From an uncultured Prevotellaceae bacterium (GTDB lineage Bacteria; Bacteroidota; Bacteroidia; Bacteroidales; Bacteroidaceae), in NCBI GenBank assembly GCA_902774925.1, contig CACYKE010000016.1:1-45901 (forward strand): 45,901 nt of DNA, given 5' to 3'. Each line of letters starts with the position of its first letter. The first letter of the stretch is position 1. The translations under genes were made by a program, and so were the position numbers. Below are positions 1 through 45,901 of the stretch, one piece after another. Below the pieces are notes generated by a model that ran no database searches, was not told where the DNA came from, and saw only the letters and a list, made by a program, of their open reading frames with translations.

Positions 1-841
1 CGTTTCTGGTCAGTTGGAGGGCGAGCTGGGTGCTACGGCCCTGGGTGCTATCTACACCTTCGGTCCTACGTTCCGCGCTGAGAATTCGAATACCCCTCGT
101 CACTTGGCTGAGTTCTGGATGGTAGAGCCTGAGGTTGCTTTCCTCGACCAGGAAGAGCTGATGGACCTCGAAGAGGACTTTATCAAGTACTGCGTACGCT
201 GGGCTTTGGATAATTGTAAGGACGACCTGCAATTCCTGAACCAGATGATTGACAAGACGCTGATTGAGCGTCTGGAGGGTGTACTCAAGGAGACCTTCGT
301 ACGCCTGCCTTATACAGAGGGTATCAACATCCTGCAGGAGGCTATCAAGAACGGTAAGAAGTTCGAGTTCCCCTGCAATTGGGGCGACGACCTTGCTTCA
401 GAGCACGAGCGCTACTTGGTGGAAGAGCACTTCAAGAAGCCCGTTATTATGACCGACTATCCTACAGCTATCAAGTCGTTCTACATGAAGCAGAACGAGG
501 ATGCTCCCGCAGGTATGACGTTGGGCTCCAGCATAGGCTATAAGGGTACCATTGCTCCTGGTCCTACCATGCAGGGTACCGACGTGCTGTTCCCACAGAT
601 TGGTGAAATCATTGGTGGTTCCGTCCGTGAGGAGAGCTACGATAAGCTGATGGGTGAGATTAAGCGCCGCGATATGGATATGACCCACCTCTGGTGGTAT
701 ATCGACACCCGCAAATGGGGCTCATGTCCTCACGCTGGTTTCGGTCTCGGTTTCGAGCGTCTTATCCTGTTCGTCACTGGTATGCAGAACATCCGCGACG
801 TCATCCCCTTCCCCCGTACTCCCAAGAGTGCTGAGTTCTAA
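1..841 (+). CDS. asnS: Asparaginyl-tRNA synthetase, C-terminal part (5' end outside window)
   Basis: This is the catalytic half of a class IIb aminoacyl-tRNA synthetase that charges tRNA-Asn in the cytoplasm. The frame is open to the window edge ([10 protein letters not shown] precedes the first in-window TTG), so the true start lies upstream and the TTG at 14 is internal. Class II motif 2 is visible as [21 protein letters not shown]-like sequence near the beginning, and motif 3 as GFGLGFERL near the end. The C-terminus RTPKSAEF is the usual ending of AsnRS, with the TAA at 839-841. The FRAENS and HLAEFWM wording favours AsnRS over AspRS or LysRS. Its last 120 bp overlap a convergent ABC transporter gene on the other strand. 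Confidence 0.95.
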
Positions 842-1483
842 CAGTCCGTCACGCATGTGAATAGTGCGATCGGTGATATTCGCCAGACCTTCGTCGTGGG
901 TAACGATGACGAAGGTCTGGTTGTATTTATCCCTCAGGTCGAAAAACAACTGGTGCAGTTCTTCCTTATTCTTGGAGTCGAGCGAGCCACTGGGTTCGTC
1001 TGCAAGAATGACAGCGGGATTGTTGATGAGTGCACGGGCTACTGCCACACGCTGTTTCTCACCGCCACTGAGTTCGTTGGGCTTATGATGGGCACGGTCT
1101 GATAGTCCCATAAACTGCAATAATTCCTCAGCCCTCTGACGGGCTGCCCTCTGCGAAGTGCCTGCGATATAGGCTGGAATCATGATGTTCTCCAACGCCG
1201 TGAATTCAGGCAACAACTGGTGGAACTGAAACACAAAACCGATATGCTTGTTGCGGAAATCCGAGAGCTTCTTTTGCGACAGGGAGGTCACATCGACAGA
1301 ATCGACACACACCGTGCCGGCATCCGGATGGTCCAACGTACCGATAATCTGCAGGAGGGTTGTCTTGCCAGCGCCACTGGGGCCAACGATACTTACCACC
1401 TCACCCTTATTGATCGTGAGGTCGATACCTTTCAAAACTTCCAATGAGCCGAAACTCTTTTTAATGCCTTTGATTTCTATCAT
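722..1483 (-). CDS. LolD-like ABC transporter ATPase with antisense-encoded tail
   Basis: This is an ATP-binding subunit of the LolD/MacB family, which powers release of lipoproteins or other substrates from the inner membrane together with LolC/E- or MacB-type permeases. Walker A (GPSGAGKT), the Q-loop with a Lol-type context ([15 protein letters not shown]), the signature LSGGEKQR, Walker B ([10 protein letters not shown]) and the H-loop (VIVTHDE) are all present. The family body ends at about residue 214 (IHMRDGLL). A further 38 or so polar, acidic residues are read from the antisense strand of the asnS 3' end, so the protein is 253 aa against roughly 220-230 for the family. The start lies 6 bp after the antiporter stop, so the two are probably co-transcribed. 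No permease gene is adjacent, and the exact substrate cannot be seen. Confidence 0.88.
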
Positions 1484-1489
1484 AACAAC

Positions 1490-3622
1490 TTACATCTTCC
1501 TTCTTTTATTAATCCATCGTGATATACTGTCATAGATACTGCTCTCCTCCTGATGCTGTGCAGCGGTAAAGGTCATACTCTCCTCCTTGGCATCGCCATA
1601 CTGGTCTGGGAAGAGTATCATAAGGTTCTTGCCACTGAAGTGCTGCATCAGTTCGTTGGGCAGACGTTCCAGCGCATTCTTATACGAGATGGTACCCTTA
1701 CGGGCCGTGATAACCACAAACATGTGGTCTTCGTTGATGTTGGCAGCAAGCTTAGGCAGCTCGTTCCAATGAGCCATATAGGTGTATTCTGCCCTCACGC
1801 TAGAATGGCGGTTATTGATGTATTCGCGAATGAGTTCCAACGACTCGTTACGCCCGTGGAACTGGATACGGCAGTCCAGATTGCCTGCCATGCGTGCTAG
1901 TCGTTCCAACCAGCGGTGGAAACCCGGCTCGAATTCTGCTCTTGAGGGTACTGCCACCTGTATTCTGCGTAACGTGTTCAAGGGTTGGACAAATCGTGTC
2001 AGCACGATCTGACGGTTCAGACCATTATAAAGACTCTGGATGAATTCACCCCAGAACTTCGGATTGACGTCCGTATGGACGTGCATACCCATGATGATCT
2101 CCGAGACTCCAAACTCACGGAAGGCGTGTTTGATGCCGTTGGCAATGTTGGTGGCCAGTCGTACCTGTGTCTGCATCTGTATGTCGCTAGCTGAAGCCCG
2201 CTGTTCCAAACGTTCCAACAGGCGCAAACCGTCCTCACGATGTTTGCTCGCTTGGACGTCGTCATACACCACGTTCAGTGCCACCAAGCCACGATTCAAC
2301 TTCTGGTTTCTCACCATGATAGCCAGTTCCAACAACTGAGGAGCAATCTCGGGGTACTTCACGCAGAGCATGATTTTCTCGTCATCCTTCGACTGCGAAC
2401 CCTGCTCCGCGGGTTGCAACCTATTAGCCAGCGTAATCTGTTGTGCAGCATGCTCTGTCATCATCGTCGAAATGATACAGGTGATGAGGATCATGATGAC
2501 AACACCATTCAACATCTCGTCGTTCACCAGATACACCCCTGGGGTTACTTCCAACTTCATACCCACCATCACCATGGCAATGGCACCGGCAGCATGGGCA
2601 CAGGTCAGTCCGAACATCATATTACCTGCCGACTTCGGTAGTCGGAACAAAAGGCTCGACAGGTAGGCCGCCACAGCCTTGCCGAAGGTTCCGAAGAAGA
2701 CTATCAGTCCGACGATGAACAGCATGTGAACACCCTCAAACAGCGTCCTTACGTTAATCAGCATTCCCACACCGATGAGGAAATAAGGGATAAAAATCGC
2801 ATTACCGATAAACTCTATCCTATTCATCAAGGGTGACACATGAGGAATGTACCTGTTTAAAATCAGTCCTGACAGGAAGGCTCCGACTATACCCTCTACG
2901 CCTATGAATTCGGAAATGGCAGCCGACAGGAACATCACGCAAAGCACAAAGATGAACTGCATGATGGCATCAGAGTAACGTCGCAAGAAGTAACGCGACA
3001 ATTTCGGAATACCCCATGACAGCAGGACACAGAAAGCTGTGAATTTCAGCAGGAATAAGATCCAAAACACAAACCCCACGTCTTCACCGTACGATGCTGC
3101 CAAGGCTGCTAGCATCAACAGAGCAAGGAACAACGAAATCATCGACGACCCCACGCTCAGCATCACACTCGAGTCACGTCCCAGACCGTAGCGCGAAATA
3201 ATTGGGTAGGCTATCAACGTGTTCGAGGCCATGATACACCCCAACAGGAAGGACGCCTGTCCGGAATACCCCAATAGCCAGATAGCCATGAAATAAGTGA
3301 TTAGCAAAGGCGTCAGACACGTCAGCAGTCCGAACAGCAGGAACCGTCGCGAGTTTTTCTTGACACTCTCCAGGTCCATCTCCAATCCTGCCAGAAACAT
3401 GATATAGAGCAGACCAACCTTTCCAAACAGTTCAAACGACGAGTCGCGTTCCAGGATGTTCAAGCCATATCTTCCCACCAGTACACCTGCCAACACCATA
3501 CCAATGATGTGGGGAATACGCAGTTTACCCATGATGATAGGTGCTGACAATATAATCAACAGCACGACAAAGAAGATCACTGTCGGGCTCGTGATGGGGA
3601 AATATGACGACAATATCAGCAT
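1490..3622 (-). CDS. CPA2-family cation/proton antiporter with C-terminal cytosolic domain
   Basis: This is an inner-membrane monovalent cation:proton antiporter of the KefB/CPA2 type. About the first 400 residues form some 12 hydrophobic segments, with the family wording GVVGR-like (VLVGRYGLNIL), LYIMFLAGLEMDLES and EGIVGAFLSGLILNR. The last 280 or so residues are soluble and look like a universal-stress-type tail (for example SEIIMGMHVHTD), not a Rossmann KTN domain. An ATG at 3661 would add 13 residues, but it lies inside the promoter described at 3631-3662. I therefore use the ATG at 3622 (MLILSSYFPITSP), which still keeps the first membrane segment. The protein is then 710 aa. It is followed at once by the LolD-like gene. 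Transported ion (Na+ or K+) unknown. Confidence 0.88.
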   Translation of the reverse strand: MLILSSYFPITSPTVIFFVVLLIILSAPIIMGKLRIPHIIGMVLAGVLVGRYGLNILERDSSFELFGKVGLLYIMFLAGLEMDLESVKKNSRRFLLFGLLTCLTPLLITYFMAIWLLGYSGQASFLLGCIMASNTLIAYPIISRYGLGRDSSVMLSVGSSMISLFLALLMLAALAASYGEDVGFVFWILFLLKFTAFCVLLSWGIPKLSRYFLRRYSDAIMQFIFVLCVMFLSAAISEFIGVEGIVGAFLSGLILNRYIPHVSPLMNRIEFIGNAIFIPYFLIGVGMLINVRTLFEGVHMLFIVGLIVFFGTFGKAVAAYLSSLLFRLPKSAGNMMFGLTCAHAAGAIAMVMVGMKLEVTPGVYLVNDEMLNGVVIMILITCIISTMMTEHAAQQITLANRLQPAEQGSQSKDDEKIMLCVKYPEIAPQLLELAIMVRNQKLNRGLVALNVVYDDVQASKHREDGLRLLERLEQRASASDIQMQTQVRLATNIANGIKHAFREFGVSEIIMGMHVHTDVNPKFWGEFIQSLYNGLNRQIVLTRFVQPLNTLRRIQVAVPSRAEFEPGFHRWLERLARMAGNLDCRIQFHGRNESLELIREYINNRHSSVRAEYTYMAHWNELPKLAANINEDHMFVVITARKGTISYKNALERLPNELMQHFSGKNLMILFPDQYGDAKEESMTFTAAQHQEESSIYDSISRWINKRRKM

Positions 3623-3630
3623 TTCGTTGG

Positions 3631-3662
3631 CAAAGGTACGAATAAGTGAGCAAAAAGCCAAA
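3631..3662 (-). promoter_or_regulatory. Bacteroidota-type promoter of the antiporter gene
   Basis: On the minus strand, TTTG (3659-3662) is followed after exactly 20 bp by TACCTTTG (3631-3638). This matches the TTTG-N19-21-TAnnTTTG consensus of the Bacteroidota housekeeping sigma factor. Only 8 bp separate it from the ATG at 3622, so the transcript would begin about 4-5 nt before the start codon. Confidence 0.7.
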
Positions 3663-3704
3663 TTTTTGAGCAGTGAATGCTAGAAAAAATGGAAAATACC
3701 GTAT

Positions 3705-5255
3705 CTATGCTTTTTTCTCTTCGAAATATCCCCAGACAGTCAGTTCCTTGTCAGCAAGTGGCGTCTTGAACAGGTAGCTAGCTAGATAACCCACTACGAG
3801 GACGATAAGGTGGCTATAGACGCCCAGCATATATTTGTGATGGGTGAAGTTCCAGTCGCCTAAGTCAAGTAGGGTTTCCTTGACACCTGTGCCATGAATG
3901 TCGACCTTCGTAGAGGTGAGCACAGCATAGGCCGTAAACAGCACAGCGGCAGCAATACCGATGTAGAGCCCTTGTTTGTTGGCTCGACGACTGAACAGAC
4001 CCAGCATAAAGATACCGACAATACCCGCAGAGAAGATGGCATAGAGCGAGAACAGTGCACCAAGAACGCCTTCTCCGCCCCACGAGATGTAAAGACAGGC
4101 AACACCAATGGCACCCGCACCGGCAATCACAACCATCCATTTGCCGAAACGCAACTGCTGTTTGTCATCCGTATGTTTGCGGAATCGTACGTAATAGTCC
4201 TGCACGGCAATGGCAGAGAGACAGTTGAGGTCGGCATCTAACGACGAGATAGCCGCAGCAGCGAGGGCGGCAATGATGAGGCCACGAATACCGACAGGCA
4301 ATTCGTGAGCAATAAAATAGGGGAATACCTCATCGGCCTTTAGTTCTTCAGGCAATAGCGGCGCACCTTGGGCATGGTAGTATGCAAAGAGTGCTGTACC
4401 GATAAACATAAACAACGCCCAAATGGGAACAGACATCAGCACACCGATATAGGCCGCCTTCTTGGCCTCACGGTCGTTTTTGGCAGCCAGATAACGTTGC
4501 ACGATGGTTTGGTCGGTACCATACTTCTGCAGTGCATAGAAGATACCATTGAGCACCATCACCAGGAAACACAGCTCACTGAGGCTCCAGTCGTAGGGTC
4601 CGAAGTCAATTTTGTTGTACTCACCTGCAATGCGGAATAGTTCGGACGGTCCTCCGTCGATGCCGAACATCAGAATCAGAATACAGATAATGCCGCCACC
4701 TATGAGTAATGCTCCTTGCACTACATCCATCCAGACAATAGCCTCCATACCACCAAGCAGAGTCAGGATGATAATGGTAATACCCAACACCAATACAATA
4801 CTATATATATTAATGTTTAAGAACGTAGCCAATGCCATGGAAACGAGGAAAAACACCGTTCCTGCCTTTGAGAAATGACCCAAGGTGAAGGCAAACGACG
4901 AGTAAAGACGTGCAAAGAGTCCGAAACGGCGCTCGAAATACTCGTAGGTAGACAGGCGGATAACCTTACGGAACAATGGTACAATGATACCGATAAGGGC
5001 TACGAGTACAATAGGCACCATCAATCCTTGAACCAATAGAATCCAGTTGCCGGCATATGCTGCACCAGGATAGGCGAGAAATGTCACGCTGGAGATGAGC
5101 GTAGCGAAAATAGAAATACCCACTGCCCAGGCAGGAATTTTTCCACCGCCAGCGAAATAGGTCGACGTGTCTTTTTGCCTATGGGCGAAATACATACCCA
5201 TCCCGATGGCTGCAGCTATCGAGATAAGCACTATGGTATAATCAATCCAATGCAT
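3705..5255 (-). CDS. Sodium:solute symporter (SSS family)
   Basis: This is a 516-residue inner-membrane Na+/solute symporter of the SSS family (PutP/SGLT/SiaT relatives), with about 13-14 hydrophobic segments. Family features include the N-terminal TSTYFAGGGKIPAWAVG segment, the ISSVTFLAYPG segment, the RLSTYEYFERRFG loop and ALAAAAISSLDADLN, which resembles the conserved sodium-site helix 8. Its start overlaps the end of the upstream lyase gene by 14 bp, so the two are almost certainly translated together, and the lyase probably acts on the imported solute or a derivative. A sialic acid such as N-acetylneuraminate is a reasonable guess from this pairing. The sequence alone does not fix the substrate, and no nanE, nanK or sialidase gene is nearby. 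Confidence 0.88.
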   Translation of the reverse strand: MHWIDYTIVLISIAAAIGMGMYFAHRQKDTSTYFAGGGKIPAWAVGISIFATLISSVTFLAYPGAAYAGNWILLVQGLMVPIVLVALIGIIVPLFRKVIRLSTYEYFERRFGLFARLYSSFAFTLGHFSKAGTVFFLVSMALATFLNINIYSIVLVLGITIIILTLLGGMEAIVWMDVVQGALLIGGGIICILILMFGIDGGPSELFRIAGEYNKIDFGPYDWSLSELCFLVMVLNGIFYALQKYGTDQTIVQRYLAAKNDREAKKAAYIGVLMSVPIWALFMFIGTALFAYYHAQGAPLLPEELKADEVFPYFIAHELPVGIRGLIIAALAAAAISSLDADLNCLSAIAVQDYYVRFRKHTDDKQQLRFGKWMVVIAGAGAIGVACLYISWGGEGVLGALFSLYAIFSAGIVGIFMLGLFSRRANKQGLYIGIAAAVLFTAYAVLTSTKVDIHGTGVKETLLDLGDWNFTHHKYMLGVYSHLIVLVVGYLASYLFKTPLADKELTVWGYFEEKKA

Positions 5256-6138
5256 TTACCTTATCTATTATCGTTTGTTCTTCGTCAGCAGAAAGTCTTG
5301 TCAGGGGCATGAGCATCCAGGGTTCACAAAGACCTTTCGTGCTCATCATCACTTTCAGGGCAGTTAGGCTCTGGCCCAGCGTGCGGTCTTTCTGATAGAT
5401 CTTGGCTATCTCGTTGGTCTCGTCCTGAAGCCGGTTGGCCGTTACCATATCATCAGCCACAGCAGCATCAAATAATTGTTGGAACATCTCTGGCACAAAG
5501 TTGCCCGTTGAGGGGACGATGCCATTTCCACCGAGTTCCAAAGCGTGAGCCGACTGTGCCGCCCAACCACAGAAATAGGCAAACTCCGGATGACTCTTGG
5601 TAATCTCAATGCACTGTGCCATACGATCCAGATCACGCTCCGAGTCTTTCAATCCCACAATATTGGGATGGTCAGCCAAGCGACGAATCACATCGACCGG
5701 AATAGACATGTGTGTCGTAGCCAGAATATTGTAAAGCATCAACGGCCCCGTGATACAATCGGCCAGCGTCTTGTAATAGTCATACATCTGCTCTGACGTC
5801 AAGGCATAATAGGTCGGCAGGGTGGCTACAATGACATCTGCCCCCAAGGCACTATAAATCTCTGCCTGACGGACTTGTTCACTGAAACAGTTACCGGTAA
5901 GCCCTGCATAAATCAATATCCTACCGCTGGCAGCCTTTACTGCCGTCTCAACAAAAAGTTGCCCGTCAGCCTGACTCACGCTATTGCCTTCTCCCGTTGT
6001 TCCCATCAGAAGGGGAGAGACTTTGTTTTCAGCAAAGAAATCAATTATTCGTTCTACGGCCTTGATGTCAAGCTGCCCATCTTGAGTTACCGGAGTCACC
6101 ATCGGCACCACCACACCACGATACTTACTGTTGTTCAT
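5242..6138 (-). CDS. DapA/NanA-family pyruvate-dependent lyase/aldolase
   Basis: This is a 298-residue class I aldolase of the dihydrodipicolinate synthase / N-acetylneuraminate lyase superfamily (TIM barrel, Schiff-base mechanism). The pyruvate-binding GTTGEGNS loop is at residues 46-53, the catalytic Tyr is at about 136 (MLYNIL), and the Schiff-base Lys is at about 164 (GLKDSE). The arginine that genuine DapA carries just after YNVP (YNVPSRT-like) is absent here (YNILATTHM). That argues against lysine biosynthesis and for a sugar-acid or sialic-acid lyase. The overlap with the downstream symporter supports a catabolic role. I leave the symbol empty because nanA, a keto-deoxy-sugar aldolase and other members cannot be told apart by eye. 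Confidence 0.85.
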   Translation of the reverse strand: MNNSKYRGVVVPMVTPVTQDGQLDIKAVERIIDFFAENKVSPLLMGTTGEGNSVSQADGQLFVETAVKAASGRILIYAGLTGNCFSEQVRQAEIYSALGADVIVATLPTYYALTSEQMYDYYKTLADCITGPLMLYNILATTHMSIPVDVIRRLADHPNIVGLKDSERDLDRMAQCIEITKSHPEFAYFCGWAAQSAHALELGGNGIVPSTGNFVPEMFQQLFDAAVADDMVTANRLQDETNEIAKIYQKDRTLGQSLTALKVMMSTKGLCEPWMLMPLTRLSADEEQTIIDKVNALD

Positions 6139-6283
6139 ACACTTTAAGTATTTTGATTTATCTTATTATATATTAATGACGTACGAGTTTTTGATTAGTC
6201 ATCAGTTTCGACGAGCCAGTCTTTATTAACATTTTTTTGAAAAAAAAGTGGCGCTAAATGATAACTATTTGGGTGAATTTTTG

Positions 6284-6291
6284 TACCTTTG
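6284..6291 (+). promoter_or_regulatory. Candidate -7 element of the nrdDG promoter
   Basis: TACCTTTG is a perfect TAnnTTTG element and lies 131 bp before the nrdD start. No TTTG is found 19-21 bp upstream; a TTTG at 6268-6271 is too close. The -33 element is therefore weak or absent, which would fit an activated promoter. Transcription from here would give an untranslated leader of about 125 nt. Confidence 0.55.
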
Positions 6292-6303
6292 CAGACGATT
6301 AGC

Positions 6304-6369
6304 GTTTACCAAAACGGAAAACTTTTTCCTAAAAGAAAAATAAAAAGTTGTCCAAAACGGAAAATTCCG
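6304..6369 (+). promoter_or_regulatory. nrdD leader: duplicated CCAAAACGGAAAA element and a stem-loop
   Basis: The 13-mer CCAAAACGGAAAA occurs twice, at 6309-6321 and 6352-6364, exactly 43 bp apart. Looser similarity extends the copies to 6304-6323 and 6347-6366. Between and partly inside them, GGAAAACTTTTT (6316-6327) pairs with AAAAAGTTGTCC (6342-6353) with one mismatch, giving a 12-bp stem and a 14-nt loop. A smaller dyad, CGGAA-AA-TTCCG, lies at 6358-6369. All of this is downstream of the candidate promoter, so it would be in the nrdD transcript. It may be a repressor operator pair or an RNA regulatory leader. It does not resemble the NrdR box consensus known to me. Confidence 0.5.
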
Positions 6370-6421
6370 CTAGCATAAAGAGACTTGAAATAACTAAATA
6401 TATATAGAGAGAAATAAACCC

Positions 6422-8524
6422 ATGATGGAGATTAAAAACTTTACTATTACAAAGCGTGACGGAACAAAAGATCGCTTTTCATTAGACAAAATTATGAATG
6501 CCATCGTCAAGGCATTCGAGAGTGTAGACGAACCTGCTGACCTCGGAACTGTATCAAAGATTCTGAGTCATTTGGACATGCACGACGACATTAAGGTGGA
6601 AGACATTCAAAACCAGGTAGAGGAGGCTTTGATGCGCGAAGGATTCTACAAGGTCGCCAAGTCGTTTATCCTTTATCGCCAAGAACACACCGAAGACCGT
6701 GACACACTGGAGAAGATGATGTTCCTCTCTGAGTACACCGAATCGGTCAACGCTGCTACTGGTTCGAAGTACGATGCCAATGCTAATGTGGAACACAAGA
6801 ACATTGCCACGTTGATTGGCGAGTTACCCAAATCGAACTTCATCCGTTTGAACCGACGCCTGCTGGTGGACCGTATCAAGAAGATGTATGGCAAAGACCT
6901 GGCCAATGAATATATCGACAAATTAACCCATCATTTTATATATAAGAACGACGAGACGTCGCTGGCTAACTACTGCGCCTCTATCACCATGTATCCTTGG
7001 CTGATTGGTGGCACGACAGCCATTGGCGGTAACTCTACGGCTCCCACTAACCTGAAGTCATTTGCCGGTGGCTTCGTCAACATGGTATTCATGGTAAGTT
7101 CGATGCTTAGCGGTGCTTGCGCTACCCCCGAGTTCCTGATGTACATGAACTACTTCATCGGGAACGAGTATGGCAAGGACTACTGGCAGCATCCTGACCA
7201 GCAGGCCGACCTTTCGCTGAAGAAGCGTACCATCGACAAAGTCATCACCGACTATTTCGAGCAGATTGTCTACACACTGAACCAACCTACTGGTGCTCGC
7301 AACTATCAGGCTGTGTTCTGGAATGTGGCCTACTACGACAAGTATTACTTCCAGAGTATCTTCGGCGAGTTCTACTTCCCCGATGGCTCACAGCCAGATT
7401 GGGAGGGTCTCTCTTGGTTGCAGAAGCGTTTCATGAAGTGGTTCAATCAGGAGCGTACAAAGACACTGCTGACCTTCCCCGTAGAAACGATGGCTCTGCT
7501 CGTCGACGAGAATGGCGAGTGTAAGGATAAGGAATGGGGCGACTTCACCGCTGAGATGTATGCCGAGGGACATTCGTTCTTTACCTATATGAGTGACAAT
7601 GCGGACTCTTTGAGTTCTTGCTGCCGCCTGCGTAACGAGATTACCGACAACGGTTTCAGCTACACCCTCGGTGCCGGTGGTGTCTCCACAGGTTCGAAGT
7701 CGGTACTGACCATCAATCTGAACCGCTGCATCCAGTATGCTGTCAACCACAAGATGGATTATCTCGAGTATCTCAGTGGCATTATCGACCTGTGTCATAA
7801 AGTCCAATTGGCGTACAACGAGAACCTGAAGGAACTGCAAGCTCATGGAATGCTGCCGCTGTTTGATGCCGGCTACATCAACATCAACCGCCAGTATCTC
7901 ACCATCGGTATCAACGGTCTCGTGGAGGCTGCTGAGTTCATGGGTCTCAAGATTACACCTAATGACGACTATAAGAAGTTCGTACAGGGCATCCTTGGAC
8001 TCATCGAGAAGTACAACAAGCAATACCGTTCGAAGGAGGTGATGTTCAACTGCGAGATGATTCCTGCCGAGAACGTCGGTGTGAAGCACGCCAAGTGGGA
8101 TCGCGAAGACGGCTATTTCGTACCTCGCGACTGCTATAACAGTTATTTCTATGTGGTAGAGGATGATTCACTCACCGTACTTGATAAGTTCAAACTGCAT
8201 GGCGCACCATATATCGAGCACCTCACCGGTGGTTCGGCACTCCACATGAATCTCGACGAGCACCTCTCGAAACAGCAGTATTTGCACCTGCTGAAGGTCG
8301 CTGCACAGGAGGGTTGTAACTACTTCACCTTCAACATCCCCAACACCGTCTGCAACGACTGTGGACATATCGACAAGCGATACCTGAAGGAGTGCCCGCA
8401 TTGCCATTCAAAGAATGTCGATTATATGACCCGTATCATCGGTTATCTGAAGCGCGTATCAAACTTCTCACAGGCTCGTCAGGAAGAGGCTGCCCGCCGT
8501 TTCTATGCGCATACGGAGGCTTAA
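6422..8524 (+). CDS. nrdD: Anaerobic (class III) ribonucleoside-triphosphate reductase
   Basis: This oxygen-sensitive glycyl-radical enzyme reduces ribonucleoside triphosphates to dNTPs under anaerobic growth. The N-terminal 90 or so residues are an ATP-cone allosteric domain (ITKRDGTKDRFSLDKI). The C-terminus has the zinc site C644-x2-C647 and C658-x2-C661, followed by the glycyl-radical loop RIIGYLKRVSNF with the radical Gly at about 674. The length of 700 aa is normal for the family. ATG occurs at 6422 and again at 6425, preceded by the purine run AGAGAGAAATAA; I keep the first. The activase gene nrdG follows after 3 bp. The leader contains duplicated elements that may regulate the operon. 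Confidence 0.95.
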   Translation: MMEIKNFTITKRDGTKDRFSLDKIMNAIVKAFESVDEPADLGTVSKILSHLDMHDDIKVEDIQNQVEEALMREGFYKVAKSFILYRQEHTEDRDTLEKMMFLSEYTESVNAATGSKYDANANVEHKNIATLIGELPKSNFIRLNRRLLVDRIKKMYGKDLANEYIDKLTHHFIYKNDETSLANYCASITMYPWLIGGTTAIGGNSTAPTNLKSFAGGFVNMVFMVSSMLSGACATPEFLMYMNYFIGNEYGKDYWQHPDQQADLSLKKRTIDKVITDYFEQIVYTLNQPTGARNYQAVFWNVAYYDKYYFQSIFGEFYFPDGSQPDWEGLSWLQKRFMKWFNQERTKTLLTFPVETMALLVDENGECKDKEWGDFTAEMYAEGHSFFTYMSDNADSLSSCCRLRNEITDNGFSYTLGAGGVSTGSKSVLTINLNRCIQYAVNHKMDYLEYLSGIIDLCHKVQLAYNENLKELQAHGMLPLFDAGYININRQYLTIGINGLVEAAEFMGLKITPNDDYKKFVQGILGLIEKYNKQYRSKEVMFNCEMIPAENVGVKHAKWDREDGYFVPRDCYNSYFYVVEDDSLTVLDKFKLHGAPYIEHLTGGSALHMNLDEHLSKQQYLHLLKVAAQEGCNYFTFNIPNTVCNDCGHIDKRYLKECPHCHSKNVDYMTRIIGYLKRVSNFSQARQEEAARRFYAHTEA

Positions 8525-8527
8525 ACC

Positions 8528-9010
8528 ATGCTGAAATACGTTAACACAGGAATCGTTTTTCAAGAGATACCCGACGAAGTGACACTGGCAATTAATATCA
8601 GTAATTGCCCGTGTCATTGTCCTGGGTGTCATAGTCATTACCTATGGGAAGATGTGGGTATGCCGCTGAATACTGATGCTATCGACGACTTCGTCAGCCA
8701 GTATGGTACCGACATCACCTGCATCTCGTTCATGGGAGGCGATGCAGACCCTCGTAGCATCAACATGTTGGCACAGTATATCCACGAATATCATCCGCAG
8801 TTCCACGTGGCGTGGTATAGCGGACGTATCCGTATTCCCTCTGTCGTCAACAAACAGGATTTCGATTATATTAAGGTGGGACCCTATATCAAACATCTCG
8901 GGCCCTTGAAATCAGCAACCACCAACCAGCGGCTTTATCGTCGCACGCTGGATGGTGATTTCGAAGATATTACTTACCGCTTCTGGCGGCAGCAAGATAT
9001 CGCAGTATAA
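8528..9010 (+). CDS. nrdG: Anaerobic ribonucleotide reductase activating protein (radical SAM)
   Basis: This small radical-SAM activase installs the glycyl radical on NrdD using a [4Fe-4S] cluster and S-adenosylmethionine. The cluster motif CX3CX2C is at C27, C31 and C34 (NCPCHCPGCHS). A GGD motif (SFMGGDAD) stands where NrdG and PflA relatives have GGE. The length of 160 aa is typical. It starts 3 bp after the nrdD stop and so is co-translated with it. The C-terminus ends 11 bp before the convergent ftsZ stop, with no room for a separate terminator. Confidence 0.93.
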   Translation: MLKYVNTGIVFQEIPDEVTLAINISNCPCHCPGCHSHYLWEDVGMPLNTDAIDDFVSQYGTDITCISFMGGDADPRSINMLAQYIHEYHPQFHVAWYSGRIRIPSVVNKQDFDYIKVGPYIKHLGPLKSATTNQRLYRRTLDGDFEDITYRFWRQQDIAV

Positions 9011-9021
9011 AAACTAGTCGA

Positions 9022-10356
9022 CTATCCGAACTTGATTGTACCTTGAACTGCATCGGACTGTGGCTGGTGAGTGGATTCCTCCTTCTGGGAGATATCCTCA
9101 CCACTTGCCTGACTATAGATGCTATCAAGAATCTCACGAGTACGCTTGTAGGTCGGTGTCTGCTCCACAGCAGAGATAACATCGTCGTTATCCAAATCCT
9201 CAGGACGGAACAGGTAGATATGAGGACGACGCTTGTAGCGTTTGCTCTGTCCGTCGCCACCATAGTAGCGGTTACGACGATCCTGACGCTGGGCTTCCTT
9301 CTCCTGCTCGGCAGCAATACGAGTTGCCTCCTCCTGCGTGTTACGATGCTGACGGTGACTGGACATGCCGTCGACACGGTCGATACCAAAACCTGTAGCC
9401 AAAATGGTAACCTTCACCTTCTTACCCAATTCGGGATCGGTGGCCAAACCCCACTTGATTTCAAAGTCGTTGCCGAACTTGCCCATGAAATCATTGACAT
9501 CGTTCATCTCCTCCATCATCAGCGAACCAGTGCCGTCCTTGTTACCGGCAAACGAGATGCTGAGAAGAATCTTCTTCGAATTGAAGACGTCATTCTCGTT
9601 GAGGAGCGGTGAGTTGAGGGCATCGTCAATAGCCTTCTTTACACGGCCTTCACCCTCGCCATAACCAGTGGACATGATAGCAACCCCACCATCCTTCAAC
9701 ACGGTCTTGACGTCGTTGAAGTCGAGGTTGATGAGTCCGTGAACAGTGATAATCTCAGCAATAGACTTAGCAGCGACACTCAACGTATCGTCAGCCTTCC
9801 CAAAGGCGTCGAGTACAGTAAGTTCAGGATAAATCTCGCGCAGACGTTCATTATTAATGACAAGCAAGGCATCGACGTGTTTCGACATCTCCTCGACACC
9901 GTCCAGCGCCTGGTCAATCTTACGGTCACCCTCGAAGCGGAAAGGAATGGTAACGATACCTACCGTCAGAATACCCATCTCCTTCGACACACGGGCAATG
10001 ACGGGAGCAGCACCAGTACCCGTACCACCACCCATTCCGGCAGTGATGAAGGCCATACGGGTGCCGTCGTTGAACAGGTTCTTGATATCATCCAAGCTCT
10101 CCTCTGCAGCAGCACGGGCCTTCTCAGGGCGATTACCGGCTCCAAGACCTTCCTTGCCCAACTGCAGATGGACGGGAACTGGAGAATCATTCAGCGCCTG
10201 ATTATCCGTATTACACAATACGAAGGTCACATCGTGGATACCCTCGCGATACATGTGGTTGACGGCATTACCACCACCTCCACCAACACCAATCACCTTG
10301 ATGATGCTATTCTCTTTCTCGGGCTCGCCAAAATCGAGCAGTATGTTATTATCCAT
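9022..10356 (-). CDS. ftsZ: Cell division GTPase FtsZ
   Basis: This tubulin homologue polymerises into the cytokinetic Z ring and is the last gene of the dcw cluster. Visible features are the N-terminal G-rich loop VGGGGGNAVN (residues 24-33), the tubulin signature GGGTGTG at 109-115, the GAGNRPEKA segment and the T7 synergy loop NLDFNDV at 210-216. After about residue 325 comes a long charged linker rich in Gln, Glu and Arg. The protein ends in TIKFG, and I see no classical IPxFLR-type C-terminal anchor peptide. At 444 aa it is longer than E. coli FtsZ, as is common in Bacteroidota. ftsA lies 48 bp upstream across a repeat-filled spacer. Confidence 0.97.
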   Translation of the reverse strand: MDNNILLDFGEPEKENSIIKVIGVGGGGGNAVNHMYREGIHDVTFVLCNTDNQALNDSPVPVHLQLGKEGLGAGNRPEKARAAAEESLDDIKNLFNDGTRMAFITAGMGGGTGTGAAPVIARVSKEMGILTVGIVTIPFRFEGDRKIDQALDGVEEMSKHVDALLVINNERLREIYPELTVLDAFGKADDTLSVAAKSIAEIITVHGLINLDFNDVKTVLKDGGVAIMSTGYGEGEGRVKKAIDDALNSPLLNENDVFNSKKILLSISFAGNKDGTGSLMMEEMNDVNDFMGKFGNDFEIKWGLATDPELGKKVKVTILATGFGIDRVDGMSSHRQHRNTQEEATRIAAEQEKEAQRQDRRNRYYGGDGQSKRYKRRPHIYLFRPEDLDNDDVISAVEQTPTYKRTREILDSIYSQASGEDISQKEESTHQPQSDAVQGTIKFG

Positions 10357-10370
10357 AATTCTATTCTTTT

Positions 10371-10408
10371 AAGGGTTAATAGGGATGTTAGGGGAAATTA
10401 GGGGTTAT
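10371..10408 (-). repeat. 9-bp-period array between ftsA and ftsZ (TTAGGG-type units)
   Basis: On the plus strand AGGG recurs at 10372, 10381, 10390 and 10400, giving spacings of 9, 9 and 10. The units read as a near-constant hexamer (TAAGGG, ATAGGG, TTAGGG, TTAGGG) plus about three variable bases. The ftsA stop codon (10405-10407 on the minus strand) is part of the last unit. The array fills most of the 48-bp spacer. Confidence 0.6.
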
Positions 10409-11862
10409 TCTTCTTCGGGACCAAGAATCGTCTCACCAAGATTCTTGAGTTTCTTCCAACCCTTATTCCAGAAACTGTTTTCCTTGCGGATACGTTCTTC
10501 CTCACGAGCTTCCGCTTCGGCTTTCTCACGGGCCTGACGCTCCTCTTCTTCCTTCTTGCGCAAAGCCTCTTCTTCAGCACGACGAACCTCCTCAGCCGTA
10601 CGTATCACACCGGCAGGAGTCTCCGAAGCCTGACGGGCTCGACGCTGTTCGAGAGTTTCAGGCGTTGTAACGGTACGCTGCTGACTGGCAAAAAGATCAT
10701 TGCTCAAGGACAGTTCACTGCCAGCACAGTTGATATCGCCCTTAGCCAACAATCCTAACACGGTATTCATCATGGCATCGTGAGCATTGACCTCTGCAAT
10801 AGTCGATGTGATGGTCTGTGTCACGAATTTGGCTATGCGAATCTTGTCAATATGCGTATAGTTCTGGAAGGCCTTCTCTATATTTCTCAGATTCGAGCCG
10901 CCACCAGTGAGGATGATACCACCCAGCAACTTGTCGCAGAACTCCTCGGGGACCTGGCACCAGACATTGGCAATGATTTCCTCCAGACGACCCTCGACAA
11001 TCTCAATGAACTTGCGCGTTTCCACCTGACGATCCTGGTCGATGGCGTATTTCATATTGTTGTCGATGTCGTTGTTTTCCGTAAAGGCCGAAGCATACTT
11101 GAGTTTCATCTTCTCTGCGTCACTCTCCTCCATCTGCAACGAGGCGATATCCTTCGTGATATTGTTGGCTCCAAGAGGAATGACGGCCAAATGACGCAGG
11201 ATATTCTTCGAATACACGCTCACCGTCGTCGTGTCAGCGCCCAGGTCAACCAATGCACAGCCCGAACGGCGCTCAGCCTCGGTGAGCACACTGTCGGCCA
11301 AGGCCAACGGAGCGAGATAAAGCTCGGCAATATTAATGCCCGCGGTCTCGAAACACTTATTGAGGTTGGCGTAGAAAGACTTGCGCTGCAAGATATTCAG
11401 GAAGTTACCCTCAATACGATTACACTGAATACCTACAGGATCGAGTTGGAACTGCGAATCCACCTTATACTCCTGAGCTGCAGCATCAATAATCTGCTGG
11501 TCAGGGTATTTCATGTTACGGTTCTCATCCATCAGTTCAATCACCATGTCCTGCGTGACCTGCATGCCATTGGGCAGGTCTTTGGCAATCAGATTGCGAA
11601 TAGAGCGAATAGACTGTCCGCCCACACCAACATACACCTGAGTGATACCCGTCTTGAGTTGTTTTTCCAGACGGTTGATGATGTTGGTCAGGCACTGGGC
11701 TGTCTTGTCGATGTTGTAAACCACACCTTTGCGGATGCACGACGAGGAATCCTCCTTGACACAAGCCAGCACCTGAATGCTACCGTCAAGGTTTTTCTTT
11801 CCCGCAATACCGGTAATCTTGGATGATCCCAGTTCAATAGCTACGATAAAGTCCTTTGCCAT
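10405..11862 (-). CDS. ftsA: Cell division protein FtsA with long charged C-terminal linker
   Basis: This actin-like ATPase tethers FtsZ to the membrane. The N-terminal phosphate-1 loop (VAIELGSSKITG), the SHS2/1C-type region and the second phosphate loop (ALVDLGADTTTVSV) and adenosine loop (GGIILTGGGSNL) are all recognisable. After the actin fold (to about residue 400) comes a highly charged run of Glu, Arg, Lys and Ala at about 420-461, predicted to be a single helix or coiled coil. It is followed by a terminal segment at 462-485 (SFWNKGWKKLKNLGETIL) that could be the membrane-binding amphipathic helix. At 485 aa it is longer than the roughly 420 aa of E. coli FtsA because of this linker. 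The gene lies between ftsQ and ftsZ. Confidence 0.96.
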   Translation of the reverse strand: MAKDFIVAIELGSSKITGIAGKKNLDGSIQVLACVKEDSSSCIRKGVVYNIDKTAQCLTNIINRLEKQLKTGITQVYVGVGGQSIRSIRNLIAKDLPNGMQVTQDMVIELMDENRNMKYPDQQIIDAAAQEYKVDSQFQLDPVGIQCNRIEGNFLNILQRKSFYANLNKCFETAGINIAELYLAPLALADSVLTEAERRSGCALVDLGADTTTVSVYSKNILRHLAVIPLGANNITKDIASLQMEESDAEKMKLKYASAFTENNDIDNNMKYAIDQDRQVETRKFIEIVEGRLEEIIANVWCQVPEEFCDKLLGGIILTGGGSNLRNIEKAFQNYTHIDKIRIAKFVTQTITSTIAEVNAHDAMMNTVLGLLAKGDINCAGSELSLSNDLFASQQRTVTTPETLEQRRARQASETPAGVIRTAEEVRRAEEEALRKKEEEERQAREKAEAEAREEERIRKENSFWNKGWKKLKNLGETILGPEEE

Positions 11863-11869
11863 ATACTTA

Positions 11870-11910
11870 ACTTCTTAAACTTCTCTTACTTCTTTAACTT
11901 CTTCTCTTCT
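11870..11910 (-). repeat. 9-bp-period array between ftsQ and ftsA (ACTTCTNNN)
   Basis: ACTTC recurs on the plus strand at 11870, 11879, 11888 and 11897, an exact 9-bp spacing, with a degenerate fifth unit at 11906. The first six bases, ACTTCT, are constant and the next three differ (TAA, CTT, TTA, TCT). The array covers the whole 31-bp ftsQ-ftsA spacer and includes the ftsQ stop codon region (11894-11896). Confidence 0.65.
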
Positions 11911-12643
11911 TACAAATAATCTGATTGTCAAATTCCAGACTGATATACGAATACTTGTTCCAACCAGCTTTGCTTAGCCCATACTTATAAAACTTCTCCA
12001 AACGGTCCAGTTTTCTGGCAATATCAGTAGGCTGACCCAGATAAATGATATGTTCACCAACACGGGGAATCATTTCTATAGAACCATCAGCCAATACGTT
12101 GAGCTGCTCCGCTTGCGAACGCCACATCTTGTTTTGAATAAGATAGTTGCCAACATTAGCCAACACCTTCTTGGCATACTTCTTGGTTACATGGCCTGTC
12201 ACCACAACCAAGTCGCTAGCATGCTGAGTGTTAGGCATGATATTGCCATGAGTGTCGACATAGTAGTCTTCACCATTGTCGGCTTTAACACGAGCCACAG
12301 GAAGACGCTGCTTCAAGTGAATAAATACACGTCCTGACTGCGTCTTGTAACACTGGGCACTTTCTACAAAGGGATTTTTAAGCAGCGACTCCTCAATACG
12401 CCGGGCCGACACCTGACTCATCGGGTCGCCCAACGGATAAAGGCGAGCGTGCTGCAATTCATGCTTGATTTCGTCTGGAGTCAGAAACCCTTTCACCACC
12501 CCTTCCTCAATGTCGATTTTTACCTCGGTACACACATCGGAAAGCTCGTCAGGACGGTTGAAAGCCGTGATGGCGAGAACCAGATAGACAGCCAGAGCCA
12601 TATCTATTAGGATGATGAATGATTTCTTCCAGTTGATGCTCAT
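11894..12643 (-). CDS. ftsQ: Cell division protein FtsQ/DivIB
   Basis: This bitopic divisome protein links the Z ring to septal peptidoglycan synthesis through FtsL and partners. It has a short cytoplasmic N-terminus (MSINWKKS), one membrane helix at about residues 9-28 (FIILIDMALAVYLVLAIT), then a POTRA-like domain (about 40-110, with PLGDPMSQVSARRIEESLL) and a beta domain with DYYVDTHGNIMP. The length is 249 aa, normal for the family. Identity rests on these features and on the murC-ftsQ-ftsA gene order. It starts 10 bp after the murC stop. Confidence 0.92.
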   Translation of the reverse strand: MSINWKKSFIILIDMALAVYLVLAITAFNRPDELSDVCTEVKIDIEEGVVKGFLTPDEIKHELQHARLYPLGDPMSQVSARRIEESLLKNPFVESAQCYKTQSGRVFIHLKQRLPVARVKADNGEDYYVDTHGNIMPNTQHASDLVVVTGHVTKKYAKKVLANVGNYLIQNKMWRSQAEQLNVLADGSIEMIPRVGEHIIYLGQPTDIARKLDRLEKFYKYGLSKAGWNKYSYISLEFDNQIICKKRRS

Positions 12644-12653
12644 ATATTATTGT

Positions 12654-14030
12654 TTACTTCTTATTGTTCAAAATCCTGGTGATATCAGGAACCATATTGT
12701 CAAGGTCACCAGCTCCCAGTACGATGAGAACATCGAAGTCACGGGACTTTATGAGTGGTAACACCTGATCTTTCTGAATGATTTGCTTCTCAATTCCAGG
12801 GCGCAGGTTGTCATAAATCAACTGCGAGGTGACACCCTCAATAGGGAGTTCGCGGGCCGGATAGATCTCCGTGAGGATAACCTCATCCAACAGACTCAGC
12901 GCATCCGCAAAATCTTTATAGAAATCACGGGTACGGGTATAGAGGTGAGGCTGGAAAATGGCCGTAATCTTACGATCCTGATATAGTTCACGGATGCTGC
13001 GCGCACTCTGATAGATTTCCTTCGGATGATGAGCATAGTCTGAAAGGAAAACGTGACGGTCGTTCTTGATCTTGAAATCGAAACGACGCTCAACACCGGC
13101 ATAAGTCTTCATACCGATACGCAACTCCTCTGCCGTACAGCCAGCAAGCTGAGCCATTGCCATTGCCGCAATGCCGTTCTCAATATTGATGGGAACAGGC
13201 TGACCTAACTGGATGTTCTTTATCGACTCAAAAGGCGAGACGAAGTCAAAAGTTATTTCACCATTGGCAATACGAATGTTCTCCGCATGGAAATCACCCT
13301 CAGTCAGAGCATAGTCATAGCGGTGTACACCTGAAGGCAGATTCTCTTGCATCTCCAAACCACGGTGGATAATCAGTGCACCCTGAGGCTGAATCAATTC
13401 CGTATAATGACGGAAACTATCCAAATAAGCCTCCTTGGTACCATAGATGTCCAAATGGTCTGGATCCGTCGATGTTATCACCGTCATATAGGGCGACAGC
13501 CAATGGAACGAGCGGTCGAACTCGTCAGCTTCTATCACAACATAATCTGAGTCGGAAAGGATGTAGTTCGTGCCATAATTCTTGGAGATACCCCCGAGGA
13601 AAGCGTTACAGTCCAGATGACTCTGGTGCATGATATGTGCACACATTGTCGACGTTGTCGTCTTACCATGAGTGCCTGCCACACATAATCCCTTGTGCTT
13701 ACGGGTCAAAGTGCCTAAAACCTGGGCACGCTTCTGAATCTCAAAACCATGCTCGCGGAAATATTTCAATTCCTGATGGCTTTCGGGAATAGCTGGGGTA
13801 TAGATAATCAGACTGGACTCCGGTCTACGACAGGCATGGGGAATATCCTCCACATTCTCTTCGTAATGAATCAATGCACCTTCTTTCTCCAACTGACGTG
13901 TTAGAGTGCTTGGCGTCTTGTCATAACCGCCTACCACTACGCCACAATGGATAAAGTAGCGCGCAATGGCACTCATGCCAATACCGCCTACTCCAATGAA
14001 ATATACTGCTTTGATATCTTTTATTTCCAT
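12654..14030 (-). CDS. murC: UDP-N-acetylmuramate--L-alanine ligase
   Basis: This cytoplasmic Mur ligase adds L-Ala to UDP-MurNAc, the first residue of the stem peptide. The N-terminal UDP-binding fold begins with GVGGIGMSAIA at about 13-23, the ATP P-loop AGTHGKTTT is at about 118-126, and the central-domain DEFDRSFH and C-terminal DYAHHPKEI motifs are present. The last of these is characteristic of MurC among Mur ligases. The length is 458 aa. It lies between murG and ftsQ, and its start is 23 bp downstream of the murG stop across a short repeat array. Confidence 0.97.
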   Translation of the reverse strand: MEIKDIKAVYFIGVGGIGMSAIARYFIHCGVVVGGYDKTPSTLTRQLEKEGALIHYEENVEDIPHACRRPESSLIIYTPAIPESHQELKYFREHGFEIQKRAQVLGTLTRKHKGLCVAGTHGKTTTSTMCAHIMHQSHLDCNAFLGGISKNYGTNYILSDSDYVVIEADEFDRSFHWLSPYMTVITSTDPDHLDIYGTKEAYLDSFRHYTELIQPQGALIIHRGLEMQENLPSGVHRYDYALTEGDFHAENIRIANGEITFDFVSPFESIKNIQLGQPVPINIENGIAAMAMAQLAGCTAEELRIGMKTYAGVERRFDFKIKNDRHVFLSDYAHHPKEIYQSARSIRELYQDRKITAIFQPHLYTRTRDFYKDFADALSLLDEVILTEIYPARELPIEGVTSQLIYDNLRPGIEKQIIQKDQVLPLIKSRDFDVLIVLGAGDLDNMVPDITRILNNKK

Positions 14031-14058
14031 TTACTTTTTTACCTTTTTACATTTTACC
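14031..14058 (-). repeat. 7-8-bp-period TTAC array between murG and murC
   Basis: TTAC recurs on the plus strand at 14031, 14039, 14047 and 14054, with T-runs between. On the coding strand this reads as TAAAA-type units with G. It fills the whole murG-murC spacer, and the murG stop codon (14054-14056) is one of the units. T-rich composition makes chance a real possibility here. Confidence 0.4.
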
Positions 14059-15163
14059 TTTTCGCAAGTGATACCACCTCCTTGGCAATAATTTCAGCCG
14101 AAGCAGGCAGTGCCATCTTCAAGATATTTTCACTGAGAGTCTGCAACTTTGCATCGTCTTTCACCGTATCGATAGCCAACGGCATCAATAATGCCGGAGC
14201 CTCAACATCCTTGACATAGAGTGCAGCACCCTTATTGACCAAAGCCAGCGCATTCTTTGTCTGGTGGTCTTCTGCCACATTGGGCGAAGGAACAAGGATG
14301 ACTGGTTTGCCGAGCAGGCAGAATTCACTGATAGAACCAGCACCCGCACGGCTGACAACCAAATCTGCTGCTTTATAAGCGGCACCCATATCACTGATAA
14401 AGTCTGTCACGACCAGATTCTCCAACTTTTCTTCCTTGGCGAGCTGCTCTTTAATCTGCTCATAATAATACTTACCTGTCTGCCAGATAAATTGTACACC
14501 ACTCTGACGGATGACGTCAAGGTGTTTCAGCACACTCTCGTTAACGGTACGGGCACCCAGACTTCCGCCTACGATGAGTACTGTCTTCTTCGACACATCA
14601 AGATCAAAGGAACGAAGAGCCTCAACCTTAGTTTGCGTATTTTCCAACAATTGCTGACGCACGGGATTACCCGTCAACATGATCTTATCTGCAGGAAAGA
14701 AACGTTCCATACCTTCATAGGCCACACAAATCTTTGCCGCCTTCTTGGCAAGCAACTTGTTGGTAACACCAGCATAGGAGTTCTGTTCCTGAATCAAACA
14801 GGGAATACCCATGGCGGCCGCCTTGTTCAGCGTCGGACCACTGGCATAGCCGCCTACACCAACAGCCACCTGCGGACGAAACTCCTTGATGATTTGCTTG
14901 GCCATACGCTGACTCTTCCAAATCTTATAGAGCACCTTGACATTCTTCAGCAGGTTCTTACGGTCGAAACCCTGGATAGGCAGACCTTTTATCTCGTAGC
15001 CGGCAGCAGGCACACGTTGCATTTCCATGCGTCCTAAGGCGCCCACAAACAATATCTTGGCTTCAGGATGCATTGCCTTGATAGCATTGGCAATAGATAC
15101 AGCCGGGAAGATATGTCCACCCGTACCACCACCGCTGATTATTACTCTTAATTCGTCATTCAT
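14054..15163 (-). CDS. murG: Lipid II synthase MurG (UDP-GlcNAc transferase)
   Basis: This peripheral inner-membrane GT-B glycosyltransferase adds GlcNAc to lipid I to make lipid II. The N-terminal GGGTGGH motif is at residues 11-17. The C-terminal donor-binding region is SRAGAGSISEFCLLGKPVILVPSP followed by EDHQTKNA, the standard MurG pattern. The length of 369 aa is normal. It lies between ftsW and murC, 48 bp after the ftsW stop, in a spacer with a possible internal promoter. No signal peptide is seen, as expected for a cytoplasmic-face enzyme. Confidence 0.97.
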   Translation of the reverse strand: MNDELRVIISGGGTGGHIFPAVSIANAIKAMHPEAKILFVGALGRMEMQRVPAAGYEIKGLPIQGFDRKNLLKNVKVLYKIWKSQRMAKQIIKEFRPQVAVGVGGYASGPTLNKAAAMGIPCLIQEQNSYAGVTNKLLAKKAAKICVAYEGMERFFPADKIMLTGNPVRQQLLENTQTKVEALRSFDLDVSKKTVLIVGGSLGARTVNESVLKHLDVIRQSGVQFIWQTGKYYYEQIKEQLAKEEKLENLVVTDFISDMGAAYKAADLVVSRAGAGSISEFCLLGKPVILVPSPNVAEDHQTKNALALVNKGAALYVKDVEAPALLMPLAIDTVKDDAKLQTLSENILKMALPASAEIIAKEVVSLAKR

Positions 15164-15187
15164 AAGTGTTCTATCTGTAATACGCTA

Positions 15188-15195
15188 CAAAAGTA
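15188..15195 (-). promoter_or_regulatory. Possible internal promoter before murG
   Basis: TACTTTTG on the minus strand fits TAnnTTTG and lies 24 bp before the murG start. The nearest TTG upstream gives a 17-bp spacing, shorter than the usual 19-21, so this is a weak candidate for an internal dcw promoter. Confidence 0.3.
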
Positions 15196-15211
15196 CAAAT
15201 TTTCTATCAAT

Positions 15212-16471
15212 TCAAGCCCTGTTTGGCTCATTTTCTTTCACTTTCTTCATTTTTGCTGACCTGCTGACACTCAAAATAGCTCCAATATAGGCACAATTGA
15301 TGATTGTCGACGTACCACCTTTGGAGATGAGTGGCAACGGCTGTCCCGTGACAGGGGCCAAGCCGACGGCTACCATCATATTGAAAGTGGCCTGTATGAC
15401 CAACAACAGCCCGAGCCCCATCGCCAGAAATGCCGGGAAATTATTCTCACACCGACTGGCAATACGTGCACAGCGATAAAGGAGGACAACATAGAGGAAC
15501 ATAACCGCGAAAGCCCCCACGATCCCCAATTCCTCAATGACGATGGCATAGATGAAATCCGAGAAAGCTTGCGACAGAAAGTCACGCTCCGTGCTCTTAC
15601 CAGGTCCCTTACCGATAATACCACTCGACACAATGGCAATATTGGCATGAGCCACCTGGGCATCTTTGTCAAGGTCGTATTCCTGAGGTGTTGGTTTGGG
15701 TTTACCAAACTTCATGATACGACTCTTCCACGTGTCAGCACGGTGGAACATCTTTTCCACGAAGTTCTTTTCTTTCTTGGGCTGATTGGCCTGATCAACC
15801 TGCTCCGTCTTAGTCAGAGTCTTTTCTTCATCACTGATATCGTGACCGACCAACATGACCATCGAAATGGCCACAACGGCAAAAATTATAATGATACCCG
15901 CCAGTTTACCTAACTGCTTCAAGGAAACCAAACCGATGAACATCATCAAGAAGACCACCGCAAAGAGCATCGCCGCCGTGGAGAGATTCTCTAGTCCTAT
16001 CAACACACAGGCAGGAATGGTAATCGAAAGAATCCACTTGAAGGCTTTTTTGTCTGCCCCGTTCTCACGTTGCATAGCGGCAAGAATCTGCGCTACAGCC
16101 AATACTATTGTTCCCTTGGCAATCTCTGAAGGCTGGAATGTGAAACCAAACAGGTTAATCCAACGTCCGGCATCACCGACCTTCGTTCCTGCCAGCAGAA
16201 CCCAGAGCAGGGTAATCACTGAGATCAGCATTAGGAAGGGTGTCATCAACTTAAAATACCGACATGGAACATTCAGCGTGAGGATAGCAACTACGACACC
16301 TGCCATGATGGTAAAGGCATGATAGGCTATCGGTCCTACGTAGTTCTGACTCTTATACGTCAGTCCGCTGGAAGCCGAGAATACTTCCACAACACTGATC
16401 ATACAGAGGAAGAAAAACACCATCCAGATGACCTTGTCGCCCTTGAAGAGATTACCTATTCGATTATTCAT
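15212..16471 (-). CDS. ftsW: Septal peptidoglycan polymerase FtsW (SEDS family)
   Basis: This is an integral membrane SEDS-family glycosyltransferase that polymerises lipid II at the septum with its partner class B PBP. It has ten or so hydrophobic segments, beginning at VIWMVFFFLCMISVVEVFSA. The SEDS motifs are visible as GKGPGKSTERDFLSQAFSDF and the C-terminal GQPLPLISKGGTSTI. A charged loop at about 205-270 (DEEKTLTKTEQVDQ onward) is longer than in E. coli FtsW. The length is 419 aa. The murD-ftsW-murG position indicates the division paralogue rather than RodA. It begins 33 bp after the murD stop across a TCTAGANNN array. Confidence 0.95.
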   Translation of the reverse strand: MNNRIGNLFKGDKVIWMVFFFLCMISVVEVFSASSGLTYKSQNYVGPIAYHAFTIMAGVVVAILTLNVPCRYFKLMTPFLMLISVITLLWVLLAGTKVGDAGRWINLFGFTFQPSEIAKGTIVLAVAQILAAMQRENGADKKAFKWILSITIPACVLIGLENLSTAAMLFAVVFLMMFIGLVSLKQLGKLAGIIIIFAVVAISMVMLVGHDISDEEKTLTKTEQVDQANQPKKEKNFVEKMFHRADTWKSRIMKFGKPKPTPQEYDLDKDAQVAHANIAIVSSGIIGKGPGKSTERDFLSQAFSDFIYAIVIEELGIVGAFAVMFLYVVLLYRCARIASRCENNFPAFLAMGLGLLLVIQATFNMMVAVGLAPVTGQPLPLISKGGTSTIINCAYIGAILSVSRSAKMKKVKENEPNRA

Positions 16472-16477
16472 CTTTTT

Positions 16478-16508
16478 CTAGTATTTCTAGAGATTCTAAA
16501 TCATCTAG
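16478..16508 (-). repeat. TCTAGANNN array between murD and ftsW
   Basis: CTAG, or its one-base variant CTAA, recurs at 16478, 16487, 16496 and 16505, an exact 9-bp spacing. Read on the coding strand, the units are close to TCTAGA plus three variable bases (tga, atc, aat, aaa). The murD stop codon TAG (16505-16507) is the CTAG core of the first unit. The array occupies nearly all of the 33-bp spacer. Confidence 0.7.
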
Positions 16509-17836
16509 AGATTTCTTGCTAATTCCTTAAACTGTTCACCACGGTCTTCCATATTCTTGAAAAGGTCGAACGATGCGCAACAGGGTGACAGCAACACCGT
16601 CATGCCGGGCTCGGCCATCTCGTAACAGGCTGCCACACAATCTTTCATGGAGTGGGTGTCACGAACGGGAATACCCAGTGAGTCGAAGTTGTCGTGCAGC
16701 TTCTGGTTGTCAGCGCCCAGATAAACCAATCCGGCACACTTCTCCTTCACTAACGGTTTGATAGGCTCGTAGTCATTGCCCTTATCCTTACCACCGATGA
16801 TAAGGATCGTCTTAGTCTTCATCGACTCCAGCGCATACCAGCAGGCGTCAACATTGGTAGCCTTCGAATCGTTGATATACTGAACACCACGGACGGTGCA
16901 CACCTTCTCCAAGCGATGCTCCACACCAGGGAAATCACTCAACGACTTACGAATATTCTCTTTCTTAATACCTGCGACATTTGATGCGATACCTGCAGCC
17001 AACGAGTTATAGATATTATGCTTACCTGTCAGGCTCAGCGATTCCTGTTCCATATTAAACGGCTCAGGTTTCTCTATCTTATACTGGCCCTCCTCGATAT
17101 AACCGATACTGCCGTTCTCCTTCAGTTCGGAGAAGGGGTACTGGATGGCCTTGATGTCATACTTCTCCAACTCCCTCTTGATGATAGGGTCGTCATTCCA
17201 ATAGATGAAGGCATCCTGTGGCGTCTGGTTCTGGATGATACGCATCTTGGCGTCCACATAGTTCTGCATCTTGAAATCGTAACGGTCCAAATGGTCTGGC
17301 GTAATATTAAGCAGAATAGCGACATTGGCACGGAAATCGTACATATTATCGAGTTGGAAAGAGGACAACTCAATGATATAGTATTCATGTGGATCCTCAG
17401 CAACCTGCAGGGCCAGTGAATTTCCGATATTGCCAGCCAGACCGGCATCATAACCTGCTTCCTTGAAGATATGATAGATAAGACTCGTCGTCGTCGTCTT
17501 ACCATTCGAACCAGTAATACAAATCATCTTCGAATGGGTATAGCGACCGGCAAACTCTATCTCACTGATAATGTGAATGCCTTTCTCCTTGATCTTAACA
17601 ATCATCGGGGCCGTATCGGGAATACCCGGACTCTTGATGATCTCGTCGGCATCCAGAATCTTTTCTTCCGTATGGTGACCTTCTTCCCAACAAATCTGGT
17701 GGTCATCCATCAGCTTTTTATACTTATCATTGATCTTCGACATGTCGCTGACAAACACGTCGAAACCTTGTTTCTTGGCCAGAACGGCAGCTCCTGCTCC
17801 GCTCTCTCCGGCTCCTAATATGACTATCTTACTCAT
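16505..17836 (-). CDS. murD: UDP-N-acetylmuramoyl-L-alanine--D-glutamate ligase
   Basis: This cytoplasmic Mur ligase adds D-Glu to UDP-MurNAc-L-Ala. The N-terminal nucleotide fold starts VILGAGESGAGAAVLA, the ATP loop GSNGKTTT is at about 109-116, and the C-terminal VLLSPCCASFDLFKNMEDRG is the classic MurD signature. The length is 443 aa. Its start lies 2 bp after the mraY stop, so the two are probably translationally coupled. Confidence 0.97.
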   Translation of the reverse strand: MSKIVILGAGESGAGAAVLAKKQGFDVFVSDMSKINDKYKKLMDDHQICWEEGHHTEEKILDADEIIKSPGIPDTAPMIVKIKEKGIHIISEIEFAGRYTHSKMICITGSNGKTTTTSLIYHIFKEAGYDAGLAGNIGNSLALQVAEDPHEYYIIELSSFQLDNMYDFRANVAILLNITPDHLDRYDFKMQNYVDAKMRIIQNQTPQDAFIYWNDDPIIKRELEKYDIKAIQYPFSELKENGSIGYIEEGQYKIEKPEPFNMEQESLSLTGKHNIYNSLAAGIASNVAGIKKENIRKSLSDFPGVEHRLEKVCTVRGVQYINDSKATNVDACWYALESMKTKTILIIGGKDKGNDYEPIKPLVKEKCAGLVYLGADNQKLHDNFDSLGIPVRDTHSMKDCVAACYEMAEPGMTVLLSPCCASFDLFKNMEDRGEQFKELARNL

Positions 17837-17838
17837 CT

Positions 17839-19110
17839 TTATCTAATCTTCAAAGTAATAATCGTTAATGCTGCTAATATAATCGTGGTAATCCAGAAAC
17901 GAATGGTAATCTTCGACTCGTGGAACGGACGGTGGGGCCAGCTCTTCAGAATGTACGTGCTGGTCTGGTCCAACTGGGAGTCAAGTTTACGGAAGGTATC
18001 ATGGATAGGGGTAGCACGGAACACTCTTACGCGCTTTCCCTTACGTTTCTGCAATTTAAACCACTGGGTTTGGATGATGACGCTCAAACTTTCAATAAAG
18101 AAAATGCCACATAGAATGGGGAGCATCAATTCCTTATGGATAATGACAGCACAGACACCGATGATACCGCCAATGGTCAATGAACCCGTATCGCCCATAA
18201 ATATCTGGGCGGGGAAGGCATTGTACCAAAGAAAACCCACCATCGCACCGATGAAGGCAGAAAGGAACACCACCAGTTCCTGGGAACCTGGGATATACAT
18301 AATATCGAAATAGGCGGCATAGATGATGTGGGACGATATATAGGAGAATATTAATAATGCCGCACCGATAATAGCCGAATTTCCAGCACACATACCATCC
18401 ATGCCATCATTCAGGTTGGCACCGTTCGACACAGCCGTCACAACGATAATCGTCATAATGACAAACAAAATCCAACCTGCTGCCACCTTATACTCACCCA
18501 AGAACGACATAATACTGGAGTAGTTCAGATTATGATTCTTGATAAAAGGAATGGTGGTCTGCAATGACTTCACGGCCTCAGTCTTGTGTTTTACCACTAT
18601 CTCTTGATTCTGCTTGACCTCAGACACATTCTCTCGGACTACAGCGTCAGGACTGAGCCAGAGTGTCAGGCCGACAATAAAACCGATTGACACCTGTCCC
18701 ACTATCTTATAGAGACCTTTGAGCCCTTCCTTGTTTTTGCGGAAAATCTTGATGTAATCATCCATAAAGCCAAGGAATCCAAGCCATACGGTAGTACCTA
18801 TCATCAGCAATAGATAGATGTTACGCATACGTCCCAACAGCAGTACGGGAATCAGGATGCTGACAATGATGATGATACCACCCATCGTGGGAACGCCTTT
18901 TTTCTCTACACCGAATGGGTCGATACTGGGGTCGCGAGCGGTTTCCGAAATATTGCGGCGCTTCATCCACTTGATGAAATACTCACCAAACCACGCTGAG
19001 ATAACTAGTGACAGGATGAGTGCCAACAACGAACGGAACGAGATATACGACCAGAGGTGCGCACCCGGGATATCATACTGCTCTAAGGATCTGAAAATAT
19101 AGTATAGCAT
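17839..19110 (-). CDS. mraY: Phospho-N-acetylmuramoyl-pentapeptide transferase
   Basis: This polytopic inner-membrane enzyme transfers phospho-MurNAc-pentapeptide to undecaprenyl phosphate to form lipid I. Signature regions include GVPTMGGIIII, the catalytic FMDDYIKIFRKNKEGLKG, NLNDGMDGMCAG (a variant of the usual NLTDGLDG) and FMGDTGSL. The length of 423 aa exceeds the 360 of E. coli. The difference is a loop of about 60 residues after the fourth or fifth membrane helix (REN...KHKTEAVKSLQTT), which is common in Bacteroidota versions. It lies 42 bp after murE across a CGTTATTA-type repeat. Confidence 0.96.
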   Translation of the reverse strand: MLYYIFRSLEQYDIPGAHLWSYISFRSLLALILSLVISAWFGEYFIKWMKRRNISETARDPSIDPFGVEKKGVPTMGGIIIIVSILIPVLLLGRMRNIYLLLMIGTTVWLGFLGFMDDYIKIFRKNKEGLKGLYKIVGQVSIGFIVGLTLWLSPDAVVRENVSEVKQNQEIVVKHKTEAVKSLQTTIPFIKNHNLNYSSIMSFLGEYKVAAGWILFVIMTIIVVTAVSNGANLNDGMDGMCAGNSAIIGAALLIFSYISSHIIYAAYFDIMYIPGSQELVVFLSAFIGAMVGFLWYNAFPAQIFMGDTGSLTIGGIIGVCAVIIHKELMLPILCGIFFIESLSVIIQTQWFKLQKRKGKRVRVFRATPIHDTFRKLDSQLDQTSTYILKSWPHRPFHESKITIRFWITTIILAALTIITLKIR

Positions 19111-19117
19111 ATTATTT

Positions 19118-19155
19118 CGTTTTTCGTTATTACGTTATAACGTTATTCGTTATTA
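19118..19155 (-). repeat. 7-8-bp-period CGTTATTA array between murE and mraY
   Basis: CGTT recurs on the plus strand at 19118, 19125, 19133, 19141 and 19148, separated by T/A triplets or quadruplets. The murE stop codon (TAA on the minus strand, 19153-19155) falls in the last unit. The array makes up almost all of the 42-bp spacer. Confidence 0.6.
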
Positions 19156-20622
19156 CGAATTGATTCCAAAAATCTCCCTAACTATCTCCCTGTCATCAAA
19201 ATGGTGCTTCACACCCTTGACTTCCTGATAGTCCTCATGACCCTTGCCGGCAATGAGGATGACATCACCCTTTTGGGCCAGCATACTGGCTGTACGGATA
19301 GCTTCCTTGCGGTCTACAATACTCACTACCTTCTTCATCTGCTTAGCGTCGAGACCTGCCAACATATCATTGATAATATCCTGAGGTTCTTCAAAACGCG
19401 GATTATCGGAGGTGATAATGACCTTGTCACTCTGTTTGACGGCCTCCTGAGCCATTAATGGACGCTTTCCCTTGTCACGGTTGCCACCAGCACCACAAAC
19501 GGTAATGACTTGTCCACCCTTACCATCCAGCACCTCATGAATGGCATTAAGCACATTCTCCAGGGCATCGGGCGTATGGGCATAGTCTACAATAGCGGTC
19601 ACTCCTTCCTGTGAACGGATAGGTTCCAGTCGACCTGCCACACTCTTCAACGTGCTGAGCACCAAGAGGATATCCTCCGGTTTCTTTCCTAACATCACAG
19701 CAGCGCCATAGACTGCCAACAGATTGGAGACGTTGAACTTTCCAATAAACTGAACACCAACCTCGCGACCATCAATCTCCAGATACATACCTTCGAAATG
19801 ACACTCGATGATGCGGGCACGGAAATCAGCCATCGAACGGGTGCTATAGGTCTTCACCTGTGCCTTCGTATTCTGAACCATCACACGACCATTCTTATCG
19901 TCGGCATTCGTAATGGCGAAAGCATCCTTGGACAATCCATCGAAGAAAGCTTTCTTGGCATCACGGTAGTTCTCAAAGGTCTTGTGGTAGTCCAAATGGT
20001 CACGAGTGAGGTTGGTAAAGAGGCCACCTGCAAATTTCAGTCCGCCAATACGCTTCTGGGCGATGGCATGACTGGAACACTCCATAAAGGCATACTCACA
20101 GCCAGCATCTACCATCTTAGCCAACAGTCGGTTGAGTTCGATGGGGTCAGGGGTGGTATGATCGGCAGGAATCACCTCATCCTCGATATAATTGCTGACA
20201 GTAGAAAGCAAACCGCACTTGTGGCCAAACTTACGGAACATATTATATAATAAGGTGGCAATAGTGGTCTTGCCATTGGTTCCTGTCACACCAACCAGCT
20301 TCAGCTTCTGCGACGGCTCGCCATAGAAAACGGTGGCAACCTTTCCAACAGCATCTTCCGTCGAGGCAACCTGCACATAGGTCACGCCACTATTCCCAAT
20401 CGCGCCAGCGTCGGGTAAATCCTCACACAGCACAGCCTTCGCTCCCAACTCAATAGCCTTGGGAATAAAACGGTGGCCGTCTGTCTGCGTACCTTTCATT
20501 GCCACGAAAAGATGACCATTCTCTACCTTGCGGGAGTCAATATTCACCCCCGTGATGTCCACCTCTGCATCACCCACGATAGTCAGAGGAGTTACATGCT
20601 TCAATAGTTCTGTCAGCTTCAT
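19153..20622 (-). CDS. murE: UDP-MurNAc-tripeptide synthetase, meso-diaminopimelate type
   Basis: This cytoplasmic Mur ligase adds the third stem-peptide residue. The ATP loop GTNGKTT is at about 114-120. The substrate-recognition motif is DNPR at about 406-409 ([10 protein letters not shown]), which in characterised MurE enzymes marks meso-diaminopimelate rather than lysine, so the peptidoglycan is predicted to be the m-DAP type. The C-terminal AGKGHEDYQ is typical. The length is 489 aa. It follows the PBP gene with an 18-bp A/T-rich gap. Confidence 0.97.
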
Positions 20623-20640
20623 ATATACCTTATTATATTA

Positions 20641-22773
20641 TTAATGTAACGTCAAAACACATTCCCCACCCTTGACAATTTCTTTGCCGGCAGGATAACT
20701 CTGCGACTTCACCTTGCCACGACCTTGTATCTTCACCTTTAGGCCACGACTCTCCAACACATAGACGGCATCCTTGGCACCCATGCCCGTCACGTCGGGG
20801 GTCACAGTTTCGCCATATACCTTGGCCGGTTGACTGACACGCTTGTTGACGCCTAACTCACCCAAGATGTAGTTGGCCGATGCGGCATCACCATTCTTCA
20901 CGTCTGGAATAACTACCGAATGCTCGTCATGGGCATCGTCCACACTCATCTTCAGATGACGTGCCATCACACCTTCTGCAATATGATGGAACACAACACC
21001 ACTCATACCACCACCTGAGGCGGGCAATCCGGATTTCTTAATACAGACGATACAGGAGTAGCGGGGATTATCGGCAGGGAAATAGCCTGCAAACGAAAGC
21101 CAATATTGTACTATACCACTCTTATAGCCTGACTTACCCTGTGACACCTGGGCTGTTCCGGTCTTACCTGCTACCTTGAACAACGGCGAACCGGCCTTTC
21201 GACCCAGTCCCTGACTGACGACATGCTCCAGAATAGTCTGAATGGTCTTCAGTGCCTCAGGTCTTGCAATGCGCTCCTTGATGACCTCTGGCTCAAACTC
21301 CTTGATAGTCTCGCCATTCTTAACAATCTTCTTAACGAAACGCGGCCTCATCATCTTACCATTATTGGCAATGGCATTATAGAACGTCACTGTATTGATG
21401 GGGGCAATCTGTGTCTCATAGCCTATCGACATCCAAGGCAACGTCGTGGCATACCAGTTGTCATCATAACGCCCATTCTTCTTGCGCTGGGGCATACGGA
21501 TAAGGGGAGGACGGTAACCGGGAAGAATATCCTGCAACTTCAGATCCTGACCGATACCTACCCTGTAAAGGCCTTTGACATAGCGTTCGGCCTCGTTATG
21601 GTAGAACTTGTCTATTACATGGCTCACACCGATATTCGAACTGACCTCCAGCGTTCTGGCCACATTGATATCACCATAGCCGCCACGACGCCAGTTGTGG
21701 TCTTTCATCTCACGGCCGTACATCGGCATGACACCACCTCCGGTATGGATGATATAGCTGGTATCCCGAGGATTCTCTCCCAACACCTTATCATCCAACG
21801 CAACAAGTATAGAGGCAGTCTTAAACACAGAACCTGGTTCACAGCGGTAACTCATGGCTGAATTGACAGCTTCAATGTAGTTGCCGTTTTCGTTCCTCAT
21901 CAGATTAACGATAGCCTTCACGTCACCGGTCTCTACTTCCATCAGAATAGCCACACCTAACTCACCATTGACCTCCGGTCGCTTCAGCATATCCAACAAC
22001 GAACGCTCTGCCAAGTCCTGCATATTGACATCAATGGTTGTCACAATATCACAACCATCTTCAGGCAGTGTCACAGGGATATTCATATATTTATTCAGCA
22101 CCTTGCGGCGACCCGTAATACCAGGAATACCGCGAAGGACGGAATCATTGGAGAGTTCCAAACCATAATAGGCGGAGTCTTTGGCACCATACAGGCCACC
22201 GATGGTACGCATGGCCAGAGAACCAAACGGACGACGGCGGGAATTGAAGGGCTCATCATGGAAACCGCTCTTATAACGGGGCATATTAAAGAATGGTAAC
22301 TGGCTGACCTCGACAAAAGTATTATAATCGATACGGCGTTTCCAAATGGGCCAGTGACGGGCTCCTACAGAACAGTTCTTGTTAACCTTATGGCGTCCCT
22401 CTTCCAAATCATGCTTAAACTCTTCCGCAGATTTCGATGGGAAAATCTTGTTCAAACCATTACAAACAGAATCCAATTTGTCAAGCCATAACGAGTCGTC
22501 CTTCTCAAAGGCTGCTGCCTGGAAATCCATAAAGATCTTATATTCTGGGATAGAAGTAGCCATCAACTGTCCGTCACAGCTGAGGATATTGCCTCGGTTG
22601 GGCTTCACGCTGACACTGTCACGCTTCAAGCGGTCGGCAACCTCCGTCCAATACTGCTTCTTGGCAGTCATGATATAGAGGGCCTTGCCTATGACAGCAA
22701 GCCCGATGATTGTCAGCAATACGGCAATCATCATGTATCGGGGCATGACTTTATCGTTATCAAACTTACTCAT
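20641..22773 (-). CDS. ftsI: Septal class B penicillin-binding protein FtsI with PASTA domain
   Basis: This transpeptidase cross-links septal peptidoglycan alongside FtsW. It has one N-terminal membrane helix (about 14-35), a dimerisation/pedestal domain starting RGNILSCDG, and a transpeptidase domain. The active-site Ser is at about 315 (GSVFK), the second motif SSN at 378-380 and the third motif KTGT at 537-540. The C-terminal 55 residues (VTPDVTGMGAKDAVYVLESR onward) form one PASTA-like module, as in the FtsI/SpoVD forms of Bacteroidota. The length is 710 aa. It sits directly after the ftsL-like gene with a 4-bp gap. Confidence 0.95.
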   Translation of the reverse strand: MSKFDNDKVMPRYMMIAVLLTIIGLAVIGKALYIMTAKKQYWTEVADRLKRDSVSVKPNRGNILSCDGQLMATSIPEYKIFMDFQAAAFEKDDSLWLDKLDSVCNGLNKIFPSKSAEEFKHDLEEGRHKVNKNCSVGARHWPIWKRRIDYNTFVEVSQLPFFNMPRYKSGFHDEPFNSRRRPFGSLAMRTIGGLYGAKDSAYYGLELSNDSVLRGIPGITGRRKVLNKYMNIPVTLPEDGCDIVTTIDVNMQDLAERSLLDMLKRPEVNGELGVAILMEVETGDVKAIVNLMRNENGNYIEAVNSAMSYRCEPGSVFKTASILVALDDKVLGENPRDTSYIIHTGGGVMPMYGREMKDHNWRRGGYGDINVARTLEVSSNIGVSHVIDKFYHNEAERYVKGLYRVGIGQDLKLQDILPGYRPPLIRMPQRKKNGRYDDNWYATTLPWMSIGYETQIAPINTVTFYNAIANNGKMMRPRFVKKIVKNGETIKEFEPEVIKERIARPEALKTIQTILEHVVSQGLGRKAGSPLFKVAGKTGTAQVSQGKSGYKSGIVQYWLSFAGYFPADNPRYSCIVCIKKSGLPASGGGMSGVVFHHIAEGVMARHLKMSVDDAHDEHSVVIPDVKNGDAASANYILGELGVNKRVSQPAKVYGETVTPDVTGMGAKDAVYVLESRGLKVKIQGRGKVKSQSYPAGKEIVKGGECVLTLH

Positions 22774-22777
22774 CTCT

Positions 22778-23269
22778 TTATTCTGGCACTTCTATGATGT
22801 AGGGCGGCTGGTCGGCTTGATGCAACAGCGAGTCCTGATTTTGTTTCAATATATCTAATACGTGACTCTCACGGCATTTCTCCGTCAATGTACTCGACGA
22901 GGAGAGAGCCTTGTATTTAGCGTCAGTCAGTTTCTGCTCGAGTTTATCAATGGCAATCATGTCCTGCTGACACTGGTAACGGAAGGCGACATAGACAATA
23001 GAAAAGGCTACAATCAAAACAAACAACCAAATCTGCGAACGGACTACTTCCGTCGTCAGCAGGTCACCACCCAGTATGGTACGCAGGTTCAGCTGGCTGG
23101 AAGGTTTCGGGTCTTCCTCGCTAGCCGACTCCTTAATCATCTGAATCGTCTCCTTGAGTGTTGACTCCTTGGCCTTGTCCTCTTCCTCGGCTCCGGAAAC
23201 CTGTTCCTCGGCCAGGGGTTGTTCCTCTATCACCAAGGGCACCTCGTCTTGTTTCTTGTCTTCTGCCAT
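22778..23269 (-). CDS. ftsL: FtsL-like divisome protein
   Basis: This 163-residue bitopic protein sits between rsmH and the septal PBP, exactly where ftsL lies in dcw clusters. It has an acidic, Glu-rich cytoplasmic N-terminus (1-79), one membrane helix at about 80-97 (IWLFVLIVAFSIVYVAF), then a short periplasmic helix with coiled-coil character (KLEQKLTDAKYKALSSS). Sequence conservation in FtsL is low, so the name rests on position and topology. The start overlaps the rsmH stop by one base (TAATG), implying translational coupling. The extended acidic N-terminus is longer than in E. coli FtsL. Confidence 0.82.
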   Translation of the reverse strand: MAEDKKQDEVPLVIEEQPLAEEQVSGAEEEDKAKESTLKETIQMIKESASEEDPKPSSQLNLRTILGGDLLTTEVVRSQIWLFVLIVAFSIVYVAFRYQCQQDMIAIDKLEQKLTDAKYKALSSSSTLTEKCRESHVLDILKQNQDSLLHQADQPPYIIEVPE

Positions 23270-24180
23270 TATATTTTCTCTGCTATTCTCAATTTTGCAC
23301 TTCTACTACGCGGATTACGCTGCTGCTCACCCTCCGTGGGAGTAATCATCTTCTCAACCAACCGATAAGGCGACGAGATACGACCATAAAAGTCCTGCTC
23401 AACCTTACCTTCCGCATTGCCGGCCTTCATGACGTTCTTAACGATACGGTCTTCCAGCGAGTGATAGGTAATGATACTCAACCTTCCACCCTCACAGAGC
23501 AGGTCTGTAGCACCTTTAAGCATATCACGTAAGGCATCCATCTCATGGTTCACCTCAATACGCAGCGCCTGATACAACTTGGCCATATCTTTCTTCTCAC
23601 GCTCAGAACGCATCAAGGGCTCAATAGCCTCAGCCAACTGACCCGTAGTTGTTATCTCATGCTGCCGACGACAGTCGCAAATTGCTTTGGCGATGCGACG
23701 GGCATTCTTCAATTCTCCGTAGAGATAGAACACATCGGCCAACTGCTCCTCACTATAGTTGTTCAAGATGTCAGCGGCTGTCTGTCCGGCACGTTTGTTC
23801 ATCCTCATGTCCAGCGGAGCGTCAAAACGGAAAGAGAAACCTCGCGTCTCGTCATCGAAATGGTGACTTGACACACCTAAATCTCCTAACAGACCATCAA
23901 TCTTCTCTACTTCATAGTAGCGCATCCACTGACTGATATATCTAAAGTTGCTGCGAACGAAGGTGAATCTATCATCATCGACAATATTTTTCTCCGCATC
24001 AGCATCCTGGTCGAAGCTATACAGATGACCTTTCTTACCCAAACGGGACAGAATCTCTTTCGAATGACCACCACCACCGAAAGTTACATCCACGTAAATG
24101 CCGTCGGGCTGGATATCCAGCCCGTCGACGCTCTCTTTCAAGAGAACAGGAACGTGATATGTCTCTGCGGTTGTTATCAT
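23269..24180 (-). CDS. rsmH: 16S rRNA m4C1402 methyltransferase
   Basis: This cytoplasmic SAM-dependent enzyme (formerly MraW) methylates N4 of cytidine 1402 in 16S rRNA. The N-terminus HVPVLLKESVDGL and the SAM-binding VDVTFGGGGHSKEIL are typical. The family segments GLLGDLGVSSHHFDDETRGFSF and ALRIEVNHEMDAL are also present, as is the terminal PRSRSAKLR. The length is 303 aa. It follows mraZ after 21 bp and overlaps ftsL by one base. Confidence 0.97.
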   Translation of the reverse strand: MITTAETYHVPVLLKESVDGLDIQPDGIYVDVTFGGGGHSKEILSRLGKKGHLYSFDQDADAEKNIVDDDRFTFVRSNFRYISQWMRYYEVEKIDGLLGDLGVSSHHFDDETRGFSFRFDAPLDMRMNKRAGQTAADILNNYSEEQLADVFYLYGELKNARRIAKAICDCRRQHEITTTGQLAEAIEPLMRSEREKKDMAKLYQALRIEVNHEMDALRDMLKGATDLLCEGGRLSIITYHSLEDRIVKNVMKAGNAEGKVEQDFYGRISSPYRLVEKMITPTEGEQQRNPRSRSAKLRIAEKI

Positions 24181-24201
24181 TATCTTCTATCGCTTTTGTG
24201 G

Positions 24202-24654
24202 TCATTCTTGCTCTACCATCATCAACTGTTCAAGGGCATTGCCGAAATCCTCTGGCTTCATTTGCTGTTCTTCGACCTTACGACTGCTCCATATCTCAAT
24301 GGTGTCATCCATGCCGACAAACTTAATGTCCTGATCAATCTCAGCCATACGCAAATAGCGTTTCGGAATCAAAAAACGTCCGTTACCGTCAAGGGTCACC
24401 AGTTCTACTTCCGACACAAACTGACGAAACACCTGTTGTTCCTGACGGTTCCATCTGTTGAGACGGGCCCTCAACAAATCCATCTGCTCATTCCACACGC
24501 TTTCAGGATACAACACCAGACAGGCTTGGAACACATCCTTACGCATTACAAGTCGTTCCTCACCACCAGCCTGCAAAACCTTGCGGAAGGTGGCGGGAAG
24601 GAATGCGCGTCCCTTCACGTCAATCTTGGCTTCTATATTACCTAAAAAACGCAT
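24202..24654 (-). CDS. mraZ: Transcriptional regulator MraZ
   Basis: This 150-residue DNA-binding protein regulates the dcw cluster it heads. It holds two SpoVT/AbrB-like halves, each with the DxxGR type of motif: IDVKGRAFLPATFRKVL near residue 12 and LDGNGRFLIPKRYLRMAEI near residue 90. MraZ from other bacteria binds tandem GTGG-containing boxes at its own promoter, and three such boxes lie just upstream here (24710-24736). The ATG at 24654 gives the standard MRFLGNIEAKID start. Confidence 0.96.
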   Translation of the reverse strand: MRFLGNIEAKIDVKGRAFLPATFRKVLQAGGEERLVMRKDVFQACLVLYPESVWNEQMDLLRARLNRWNRQEQQVFRQFVSEVELVTLDGNGRFLIPKRYLRMAEIDQDIKFVGMDDTIEIWSSRKVEEQQMKPEDFGNALEQLMMVEQE

Positions 24655-24693
24655 GCGTACCTCTTTTATATATTTTTAATACGAGTTTGGCTG

Positions 24694-24701
24694 CAAAGGT
24701 A
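24694..24701 (-). promoter_or_regulatory. -7 element of the mraZ/dcw promoter
   Basis: TACCTTTG on the minus strand is a perfect TAnnTTTG element 39 bp before the mraZ ATG, giving a leader of about 35 nt. No TTTG is found 19-21 bp upstream. That position is taken by the G-rich MraZ-type boxes. Confidence 0.65.
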
Positions 24702-24709
24702 ATCATTTT

Positions 24710-24736
24710 CCCCCACATTCCCCCACTTTTCTCCAC
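24710..24736 (-). promoter_or_regulatory. Triple MraZ-type operator
   Basis: Read on the minus strand, GTGGAG, GTGGGG and GTGGGG occur at 24731-24736, 24721-24726 and 24711-24716, exactly 10 bp apart, separated by the tetranucleotides AAAA and GAAT. MraZ of E. coli and Mycoplasma binds tandem GTGG-core boxes at one-helical-turn spacing upstream of mraZ. The array begins 9 bp upstream of the -7 element and covers the -33 region, so MraZ binding should block RNA polymerase. Confidence 0.75.
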
Positions 24737-24770
24737 TTTTTTTAGTGAATAAACTATAAAAAGTTACTTT

Positions 24771-24798
24771 ATTGCACATTTTTCTAAAAAAGTGCAAT
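24771..24798. promoter_or_regulatory. Inverted repeat in the mraZ-glsA intergenic region
   Basis: ATTGCACATTTTT (24771-24783) is the inverted complement of AAAAAGTGCAAT (24787-24798) with one bulged A. The TTGCAC/GTGCAA ends are separated by about two helical turns. It lies just upstream of the -7 element at 24819-24826, where a -33 element would be, so it may be an operator for the acyltransferase operon. Confidence 0.45.
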
Positions 24799-24818
24799 CA
24801 TTATCTAAATAAAATCAC

Positions 24819-24826
24819 TATCTTTG
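24819..24826 (+). promoter_or_regulatory. -7 element of the glsA-glsB promoter
   Basis: TATCTTTG fits TAnnTTTG and lies 26 bp before the ATG at 24853. No clear TTTG is seen 19-21 bp upstream; the inverted repeat occupies that region. Confidence 0.6.
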
Positions 24827-24852
24827 CATCCTGTTAGGGACAATATAGAGAA

Positions 24853-25677
24853 ATGGGACAGATAACGGAGAAAACAATTGACATTGATCAGATACTAAAA
24901 AACAAAATGGGGTCCAAGGCAAAATGGATTCCCGGTTTCTTAGTATCGTGGCTCAAACGTGTTGCGCATCAGGATCAGGTGAACGCATTCCTTTGGGAAT
25001 CACGCGATAAGGTGGGAACTCCGTGGCTCGAAGCCTGCGTAGAATATCTGCAGATGACACTTAAGATAGAAGGAACGGAAAACCTGCCCGCCAAAGATGA
25101 TGGACGACTATATACCTTCGTGTCAAACCATCCTCTGGGGGGAGCCGATGGTGTAGCACTTGGAGCCATCATCGGAAAACATTATGATTCCCGATTCCGC
25201 TATCTGGTCAACGACCTCCTGATGTACCTGCCCGGACTGGCACCACTCTGTATCCCCATCAATAAAACCGGTCACCAAAGTCGTAACTTCCCGGCTATGG
25301 TCAAGGCGGGATTCGAAAGCGACAACCACATGCTGATGTACCCGGCCGGCATCTGCTCACGCCGCAAGAACAAGGTCATCAGAGATATCCCTTGGTCGAA
25401 GACGTTCATATCAAAGAGCGTGGAATACCAGCGCGACGTCGTACCCATCCATTTCAGCGGTCAGAACTCTGATTTTTTCTACCGTTTGGCAAATTTCTCC
25501 GACCGTTTCCTACCCTTCAACCTTGCGATGCTTTTCCTCGTCGACGAAATGTACAAAAACGTCGGCAAGACATTCGAGGTGAGAATTGGAAAACCAATCC
25601 CCTGGCAGACCTTCGACAAAAGCAAAAGCCCATCGGAATGGGCACAATATGTGCAAGATCTGGTCTATAATCTCTAG
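24853..25677 (+). CDS. glsA: Glycerolipid-type O-acyltransferase, probable glycine lipid synthase GlsA
   Basis: This 274-residue PlsC-like acyltransferase is likely to act on the cytoplasmic face of the inner membrane. The catalytic block is NHPLGGADG at residues 92-100: a His followed by an Asp six residues on, in place of the HX4D of classical PlsC. A second block, MYPAGICSRR, matches the FPEG-type substrate motif. This NHPLGG wording is typical of the acyltransferases that pair with OlsB/GlsB-like N-acyltransferases, and such a gene follows here. In Bacteroides thetaiotaomicron glsB and glsA make N-acyl glycine lipids, with GlsA adding the second, O-linked acyl chain. The assignment to glycine lipids is an inference from that pairing. 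A plain lysophosphatidate acyltransferase is the alternative. Confidence 0.75.
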   Translation: MGQITEKTIDIDQILKNKMGSKAKWIPGFLVSWLKRVAHQDQVNAFLWESRDKVGTPWLEACVEYLQMTLKIEGTENLPAKDDGRLYTFVSNHPLGGADGVALGAIIGKHYDSRFRYLVNDLLMYLPGLAPLCIPINKTGHQSRNFPAMVKAGFESDNHMLMYPAGICSRRKNKVIRDIPWSKTFISKSVEYQRDVVPIHFSGQNSDFFYRLANFSDRFLPFNLAMLFLVDEMYKNVGKTFEVRIGKPIPWQTFDKSKSPSEWAQYVQDLVYNL

Positions 25678-25704
25678 CCCCTCTAGATCCTCTAGAACAT
25701 CTAG
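25674..25704 (+). repeat. TCTAGANNN array between glsA and glsB
   Basis: CTAG occurs at 25674, 25683, 25692 and 25701, an exact 9-bp spacing. The three bases after each hexamer-like core differ. The glsA stop codon TAG (25675-25677) is the core of the first unit. The rest of the 52-bp spacer (to 25729) is A/T-rich and holds nothing else I can name. Confidence 0.75.
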
Positions 25705-25729
25705 TTAACAACTATAATAACTTCAGACA

Positions 25730-26722
25730 ATGGAACAACCTATCATCTCTCCCATCAGCAAGGAAGTCCTCAAGAGTGAGTTGACGCCCGACAAGCAGTT
25801 GCGAATGACCAACAAGAGCAACAACGAAATCTACATCATTACGGCGCATAATGCTCCGAACGTGATGCAGGAGATTGGTCGTCTGCGTGAAATCGTATTC
25901 CGCGAGGCTGGCGGTGGAACGGGCAAGCCTGTGGATATCGATGAGTTCGACGTCTGCGACAACTGCTACAAACAACTCATCGTCTGGAATCCGGAGGAGG
26001 AGGAGATTATAGGAGGTTACCGTTACCTGTTAGGTTCCGACTGGGAATACGACGAGAAAGGACAGCCCATCCTCGCTACCAGTCATATGTTCCATTTCTC
26101 TGAGAAATTCTTGAAGGATTATGCCCCTTGGACAGTAGAGCTGGGACGCTCCTTCGTCTCACTACCCTACCAGTCATCCAAGATGGGTGCGAAGAGCATG
26201 TTCGCCCTTGACAACCTGTGGGATGGCCTGGGAGCACTGACCGTCATCCGTCCTTCCATCAAATACTATTTTGGCAAGATGACCATGTATCCCTCTTATA
26301 TCCGCAAGGGACGCGACATGATACTCTTCTTCCTCAAAAAGCACTTTGACGACAAGGAACGGCTCATCATTCCGATGAAACCACTGGAAATTGAGACAAA
26401 TCCGACTGAATTGGAGGCGCTCTTCTGCGGCACAAACTTCAAGGAGGATTACATGATTCTGAATCGTGAAATCCGTAAACTGGGCTATAACATCCCGCCA
26501 TTGGTCAATGCCTATATGGGACTTTCACCAACGATGAAACTCTTTGGCACCGCCATCAACTATGGTTTCGGCGATGTGGAGGAAACGGGTATCCTCATTG
26601 CCATCGACGAGATTTTCGAATTCAAGCGCAAGCGCCATATCGACTCATTCATTCAGGCACACCGCGATGAACTCGAACTGACCTCTGGCGCCAACAAGCT
26701 GATTTACAAGGACAAAGACTAA
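25730..26722 (+). CDS. glsB: GNAT-fold N-acyltransferase, probable glycine lipid synthase GlsB
   Basis: This 330-residue protein belongs to the OlsB/haemolysin-like GNAT-fold acyltransferases. Family blocks are RLREIVFREAGGGTGKPVDI at about 48-67, the LIVWNPEEEEIIGGYRYL strand and the VELGRSFVSLPYQ block, which corresponds to the ELGRS motif of OlsB and acyl-homoserine-lactone synthases. In B. thetaiotaomicron GlsB transfers a 3-hydroxyacyl chain to glycine, giving commendamide-type molecules that GlsA then acylates. The second half (after about 230) is an extension of unknown role. It follows glsA by 52 bp, sharing its promoter, and converges on dgt with a 3-bp gap. Confidence 0.75.
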   Translation: MEQPIISPISKEVLKSELTPDKQLRMTNKSNNEIYIITAHNAPNVMQEIGRLREIVFREAGGGTGKPVDIDEFDVCDNCYKQLIVWNPEEEEIIGGYRYLLGSDWEYDEKGQPILATSHMFHFSEKFLKDYAPWTVELGRSFVSLPYQSSKMGAKSMFALDNLWDGLGALTVIRPSIKYYFGKMTMYPSYIRKGRDMILFFLKKHFDDKERLIIPMKPLEIETNPTELEALFCGTNFKEDYMILNREIRKLGYNIPPLVNAYMGLSPTMKLFGTAINYGFGDVEETGILIAIDEIFEFKRKRHIDSFIQAHRDELELTSGANKLIYKDKD

Positions 26723-26725
26723 TTG

Positions 26726-28069
26726 TCAGATAATCGGCAACGAAATGCCGTTGATCTTCTGATAGACATCCAAGGCATAGACATCCGTCATGCCTGAGAT
26801 ATAGTCGATGATAGCCATCAACCTCGTTTCCAAATCATCGGCATTGATGTCGTACTGCGACGAGACACGCCCTATCAACTGTTGCGAATAATAACGTTCC
26901 GGATTCATCACCGCTTCGGTCATCTTGTCCATCAGCGTAGCCATAATCTGGTAACCCGACAACTCCACATCCAGTACAGGACGGCTCTTATAGATTTTCT
27001 GCACGGAGAGCTTGGCACACCGTTTATAGGCCTCACACTGTTTGGGACTGATATGGTCTATCAGACTACCCTCAAAGGTGCCATTCAATATCTCCTCCTC
27101 ATGGTCCACAAAGGTCTTGACGCACTCATTCTCCAACTTACCAATGACACAAGCACGCAGATAGACCACCATCTCGTTCTCATCAGTTAACTGCTCGTCC
27201 ACTATACGCTGCTTGATGCGTTCTTGCGTCTCTTCATCAAAGAAATCAAGGAACAGTTTCGATACCGTTTCATACGACAGAATCTTCAATTTATGGGCAT
27301 CCTCCAAGTCCATAATTTCATAGCAGATATCATCAGCTGCCTCCACCAAATACACCAACGGATGACGCACATAACGGAGGGGTTCGCCGGGCTTCGACGT
27401 ACAGAAAATGCCCATTTCATCGGCTAATCGCTGGTAAATCTCCTTCTCGCTGTCGAAGAAACCGAACTTTCCCTTCTTGCTGGGGGCCATCGATGAATAG
27501 GGGTACTTCACGATACTAGCAATGGTGGAATAGGTCATCACAAAACCACCTGGGCGGCGACCCCTAAACTGATGCGTCAACAAGCGGAAAGCATTGGCAT
27601 TACCTTCAAAATGAGTGATATCCGACCAGAATGCCGGCGATACCTTCTCTTTCAAAAAGCGTCCTACACCTTCGGTAAAGAATGTCTGGATGGCCTTCTC
27701 ACCGGAATGGCCGAAAGGCGGATTTCCCAAGTCGTGTGCCAGACACGCTGTAGCCACAATCTGTCCAATCTCCTCAAACAGGGTACCGCTTAATTCCGGA
27801 TGGCGGTCTCTTATCAGGAGCCGCGACACATCATTACCCAATGACATACCCACACTGGCCACCTCCAACGAGTGCGTCAATCGGTTATGCACAAATACAC
27901 TACCCGGCAATGGGAACACCTGTGTCTTGTTCTGCAGGCGTCGGAACGGTGCCGAGAAAATCAGTCGGTCATAGTCACGTTTAAACTCCGTACGGTCGTC
28001 GTGCCGTTCCACATGGCGGTGCTCCTGCCCCAGCCGCTTGTTAGATATCAATTGTTTCCAGTCCATCAT
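26726..28069 (-). CDS. dgt: Deoxyguanosinetriphosphate triphosphohydrolase
   Basis: This HD-domain hydrolase cleaves dGTP (and possibly other dNTPs) to deoxynucleoside and tripolyphosphate. The N-terminus has the family block DYDRLIFSAPFRRLQNKTQV. The metal-binding HD residues are H66 (RLTHSLEVA) and H112-D113 (CLAHDLGNPPFGHSGE). A third HD-type block is at YLVEAADDICYEIMDLEDA. The length is 447 aa, as expected. It starts 21 bp after the ComEA-like gene stop and is probably co-transcribed with it. Confidence 0.93.
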   Translation of the reverse strand: MMDWKQLISNKRLGQEHRHVERHDDRTEFKRDYDRLIFSAPFRRLQNKTQVFPLPGSVFVHNRLTHSLEVASVGMSLGNDVSRLLIRDRHPELSGTLFEEIGQIVATACLAHDLGNPPFGHSGEKAIQTFFTEGVGRFLKEKVSPAFWSDITHFEGNANAFRLLTHQFRGRRPGGFVMTYSTIASIVKYPYSSMAPSKKGKFGFFDSEKEIYQRLADEMGIFCTSKPGEPLRYVRHPLVYLVEAADDICYEIMDLEDAHKLKILSYETVSKLFLDFFDEETQERIKQRIVDEQLTDENEMVVYLRACVIGKLENECVKTFVDHEEEILNGTFEGSLIDHISPKQCEAYKRCAKLSVQKIYKSRPVLDVELSGYQIMATLMDKMTEAVMNPERYYSQQLIGRVSSQYDINADDLETRLMAIIDYISGMTDVYALDVYQKINGISLPII

Positions 28070-28090
28070 ATCTTTATGTCTTCTAACTTC

Positions 28091-29014
28091 TTAAAACTCC
28101 ACATAAGGTTCCAACCGGCGAATAGCCTCCGGCGGGAAGTCCTTCGATAGGCGCAAATCATCCAAACTGGTAATCTTGCCGTGCAAACGGCGATAGTCCA
28201 GAATGGTCTTGGCCTGATAATAATTTATATATGGATGCTTGCGCAACTGTTGTAAGTTCAACTTGTTGACATTCAACTTCTTAGGCGAAGCACCCTGAAT
28301 CACAAAATACTTCTTCGACTCCTGCGGAAAACCCTCTATCTCGTCCAACTGGTCGACACTGACATAGCCGCCTAACCATTGTCCGTGACGTACTATCTCC
28401 TTGGCATAATAGGCTCCAATACCCGGCACCGTCCGCAACTGCGTTGTATCAGCAGTATTCAGCACCACATGCTCGTTTTCCTTAATCTTAACGGGATAAT
28501 GCAAACTAGAATCTCTAGACTCTCTAGTATCACTAGAATTTCTAGAATCTCTAGACTCTCTAGCCCCTCCTACCAGCATCGCCGCCGGCTGATAATCACT
28601 TGAAATCTGGATATACGGTTCCAACTCCCGATACTGCTTGACAGTCAATCCATAGAGCTTTGCAAAATCTTCTTTCTGCCGGTAGATGCCTCCTTTCGCC
28701 CTATATTTATAAATGTTTCGCACCTGCCATGGCTGCAGTCCCAGTCGCAGCAACTGCGTACTATCAGCCGTATTGGGGTCAAACGGAAACCGCTCCACCG
28801 CGCGGCTCTCCACCGCATAATAGGAATTACTAGAATCTCTAGACCCACTAGAACCTCTAGACAATCTAGATTCTCTAGAATAACTAGAATCTCTAGTCTC
28901 CTCATCCCCCTGCGTCGACGTCGGCGGGTTATCCCCGCCGATCCATATCCCCACCAGCGCTAACACCCCGACACACACTGCGGCAATTGCTACCCTTCGG
29001 TCATTTCGGTTCAT
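28091..29014 (-). CDS. ComEA-like helix-hairpin-helix protein with Ser-Arg repeats
   Basis: This 307-residue, membrane-anchored, predicted DNA-binding protein has one N-terminal helix (about 8-26) and three helix-hairpin-helix modules. They are near FDPNTADSTQLLRLGLQPWQ, VLNTADTTQLRTVPGIGAYY and LNVNKLNLQQLRKHPYINYY. ComEA-type proteins bind incoming DNA during transformation, but many Bacteroidota carry such genes without a proven role. Two linkers are Ser-Arg rich: about residues 40-62 (before the first module) and 151-170 (between modules). Both are encoded by TCTAGANNN arrays, with AGA/AGT codons not typical of neighbouring genes. Its ATG overlaps the upstream transporter stop by 4 bp. 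Confidence 0.85.
   Translation of the reverse strand: MNRNDRRVAIAAVCVGVLALVGIWIGGDNPPTSTQGDEETRDSSYSRESRLSRGSSGSRDSSNSYYAVESRAVERFPFDPNTADSTQLLRLGLQPWQVRNIYKYRAKGGIYRQKEDFAKLYGLTVKQYRELEPYIQISSDYQPAAMLVGGARESRDSRNSSDTRESRDSSLHYPVKIKENEHVVLNTADTTQLRTVPGIGAYYAKEIVRHGQWLGGYVSVDQLDEIEGFPQESKKYFVIQGASPKKLNVNKLNLQQLRKHPYINYYQAKTILDYRRLHGKITSLDDLRLSKDFPPEAIRRLEPYVEF
28506..28563 (-). repeat. In-gene TCTAGANNN array 1 (seven units)
   Basis: CTAG occurs at 28506, 28515, 28524, 28533, 28542, 28551 and 28560, a perfect 9-bp period over seven units. The interleaved triplets vary (atc, ctc, atc, att, atc, ctc, ccc on the plus strand). Because 9 is a multiple of 3, the array is translated as Ser-Arg-X triplets between the first and second HhH modules. 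Confidence 0.85.
28830..28896 (-). repeat. In-gene TCTAGANNN array 2 (eight units)
   Basis: CTAG occurs at 28830, 28839, 28848, 28857, 28866, 28875, 28884 and 28893, a perfect 9-bp period over eight units. The triplets between hexamers are nearly all different (atc, ccc, acc, caa, ttc, ata, atc, ctc on the plus strand). It encodes the Ser-Arg-rich linker after the membrane helix. Confidence 0.85.
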
Positions 29015-30366
29015 ATCACACCCAATTGATGCAGGAAAACCAGCAAAATACAGATAGGACAGACATATCGCACAGCAAAGAGGAAGACACCAAAGTACCT
29101 GCTACTTACCGTCTCATTATTCGTAAACTCGCTGCGCACCACCTGCTTCGGCACATACCACCCCACAAACAAGCATGTCAGCAGACCGCCCAATGGCAAC
29201 ATGACATTAGCCGTCAACTGGTCGCAGAAACCCATTAGTGGTTGTCCCATTACCTGCAGTTCTTTGTAGGCACCTACCGACAGGGCACAGAACACGCATA
29301 AAACCGATGCCACCACTGTCATGATACAGGCTGCCTTCGGACGCGATATTTTAAATTCCTCCGTAAAGAATGCCGTACCGATTTCGTGCATCGAGATGGT
29401 CGATGTCAATGCCGCAAACACCAATAGTGCATAGAACATCACTCCGATGACATACCCCACGATGGGCATGCTGCCAAAGGCTTGCTGAAACACATTCGGC
29501 AACGTAATGAATATCAACGACGGGCCGGAGTCGGGACTCACGCCCACCGCCATTGCTGCAGGAAATATCATCAGTCCTGCCAGAATGGCTATCACAGTGT
29601 CCAACACCACTATCTGTCCAGCGGAGTTCAGCAGGTTCGTATCCTTCGAGAAATAACTGGCATAGGTACACAGACAGGCCGTGCCTAACGATAACGAGAA
29701 GAAAGCCTGTCCCAACGCCTCAAGCAACACCACACTGGTCACTTTCGAGAAATCGGGATTCAGCAAAAACCTCACGCCCTCTATCGCTCCGGGCAACATA
29801 CACGACGCAATGACGATGACTACCAACAGTATAAACAGAATGGGCATCAACAGTTTCGAAGCTTTTTCTATTCCGCTACGCACTCCACGAATGACTATCA
29901 GATGCGTCAACAGTATAAAGCCGACACCCCATAACACGGGTTTCAGTGCATCGCTGGAGAACGAGACGAAATAGTTCTTCACATATTCCGCATCGCCAGT
30001 CACCTGTCCGGCCATGGAAGCAAACAGATATTGCAGACACCAACCGGCCACCACGGCATAGAAACCCAGAATAATTGTCGACGTCAGGATGCCCAGATGA
30101 CCCACCAACTTCCACGGACGTCCACCGCTCAACTTATCGTATGCTCTGGCGGCATTAGCCTGTGCATGGCGACCGACGATGAATTCACCCACCATACCAG
30201 GTAGTCCCAATATCAGGATACACCCTATATAGATGAATATAAAGGCTGCACCGCCGTTCTCGCCGGCCATATAGGGGAAGCGCCACACGTTTCCCAGTCC
30301 GACGGCCGAACCAGCCGTTGCCAGCACAATGCCTACCTTACTGCCGAAATTACCTCTCTCCTTCAT
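29011..30366 (-). CDS. Sodium-dependent amino-acid transporter, NSS family (copy 1)
   Basis: This is a LeuT-fold Na+-coupled symporter of the neurotransmitter:sodium symporter family, probably for an amino acid. The first helix has GSAVGLGNVWRFPYMAGENGG, the unwound substrate- and sodium-binding segment typical of NSS proteins. About 11 hydrophobic segments follow over 451 aa. It is a close paralogue of the gene just upstream, sharing blocks such as LMIFPAAMAVGVSPDSG and FITLPNVFQQAFG, so the pair arose by tandem duplication. The gap between them is 10 bp, and the stop overlaps the ComEA-like start by 4 bp. Substrate unknown. Confidence 0.92.
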   Translation of the reverse strand: MKERGNFGSKVGIVLATAGSAVGLGNVWRFPYMAGENGGAAFIFIYIGCILILGLPGMVGEFIVGRHAQANAARAYDKLSGGRPWKLVGHLGILTSTIILGFYAVVAGWCLQYLFASMAGQVTGDAEYVKNYFVSFSSDALKPVLWGVGFILLTHLIVIRGVRSGIEKASKLLMPILFILLVVIVIASCMLPGAIEGVRFLLNPDFSKVTSVVLLEALGQAFFSLSLGTACLCTYASYFSKDTNLLNSAGQIVVLDTVIAILAGLMIFPAAMAVGVSPDSGPSLIFITLPNVFQQAFGSMPIVGYVIGVMFYALLVFAALTSTISMHEIGTAFFTEEFKISRPKAACIMTVVASVLCVFCALSVGAYKELQVMGQPLMGFCDQLTANVMLPLGGLLTCLFVGWYVPKQVVRSEFTNNETVSSRYFGVFLFAVRYVCPICILLVFLHQLGVI

Positions 30367-30376
30367 TTCTCACTTA

Positions 30377-31756
30377 TCACTTCAATAACCCCAGTTGATG
30401 CAGGAAAATAAACAGTATCGCCAACGGACAGACGTACTTCACCAAGAACAAATACAGGTGGAAGAACCGTCCGCGCAGCGTACCCCAGTTGGTAAACTCC
30501 TGACGCACCAACTTATGAGGCACAAACCATCCGATAAAGATACAAGTCAGGAATCCGACGACAGGCAGGAATATCTGTCCCGTCACGAAGTCAAAGATGT
30601 CAAACAGCGTTTTCTCCCATACCGTCATAAAATCTACTGCACCCAGCGACAGCGAGCAAAGACAACCAATGATAATCGTCGTAATGGTCACGATGAGCGC
30701 CGCCTTCTTGCGGGTAATGACGAACTCCTCATGCAGGAAAGCCGTCGATACCTCGTGTAGTGATATCAGCGACGTCAGGGCCGCCAGCGTCAACAGCGCA
30801 AAGAACACCAGCGAGATGATGTAGCCCAGTGCGGGAATACCCGCAAAGGCCTGTTGGAACACGTTCGGCAGGGTGATAAACACCAACGAGGCTCCAGAGT
30901 CCGGACTCACGCCCACGGCAAAGGCCGCAGGGAATATCATCAATCCTGCCAAAATGGCCACGATACAGTCTATCACTGCTATCTGCGTGGCCGAACCCAC
31001 AAGGTTGGTCTCTCTCGAGAAATAGCTGGCATACGTACACAGACACCCCATGGCGATGCTCAGCGAATAGAACGCCTGTCCCAAGGCACTTAGGAACACG
31101 TCGCTATTGATTTTCGAAAAGTCGGGCTTAAACAGGAAGTCGATACCCTTCTCGGCACCGGGCAACATACACGACGCTACCACGATGACCAATAGCAATA
31201 TAAACAAGGTGGGCATCATCAACTTCGAGGCACGTTCGATACCGTCGCGAACACCCTTTTCAATAATCAGATACGTCAGCCCCAACATGATGACCGTCCA
31301 CAGCACCGGTTTCACGGGGTCGGTACTCAACGAGGCAAAATACTGCTGGAAATACTCCGGCGACCCCGACATGTGACCTACCAGCGACGCCCAAATATAC
31401 TGTCCGCACCAGCCCGCCACCACCGCATAGTAGCCCGTGATAAGGAATCCCGTCAGCACGCCCATATAGCCGATGAGCGACCAAGGTCCGCCCCCGGCCA
31501 GTTTCCTGTATGCCCCCGCCGTATTGGCCCTTCCGTGACGACCCACGATAAACTCACTGACCATACAGGGAATACCCAACAGCAGTACGCATATCACATA
31601 GATGATTATAAACACTGCACCACCATTCTCGCCGGCCATATAGGGAAAGCGCCACACGTTACCCAGTCCCACGGCCGAACCTGCCGTTGCCAGGATAACA
31701 CCTATCTGGCTCCCGAAGTTAGCCCTTTTCAGCTTTGCTGTCTCATGTTTCTCCAT
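30377..31756 (-). CDS. Sodium-dependent amino-acid transporter, NSS family (copy 2)
   Basis: This is a second LeuT-fold Na+ symporter, 459 aa with about 11 hydrophobic segments and the same first-helix signature (GSAVGLGNVWRFPYMAGENG). The open frame continues upstream to 32089, but that part would add 111 unrelated residues, run antisense through the VanZ-like gene and cross the promoter. I therefore start at the ATG at 31756 (MEKHETAKLKRANFGSQ), which aligns with copy 1 (MKERGNFGSK). The promoter -7 element ends only 9 bp before this ATG. Substrate unknown. Confidence 0.92.
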   Translation of the reverse strand: MEKHETAKLKRANFGSQIGVILATAGSAVGLGNVWRFPYMAGENGGAVFIIIYVICVLLLGIPCMVSEFIVGRHGRANTAGAYRKLAGGGPWSLIGYMGVLTGFLITGYYAVVAGWCGQYIWASLVGHMSGSPEYFQQYFASLSTDPVKPVLWTVIMLGLTYLIIEKGVRDGIERASKLMMPTLFILLLVIVVASCMLPGAEKGIDFLFKPDFSKINSDVFLSALGQAFYSLSIAMGCLCTYASYFSRETNLVGSATQIAVIDCIVAILAGLMIFPAAFAVGVSPDSGASLVFITLPNVFQQAFAGIPALGYIISLVFFALLTLAALTSLISLHEVSTAFLHEEFVITRKKAALIVTITTIIIGCLCSLSLGAVDFMTVWEKTLFDIFDFVTGQIFLPVVGFLTCIFIGWFVPHKLVRQEFTNWGTLRGRFFHLYLFLVKYVCPLAILFIFLHQLGLLK

Positions 31757-31762
31757 AATCGC

Positions 31763-31797
31763 TTGCAAAAATACTAAATATTTCGTAATTTTGCAAC
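31763..31797. promoter_or_regulatory. Symmetric divergent promoter between NSS transporter and VanZ-like gene
   Basis: On the plus strand, TTG (31763-31765), 20 bp, then TAATTTTG (31786-31793) points to the VanZ-like gene. On the minus strand, TTG (31796-31794), 20 bp, then TATTTTTG (31773-31766) points to the transporter. Each -7 element abuts the -33 element of the other promoter because TTTGCAA serves both. The whole 34-bp block is a near-perfect dyad bounded by TTGCAA. Confidence 0.65.
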
Positions 31798-31814
31798 CAA
31801 AACAGCAAATAAAT

Positions 31815-32234
31815 ATGCAGAAACAGATTCCTTCATTAAAAAGATATCCACTTTCCTGGTGCTGCATCGCACTCATCTGGATACTATCGCTCACACCCTT
31901 TTTCCCAGAGACGCCGTTCGACAAAGTGGAGTTTGCCGACAAGTGGACCCACTTTATCATGTATGGAGGCACCTGCTCCGTCATTTGGTGGGAACACCTG
32001 CGCCACTGCAAAAAAGAAGCCCGCAGGCCGAACCTGCACGCATTATTCTGGTATGCCTTCGTGGGCATGATACTCCTTGGCGGACTCATGGAACTGCTCC
32101 AAGCCTACTGCACCACTACCCGTTCCGGTGAATGGCTCGATTTCTTCGCCGACACCATCGGTGTTATCCTCGGAACAGCTATCGGTTTGCTCATGAAAAT
32201 AACTTTGCGTAGCAAGGGCGTAGCTAGGGCGTAG
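31815..32234 (+). CDS. VanZ-like membrane protein
   Basis: This 139-residue protein has about four hydrophobic segments and VanZ-family wording: WILSLTPF, DKWTHFIMYGG near the first third, and LLGGLMELLQ with DFFADTIGVILG near the end. VanZ of enterococci gives low-level teicoplanin resistance, but most family members have no known role and this one cannot be called a resistance gene. The frame opens at a TTG at 31791, but ATG 31815 (MQKQIPSLKRYPLSW) fits the promoter at 31786-31793 better. The last residues, SKGVARA, and the TAG stop are encoded by an 11-bp tandem repeat that runs on downstream. Confidence 0.8.
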   Translation: MQKQIPSLKRYPLSWCCIALIWILSLTPFFPETPFDKVEFADKWTHFIMYGGTCSVIWWEHLRHCKKEARRPNLHALFWYAFVGMILLGGLMELLQAYCTTTRSGEWLDFFADTIGVILGTAIGLLMKITLRSKGVARA

Positions 32235-32262
32235 CAAGGTCGTAGCAACGACGTAGGAAGAA
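32208..32262 (+). repeat. 11-bp CGTAG array at the 3' end of the VanZ-like gene
   Basis: CGTAG occurs at 32208, 32219, 32230, 32241 and 32252, an exact 11-bp period over five units of the form GCGTAGCAAGG. The first units are coding, the stop codon TAG (32232-32234) is a CGTAG core, and the rest is untranslated. Confidence 0.8.
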
Positions 32263-32356
32263 GAGGCTAAGAAGAGGGTAAGAAGAAGGATAAGAAGAAG
32301 GATAAGAAGAAGGATAGAAGAAGGTAAGAAGAGAGGTAGAAGAAGGATAGAAGATG
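32263..32356. repeat. Purine-rich 11-12-bp array (AAGAAGAAGGAT type)
   Basis: This stretch is nearly all A and G with a T about every 12 bases (T-A steps near 32268, 32279, 32291, 32303, 32315, 32325, 32337 and 32348). The core holds three perfect AAGAAGAAGGAT-type units. It continues directly from the CGTAG array and lies between two convergent genes. No coding frame is supported here. Confidence 0.75.
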
Positions 32357-32385
32357 AAGAAGGAGGGTTAATTACCCTCCTTCTT
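32357..32385. terminator. 12-bp perfect hairpin between convergent genes
   Basis: AAGAAGGAGGGT (32357-32368) pairs perfectly with ACCCTCCTTCTT (32374-32385) around the loop TAATT. It could terminate transcription from both sides: the VanZ-like gene and the giant gene. No long U-run follows, although the minus-strand RNA is pyrimidine-rich after the stem. The stem includes the last codons (Lys-Lys-Glu-Gly) and the stop of the giant gene. Confidence 0.5.
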
Positions 32386-35300
32386 TCCGATATTTACGTT
32401 CGTATTACCAGTCACCTGGGCGTTGTTACCACCACCATAGACGTTACCACGGATGTCAGCACCAATGATTTCCACTTTTCTATAGTAAGTCTGTCCTGTA
32501 ACAGCTTTGCCACTAGCATCACATGTTCCCGCATCTACGCTAGGATGATCAGTATAGGTATAGGGACTCTCTGATGTACCAGCACCAGTACGGATGTAAT
32601 AGCTTGTCACCACAGTTGTTCCTACCTCAACATTCACTTCCTCATAGGTTATCTCTCCAACTGCAGTACCGATATTCACTTGAGTATTACCTTTAACTTG
32701 GGCAGCATTTCCACCGCCGAAGACATTGCCAATGGCACCCATCTTTCCTTTCTCATGAGCAGGACAAGTCACCGTATGTTCTGTTGGCTCACCCTCGTCA
32801 ATAGTAAACGTCCTGCCGTTAAATTTGTTTGCATCGAAATTAACACCCGTATAGGTGTCTGGCGTACCAACAGCTTCATTGATATTTACTTTCGGGCTGC
32901 CCACCATCACAGCATCAGCACCAAAACCACCACCATAGATTTCTCCTATACTCGTAAAGGAGATAACGTTCACCTCTGGATCGGCCCAAGGATTGGAACC
33001 ATTTTCTTTCAAAATAGCTTTTCCATTTGCATCCACTCCATCATAACCATAGATTGAATAGCCTGCCTGGTTTCCGCCACCATACAGTTCACCGATGACA
33101 ATAGGCTTACAGCCTACCTCTTCGATGTTAACTTTAATCGCTCCACCAATAGTACCACTCAGATTATTACCGCCAAATACACGTTGGAAGGTTCCATTAG
33201 TGATATTCAGTGTCACATCACCATGAACGTCTGCAGCCTCAGCACCGCCATAGACGGCATCAAGACCAGGAATACAAGCCATCAGCAACTTCGCCTCGGC
33301 ATCCATCTCTGCACTCTTACCGCCACCATATGCCTCATCAACACAGAAGTCACATCCGCTATTCTCGTCCAACAAAGTCAATGCTGTCTGACGCACATTA
33401 CCCTTGGTGTTGGAGCCTCCAAATACACGGTGTACCATACCACCGAAAATGTTCACTGTTGCCTTACCTGTACCGTAGATATAATCTTTTGTAAAGTTCT
33501 CTGTTTGTCGTTTCTCCTTAGTGTCGTAAGTGGCCTCCACTGCCGAATAATCATAAAATCCTACGTTTGCACCTGGGTTCGCTGCGCCATTTGGCAGTTT
33601 ATCCTTACCATTACCACCACCGAACATTTCATAGATCTCGTATGTACCATTTACCGTTACCTCTGTTGCCGGCGTAGAGGCTGCATTACCCCCGCCATAG
33701 ACTGTCTCGATACTCGTCAGTCCACAACCGTCAATGATGACCTTTGCTACTTTTGTCGTGTTCTTCCCACCATCAGGTTTGTAGGCAGCCAGATTACCAC
33801 CGCCATAGACTGCATCTACATCAAACGTCTCGTTGTTCTTATCTGGCTTAGTAGAGATATTAGCTTTTCCAGCTGTCTGTGTAGCATAGATATGCACCGT
33901 CACATCGCCCTTCGGCGAACCGTTCATATCGTTGCAACCGAACACCTGGTTGACGATAGCACCAGGCTTGTTCTCAGCCACATCTTTATTCAAATTAACA
34001 GTCACATTACCTCCTGTCGTTCCTGCCTCACTGATAGGAATCTTATCAGCTTCAGCCGTTCCATCAGGATAAGTAATAGCATCGGTGTTACCCTTACCAC
34101 CTCCGAACACACTACCGAAGTAGTAATACTTAGTAGCATCTTCTGGATTAACGACCTTTGTGCCTACAGTACCACCATTGACATTCACCGTCGCATTCTC
34201 AGCCACAGCACCAATCTCGCCACCGCCATAAATACTGCTCTTGACAGTACCTCCAGTCATGTTCAGTGTCGTTCCCTTACATTTACCGAGCTTTGACCAT
34301 AGTGGAAGCAAGGTCGTATTATCCAGCGCGTAGAGTCGTCCCATACCGCCCGTGAACACATTACCGCCCTTGGTGTATTGCAGATGGTTCTGATAGTCGA
34401 AAGTGGTCTTTGGTATTGCAGCCTTCTGCTCATCAGTTGGATTGTAGATGTATTCATAGTCGTTACCAATGGTACCACCAGTGATGTTAATGACAATGTA
34501 TCCACGACCTTTATCGTAGTAAGTCGAAGCAGGCTCTGTACTTGGATCCGGATAAGAGCCGTCGTACTTGTCGTTTGGACGCAAGATACCATAGGGCTTT
34601 ATCGTTTCCCCTCCTTCTTCAATCTCTTCATCCACCAGATAGAGGCCATATCCTACCGACCCCATCCGACCACCGCCATAAACGGAGCCGAGTATCTTGC
34701 CGCTCTTGATGTTCAGTTCGATAGAGCCACCGATATTACCTGCTGTAAGCGCTTCACCACCAAAACCGCGACCGCCACCGAATACATTACCATCTACGTA
34801 TGAGGTACCCCATGTACCAATCGTCGGGCCTTCTGTGTCATCGTTTTCCTTACCGATGTTCACTATCGCATTCTGGAAGACGTGACCGTCCTCACCACCG
34901 CCAAAGATGGAACCATAGACTCTGCCGCCCTCGATGTTGACTTCGGTACGGTCTACATTCGTCTCCTTATTGAAGAAGATACGCTGGTCGCCCTTACCAG
35001 CACCGAAGATATAGCCCGTATTCGGATGTGCTATGATTTGAGCGACGGTACGCGGTACACCTACGGTACCACCTGTCATCGTGATGGTAGCAGAGCCCTT
35101 CACATTCGTAGCCTCACAACCACCATAGACATTCGTTATGATATGGCCGCCAGTGATATTGATAGTGGTCTTACCCTCTACGCTACCTGCCGTGCTCAGA
35201 TATTTACTGATGCCGTCGGTTGTGTCGAAATAAGGCACACTACCCGAGCCGCCACCAAACACATTGCCATAATAAGTATGTCCGTCGGAAGCCTCCAGTC

Positions 35301-38300
35301 TGCCGCCATCCGTTGATTCGCCATTTGGATACTGATCCAAGTCGCCCGTTGCATTCGCAAATGGGTCGTATGGTGCGAATGGCGCAGTAAATGGCCAGCT
35401 GGCGCAATCCATACTTTCTGTTACGCTTCCTGTTGGGGTATAGTCATCAGCCCATACATCAGTTCCGTATGGCTCCAAAGCATTCTTACCACAGCCAATC
35501 TGTCCACCAGAGATGGTGACTTCGGTATCACCCAGCACGTGTCCACTCTCGCTGCCACCGTAGGCAGAACCCGTCAGGAAGGCCATGCCACTGATAGTTA
35601 ATACCGTCTTGTTAAAGAATGCACAAGTCTCCACATTAGGATATTGGTCAGGATCATGCATCTCACCACGACCGGCACCAAACACATGACCGTAGTCATC
35701 AGGACCAGCCTTACCATATCCCGCCATCTTGGCACCAGCGACACCAATCTGTCCTCCGCTGACGGTCACAGTACAAGTACCGGTACCATCTGCGCAAGAA
35801 ATCGGTTTGCCATTAGCATCAAAAGTATATGTTCCCACAGAGCCCATAGCACCACCGCCATAGACGTTGTGTACCACATGACCGCCTTTTATCAGCACAG
35901 TCGTATTGCCACGCACAATACCAGCATTGAAGTCGAAGTAAGTCTTACTATCAGTTCCAATATAGGTATCCGTACCGCAACCAGAACCATAGACATTACC
36001 ACGGTTAGGGAAGCGGGCACCTGAGTAAGAAATATCATCGGAAGTGTCGTCTGGTGTACCACCATCGTTGACAATTGCTGATCCCTCAGGAATACCAATA
36101 GTACCGCTATGCACAGTCACCTTGGCATCATGGAAGTTGTGTCCATTCTCACCACCACCATAGACAGAGCCCTTAACAGAAGGACCTGTTTCTGAACTTT
36201 GGGTACCAATAGTCACATCCGTATCATATACCCAAGCCATCTTATCGACATTAGTATTCGTTTCAGGATTGCCTTCCAATCCTCGAGACGAACCGAACAC
36301 CATACCGTTATTATCACCTGTGGTACCGATGGTACCGCCAGTGATGGACACAGTACACTTACCTTTATTATCAGTAGTAGTCCAACCAGTTGGGAAGCCA
36401 GTAGCATCGTATGAGAACGTTCCCACCGAACCATAAGCACCACCACCATAGACATTATGCAGAATGGCAGGTGAGCCACTGATGCTAACAGTAGTGCTGC
36501 CCTTCACAATACCGGCAGTCACATCATCCTCCTTACCTTTACCACCGCCATAAACGTTACCATACTCGGCACCGCCCTTTCCGGTAGTGCCAATGGTACC
36601 GCCAGTGACTGTCACTGTGGTATTGCCATTTACGACAGATTCCTCACCACCGCCATAGACGCTCTCACCTACAGTTGTAGTTACACCATTGATGGTGAGG
36701 GTTACATTACCGCTGACAGTTCCCAAGTTGTCAAGAGGAATCTCTGTGTAGAAATAGTTTTTGGGATCTGCTTCCGTTGCTGCTGTGATTGGCGAACTGG
36801 TTGAACCTTTATCGTGGGTCCAATAATAAGTAGTCGAAGTGCCACCCGTCTGAGGTTTGATCATACCGGTATAGGTGTTGACCACAGGGGGAGTCTTGTC
36901 AATGTTGCTGATTGAAACTGTACCCGCAGAAGCTGAGTAGCCTGCTCCAAAGACAGCACCCTTTACCGTACAATTGTTAAGCGTTGAGGTGACATTGCCT
37001 GTAACACCACCAAGGAAACCTCCACCATAGAAATTGGTATTGATGGTGCAATCGGTCAATTCGCTTGTGACGTTACCGGTATTGGTGGTAGCAAACTGAG
37101 CAGAGTAGTAGTAGCTACGGTTAACCACACTACCTGCTTTATCACCAGTGGAAGGATTAATAACCTCAATATCATAGTCGGCTTCATAGCCTTGGGCAGT
37201 GTTGCGATATGTTGCAGGGTGATAATTGCTGTTGATAGTGCCAGACCAATCACTGACTGGTGACCCCGTGGTATCTGTGCTTTTGTACTGCACGTAGTTG
37301 GTGCCGCCGTTGCCTGCACCGAAGTATTGATTAAAGGTAGTTCCGGTGGCGCTGGTGGTAACGGTCTTGCCATCCACCATATCTCCGAACTTAGGACCAC
37401 CGCAATATTTGCTAACGATGCTATTGTCGATAACCACATTAATGTTACCTTTCACGATCTTGTAAGTTGCACCATCTTTTTGGGCCATGACACCGCCACC
37501 ATAGAACTCGCCTATGAGCGCGTGATTGATACGCCAGGTGACATCCCCCCAGATACCCTCCTTATAAGCAGCGGCTATGGTGCCAAAACGACCACCATCA
37601 ATATAACAATGGGGGTTGTCTTCATAGGGTTCAATAGCCTCATTGTAACCACCAGTAAGATAGAAACTAGTAAAGTCGCCGCCAAGAGCATTGACAGCAC
37701 AATGGCGCGTCTGGTACAGGGCTGCCTCATTGACATGAGCACCTGGGGTGAATGAAGGCATAACGACATGACCGCCAAGAATGACGTAGTTGATATTTTG
37801 AGTTGTTTCACCATTACGTCCACGGCAGTACTGATCATAGATACCACCGTTGAGAATGATAGGTCCCTCATCTCGGGTGCCAAGCTCAAACTCAAACTGT
37901 CCGAAGCGGATAAATGAGGTTTCGGTAACCTCAAAGTGGCCTTGGGAGCGATAACAGCCGAGGGAGTAGAAATTAGTGGAACCATTCCGCTTGCCCGCAA
38001 TACCCAACTCCACCACGGGAATGAAATCAAATCGTATGGGGGCGATAACTTGACGTGCCATGTTATCACCAAGTTGCCATTCGAGACAATAGTCGGGTTC
38101 CTCGTCAAAGTCGAGGTCGACACTCATGATAGTGAAACCACGATAGTCTGAACCAGAATATTTGACATCGTTCTTACCAACAGACTCCTGCACATTGCCC
38201 ACTAAGACGAGTGCGTAGTCGTAGACCGTCTTCTTGGCATCGATAGTTGCCAGTGCACCTCTTATTGACGTTTTGACAGTCGCACCGTTAATATTATCAC

Positions 38301-41300
38301 CGCGCGTGCCAGCAGGGGCGAAATGAGAGCCGGTGTTGGCTAAGGTAATATTAACACGGTCGTAACTATTCTCGTCGTTTCTGACATAAATGGCTTTGCC
38401 CCAATAGGCTTCGATGGTTATCTCTGTGACACCATCTGGGACATAATAGTTACCTCCTTGAGCAAAGACACGAGGATTAGTACCTGAGTAAATATCCTTG
38501 TCTATACATTTCCGGTCAGCAAAGTTGTAACCGTCCTGCCAGTCAGCAACAAATTCATTGTAGGTCTCGATAGTTCCATCTGTTTTAACAGAGGTGACTT
38601 TCCAACCTGTTACTACCTTATCGGTGTAGTTGTTGGCATATCGTGTGTTCCAATCGTCAGAATTGGGATTACCGAATTCGGTGTTATAATAGGGCAGCTG
38701 TATCTTGCGGTAACCAAAGTCATAACGAAGCGTGTCCATATCGGTGATGGGGATGTAGAGTGTCTTGCTTCCTGAGAAGTTACTGCCGGCGTTAACCTTG
38801 ACCGTCAAAGTGCCCAGTTGCTTGCCTTCATAGGGGTTGGCTGTAGCACGATTAACCCAAGGGGTGCCAGTATTGCCATTGATAACTGATGCATATTTAC
38901 CGAACGGCTTCAATATCGGATAGGGTGCAATATTAGGGTCAACAACCCACTTATACATCAATGAAGCATCCTTAGGAATGGCTTGCACCTGAGCAGTGGT
39001 CAATGTGCTTGGCGCTACGTCAGAACCTACCCACCAGCCGCAAAGCTCACGGTTACTGTTGAGCAGGCTGCGGTGGAACTCCACTTGGGTCAAATAACGT
39101 TCTTCAGCAGGGAAGGAGCAGTTATATGCTGTGGGCCTACCGTTACTAGTACTGAAGGTAGTACCATTTCTATAGTAATTGTAGCTACTGATACCTGTTG
39201 CTGTGGCATTGGTAATCAGCTCGCCGCCATAAACTCCGTGTTGGTTGGTACCGCCAGTGATGTTGCCGTAGAACATACAGTTGACCACCGCTGTGCGGAG
39301 GTCGGCGTATTTACCGTCTGTGACCGTTGCTGTGCTGGTATAGGTGTTCTGGCCCACAATGCCTGCCGCTCTTGTGGCAGCACTGACATCGGCGTAGCTA
39401 TAACAATTGATGACGCGAGAATCATCTTTAAGCAGTCCCACGATGCCTCCGGCGCCAGTGCCGGTAGTAGTGACATAGGGATGAGTGCCTTCGGGGAACG
39501 TGGCATCGTTAGGCAGGATGCCGCAGTTGTAAATACGGCTGTAGCCCTGAGCTGTTCCGGCTATGGCACCTACATAACTGTCTGAACTGCTGATACCAAC
39601 ATTCTTAAGCGTGACATTCTTTACCACACCGCCATCAACGATATTGAATAAGGGGTGGGAAAGGTCACTAATGGTGTATCCGTTTCCGTCAAATATGCCA
39701 CCATAACTGGCTGTGATTGCAGCTGTGCCGTTGGCAGAAATGTCAGAACCCAACTTATAGCAGGCAGAGGCAGCGGTTCCGTTATTGACGTTCGTTATAA
39801 AGCTGGTGAAGTCTGTCGTATCGTATATGATGTAGGGATCATCAGGGGTTCCTTCACCTTTCTTTATCTCCATGGAAGCTGTCTCAGACTCTGTATAGTT
39901 GCTGTGCCTGGCCACTGCCGCTACAGTCATTGGCAGTTGATCTGCGGTGAAAGGAACTGGTCCGTTATATAATGTTTCAGAACCGCCATTTATGGTGTAA
40001 TATAACGTAGCATCTGTTGGCAAACTGCATGACAGAGTAAATGTCAGGCCCACTTTTGCAATGACAGGTGTTGCACACTGCAATTTTACCAAGCCGCTAC
40101 CCACAGCAGAAGTAATCATGCCCTCCTTAACAGCGATAGCCTTGATGGTCACATTGCTTACGTTATCCGTTAATGGTCCTGTGTATTCAGTGCTGGCGGT
40201 TGTCGGGTCGGTACCGTCGGTAGTATAATAGATGGTAGCATCAGGTGTTGTCGTCGTTATTGATATGGCGTTGCTTCCATCGTTCTGAATAGTAGGTGTA
40301 GCAACCTGCGTAATAGCTAGTTCTGCTACAATGGATGACGGCAAAGTTGCATGAGTTGCGATTGCCTTCACCGTAGTGGGACTACCAACAGAGAACGGAG
40401 CGCTATATTGTGTGCTTGAAGTCGTTGGAGTGCTGCCATCGGTAGTATAATATATGGTACTGCTCGGAGTTGAACAACTGATGGAAACATTCGATGTGGT
40501 GTAGTCGTAGGTGATGACAGGTTTGGCGCATCCTAGAGGAGCAAGATCCTTGGGACCTGCTACAGGAGTACAAAAGGAATTAAACACACCCACAGCTTGT
40601 ACAGACCAATTTTCAGTGATAGTGATTGGACTGCCGCTGATAACGATCGTGCCTGTAGTGGCATTAGGTGTAGTGCTGCCATCGGTGGTGTAATATATTG
40701 TGGAGAATGCAGCGGCAGGTGAGGTGATTGTGAATGTGTTATCAGCGCCGTTTACATCACTGATTACTGGTGTCAACGTTGTTGCAGAGGAAGCATCCTC
40801 AAAATGCCAAATGGAATTGGTGCCCGTGTTATTATAAACACCAACTAAACCATTTCGGTAAAGGTTTGGATTCTCTCCAGAAGACTGTCCATAATAAACG
40901 TCATTGTTTTGTCCCGCAGGATTCCAATACCAACCAGTACGTCTTTTAGGACGAATATTGTAACCATCTCCCGAGGTTGTAATTACAAATTTGAAGTTGT
41001 CGTTTGCTGATGGATTGTAGTCGCCATTATCAATGGTCTGCAGGTGCATAGTCTTTCTCTTACCATTTTTCGTTTCATCAGTGTCGGTGTTTTTACTTGG
41101 GTCATTTGGCAGAGGCACCTCATAAACAGCATACTTCCCGGTAAGCGCGTGAATGATAAAATAACAGCCAGATTCTTCGCTTTTTTTGACTATCCAAATG
41201 GAGTTAAGGTCCTTGTTTGTTAGTGCTGTGGCCAAAAACGGTTTCTCGGGGTCGCCGTTGTTGGTATTATGGTTTGGAGAGTAATAGGCATCAATGGCAT

Positions 41301-41808
41301 TTGTTTGCTGAGGATTAGCCGCAGGAACAAGATAATACTTTTCCGTATCTGATGCTGAGCTGTAAGCTTTTCCAGGATGACCACTTGAAGTATTATCATT
41401 GGCAATATACCATACACCTTCTTGTCCCCACACACTGCCGCTTCCTAATGTGAGCATCAGGAGCAGGGACATGACGAGCCGTAATCTCGTTAAGGACGAG
41501 CTGTAATCTCGTTGGGAGTGAGCCGTAATCTCGTGACCGACGAGCCGTCGCTCGAGCTCTGCTCGCTTGCTACTGAAAGGACGCAAGAATCTCGTTGGGA
41601 TAGCGTAGGCGTAGCGTAAGCAGACTTTAACCATACTCCAGGCTGCTTCTATGCTGCTCCTTTGCTGCTCCTTTGCTGCTCCTAGCCATACTCTAGCCAT
41701 ACTCCAGCCATACTCTAGCCATACTCTAAGCATACTCATCAGTAAGCTTAGAGTATGGCTAGAGGCTTGCTGATTCCTTGTTACTCCCTTCTCATATATT
41801 TTGTTCAT
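32368..41808 (-). CDS. Giant secreted YGGG-repeat protein with FN3-like repeats, no sorting tail seen
   Basis: This frame codes for up to 3146 residues. A signal-peptide core (MSLLLMLTLGSGSVWGQ) sits at about 113-129, so residues 1-112 are an N-terminal extension encoded mainly by tandem repeats. Then come a lectin-like head (GVWYIANDNTSSG), four FN3-associated / chitobiase-C-like repeats (IYYTTDGST, about 373, 456, 526 and 600) and a GLUG-like segment (YGGIFDGNGYTIS, about 705). The remaining two thirds or so contains more than 30 copies of a hydrophobic-[YF]-G-[GA]-G motif alternating with short Thr/Val beta strands, which suggests a beta-solenoid. The end (NVYGGGNNAQVTGNTNVNIG) has no T9SS tail. 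It was probably exported and surface-bound, but its function is unknown. The ATG at 41808 is 42 bp after the upstream mini-gene, so the genes look operonic. Which start is used is uncertain. Confidence 0.8.
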   Translation of the reverse strand: MNKIYEKGVTRNQQASSHTLSLLMSMLRVWLEYGWSMARVWLGAAKEQQRSSIEAAWSMVKVCLRYAYAIPTRFLRPFSSKRAELERRLVGHEITAHSQRDYSSSLTRLRLVMSLLLMLTLGSGSVWGQEGVWYIANDNTSSGHPGKAYSSASDTEKYYLVPAANPQQTNAIDAYYSPNHNTNNGDPEKPFLATALTNKDLNSIWIVKKSEESGCYFIIHALTGKYAVYEVPLPNDPSKNTDTDETKNGKRKTMHLQTIDNGDYNPSANDNFKFVITTSGDGYNIRPKRRTGWYWNPAGQNNDVYYGQSSGENPNLYRNGLVGVYNNTGTNSIWHFEDASSATTLTPVISDVNGADNTFTITSPAAAFSTIYYTTDGSTTPNATTGTIVISGSPITITENWSVQAVGVFNSFCTPVAGPKDLAPLGCAKPVITYDYTTSNVSISCSTPSSTIYYTTDGSTPTTSSTQYSAPFSVGSPTTVKAIATHATLPSSIVAELAITQVATPTIQNDGSNAISITTTTPDATIYYTTDGTDPTTASTEYTGPLTDNVSNVTIKAIAVKEGMITSAVGSGLVKLQCATPVIAKVGLTFTLSCSLPTDATLYYTINGGSETLYNGPVPFTADQLPMTVAAVARHSNYTESETASMEIKKGEGTPDDPYIIYDTTDFTSFITNVNNGTAASACYKLGSDISANGTAAITASYGGIFDGNGYTISDLSHPLFNIVDGGVVKNVTLKNVGISSSDSYVGAIAGTAQGYSRIYNCGILPNDATFPEGTHPYVTTTGTGAGGIVGLLKDDSRVINCYSYADVSAATRAAGIVGQNTYTSTATVTDGKYADLRTAVVNCMFYGNITGGTNQHGVYGGELITNATATGISSYNYYRNGTTFSTSNGRPTAYNCSFPAEERYLTQVEFHRSLLNSNRELCGWWVGSDVAPSTLTTAQVQAIPKDASLMYKWVVDPNIAPYPILKPFGKYASVINGNTGTPWVNRATANPYEGKQLGTLTVKVNAGSNFSGSKTLYIPITDMDTLRYDFGYRKIQLPYYNTEFGNPNSDDWNTRYANNYTDKVVTGWKVTSVKTDGTIETYNEFVADWQDGYNFADRKCIDKDIYSGTNPRVFAQGGNYYVPDGVTEITIEAYWGKAIYVRNDENSYDRVNITLANTGSHFAPAGTRGDNINGATVKTSIRGALATIDAKKTVYDYALVLVGNVQESVGKNDVKYSGSDYRGFTIMSVDLDFDEEPDYCLEWQLGDNMARQVIAPIRFDFIPVVELGIAGKRNGSTNFYSLGCYRSQGHFEVTETSFIRFGQFEFELGTRDEGPIILNGGIYDQYCRGRNGETTQNINYVILGGHVVMPSFTPGAHVNEAALYQTRHCAVNALGGDFTSFYLTGGYNEAIEPYEDNPHCYIDGGRFGTIAAAYKEGIWGDVTWRINHALIGEFYGGGVMAQKDGATYKIVKGNINVVIDNSIVSKYCGGPKFGDMVDGKTVTTSATGTTFNQYFGAGNGGTNYVQYKSTDTTGSPVSDWSGTINSNYHPATYRNTAQGYEADYDIEVINPSTGDKAGSVVNRSYYYSAQFATTNTGNVTSELTDCTINTNFYGGGFLGGVTGNVTSTLNNCTVKGAVFGAGYSASAGTVSISNIDKTPPVVNTYTGMIKPQTGGTSTTYYWTHDKGSTSSPITAATEADPKNYFYTEIPLDNLGTVSGNVTLTINGVTTTVGESVYGGGEESVVNGNTTVTVTGGTIGTTGKGGAEYGNVYGGGKGKEDDVTAGIVKGSTTVSISGSPAILHNVYGGGAYGSVGTFSYDATGFPTGWTTTDNKGKCTVSITGGTIGTTGDNNGMVFGSSRGLEGNPETNTNVDKMAWVYDTDVTIGTQSSETGPSVKGSVYGGGENGHNFHDAKVTVHSGTIGIPEGSAIVNDGGTPDDTSDDISYSGARFPNRGNVYGSGCGTDTYIGTDSKTYFDFNAGIVRGNTTVLIKGGHVVHNVYGGGAMGSVGTYTFDANGKPISCADGTGTCTVTVSGGQIGVAGAKMAGYGKAGPDDYGHVFGAGRGEMHDPDQYPNVETCAFFNKTVLTISGMAFLTGSAYGGSESGHVLGDTEVTISGGQIGCGKNALEPYGTDVWADDYTPTGSVTESMDCASWPFTAPFAPYDPFANATGDLDQYPNGESTDGGRLEASDGHTYYGNVFGGGSGSVPYFDTTDGISKYLSTAGSVEGKTTINITGGHIITNVYGGCEATNVKGSATITMTGGTVGVPRTVAQIIAHPNTGYIFGAGKGDQRIFFNKETNVDRTEVNIEGGRVYGSIFGGGEDGHVFQNAIVNIGKENDDTEGPTIGTWGTSYVDGNVFGGGRGFGGEALTAGNIGGSIELNIKSGKILGSVYGGGRMGSVGYGLYLVDEEIEEGGETIKPYGILRPNDKYDGSYPDPSTEPASTYYDKGRGYIVINITGGTIGNDYEYIYNPTDEQKAAIPKTTFDYQNHLQYTKGGNVFTGGMGRLYALDNTTLLPLWSKLGKCKGTTLNMTGGTVKSSIYGGGEIGAVAENATVNVNGGTVGTKVVNPEDATKYYYFGSVFGGGKGNTDAITYPDGTAEADKIPISEAGTTGGNVTVNLNKDVAENKPGAIVNQVFGCNDMNGSPKGDVTVHIYATQTAGKANISTKPDKNNETFDVDAVYGGGNLAAYKPDGGKNTTKVAKVIIDGCGLTSIETVYGGGNAASTPATEVTVNGTYEIYEMFGGGNGKDKLPNGAANPGANVGFYDYSAVEATYDTKEKRQTENFTKDYIYGTGKATVNIFGGMVHRVFGGSNTKGNVRQTALTLLDENSGCDFCVDEAYGGGKSAEMDAEAKLLMACIPGLDAVYGGAEAADVHGDVTLNITNGTFQRVFGGNNLSGTIGGAIKVNIEEVGCKPIVIGELYGGGNQAGYSIYGYDGVDANGKAILKENGSNPWADPEVNVISFTSIGEIYGGGFGADAVMVGSPKVNINEAVGTPDTYTGVNFDANKFNGRTFTIDEGEPTEHTVTCPAHEKGKMGAIGNVFGGGNAAQVKGNTQVNIGTAVGEITYEEVNVEVGTTVVTSYYIRTGAGTSESPYTYTDHPSVDAGTCDASGKAVTGQTYYRKVEIIGADIRGNVYGGGNNAQVTGNTNVNIGKKEGN
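41478..41565 (-). repeat. 22-bp tandem repeat in the giant gene's N-terminal coding region
   Basis: Units beginning GCCGTAATCTCG or GCTGTAATCTCG (plus strand) start at 41478, 41500 and 41522, with a diverged fourth at 41544: an exact 22-bp period, twice 11. The array lies just upstream (in gene direction) of the signal-peptide core. Confidence 0.75.
41631..41740 (-). repeat. 11-bp mosaic tandem array near the giant gene's start
   Basis: Ten consecutive 11-bp units are readable on the plus strand: CCATACTCCAG, GCTGCTTCTAT, GCTGCTCCTTT twice, GCTGCTCCTAG, CCATACTCTAG, CCATACTCCAG, CCATACTCTAG, CCATACTCTAA and GCATACTCATC. Two unit families share one phase. Since 11 is not a multiple of 3, the translation cycles through all frames, giving recurring RVWLE/SMARVWL-type peptides. 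Confidence 0.8.
41713..41764 (-). repeat. 19-bp perfect inverted repeat near the giant gene's start
   Basis: CTCTAGCCATACTCTAAGC (41713-41731) is the exact inverted complement of GCTTAGAGTATGGCTAGAG (41746-41764), with a 14-nt loop. The right arm is an inverted copy of two units of the neighbouring 11-bp array. In the transcript it would form a stable hairpin about 45 nt inside the frame that starts at 41808. Confidence 0.8.
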
Positions 41809-41826
41809 ATCAGATGTATTTTTATT

Positions 41827-41844
41827 TCAGCGTGGAACCGCTGA
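41827..41844 (-). other. Small stem-loop between mini-gene and giant gene
   Basis: On the minus strand TCAGCG-GTTCCA-CGCTGA forms a 6-bp stem with a 6-nt loop, followed by an A-rich rather than U-rich run. It lies in the 42-bp spacer before the giant gene. It may attenuate or protect the message, but it is not a clear terminator. Confidence 0.35.
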
Positions 41845-41850
41845 GCACTG

Positions 41851-42192
41851 TTACTTTATAAACAACTTCTTTTGATACTTGCCACCATCAGCACGAACGA
41901 CGTAAACACCATTGTTATAAGCAGGTGTCTTGACGGTCTCGTCCGGACTGATGTCAAACCTCGTTAAGAGTGCACCGCTGGCAGTGCGATTAACATTGTC
42001 TGTGGCATAAAAGAAAGCCCAATTCTCCGTAGGACAGAGATAATAATCACCGCTGGGCGACTTACAGGTACTCGCACTTTTGATATAATACGTTCCAGAA
42101 TAGTCCGTCTGTCCCCACGACACGGTGGTGCCGAAGGTCAGCATCAGCACCACCAACAGGGTTTTCTTTATCATCGTCATCTTTCGTGTCAT
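41851..42192 (-). CDS. Miniature secreted protein: signal peptide, short head, T9SS sorting tail
   Basis: This 113-residue protein lies between two giant-protein genes. It has a clear signal peptide (KKTLLVVLMLTFGTTVSWGQ, with possible starts at Met1, Met5 or Met7). A head domain follows (YSGTYYIKSASTCKSPSGDYY) that resembles the first folded segment of the giant proteins. It ends in NNGVYVVRADGGKYQKKLFIK, which matches the end of a T9SS type A C-terminal domain (compare SSGVYIIRAAGGHYTKKVSVK in the upstream gene). Only 35 or so residues separate head and tail, so it looks like an internal-deletion derivative of a larger cargo. It lies 27 bp after the upstream stop. It could be a functional small surface protein or a decaying remnant; the intact frame and signal peptide favour the former. 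Confidence 0.7.
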   Translation of the reverse strand: MTRKMTMIKKTLLVVLMLTFGTTVSWGQTDYSGTYYIKSASTCKSPSGDYYLCPTENWAFFYATDNVNRTASGALLTRFDISPDETVKTPAYNNGVYVVRADGGKYQKKLFIK

Positions 42193-42219
42193 ATCTTGTG
42201 TCGTTTCGTTAGCTATTTA

Positions 42220-45200
42220 TCATTTCACAGATACTTTCTTCGTATAATGACCACCGGCGGCACGGATGATATAAACACCACTGGAGTTTACGTTGGTTTC
42301 AACTGTCTCACCGGGCTGGATGGTATAAGCATCAATAGTCTGACCGTTGACGTTGACGATGCGCACGTCAGCCTCATCACGGAGCGACGATGTGACGACA
42401 ATTTTACGACGGCCAACGCCGAACAACAGGCTACCCTGTCCTACCTCACCCTTCGATGGGTCATCGTCGCCAATGGCAAATGACGAATCGCTGCTGTCGA
42501 AAGCGATGTACTTAGCCGCTCTTGTGGCCGGAGCAGACGAACTGCCTGGCACAAAGTACGGACGGAATGGAACAGGTGTTGCATTCGACTGCTTATCGAA
42601 CTGATTGCCTGCTGCCACCATCTGATAGCTTGTTCCAGTTACCACCGTGCTCATATAGTTGGGCACGAACATGTAGCCGTCGTCATCGATAGCTGCAGTA
42701 GCCTGCTCATCGTCGCTGACAGCGATGGTGATACCAGGAGGTATTGAAACGAAACTGATGGTCTGCTTGCCAAGTTTTGCAGGAGCAGGAGAGGCCGTGT
42801 TCTTAGCTTCGAAGCTGCCACTGAGGTCGAACTCATAGTAGGTCTTGCCCGGGAAGCCGATGATGTAAGGCTTAGCGGTAGCCAATAACGGATAAGCGGT
42901 CAGTTCCCGACCTGTTTCATAATAGGTCTGATAGGTGTCCGAATTGGCATCCTTCTGGGTGTTCTTGCTATAATAGTAGTCCCACAGGAAGGTATTATCT
43001 ACCTGCTTGTCGCTACCTGCTGCATCTGGATAATTGAAGGTCGTCTTAAATACTGTAGCATCATTAGTATCCACTGCACCACCCTTATATTCACGCAGCC
43101 AGTACTCATGGCCTATCTTCGCATCGCTACCCTCAATGGTGCGACTGCCACTATAGAAGTGGGTTATCTCACCCTTATCCTGTGTGGTTACCAATTCGGC
43201 AGTGAACGGCAGGCTGACGGTCTCCCATCCATTTCTCAGCAAGACATAGCTGTCGGGAACACGCTGATACCACATGCGATGAGTAGCATCGAATTGATAA
43301 CCAATAGGACAATTGAAGTCCTGCTTGTCCACCAACAGATGGTCGTTGGTGGCTGTGAGATCGCTTTGTACCAGATGACCATGGACTAATCCCCATTGGT
43401 CGATAGCTGAGGCTACACGTCTGTAAGATGTGCCGTTATCTGTGTCATAGGTACTATAGACGGGCTCCTGAGCGAAGTATTTAGTCAGCACGTCGTAGGT
43501 CTTCTTGTTAGCATACCCCTCGGTGGAGGCTTGGGCAGGAGCATAAACCAACATGTTTGGCGTCTGTCCGTTGGTGCTGATACCTTCCAAGCCAGCGTCA
43601 TCGAGCAGCGGTGAGTAGAATTTACCTGCCACAGCACCTGCACCCCAATTGGTATCGTTATGACCAGCGAAGTCAACGGCTGTCATGCCTAGATATGCAG
43701 GTGTCAGGTCGGTATCACTCGTAGTCTTTGGCTTGGTGTACGCCACCAGATAAGCCATCGGATTGAAGTGAGCTACACCCATCGTCTTGCTGCCGTAGTA
43801 GGCTGGAGCACGGTATACACGGTTGCTCTGTTCGCCCTTTGCCAGCAGAGAGACACTCTTATTGATGTGTGCCGGCAGCTCATCATGAGCGTGGTCTGTA
43901 TCGTAGCCATAAGTCAGCGTCTGTCCGAAGTAGATATAGTCATCGGGCCAGACAGGCGCAAACTTCACCTTCGTGTTGTTTTGTGCGTCGGTCTCTGTGT
44001 AGAGGCGGTCATCAATCGTGGCCGGTATCTCACCGTCAGCATAGCGGAAGTCACCGTCAGCGTAGCGAGATTCTACATAGCCGGCAGAGCATAAGCTCGG
44101 ATTACTACCATAGTATGCCGTCTGAGGTGCGGACGGAGTGCCATCTCCGTTCATGGTAATGTACTTGTAGTCTGTACCCTCGGAAAGTTCGTGGTCGCAA
44201 TAACGCTTATAGAGGTAGAATCCGTTCAGGTTGTAAGCCACCTCACCGTTGAAGAAGGCTGTGGCATCCTTGCGAGTCGGAATGCCATAAGTACTACCAG
44301 TATGATTGGTGTACTTATTAGTAGCATCAGCATCCTCCTGATAGTAGCAGTTCACGATACGGTAAGGTCTTTCTGCGGTCAAATCAGTAGGAGTACCGAA
44401 TACAGGCTTTGAAGTCTTAGCCGCAGTAGAAGAGGTGCTTACCCAGCAGTTCTCTACGTAGCCACTACCTGTTTCTGCCACACCGGCACCGGTGAAGGTA
44501 CCTGCCACGCCAAGGTTGTAGACATTACCACAGAGCTTCTGGAACAGAGAGTTGTTCAGGCCGCTGATGGTGTAGCCATCGCCATGGAAGTTACCGCCAA
44601 AGCAGGTCGTTGCACCGATAGGTGACCATTCGCCCGTGTGGTTGATGTTGCTATGCAGGATAAACTCGAGATCGGCACCACCCTTGACATGTGAGTCAAG
44701 AATGCTATGATCCTTGAGAGACCCTGTAGTAACCACACCATCGGTCACCTCTGCAGATGACTCATTGAGCAAACTGAGGTCATAGAAGTCCTTCAGCAGG
44801 TCAAGACCATTCTGCGACGTGCTGCTATAATCGTTGATGTATATCTTACTCTCACGCTTCAGACGATCCAGGGCATAGTCCACATGGAGATGGTTCTCCT
44901 TGTCATCCATCACCTTCTTCAGGTCGTGATAGTTGGCAACCGTGACAGGTACATGGTTAGAGTATGTCTTACCGAGATAGGTCTGAGCATAGTAAGCAAC
45001 ATAATAGCCATCTTGATACCAGTAGAGCGGGTCATTGCCTGGGTAATACTCTTTACCATTGGTGTGGCTCTCGGCATCGTCCACTTTCTCGTAGAGTTCC
45101 CATCCACCACCTGTTACCTCGTAGGCACCCGGTGTTACGGTAGGCGTACGCAACGTGACAGCTGTTCCTGGCAGGACGATGCCCGGCTTGGTGATGTCCT

Positions 45201-45901
45201 CAACATCAGGAATACCGCTCTTGAACTGGAGGTGGATATTCACCACGTGGCGCTCAGTAACAGGTGTGATGTGCATACCAGACTCATCACTTTCCTCGTA
45301 ATTGTACTCGTAAACCACAGTGATAATCTTATCCTTCGAGAGGTCGAAGATGTCAGAGTTACGCGATACAAAGAGCGTACTGGTTTCCATAGGAATCACA
45401 CCATGGATGGTGAAGCCCTTTTGCTTGTTAGTTAATTGACTATATGTGCTTTCATTGATGACTTCGCCAATGACATGATTACCTCCGTTAGACCAGTTCT
45501 CACGACAATAGTAGAACGTCTTTCCTGCATCTGCAGCCTCAAACGTAATTATCTCTATCTTGTTAGTCTTGGTATCATCAGTCAGGCTGGCATACGTAGC
45601 GCTGCTGATAACGGTTCCAACAGGATATGGTGTCTCACCAACGATAAAGAAATCTTTGACGACGTAATAGTCACCAGCTGCGGAAACGCCGATAGGTGCG
45701 TAGTGACGCTGCTCATTAGGCAGTGCCTCATATTCTGTACGAGTATATTCCTTACCATTCACCAAACCATAGTCCGAATCATTAGTGCCGTGGTATACTG
45801 CGGTGTAGTCGACAGGCTTCTCCAACGAGTAAATCATCTTATCCTTGTTGGCATCACTGTAGCTGTTATAGCCGTCGTACTGGTACTTCTGTCCTTCTGT
45901 T
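42220..45901 (-). CDS. C-terminal part of a giant secreted protein with T9SS sorting tail (5' end outside window)
   Basis: The frame is open to the window edge for another 21 codons beyond the ATG at 45837, so this is the last 1226 or so residues of a longer protein. Near the start are three short repeats of the form G-x-[VE]-[IY]-x4-Y-x2-L-x4-5-K (VNGKEYTRTEYEALPNE, VGTVISSATYASL, IGEVINESTYSQL). A GLUG-like segment (FGGNFHGDGYTISGLNN) lies near residue 420 of the visible part. The last 80 residues or so (VRIVNVNGQTIDAYTI to GGHYTKKVSVK) are a type A T9SS C-terminal domain, so the protein should be exported through the outer membrane and anchored or released by the sortase. Function and binding target are not visible. 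It is followed by the mini-gene and the YGGG giant gene. Confidence 0.82.
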   Translation of the reverse strand, partial: TEGQKYQYDGYNSYSDANKDKMIYSLEKPVDYTAVYHGTNDSDYGLVNGKEYTRTEYEALPNEQRHYAPIGVSAAGDYYVVKDFFIVGETPYPVGTVISSATYASLTDDTKTNKIEIITFEAADAGKTFYYCRENWSNGGNHVIGEVINESTYSQLTNKQKGFTIHGVIPMETSTLFVSRNSDIFDLSKDKIITVVYEYNYEESDESGMHITPVTERHVVNIHLQFKSGIPDVEDITKPGIVLPGTAVTLRTPTVTPGAYEVTGGGWELYEKVDDAESHTNGKEYYPGNDPLYWYQDGYYVAYYAQTYLGKTYSNHVPVTVANYHDLKKVMDDKENHLHVDYALDRLKRESKIYINDYSSTSQNGLDLLKDFYDLSLLNESSAEVTDGVVTTGSLKDHSILDSHVKGGADLEFILHSNINHTGEWSPIGATTCFGGNFHGDGYTISGLNNSLFQKLCGNVYNLGVAGTFTGAGVAETGSGYVENCWVSTSSTAAKTSKPVFGTPTDLTAERPYRIVNCYYQEDADATNKYTNHTGSTYGIPTRKDATAFFNGEVAYNLNGFYLYKRYCDHELSEGTDYKYITMNGDGTPSAPQTAYYGSNPSLCSAGYVESRYADGDFRYADGEIPATIDDRLYTETDAQNNTKVKFAPVWPDDYIYFGQTLTYGYDTDHAHDELPAHINKSVSLLAKGEQSNRVYRAPAYYGSKTMGVAHFNPMAYLVAYTKPKTTSDTDLTPAYLGMTAVDFAGHNDTNWGAGAVAGKFYSPLLDDAGLEGISTNGQTPNMLVYAPAQASTEGYANKKTYDVLTKYFAQEPVYSTYDTDNGTSYRRVASAIDQWGLVHGHLVQSDLTATNDHLLVDKQDFNCPIGYQFDATHRMWYQRVPDSYVLLRNGWETVSLPFTAELVTTQDKGEITHFYSGSRTIEGSDAKIGHEYWLREYKGGAVDTNDATVFKTTFNYPDAAGSDKQVDNTFLWDYYYSKNTQKDANSDTYQTYYETGRELTAYPLLATAKPYIIGFPGKTYYEFDLSGSFEAKNTASPAPAKLGKQTISFVSIPPGITIAVSDDEQATAAIDDDGYMFVPNYMSTVVTGTSYQMVAAGNQFDKQSNATPVPFRPYFVPGSSSAPATRAAKYIAFDSSDSSFAIGDDDPSKGEVGQGSLLFGVGRRKIVVTSSLRDEADVRIVNVNGQTIDAYTIQPGETVETNVNSSGVYIIRAAGGHYTKKVSVK

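Follow-up and report, generated by a model that had tools for sequence, protein, structure and literature searches.

Four arrays in a 45,901-nucleotide stretch of DNA from an uncultured Prevotellaceae bacterium (hereafter the window) repeat the tetranucleotide CTAG in exact phase with variable bases in between, and so raise the question of what is conserved in such ladders, how they come to be dispersed among unrelated genes, and which molecule might recognize them.

The four ladders and their repeat unit

All four arrays of the original prediction were found, with CTAG starts (or, in one case, a degenerate core) 9 bp apart; none is assigned to a strand. Ladder 1 (16478..16508) occupies the spacer between murD (16505..17836, minus strand), its upstream neighbour, and ftsW (15212..16471, minus strand), its downstream neighbour, both assigned with Pfam. 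Its cores are CTAG, CTAG, CTAA and CTAG, so the step of 9 predicted for this four-unit array is kept while one core is degenerate; the TAG stop codon of murD falls within the CTAG at 16505. Ladder 2 (25674..25704), with four cores at step 9 in what had been called the glsA-glsB spacer, lies between two acyltransferase genes identified with Pfam, an upstream acyltransferase (PF19576; 24853..25677, plus strand) and a downstream GNAT-type acetyltransferase (PF13444; 25730..26722, plus strand). The TAG in its first core is the stop codon of the upstream gene, and at the same position four cores are found in loci L035 and L036, three in L046, and two in L049 and L080. Ladders 3 (28506..28563, seven cores) and 4 (28830..28896, eight cores), again at step 9, lie inside a ComEA-like gene (28091..29014, minus strand) for an HHH_3 protein (Pfam) of 307 amino acids, whose linkers hold them; ladder 3 is read there as Ser-Arg-x / Ser-x repeats.

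CTAG is rare in the window (48 occurrences vs 136.5 expected), and 22 of the 48 fall in the four arrays; CTAG-N5-CTAG occurs 17 times, against a mean of 0.57 and a maximum of 3 in 100 shuffles. The constant element is CTAG at a 9-bp step and not the fixed TCTAGA hexamer first described, since TCTAGA-N3-TCTAGA in its strict form occurs only 4 times in the window and unit bases 5 and 9 are preferences (A 77/88 and T 75/88 in 433 kb of G000, the host genome) that differ in other species. The same 433 kb, which like the stretches of relatives were largely picked because they bear arrays, contain 65 step-9 triples of CTAG and at most 2 of each of the 15 other palindromic tetranucleotides. The number of cores at step 9 varies from 3 in the shortest ladders to 16 in the longest, and in a few a degenerate core lies between the others. 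The step depends on the genome: G000 has 123 triples at step 9 and none at 10, whereas G008 has 0 and 59 and G019 has 0 and 25, respectively.

A palindromic hexamer was rejected as the core. Palindromic flanks exceeded shuffles across genomes (0.496 vs 0.383), but no excess was seen with shuffling within genomes; among eight genomes G027 and G061 stood above the genome shuffle and none above the within-array shuffle, so that palindromic flanks are mainly a species preference. Determination of the step by flanking bases was likewise rejected: pooled over G027, G008 and G017, A..T and G..C flanks numbered 29 and 14 at step 9 and 1 and 66 at step 10, and as G017 alone has 14 G..C at step 9 the relation is mainly a species effect.

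Spread, conservation and drift

The original prediction staked itself on the existence of further arrays in the genome, and these proved abundant, with 123 three-unit matches at step 9 in the host genome; the phenomenon is much wider than was first reported. The nearest named relatives of the host genome are rumen Prevotella MAGs, and three-unit matches are present in 163 of 299 sampled Prevotella genomes, some species having a 10-bp step instead of 9. With a four-unit pattern a sample of the phylum yielded 3 of 395 genomes, namely the host genome and two trivial cases. A control pattern, the reversed motif GATC at step 9, gave at most 7 matches per genome in the genus and reached 26 per genome in other families of the phylum. 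Clustering at the origin was rejected for G010 on a weak test, dnaA being on a different contig and 16 short dnaA loci holding 1 step-9 pair. In the literature, searches for CTAG or for arrays of this kind listed none in Prevotella.

Array positions are common to sister species, as in vertical inheritance, and orthologs were found for 10 and 11 of 25 G000 arrays, with equal length in 5 of each. Cores and spacers were compared in eight array triples, a third species serving to define the units and the alignment favouring matching cores: between G000 and G060 differences were seen at 3/128 core sites, 20/72 of the three central spacer positions and 261/1406 fourfold sites, and two further comparisons gave 3/136 and 8/148 for cores and 21/78 and 36/88 for central spacer positions. 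Spacers thus change at about the synonymous-site rate, while CTAG is nearly unchanged. Together with the shared positions, these rates support, from sequence comparison, a history in which CTAG and its step would be held by purifying selection, the spacers drift, and units arise by ordinary duplication. The earlier proposal of selection on a phased palindrome therefore stands for CTAG itself, whereas the palindromic hexamer is not what is conserved. In four coding arrays the synonymous core positions are not change-free (0/16, 2/20 and 3/23 in the three comparisons); selection at the protein level was rejected, one ladder type being found, by custom gene calls, in two reading frames and also between genes.

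An unusual copying process, the other explanation first offered, is unnecessary because near-identical units exist in some species (L195, L024, L080), after which spacers drift. The bases between cores do vary as described: adjacent spacers are identical in 0 of 65 cases in G000 and in 9 of 66 in G010. Active avoidance of identical neighbours was rejected as not significant (0 vs 1.75 expected, P 0.12). Across the 433 kb of G000, spacers agree at 0.397 of their three central bases within an array and at 0.273 between arrays, as expected of old copies or a shared base bias. Quasi-palindrome correction was also rejected, as reverse-complement similarity in G000 is lower within arrays (0.172) than between them (0.278).

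A four-helix protein gene beside ladders

Profile search of the sampled loci revealed a TIGR04258-type gene at 14 places, most of them chosen for CTAG arrays (the exceptions being L244, L252, Prevotella nigrescens and a viral contig), and at 12 of the 14 a CTAG ladder lies at most 113 bp away. The second gene copy of G008 (L244) is adjoined by a CTATA ladder at step 9, bringing the copies with any ladder within 260 bp to 13 of 14; the gene at L252 has none. For comparison, in 80 ftsI-centred loci a CTAG triple was found within about 100 bp of 26 of 1431 genes, as delimited by custom gene calls. Among the matches listed in the genus scan, low-count genomes having all their matches at one examined locus carry the gene there in 7 of 9 cases, with every step-9 triple beside it in G005 (6), G006 (5), G014 (16), G015 (4), G106 (8), G173 (1) and G315 (3). 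The gene was absent from the 3 and 4.5 kb read in single-locus genomes G022 and G125, from the one of two loci read in G194, and, by profile search, from the window and the 433 kb of G000; it is split into two frames in G014, and in G150 the match is limited to a short piece.

A protein search blind to arrays gave, in a plasmid collection, a single match in Prevotella nigrescens, where the copy is annotated as TIGR04258 and 4 CTAG at step 9 follow 48 bp after the gene. In a viral collection a distant relative (33% identity) was found on a contig with four TCGGAC/TCAGAC ladders at steps 9 and 10, two of which stand on either side of the gene; a search of a phage collection gave no match, and second and third viral scans nothing further. 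Different gene copies adjoin ladders with different cores (CTAG, CTATA, CTTAGG, TCGGAC), and dispersed ladders occur besides gene-side ones in G001, G008 and G017.

The encoded protein belongs to TIGR04258 (with a four-helix-bundle suffix) as well as to TIGR02436 and PF05635 (23S rRNA intervening-sequence protein), family names that mention no ladder association; two members tested against TIGR04258 scored 68 and 69.8 bits, the cut-off being 40. Its AlphaFold model (pLDDT 82.8) resembles an S23-like four-helix fold with a C-terminal coiled coil, the best Foldseek matches being the S23-type four-helix structures 2gsc and 2rld, with TM by target up to 0.86 and none at E <=0.001. Among solved relatives, none was found with nucleic acid. 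Because its gene adjoins ladders in several genomes with few of them, this little-studied protein is the prime suspect, a candidate for reading or spreading the ladders.

The best explanation, with a probability of about 0.6, is that the ladders are one half, the dispersed one, of a repeat system in two parts, the other half being the four-helix gene carrying its own ladders. As an oligomer, the protein would recognize box and step with one box per subunit, so that only four bases and the spacing would be kept, and ladders would grow through ordinary tandem duplication, often starting at a CTAG that owes its TAG to a stop codon. The protein may act on DNA or on RNA, and the pair may serve the host (in transcript ends or local DNA architecture) or may propagate itself, the behaviour proposed for REP-RAYT pairs. 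More tentatively, TIGR04258-type proteins might be a new class of proteins that read repeats and perhaps also write them. Each copy would be matched to the code of its own gene-side ladder (a short core, CTAG, CTATA, CTTAGG or TCGGAC, at a 9- or 10-bp step); in many Prevotella ladders would have been placed at dozens of core operons and also within coding sequence while CTAG was purged elsewhere, and ladder and protein would co-evolve in core and step.

It is unlikely that the gene together with its ladder is a selfish or mobile unit of no benefit to the host, in which the protein would promote the copying or spreading of the ladder and CTAG would be kept as only recognized units persist. Such a unit would fit the ladders on both sides of the gene in G008, G001, G014 and G311 (CTTAGG ladders in the last), the composite arrays that recur in identical form at several sites of G010, and the lack of a common function among genes adjoining dispersed ladders; it fits poorly with the vertical inheritance of array positions, the constraint on CTAG inside old dispersed ladders, and a fold differing in Foldseek from known transposase folds. 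Another DNA-binding protein might read the ladders, the four-helix gene being a frequent neighbour and nothing else, and for this there are precedents in BldC, whose protomers form head-to-tail filaments on 9-bp direct repeats varying in number by site (PMC5859096, excerpt), and in the CopG complex, where a 5-base sequence separates half-sites (PMC3325190, excerpt). However, such a reader would not predict different cores beside copies of one gene family, and the explanation appears improbable. TrpR was rejected as reader, PF01371 being over cut-off in 0/27 genomes with one sub-threshold match, as was CopG-type RHH_1, the one RHH family searched (PF01402, 0/27); HTH_17 proteins, still candidate readers, occur in 25/27, array-rich and array-free alike.

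Less probable again is a transcribed element, with CUAG repeats or hairpins that work at the 3' ends of RNA independently of the four-helix protein. Of 151 arrays, 79 lie between co-directional genes, 37 in coding sequence, 20 between convergent and 6 between divergent genes, and 9 at edges, and 57 of the 79 are nearer the upstream stop vs 20 nearer the start, all by custom gene calls in which the ComEA-like gene is shortened and ladders 3 and 4, although coding, are therefore scored as intergenic. This placement would suit an RNA element, as would the folding of 19 arrays, better than that of shuffles at a mean z of -5.3, and the sense-strand bias of one mismatched core (CTGG 14 vs CCAG 5). 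Other palindromes, however, would fold equally well, the remaining mismatched cores are nearly strand-symmetric (ATAG 8/CTAT 7, TTAG 5/CTAA 6, CAAG 7/CTTG 4), and complementarity of spacer ends is no higher than in shuffles in eight genomes and lower in G010, so that the hairpin model is not supported. Ordinary microsatellite slippage plus noise, with CTAG in the unit by chance, is very improbable: other short repeats of 7, 8, 9 and 11 bp are present and some CTAG arrays have identical units, as do some adjacent spacers in G010 an identical sequence, but the distinct neighbouring spacers of G000, the single core and step at unrelated loci within a genome and across the genus, and CTAG conserved far above spacers contradict it.

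Ladders and known repeat systems

As a rule tandem repeats preserve their complete unit; ladders keep four bases and a step, and do so at unrelated loci in about half of the sampled genomes of Prevotella, a large and abundant genus. The gene link provides a testable pair, a protein family with no known role and its likely target, for which species with 9- and 10-bp steps, gene copies with other cores, and one-ladder genomes offer natural controls. A role of the pair in organizing DNA or transcripts would make it a new system for Bacteroidota.

Cyanobacterial STRR heptamers are dispersed short tandem repeats whose copies are near identical; the ladders are equally short, dispersed and tandem, but their spacers are free to vary. 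The operators of CopG, MetJ and TrpR have short tandem cores every 8-9 bp and, unlike ladders, are confined to a few promoters. The core sites of the Trp and Met repressors are CTAG-containing hexamers (PMC1166578, excerpt). Profiling in Salmonella found CTAG rare and conserved at intergenic places as isolated sites, and the paper nowhere uses the terms array or tandem (PMC5337935), whereas ladders are phased series. BldC sites resemble ladders in 9-bp direct repeats of variable number and loose sequence, bound in that case by a cooperative oligomer, but they are Streptomyces promoter sites of a MerR-like protein and have no CTAG (PMC5859096, excerpt).

A further parallel is REP/RAYT, in which a RAYT gene is flanked by the REP repeat that also populates the genome, REPs being extragenic and regularly spaced (PMC2817692, excerpt). 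Here too the repeat flanks one protein gene and recurs elsewhere in the genome, and repeat and gene co-vary. RAYTs, however, are IS200/IS605-type transposases, and REPs form palindromes whose orientation alternates (PMC2817692, excerpt). The ladder protein is S23-like and four-helix, and a ladder consists of 4-bp boxes spaced at a constant step and may be intragenic; the conserved hairpin palindrome of REPs is not found in ladders, CTAG alone being conserved. If the pair works in the manner of REP-RAYT, the design would have been invented a second time, from unrelated parts.

Constant and variable parts of the ladders

All four arrays of the original prediction were located as described: at 16478-16508 in the murD-ftsW spacer, at 25674-25704 between two acyltransferase genes, and at 28506-28563 and 28830-28896 within the ComEA-like gene. 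When CTAG starts spaced 9 bp apart are counted, the arrays contain 3 (plus one CTAA), 4, 7 and 8 cores. In the window, 17 CTAG-N5-CTAG pairs were counted versus a mean of 0.57 in shuffles, even though CTAG itself is scarce (48 observed, 136.5 expected). Of the proposed unit, TCTAGA plus three variable bases, the CTAG core is indeed constant, but the full hexamer is a preference of the host genome, G000 (A after the core in 77/88, T before it in 75/88).

A genome-wide search confirmed further arrays: CTAGN5CTAGN5CTAG matches the host genome 123 times, the reversed control pattern not once. Within 433 kb of G000, CTAG forms 65 step-9 triples (three cores in step), whereas none of the 15 remaining palindromic tetranucleotides forms more than 2; CTAG outside arrays is found 225 times versus 693 expected. 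GATC is equally depleted in the G000 stretches L115-L134 and the window (605 versus 1766 expected), and forms no ladders there. Nearest-neighbor CTAG distances in G000 are 9 bp 93 times, 10 bp once and 8 bp never. Triples in other genomes can take step 10: 59 in G008 and 25 in G019, neither with any at step 9, and 34 in G027 together with 52 at step 9. Coding arrays make up 37 of 151 over all sets; none was seen among 27 arrays examined in these three genomes, as expected where the step breaks the reading frame.

Units were defined in one species and compared between the other two, giving core differences of 3/128 (G000 and its sister species G060), 3/136 (G000 and sister G061) and 8/148 (G060-G061), and middle spacer base differences of 20/72, 21/78 and 36/88, respectively. 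Fourfold-site divergence from G000 over eight genes is 0.186 and 0.340; together, these figures indicate that CTAG is maintained, whereas spacers drift at approximately the neutral rate. Array positions are common to three sister species wherever both flanks were matchable, and unit numbers vary, often by 9 or 18 bp. The acyltransferase spacer forms a size series of two cores (L049, L080), three (L046) and four (G000, G060, G061), followed throughout by the same downstream sequence.

Distribution and placement

The closest named relatives by FtsI are rumen Prevotella MAGs (RUG14561, 99%; RGIG3297, 98%). The three-unit pattern is present in 19 of 60 relatives, host included, in none of the 24 of these that lie outside the genus, and in 163 of 299 genomes of a genus sample (reversed control, at most 7 per genome). 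A four-unit pattern was found in 3 of 395 genomes across the phylum: the host, one genome with a single match and one with identical units. The GATC control reached 26 matches in other families. In G639 of another family (up to 26 four-unit GATC matches per genome), the reversed control also revealed GATC repeated every 9 bp between variable spacers, in runs of 4 and 5 units (L286 from 3108, L287 from 3651).

Coding arrays occupy two frames, S-R-x and L-E/D-x; in the third, ladders start at a TAG stop. Among 79 arrays between co-directional genes, 57 lie nearer the upstream stop and 20 nearer the start, 16 begin at or over the stop codon, and 30 follow a TAG-terminated gene (227 of 1218 genes overall). 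Gaps between divergent genes account for 24% of intergenic bases but for only 6 of the 105 intergenic arrays (P 5e-7). By best NCBIfam matches, some below cut-off, neighbors include rpoN, prfB, Kdo transferase, gcvPB, DEAD-box helicase, rnr, rpsI, rpsB and dapA, with no shared functional theme.

Other repeats occur as well. The window carries different short degenerate 9- and 8-bp repeats in operon spacers (11867-11903, 14030-14062, 19112-19157) and 11-bp tandem arrays (32207-32362, 41642-41737) at both ends of a 3146-aa frame (32368-41808). CCTA recurs every 9 bp (Pro-Thr-x) in the counterpart of the ComEA-like ladder linker in three related species (L037, L038, L039). In G010, CTAG ladders fused to (AACTCTC)n heptamer arrays (L157-L169) cluster, as both repeats do, at 1.52-1.71 Mb of a 1.98-Mb contig (C3).

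A four-helix gene beside the ladders

When array-near genes were clustered, a single family emerged, represented in four genomes. Its product is a four-helix-bundle-suffix protein that scores 68 and 69.8 bits against TIGR04258 (cut-off 40) and also matches TIGR02436 and, in 11/11 aligned members, PF05635. A profile search of all loci read placed the gene at 14 sites. At 12 of them a CTAG ladder lies no more than 113 bp away, and at eleven no more than 43 bp; as background, 26/1431 genes (80 ftsI-centered loci) have a CTAG triple at most about 100 bp away. CTAG ladders flank the four-helix gene on both sides in G008, G001 and G014. The second G008 copy (L244) instead has eight upstream TATA-cored units (CTATA) at step 9, in contrast to that genome's step-10 CTAG ladders, and the G311 copy has CTTAGG ladders, with a few CCTAGG units among them, on either flank. 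Only L252 has no adjoining ladder. The murD-ftsW spacers of L051, L041 and L061, which lack CTAG ladders, carry 8-bp repeats around CGAAA/CGGAA that may belong to other copies of the gene.

Most of these loci were chosen for their arrays, and more weight therefore falls on low-count genomes and two outside finds. Every step-9 triple lies beside the gene in G005, G006, G014, G015, G106, G173 and G315; the gene was not found at the single triple-bearing locus read in G022 or G125, nor within the 433 kb of G000 searched. Among 72,556 plasmid records, one protein matched, a Prevotella nigrescens four helix bundle suffix protein (so annotated) whose gene ends at 3669 of the locus and is followed by CTAG at 3717, 3726, 3735 and 3744. 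A viral collection yielded one relative (33% identity), on a contig that may be bacterial. It sits amid four TCGGAC/TCAGAC ladders of steps 9 and 10, two of which flank the gene; here too the unit is a hexamer followed by three or four bases that vary.

Candidate recognition and likeness to REP-RAYT

AlphaFold, given 11 sequences, models the protein entirely as helices, the C-terminal one long (pLDDT 82.8, pTM 0.69). The top Foldseek matches are the S23-type four-helix proteins 2gsc and 2rld (probability 1.00, best E 0.010), and a profile search against solved sequences gave 2gsc alone (E 0.005); the structure matches listed include no nucleic-acid complex. The fixed box, strict step, free spacers and matching gene alongside are compatible with a candidate box-reading protein, which would recognize boxes in register along the ladder. 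Such a protein could act on DNA or on RNA, for the host or for its own spread.

The closest design is REP-RAYT, for which PMC2817692 describes REPs on the flanks of RAYT genes, co-evolution and gene-repeat correlation. Its component parts are unrelated to those of the ladder-gene pair, which is therefore not a REP-RAYT member.
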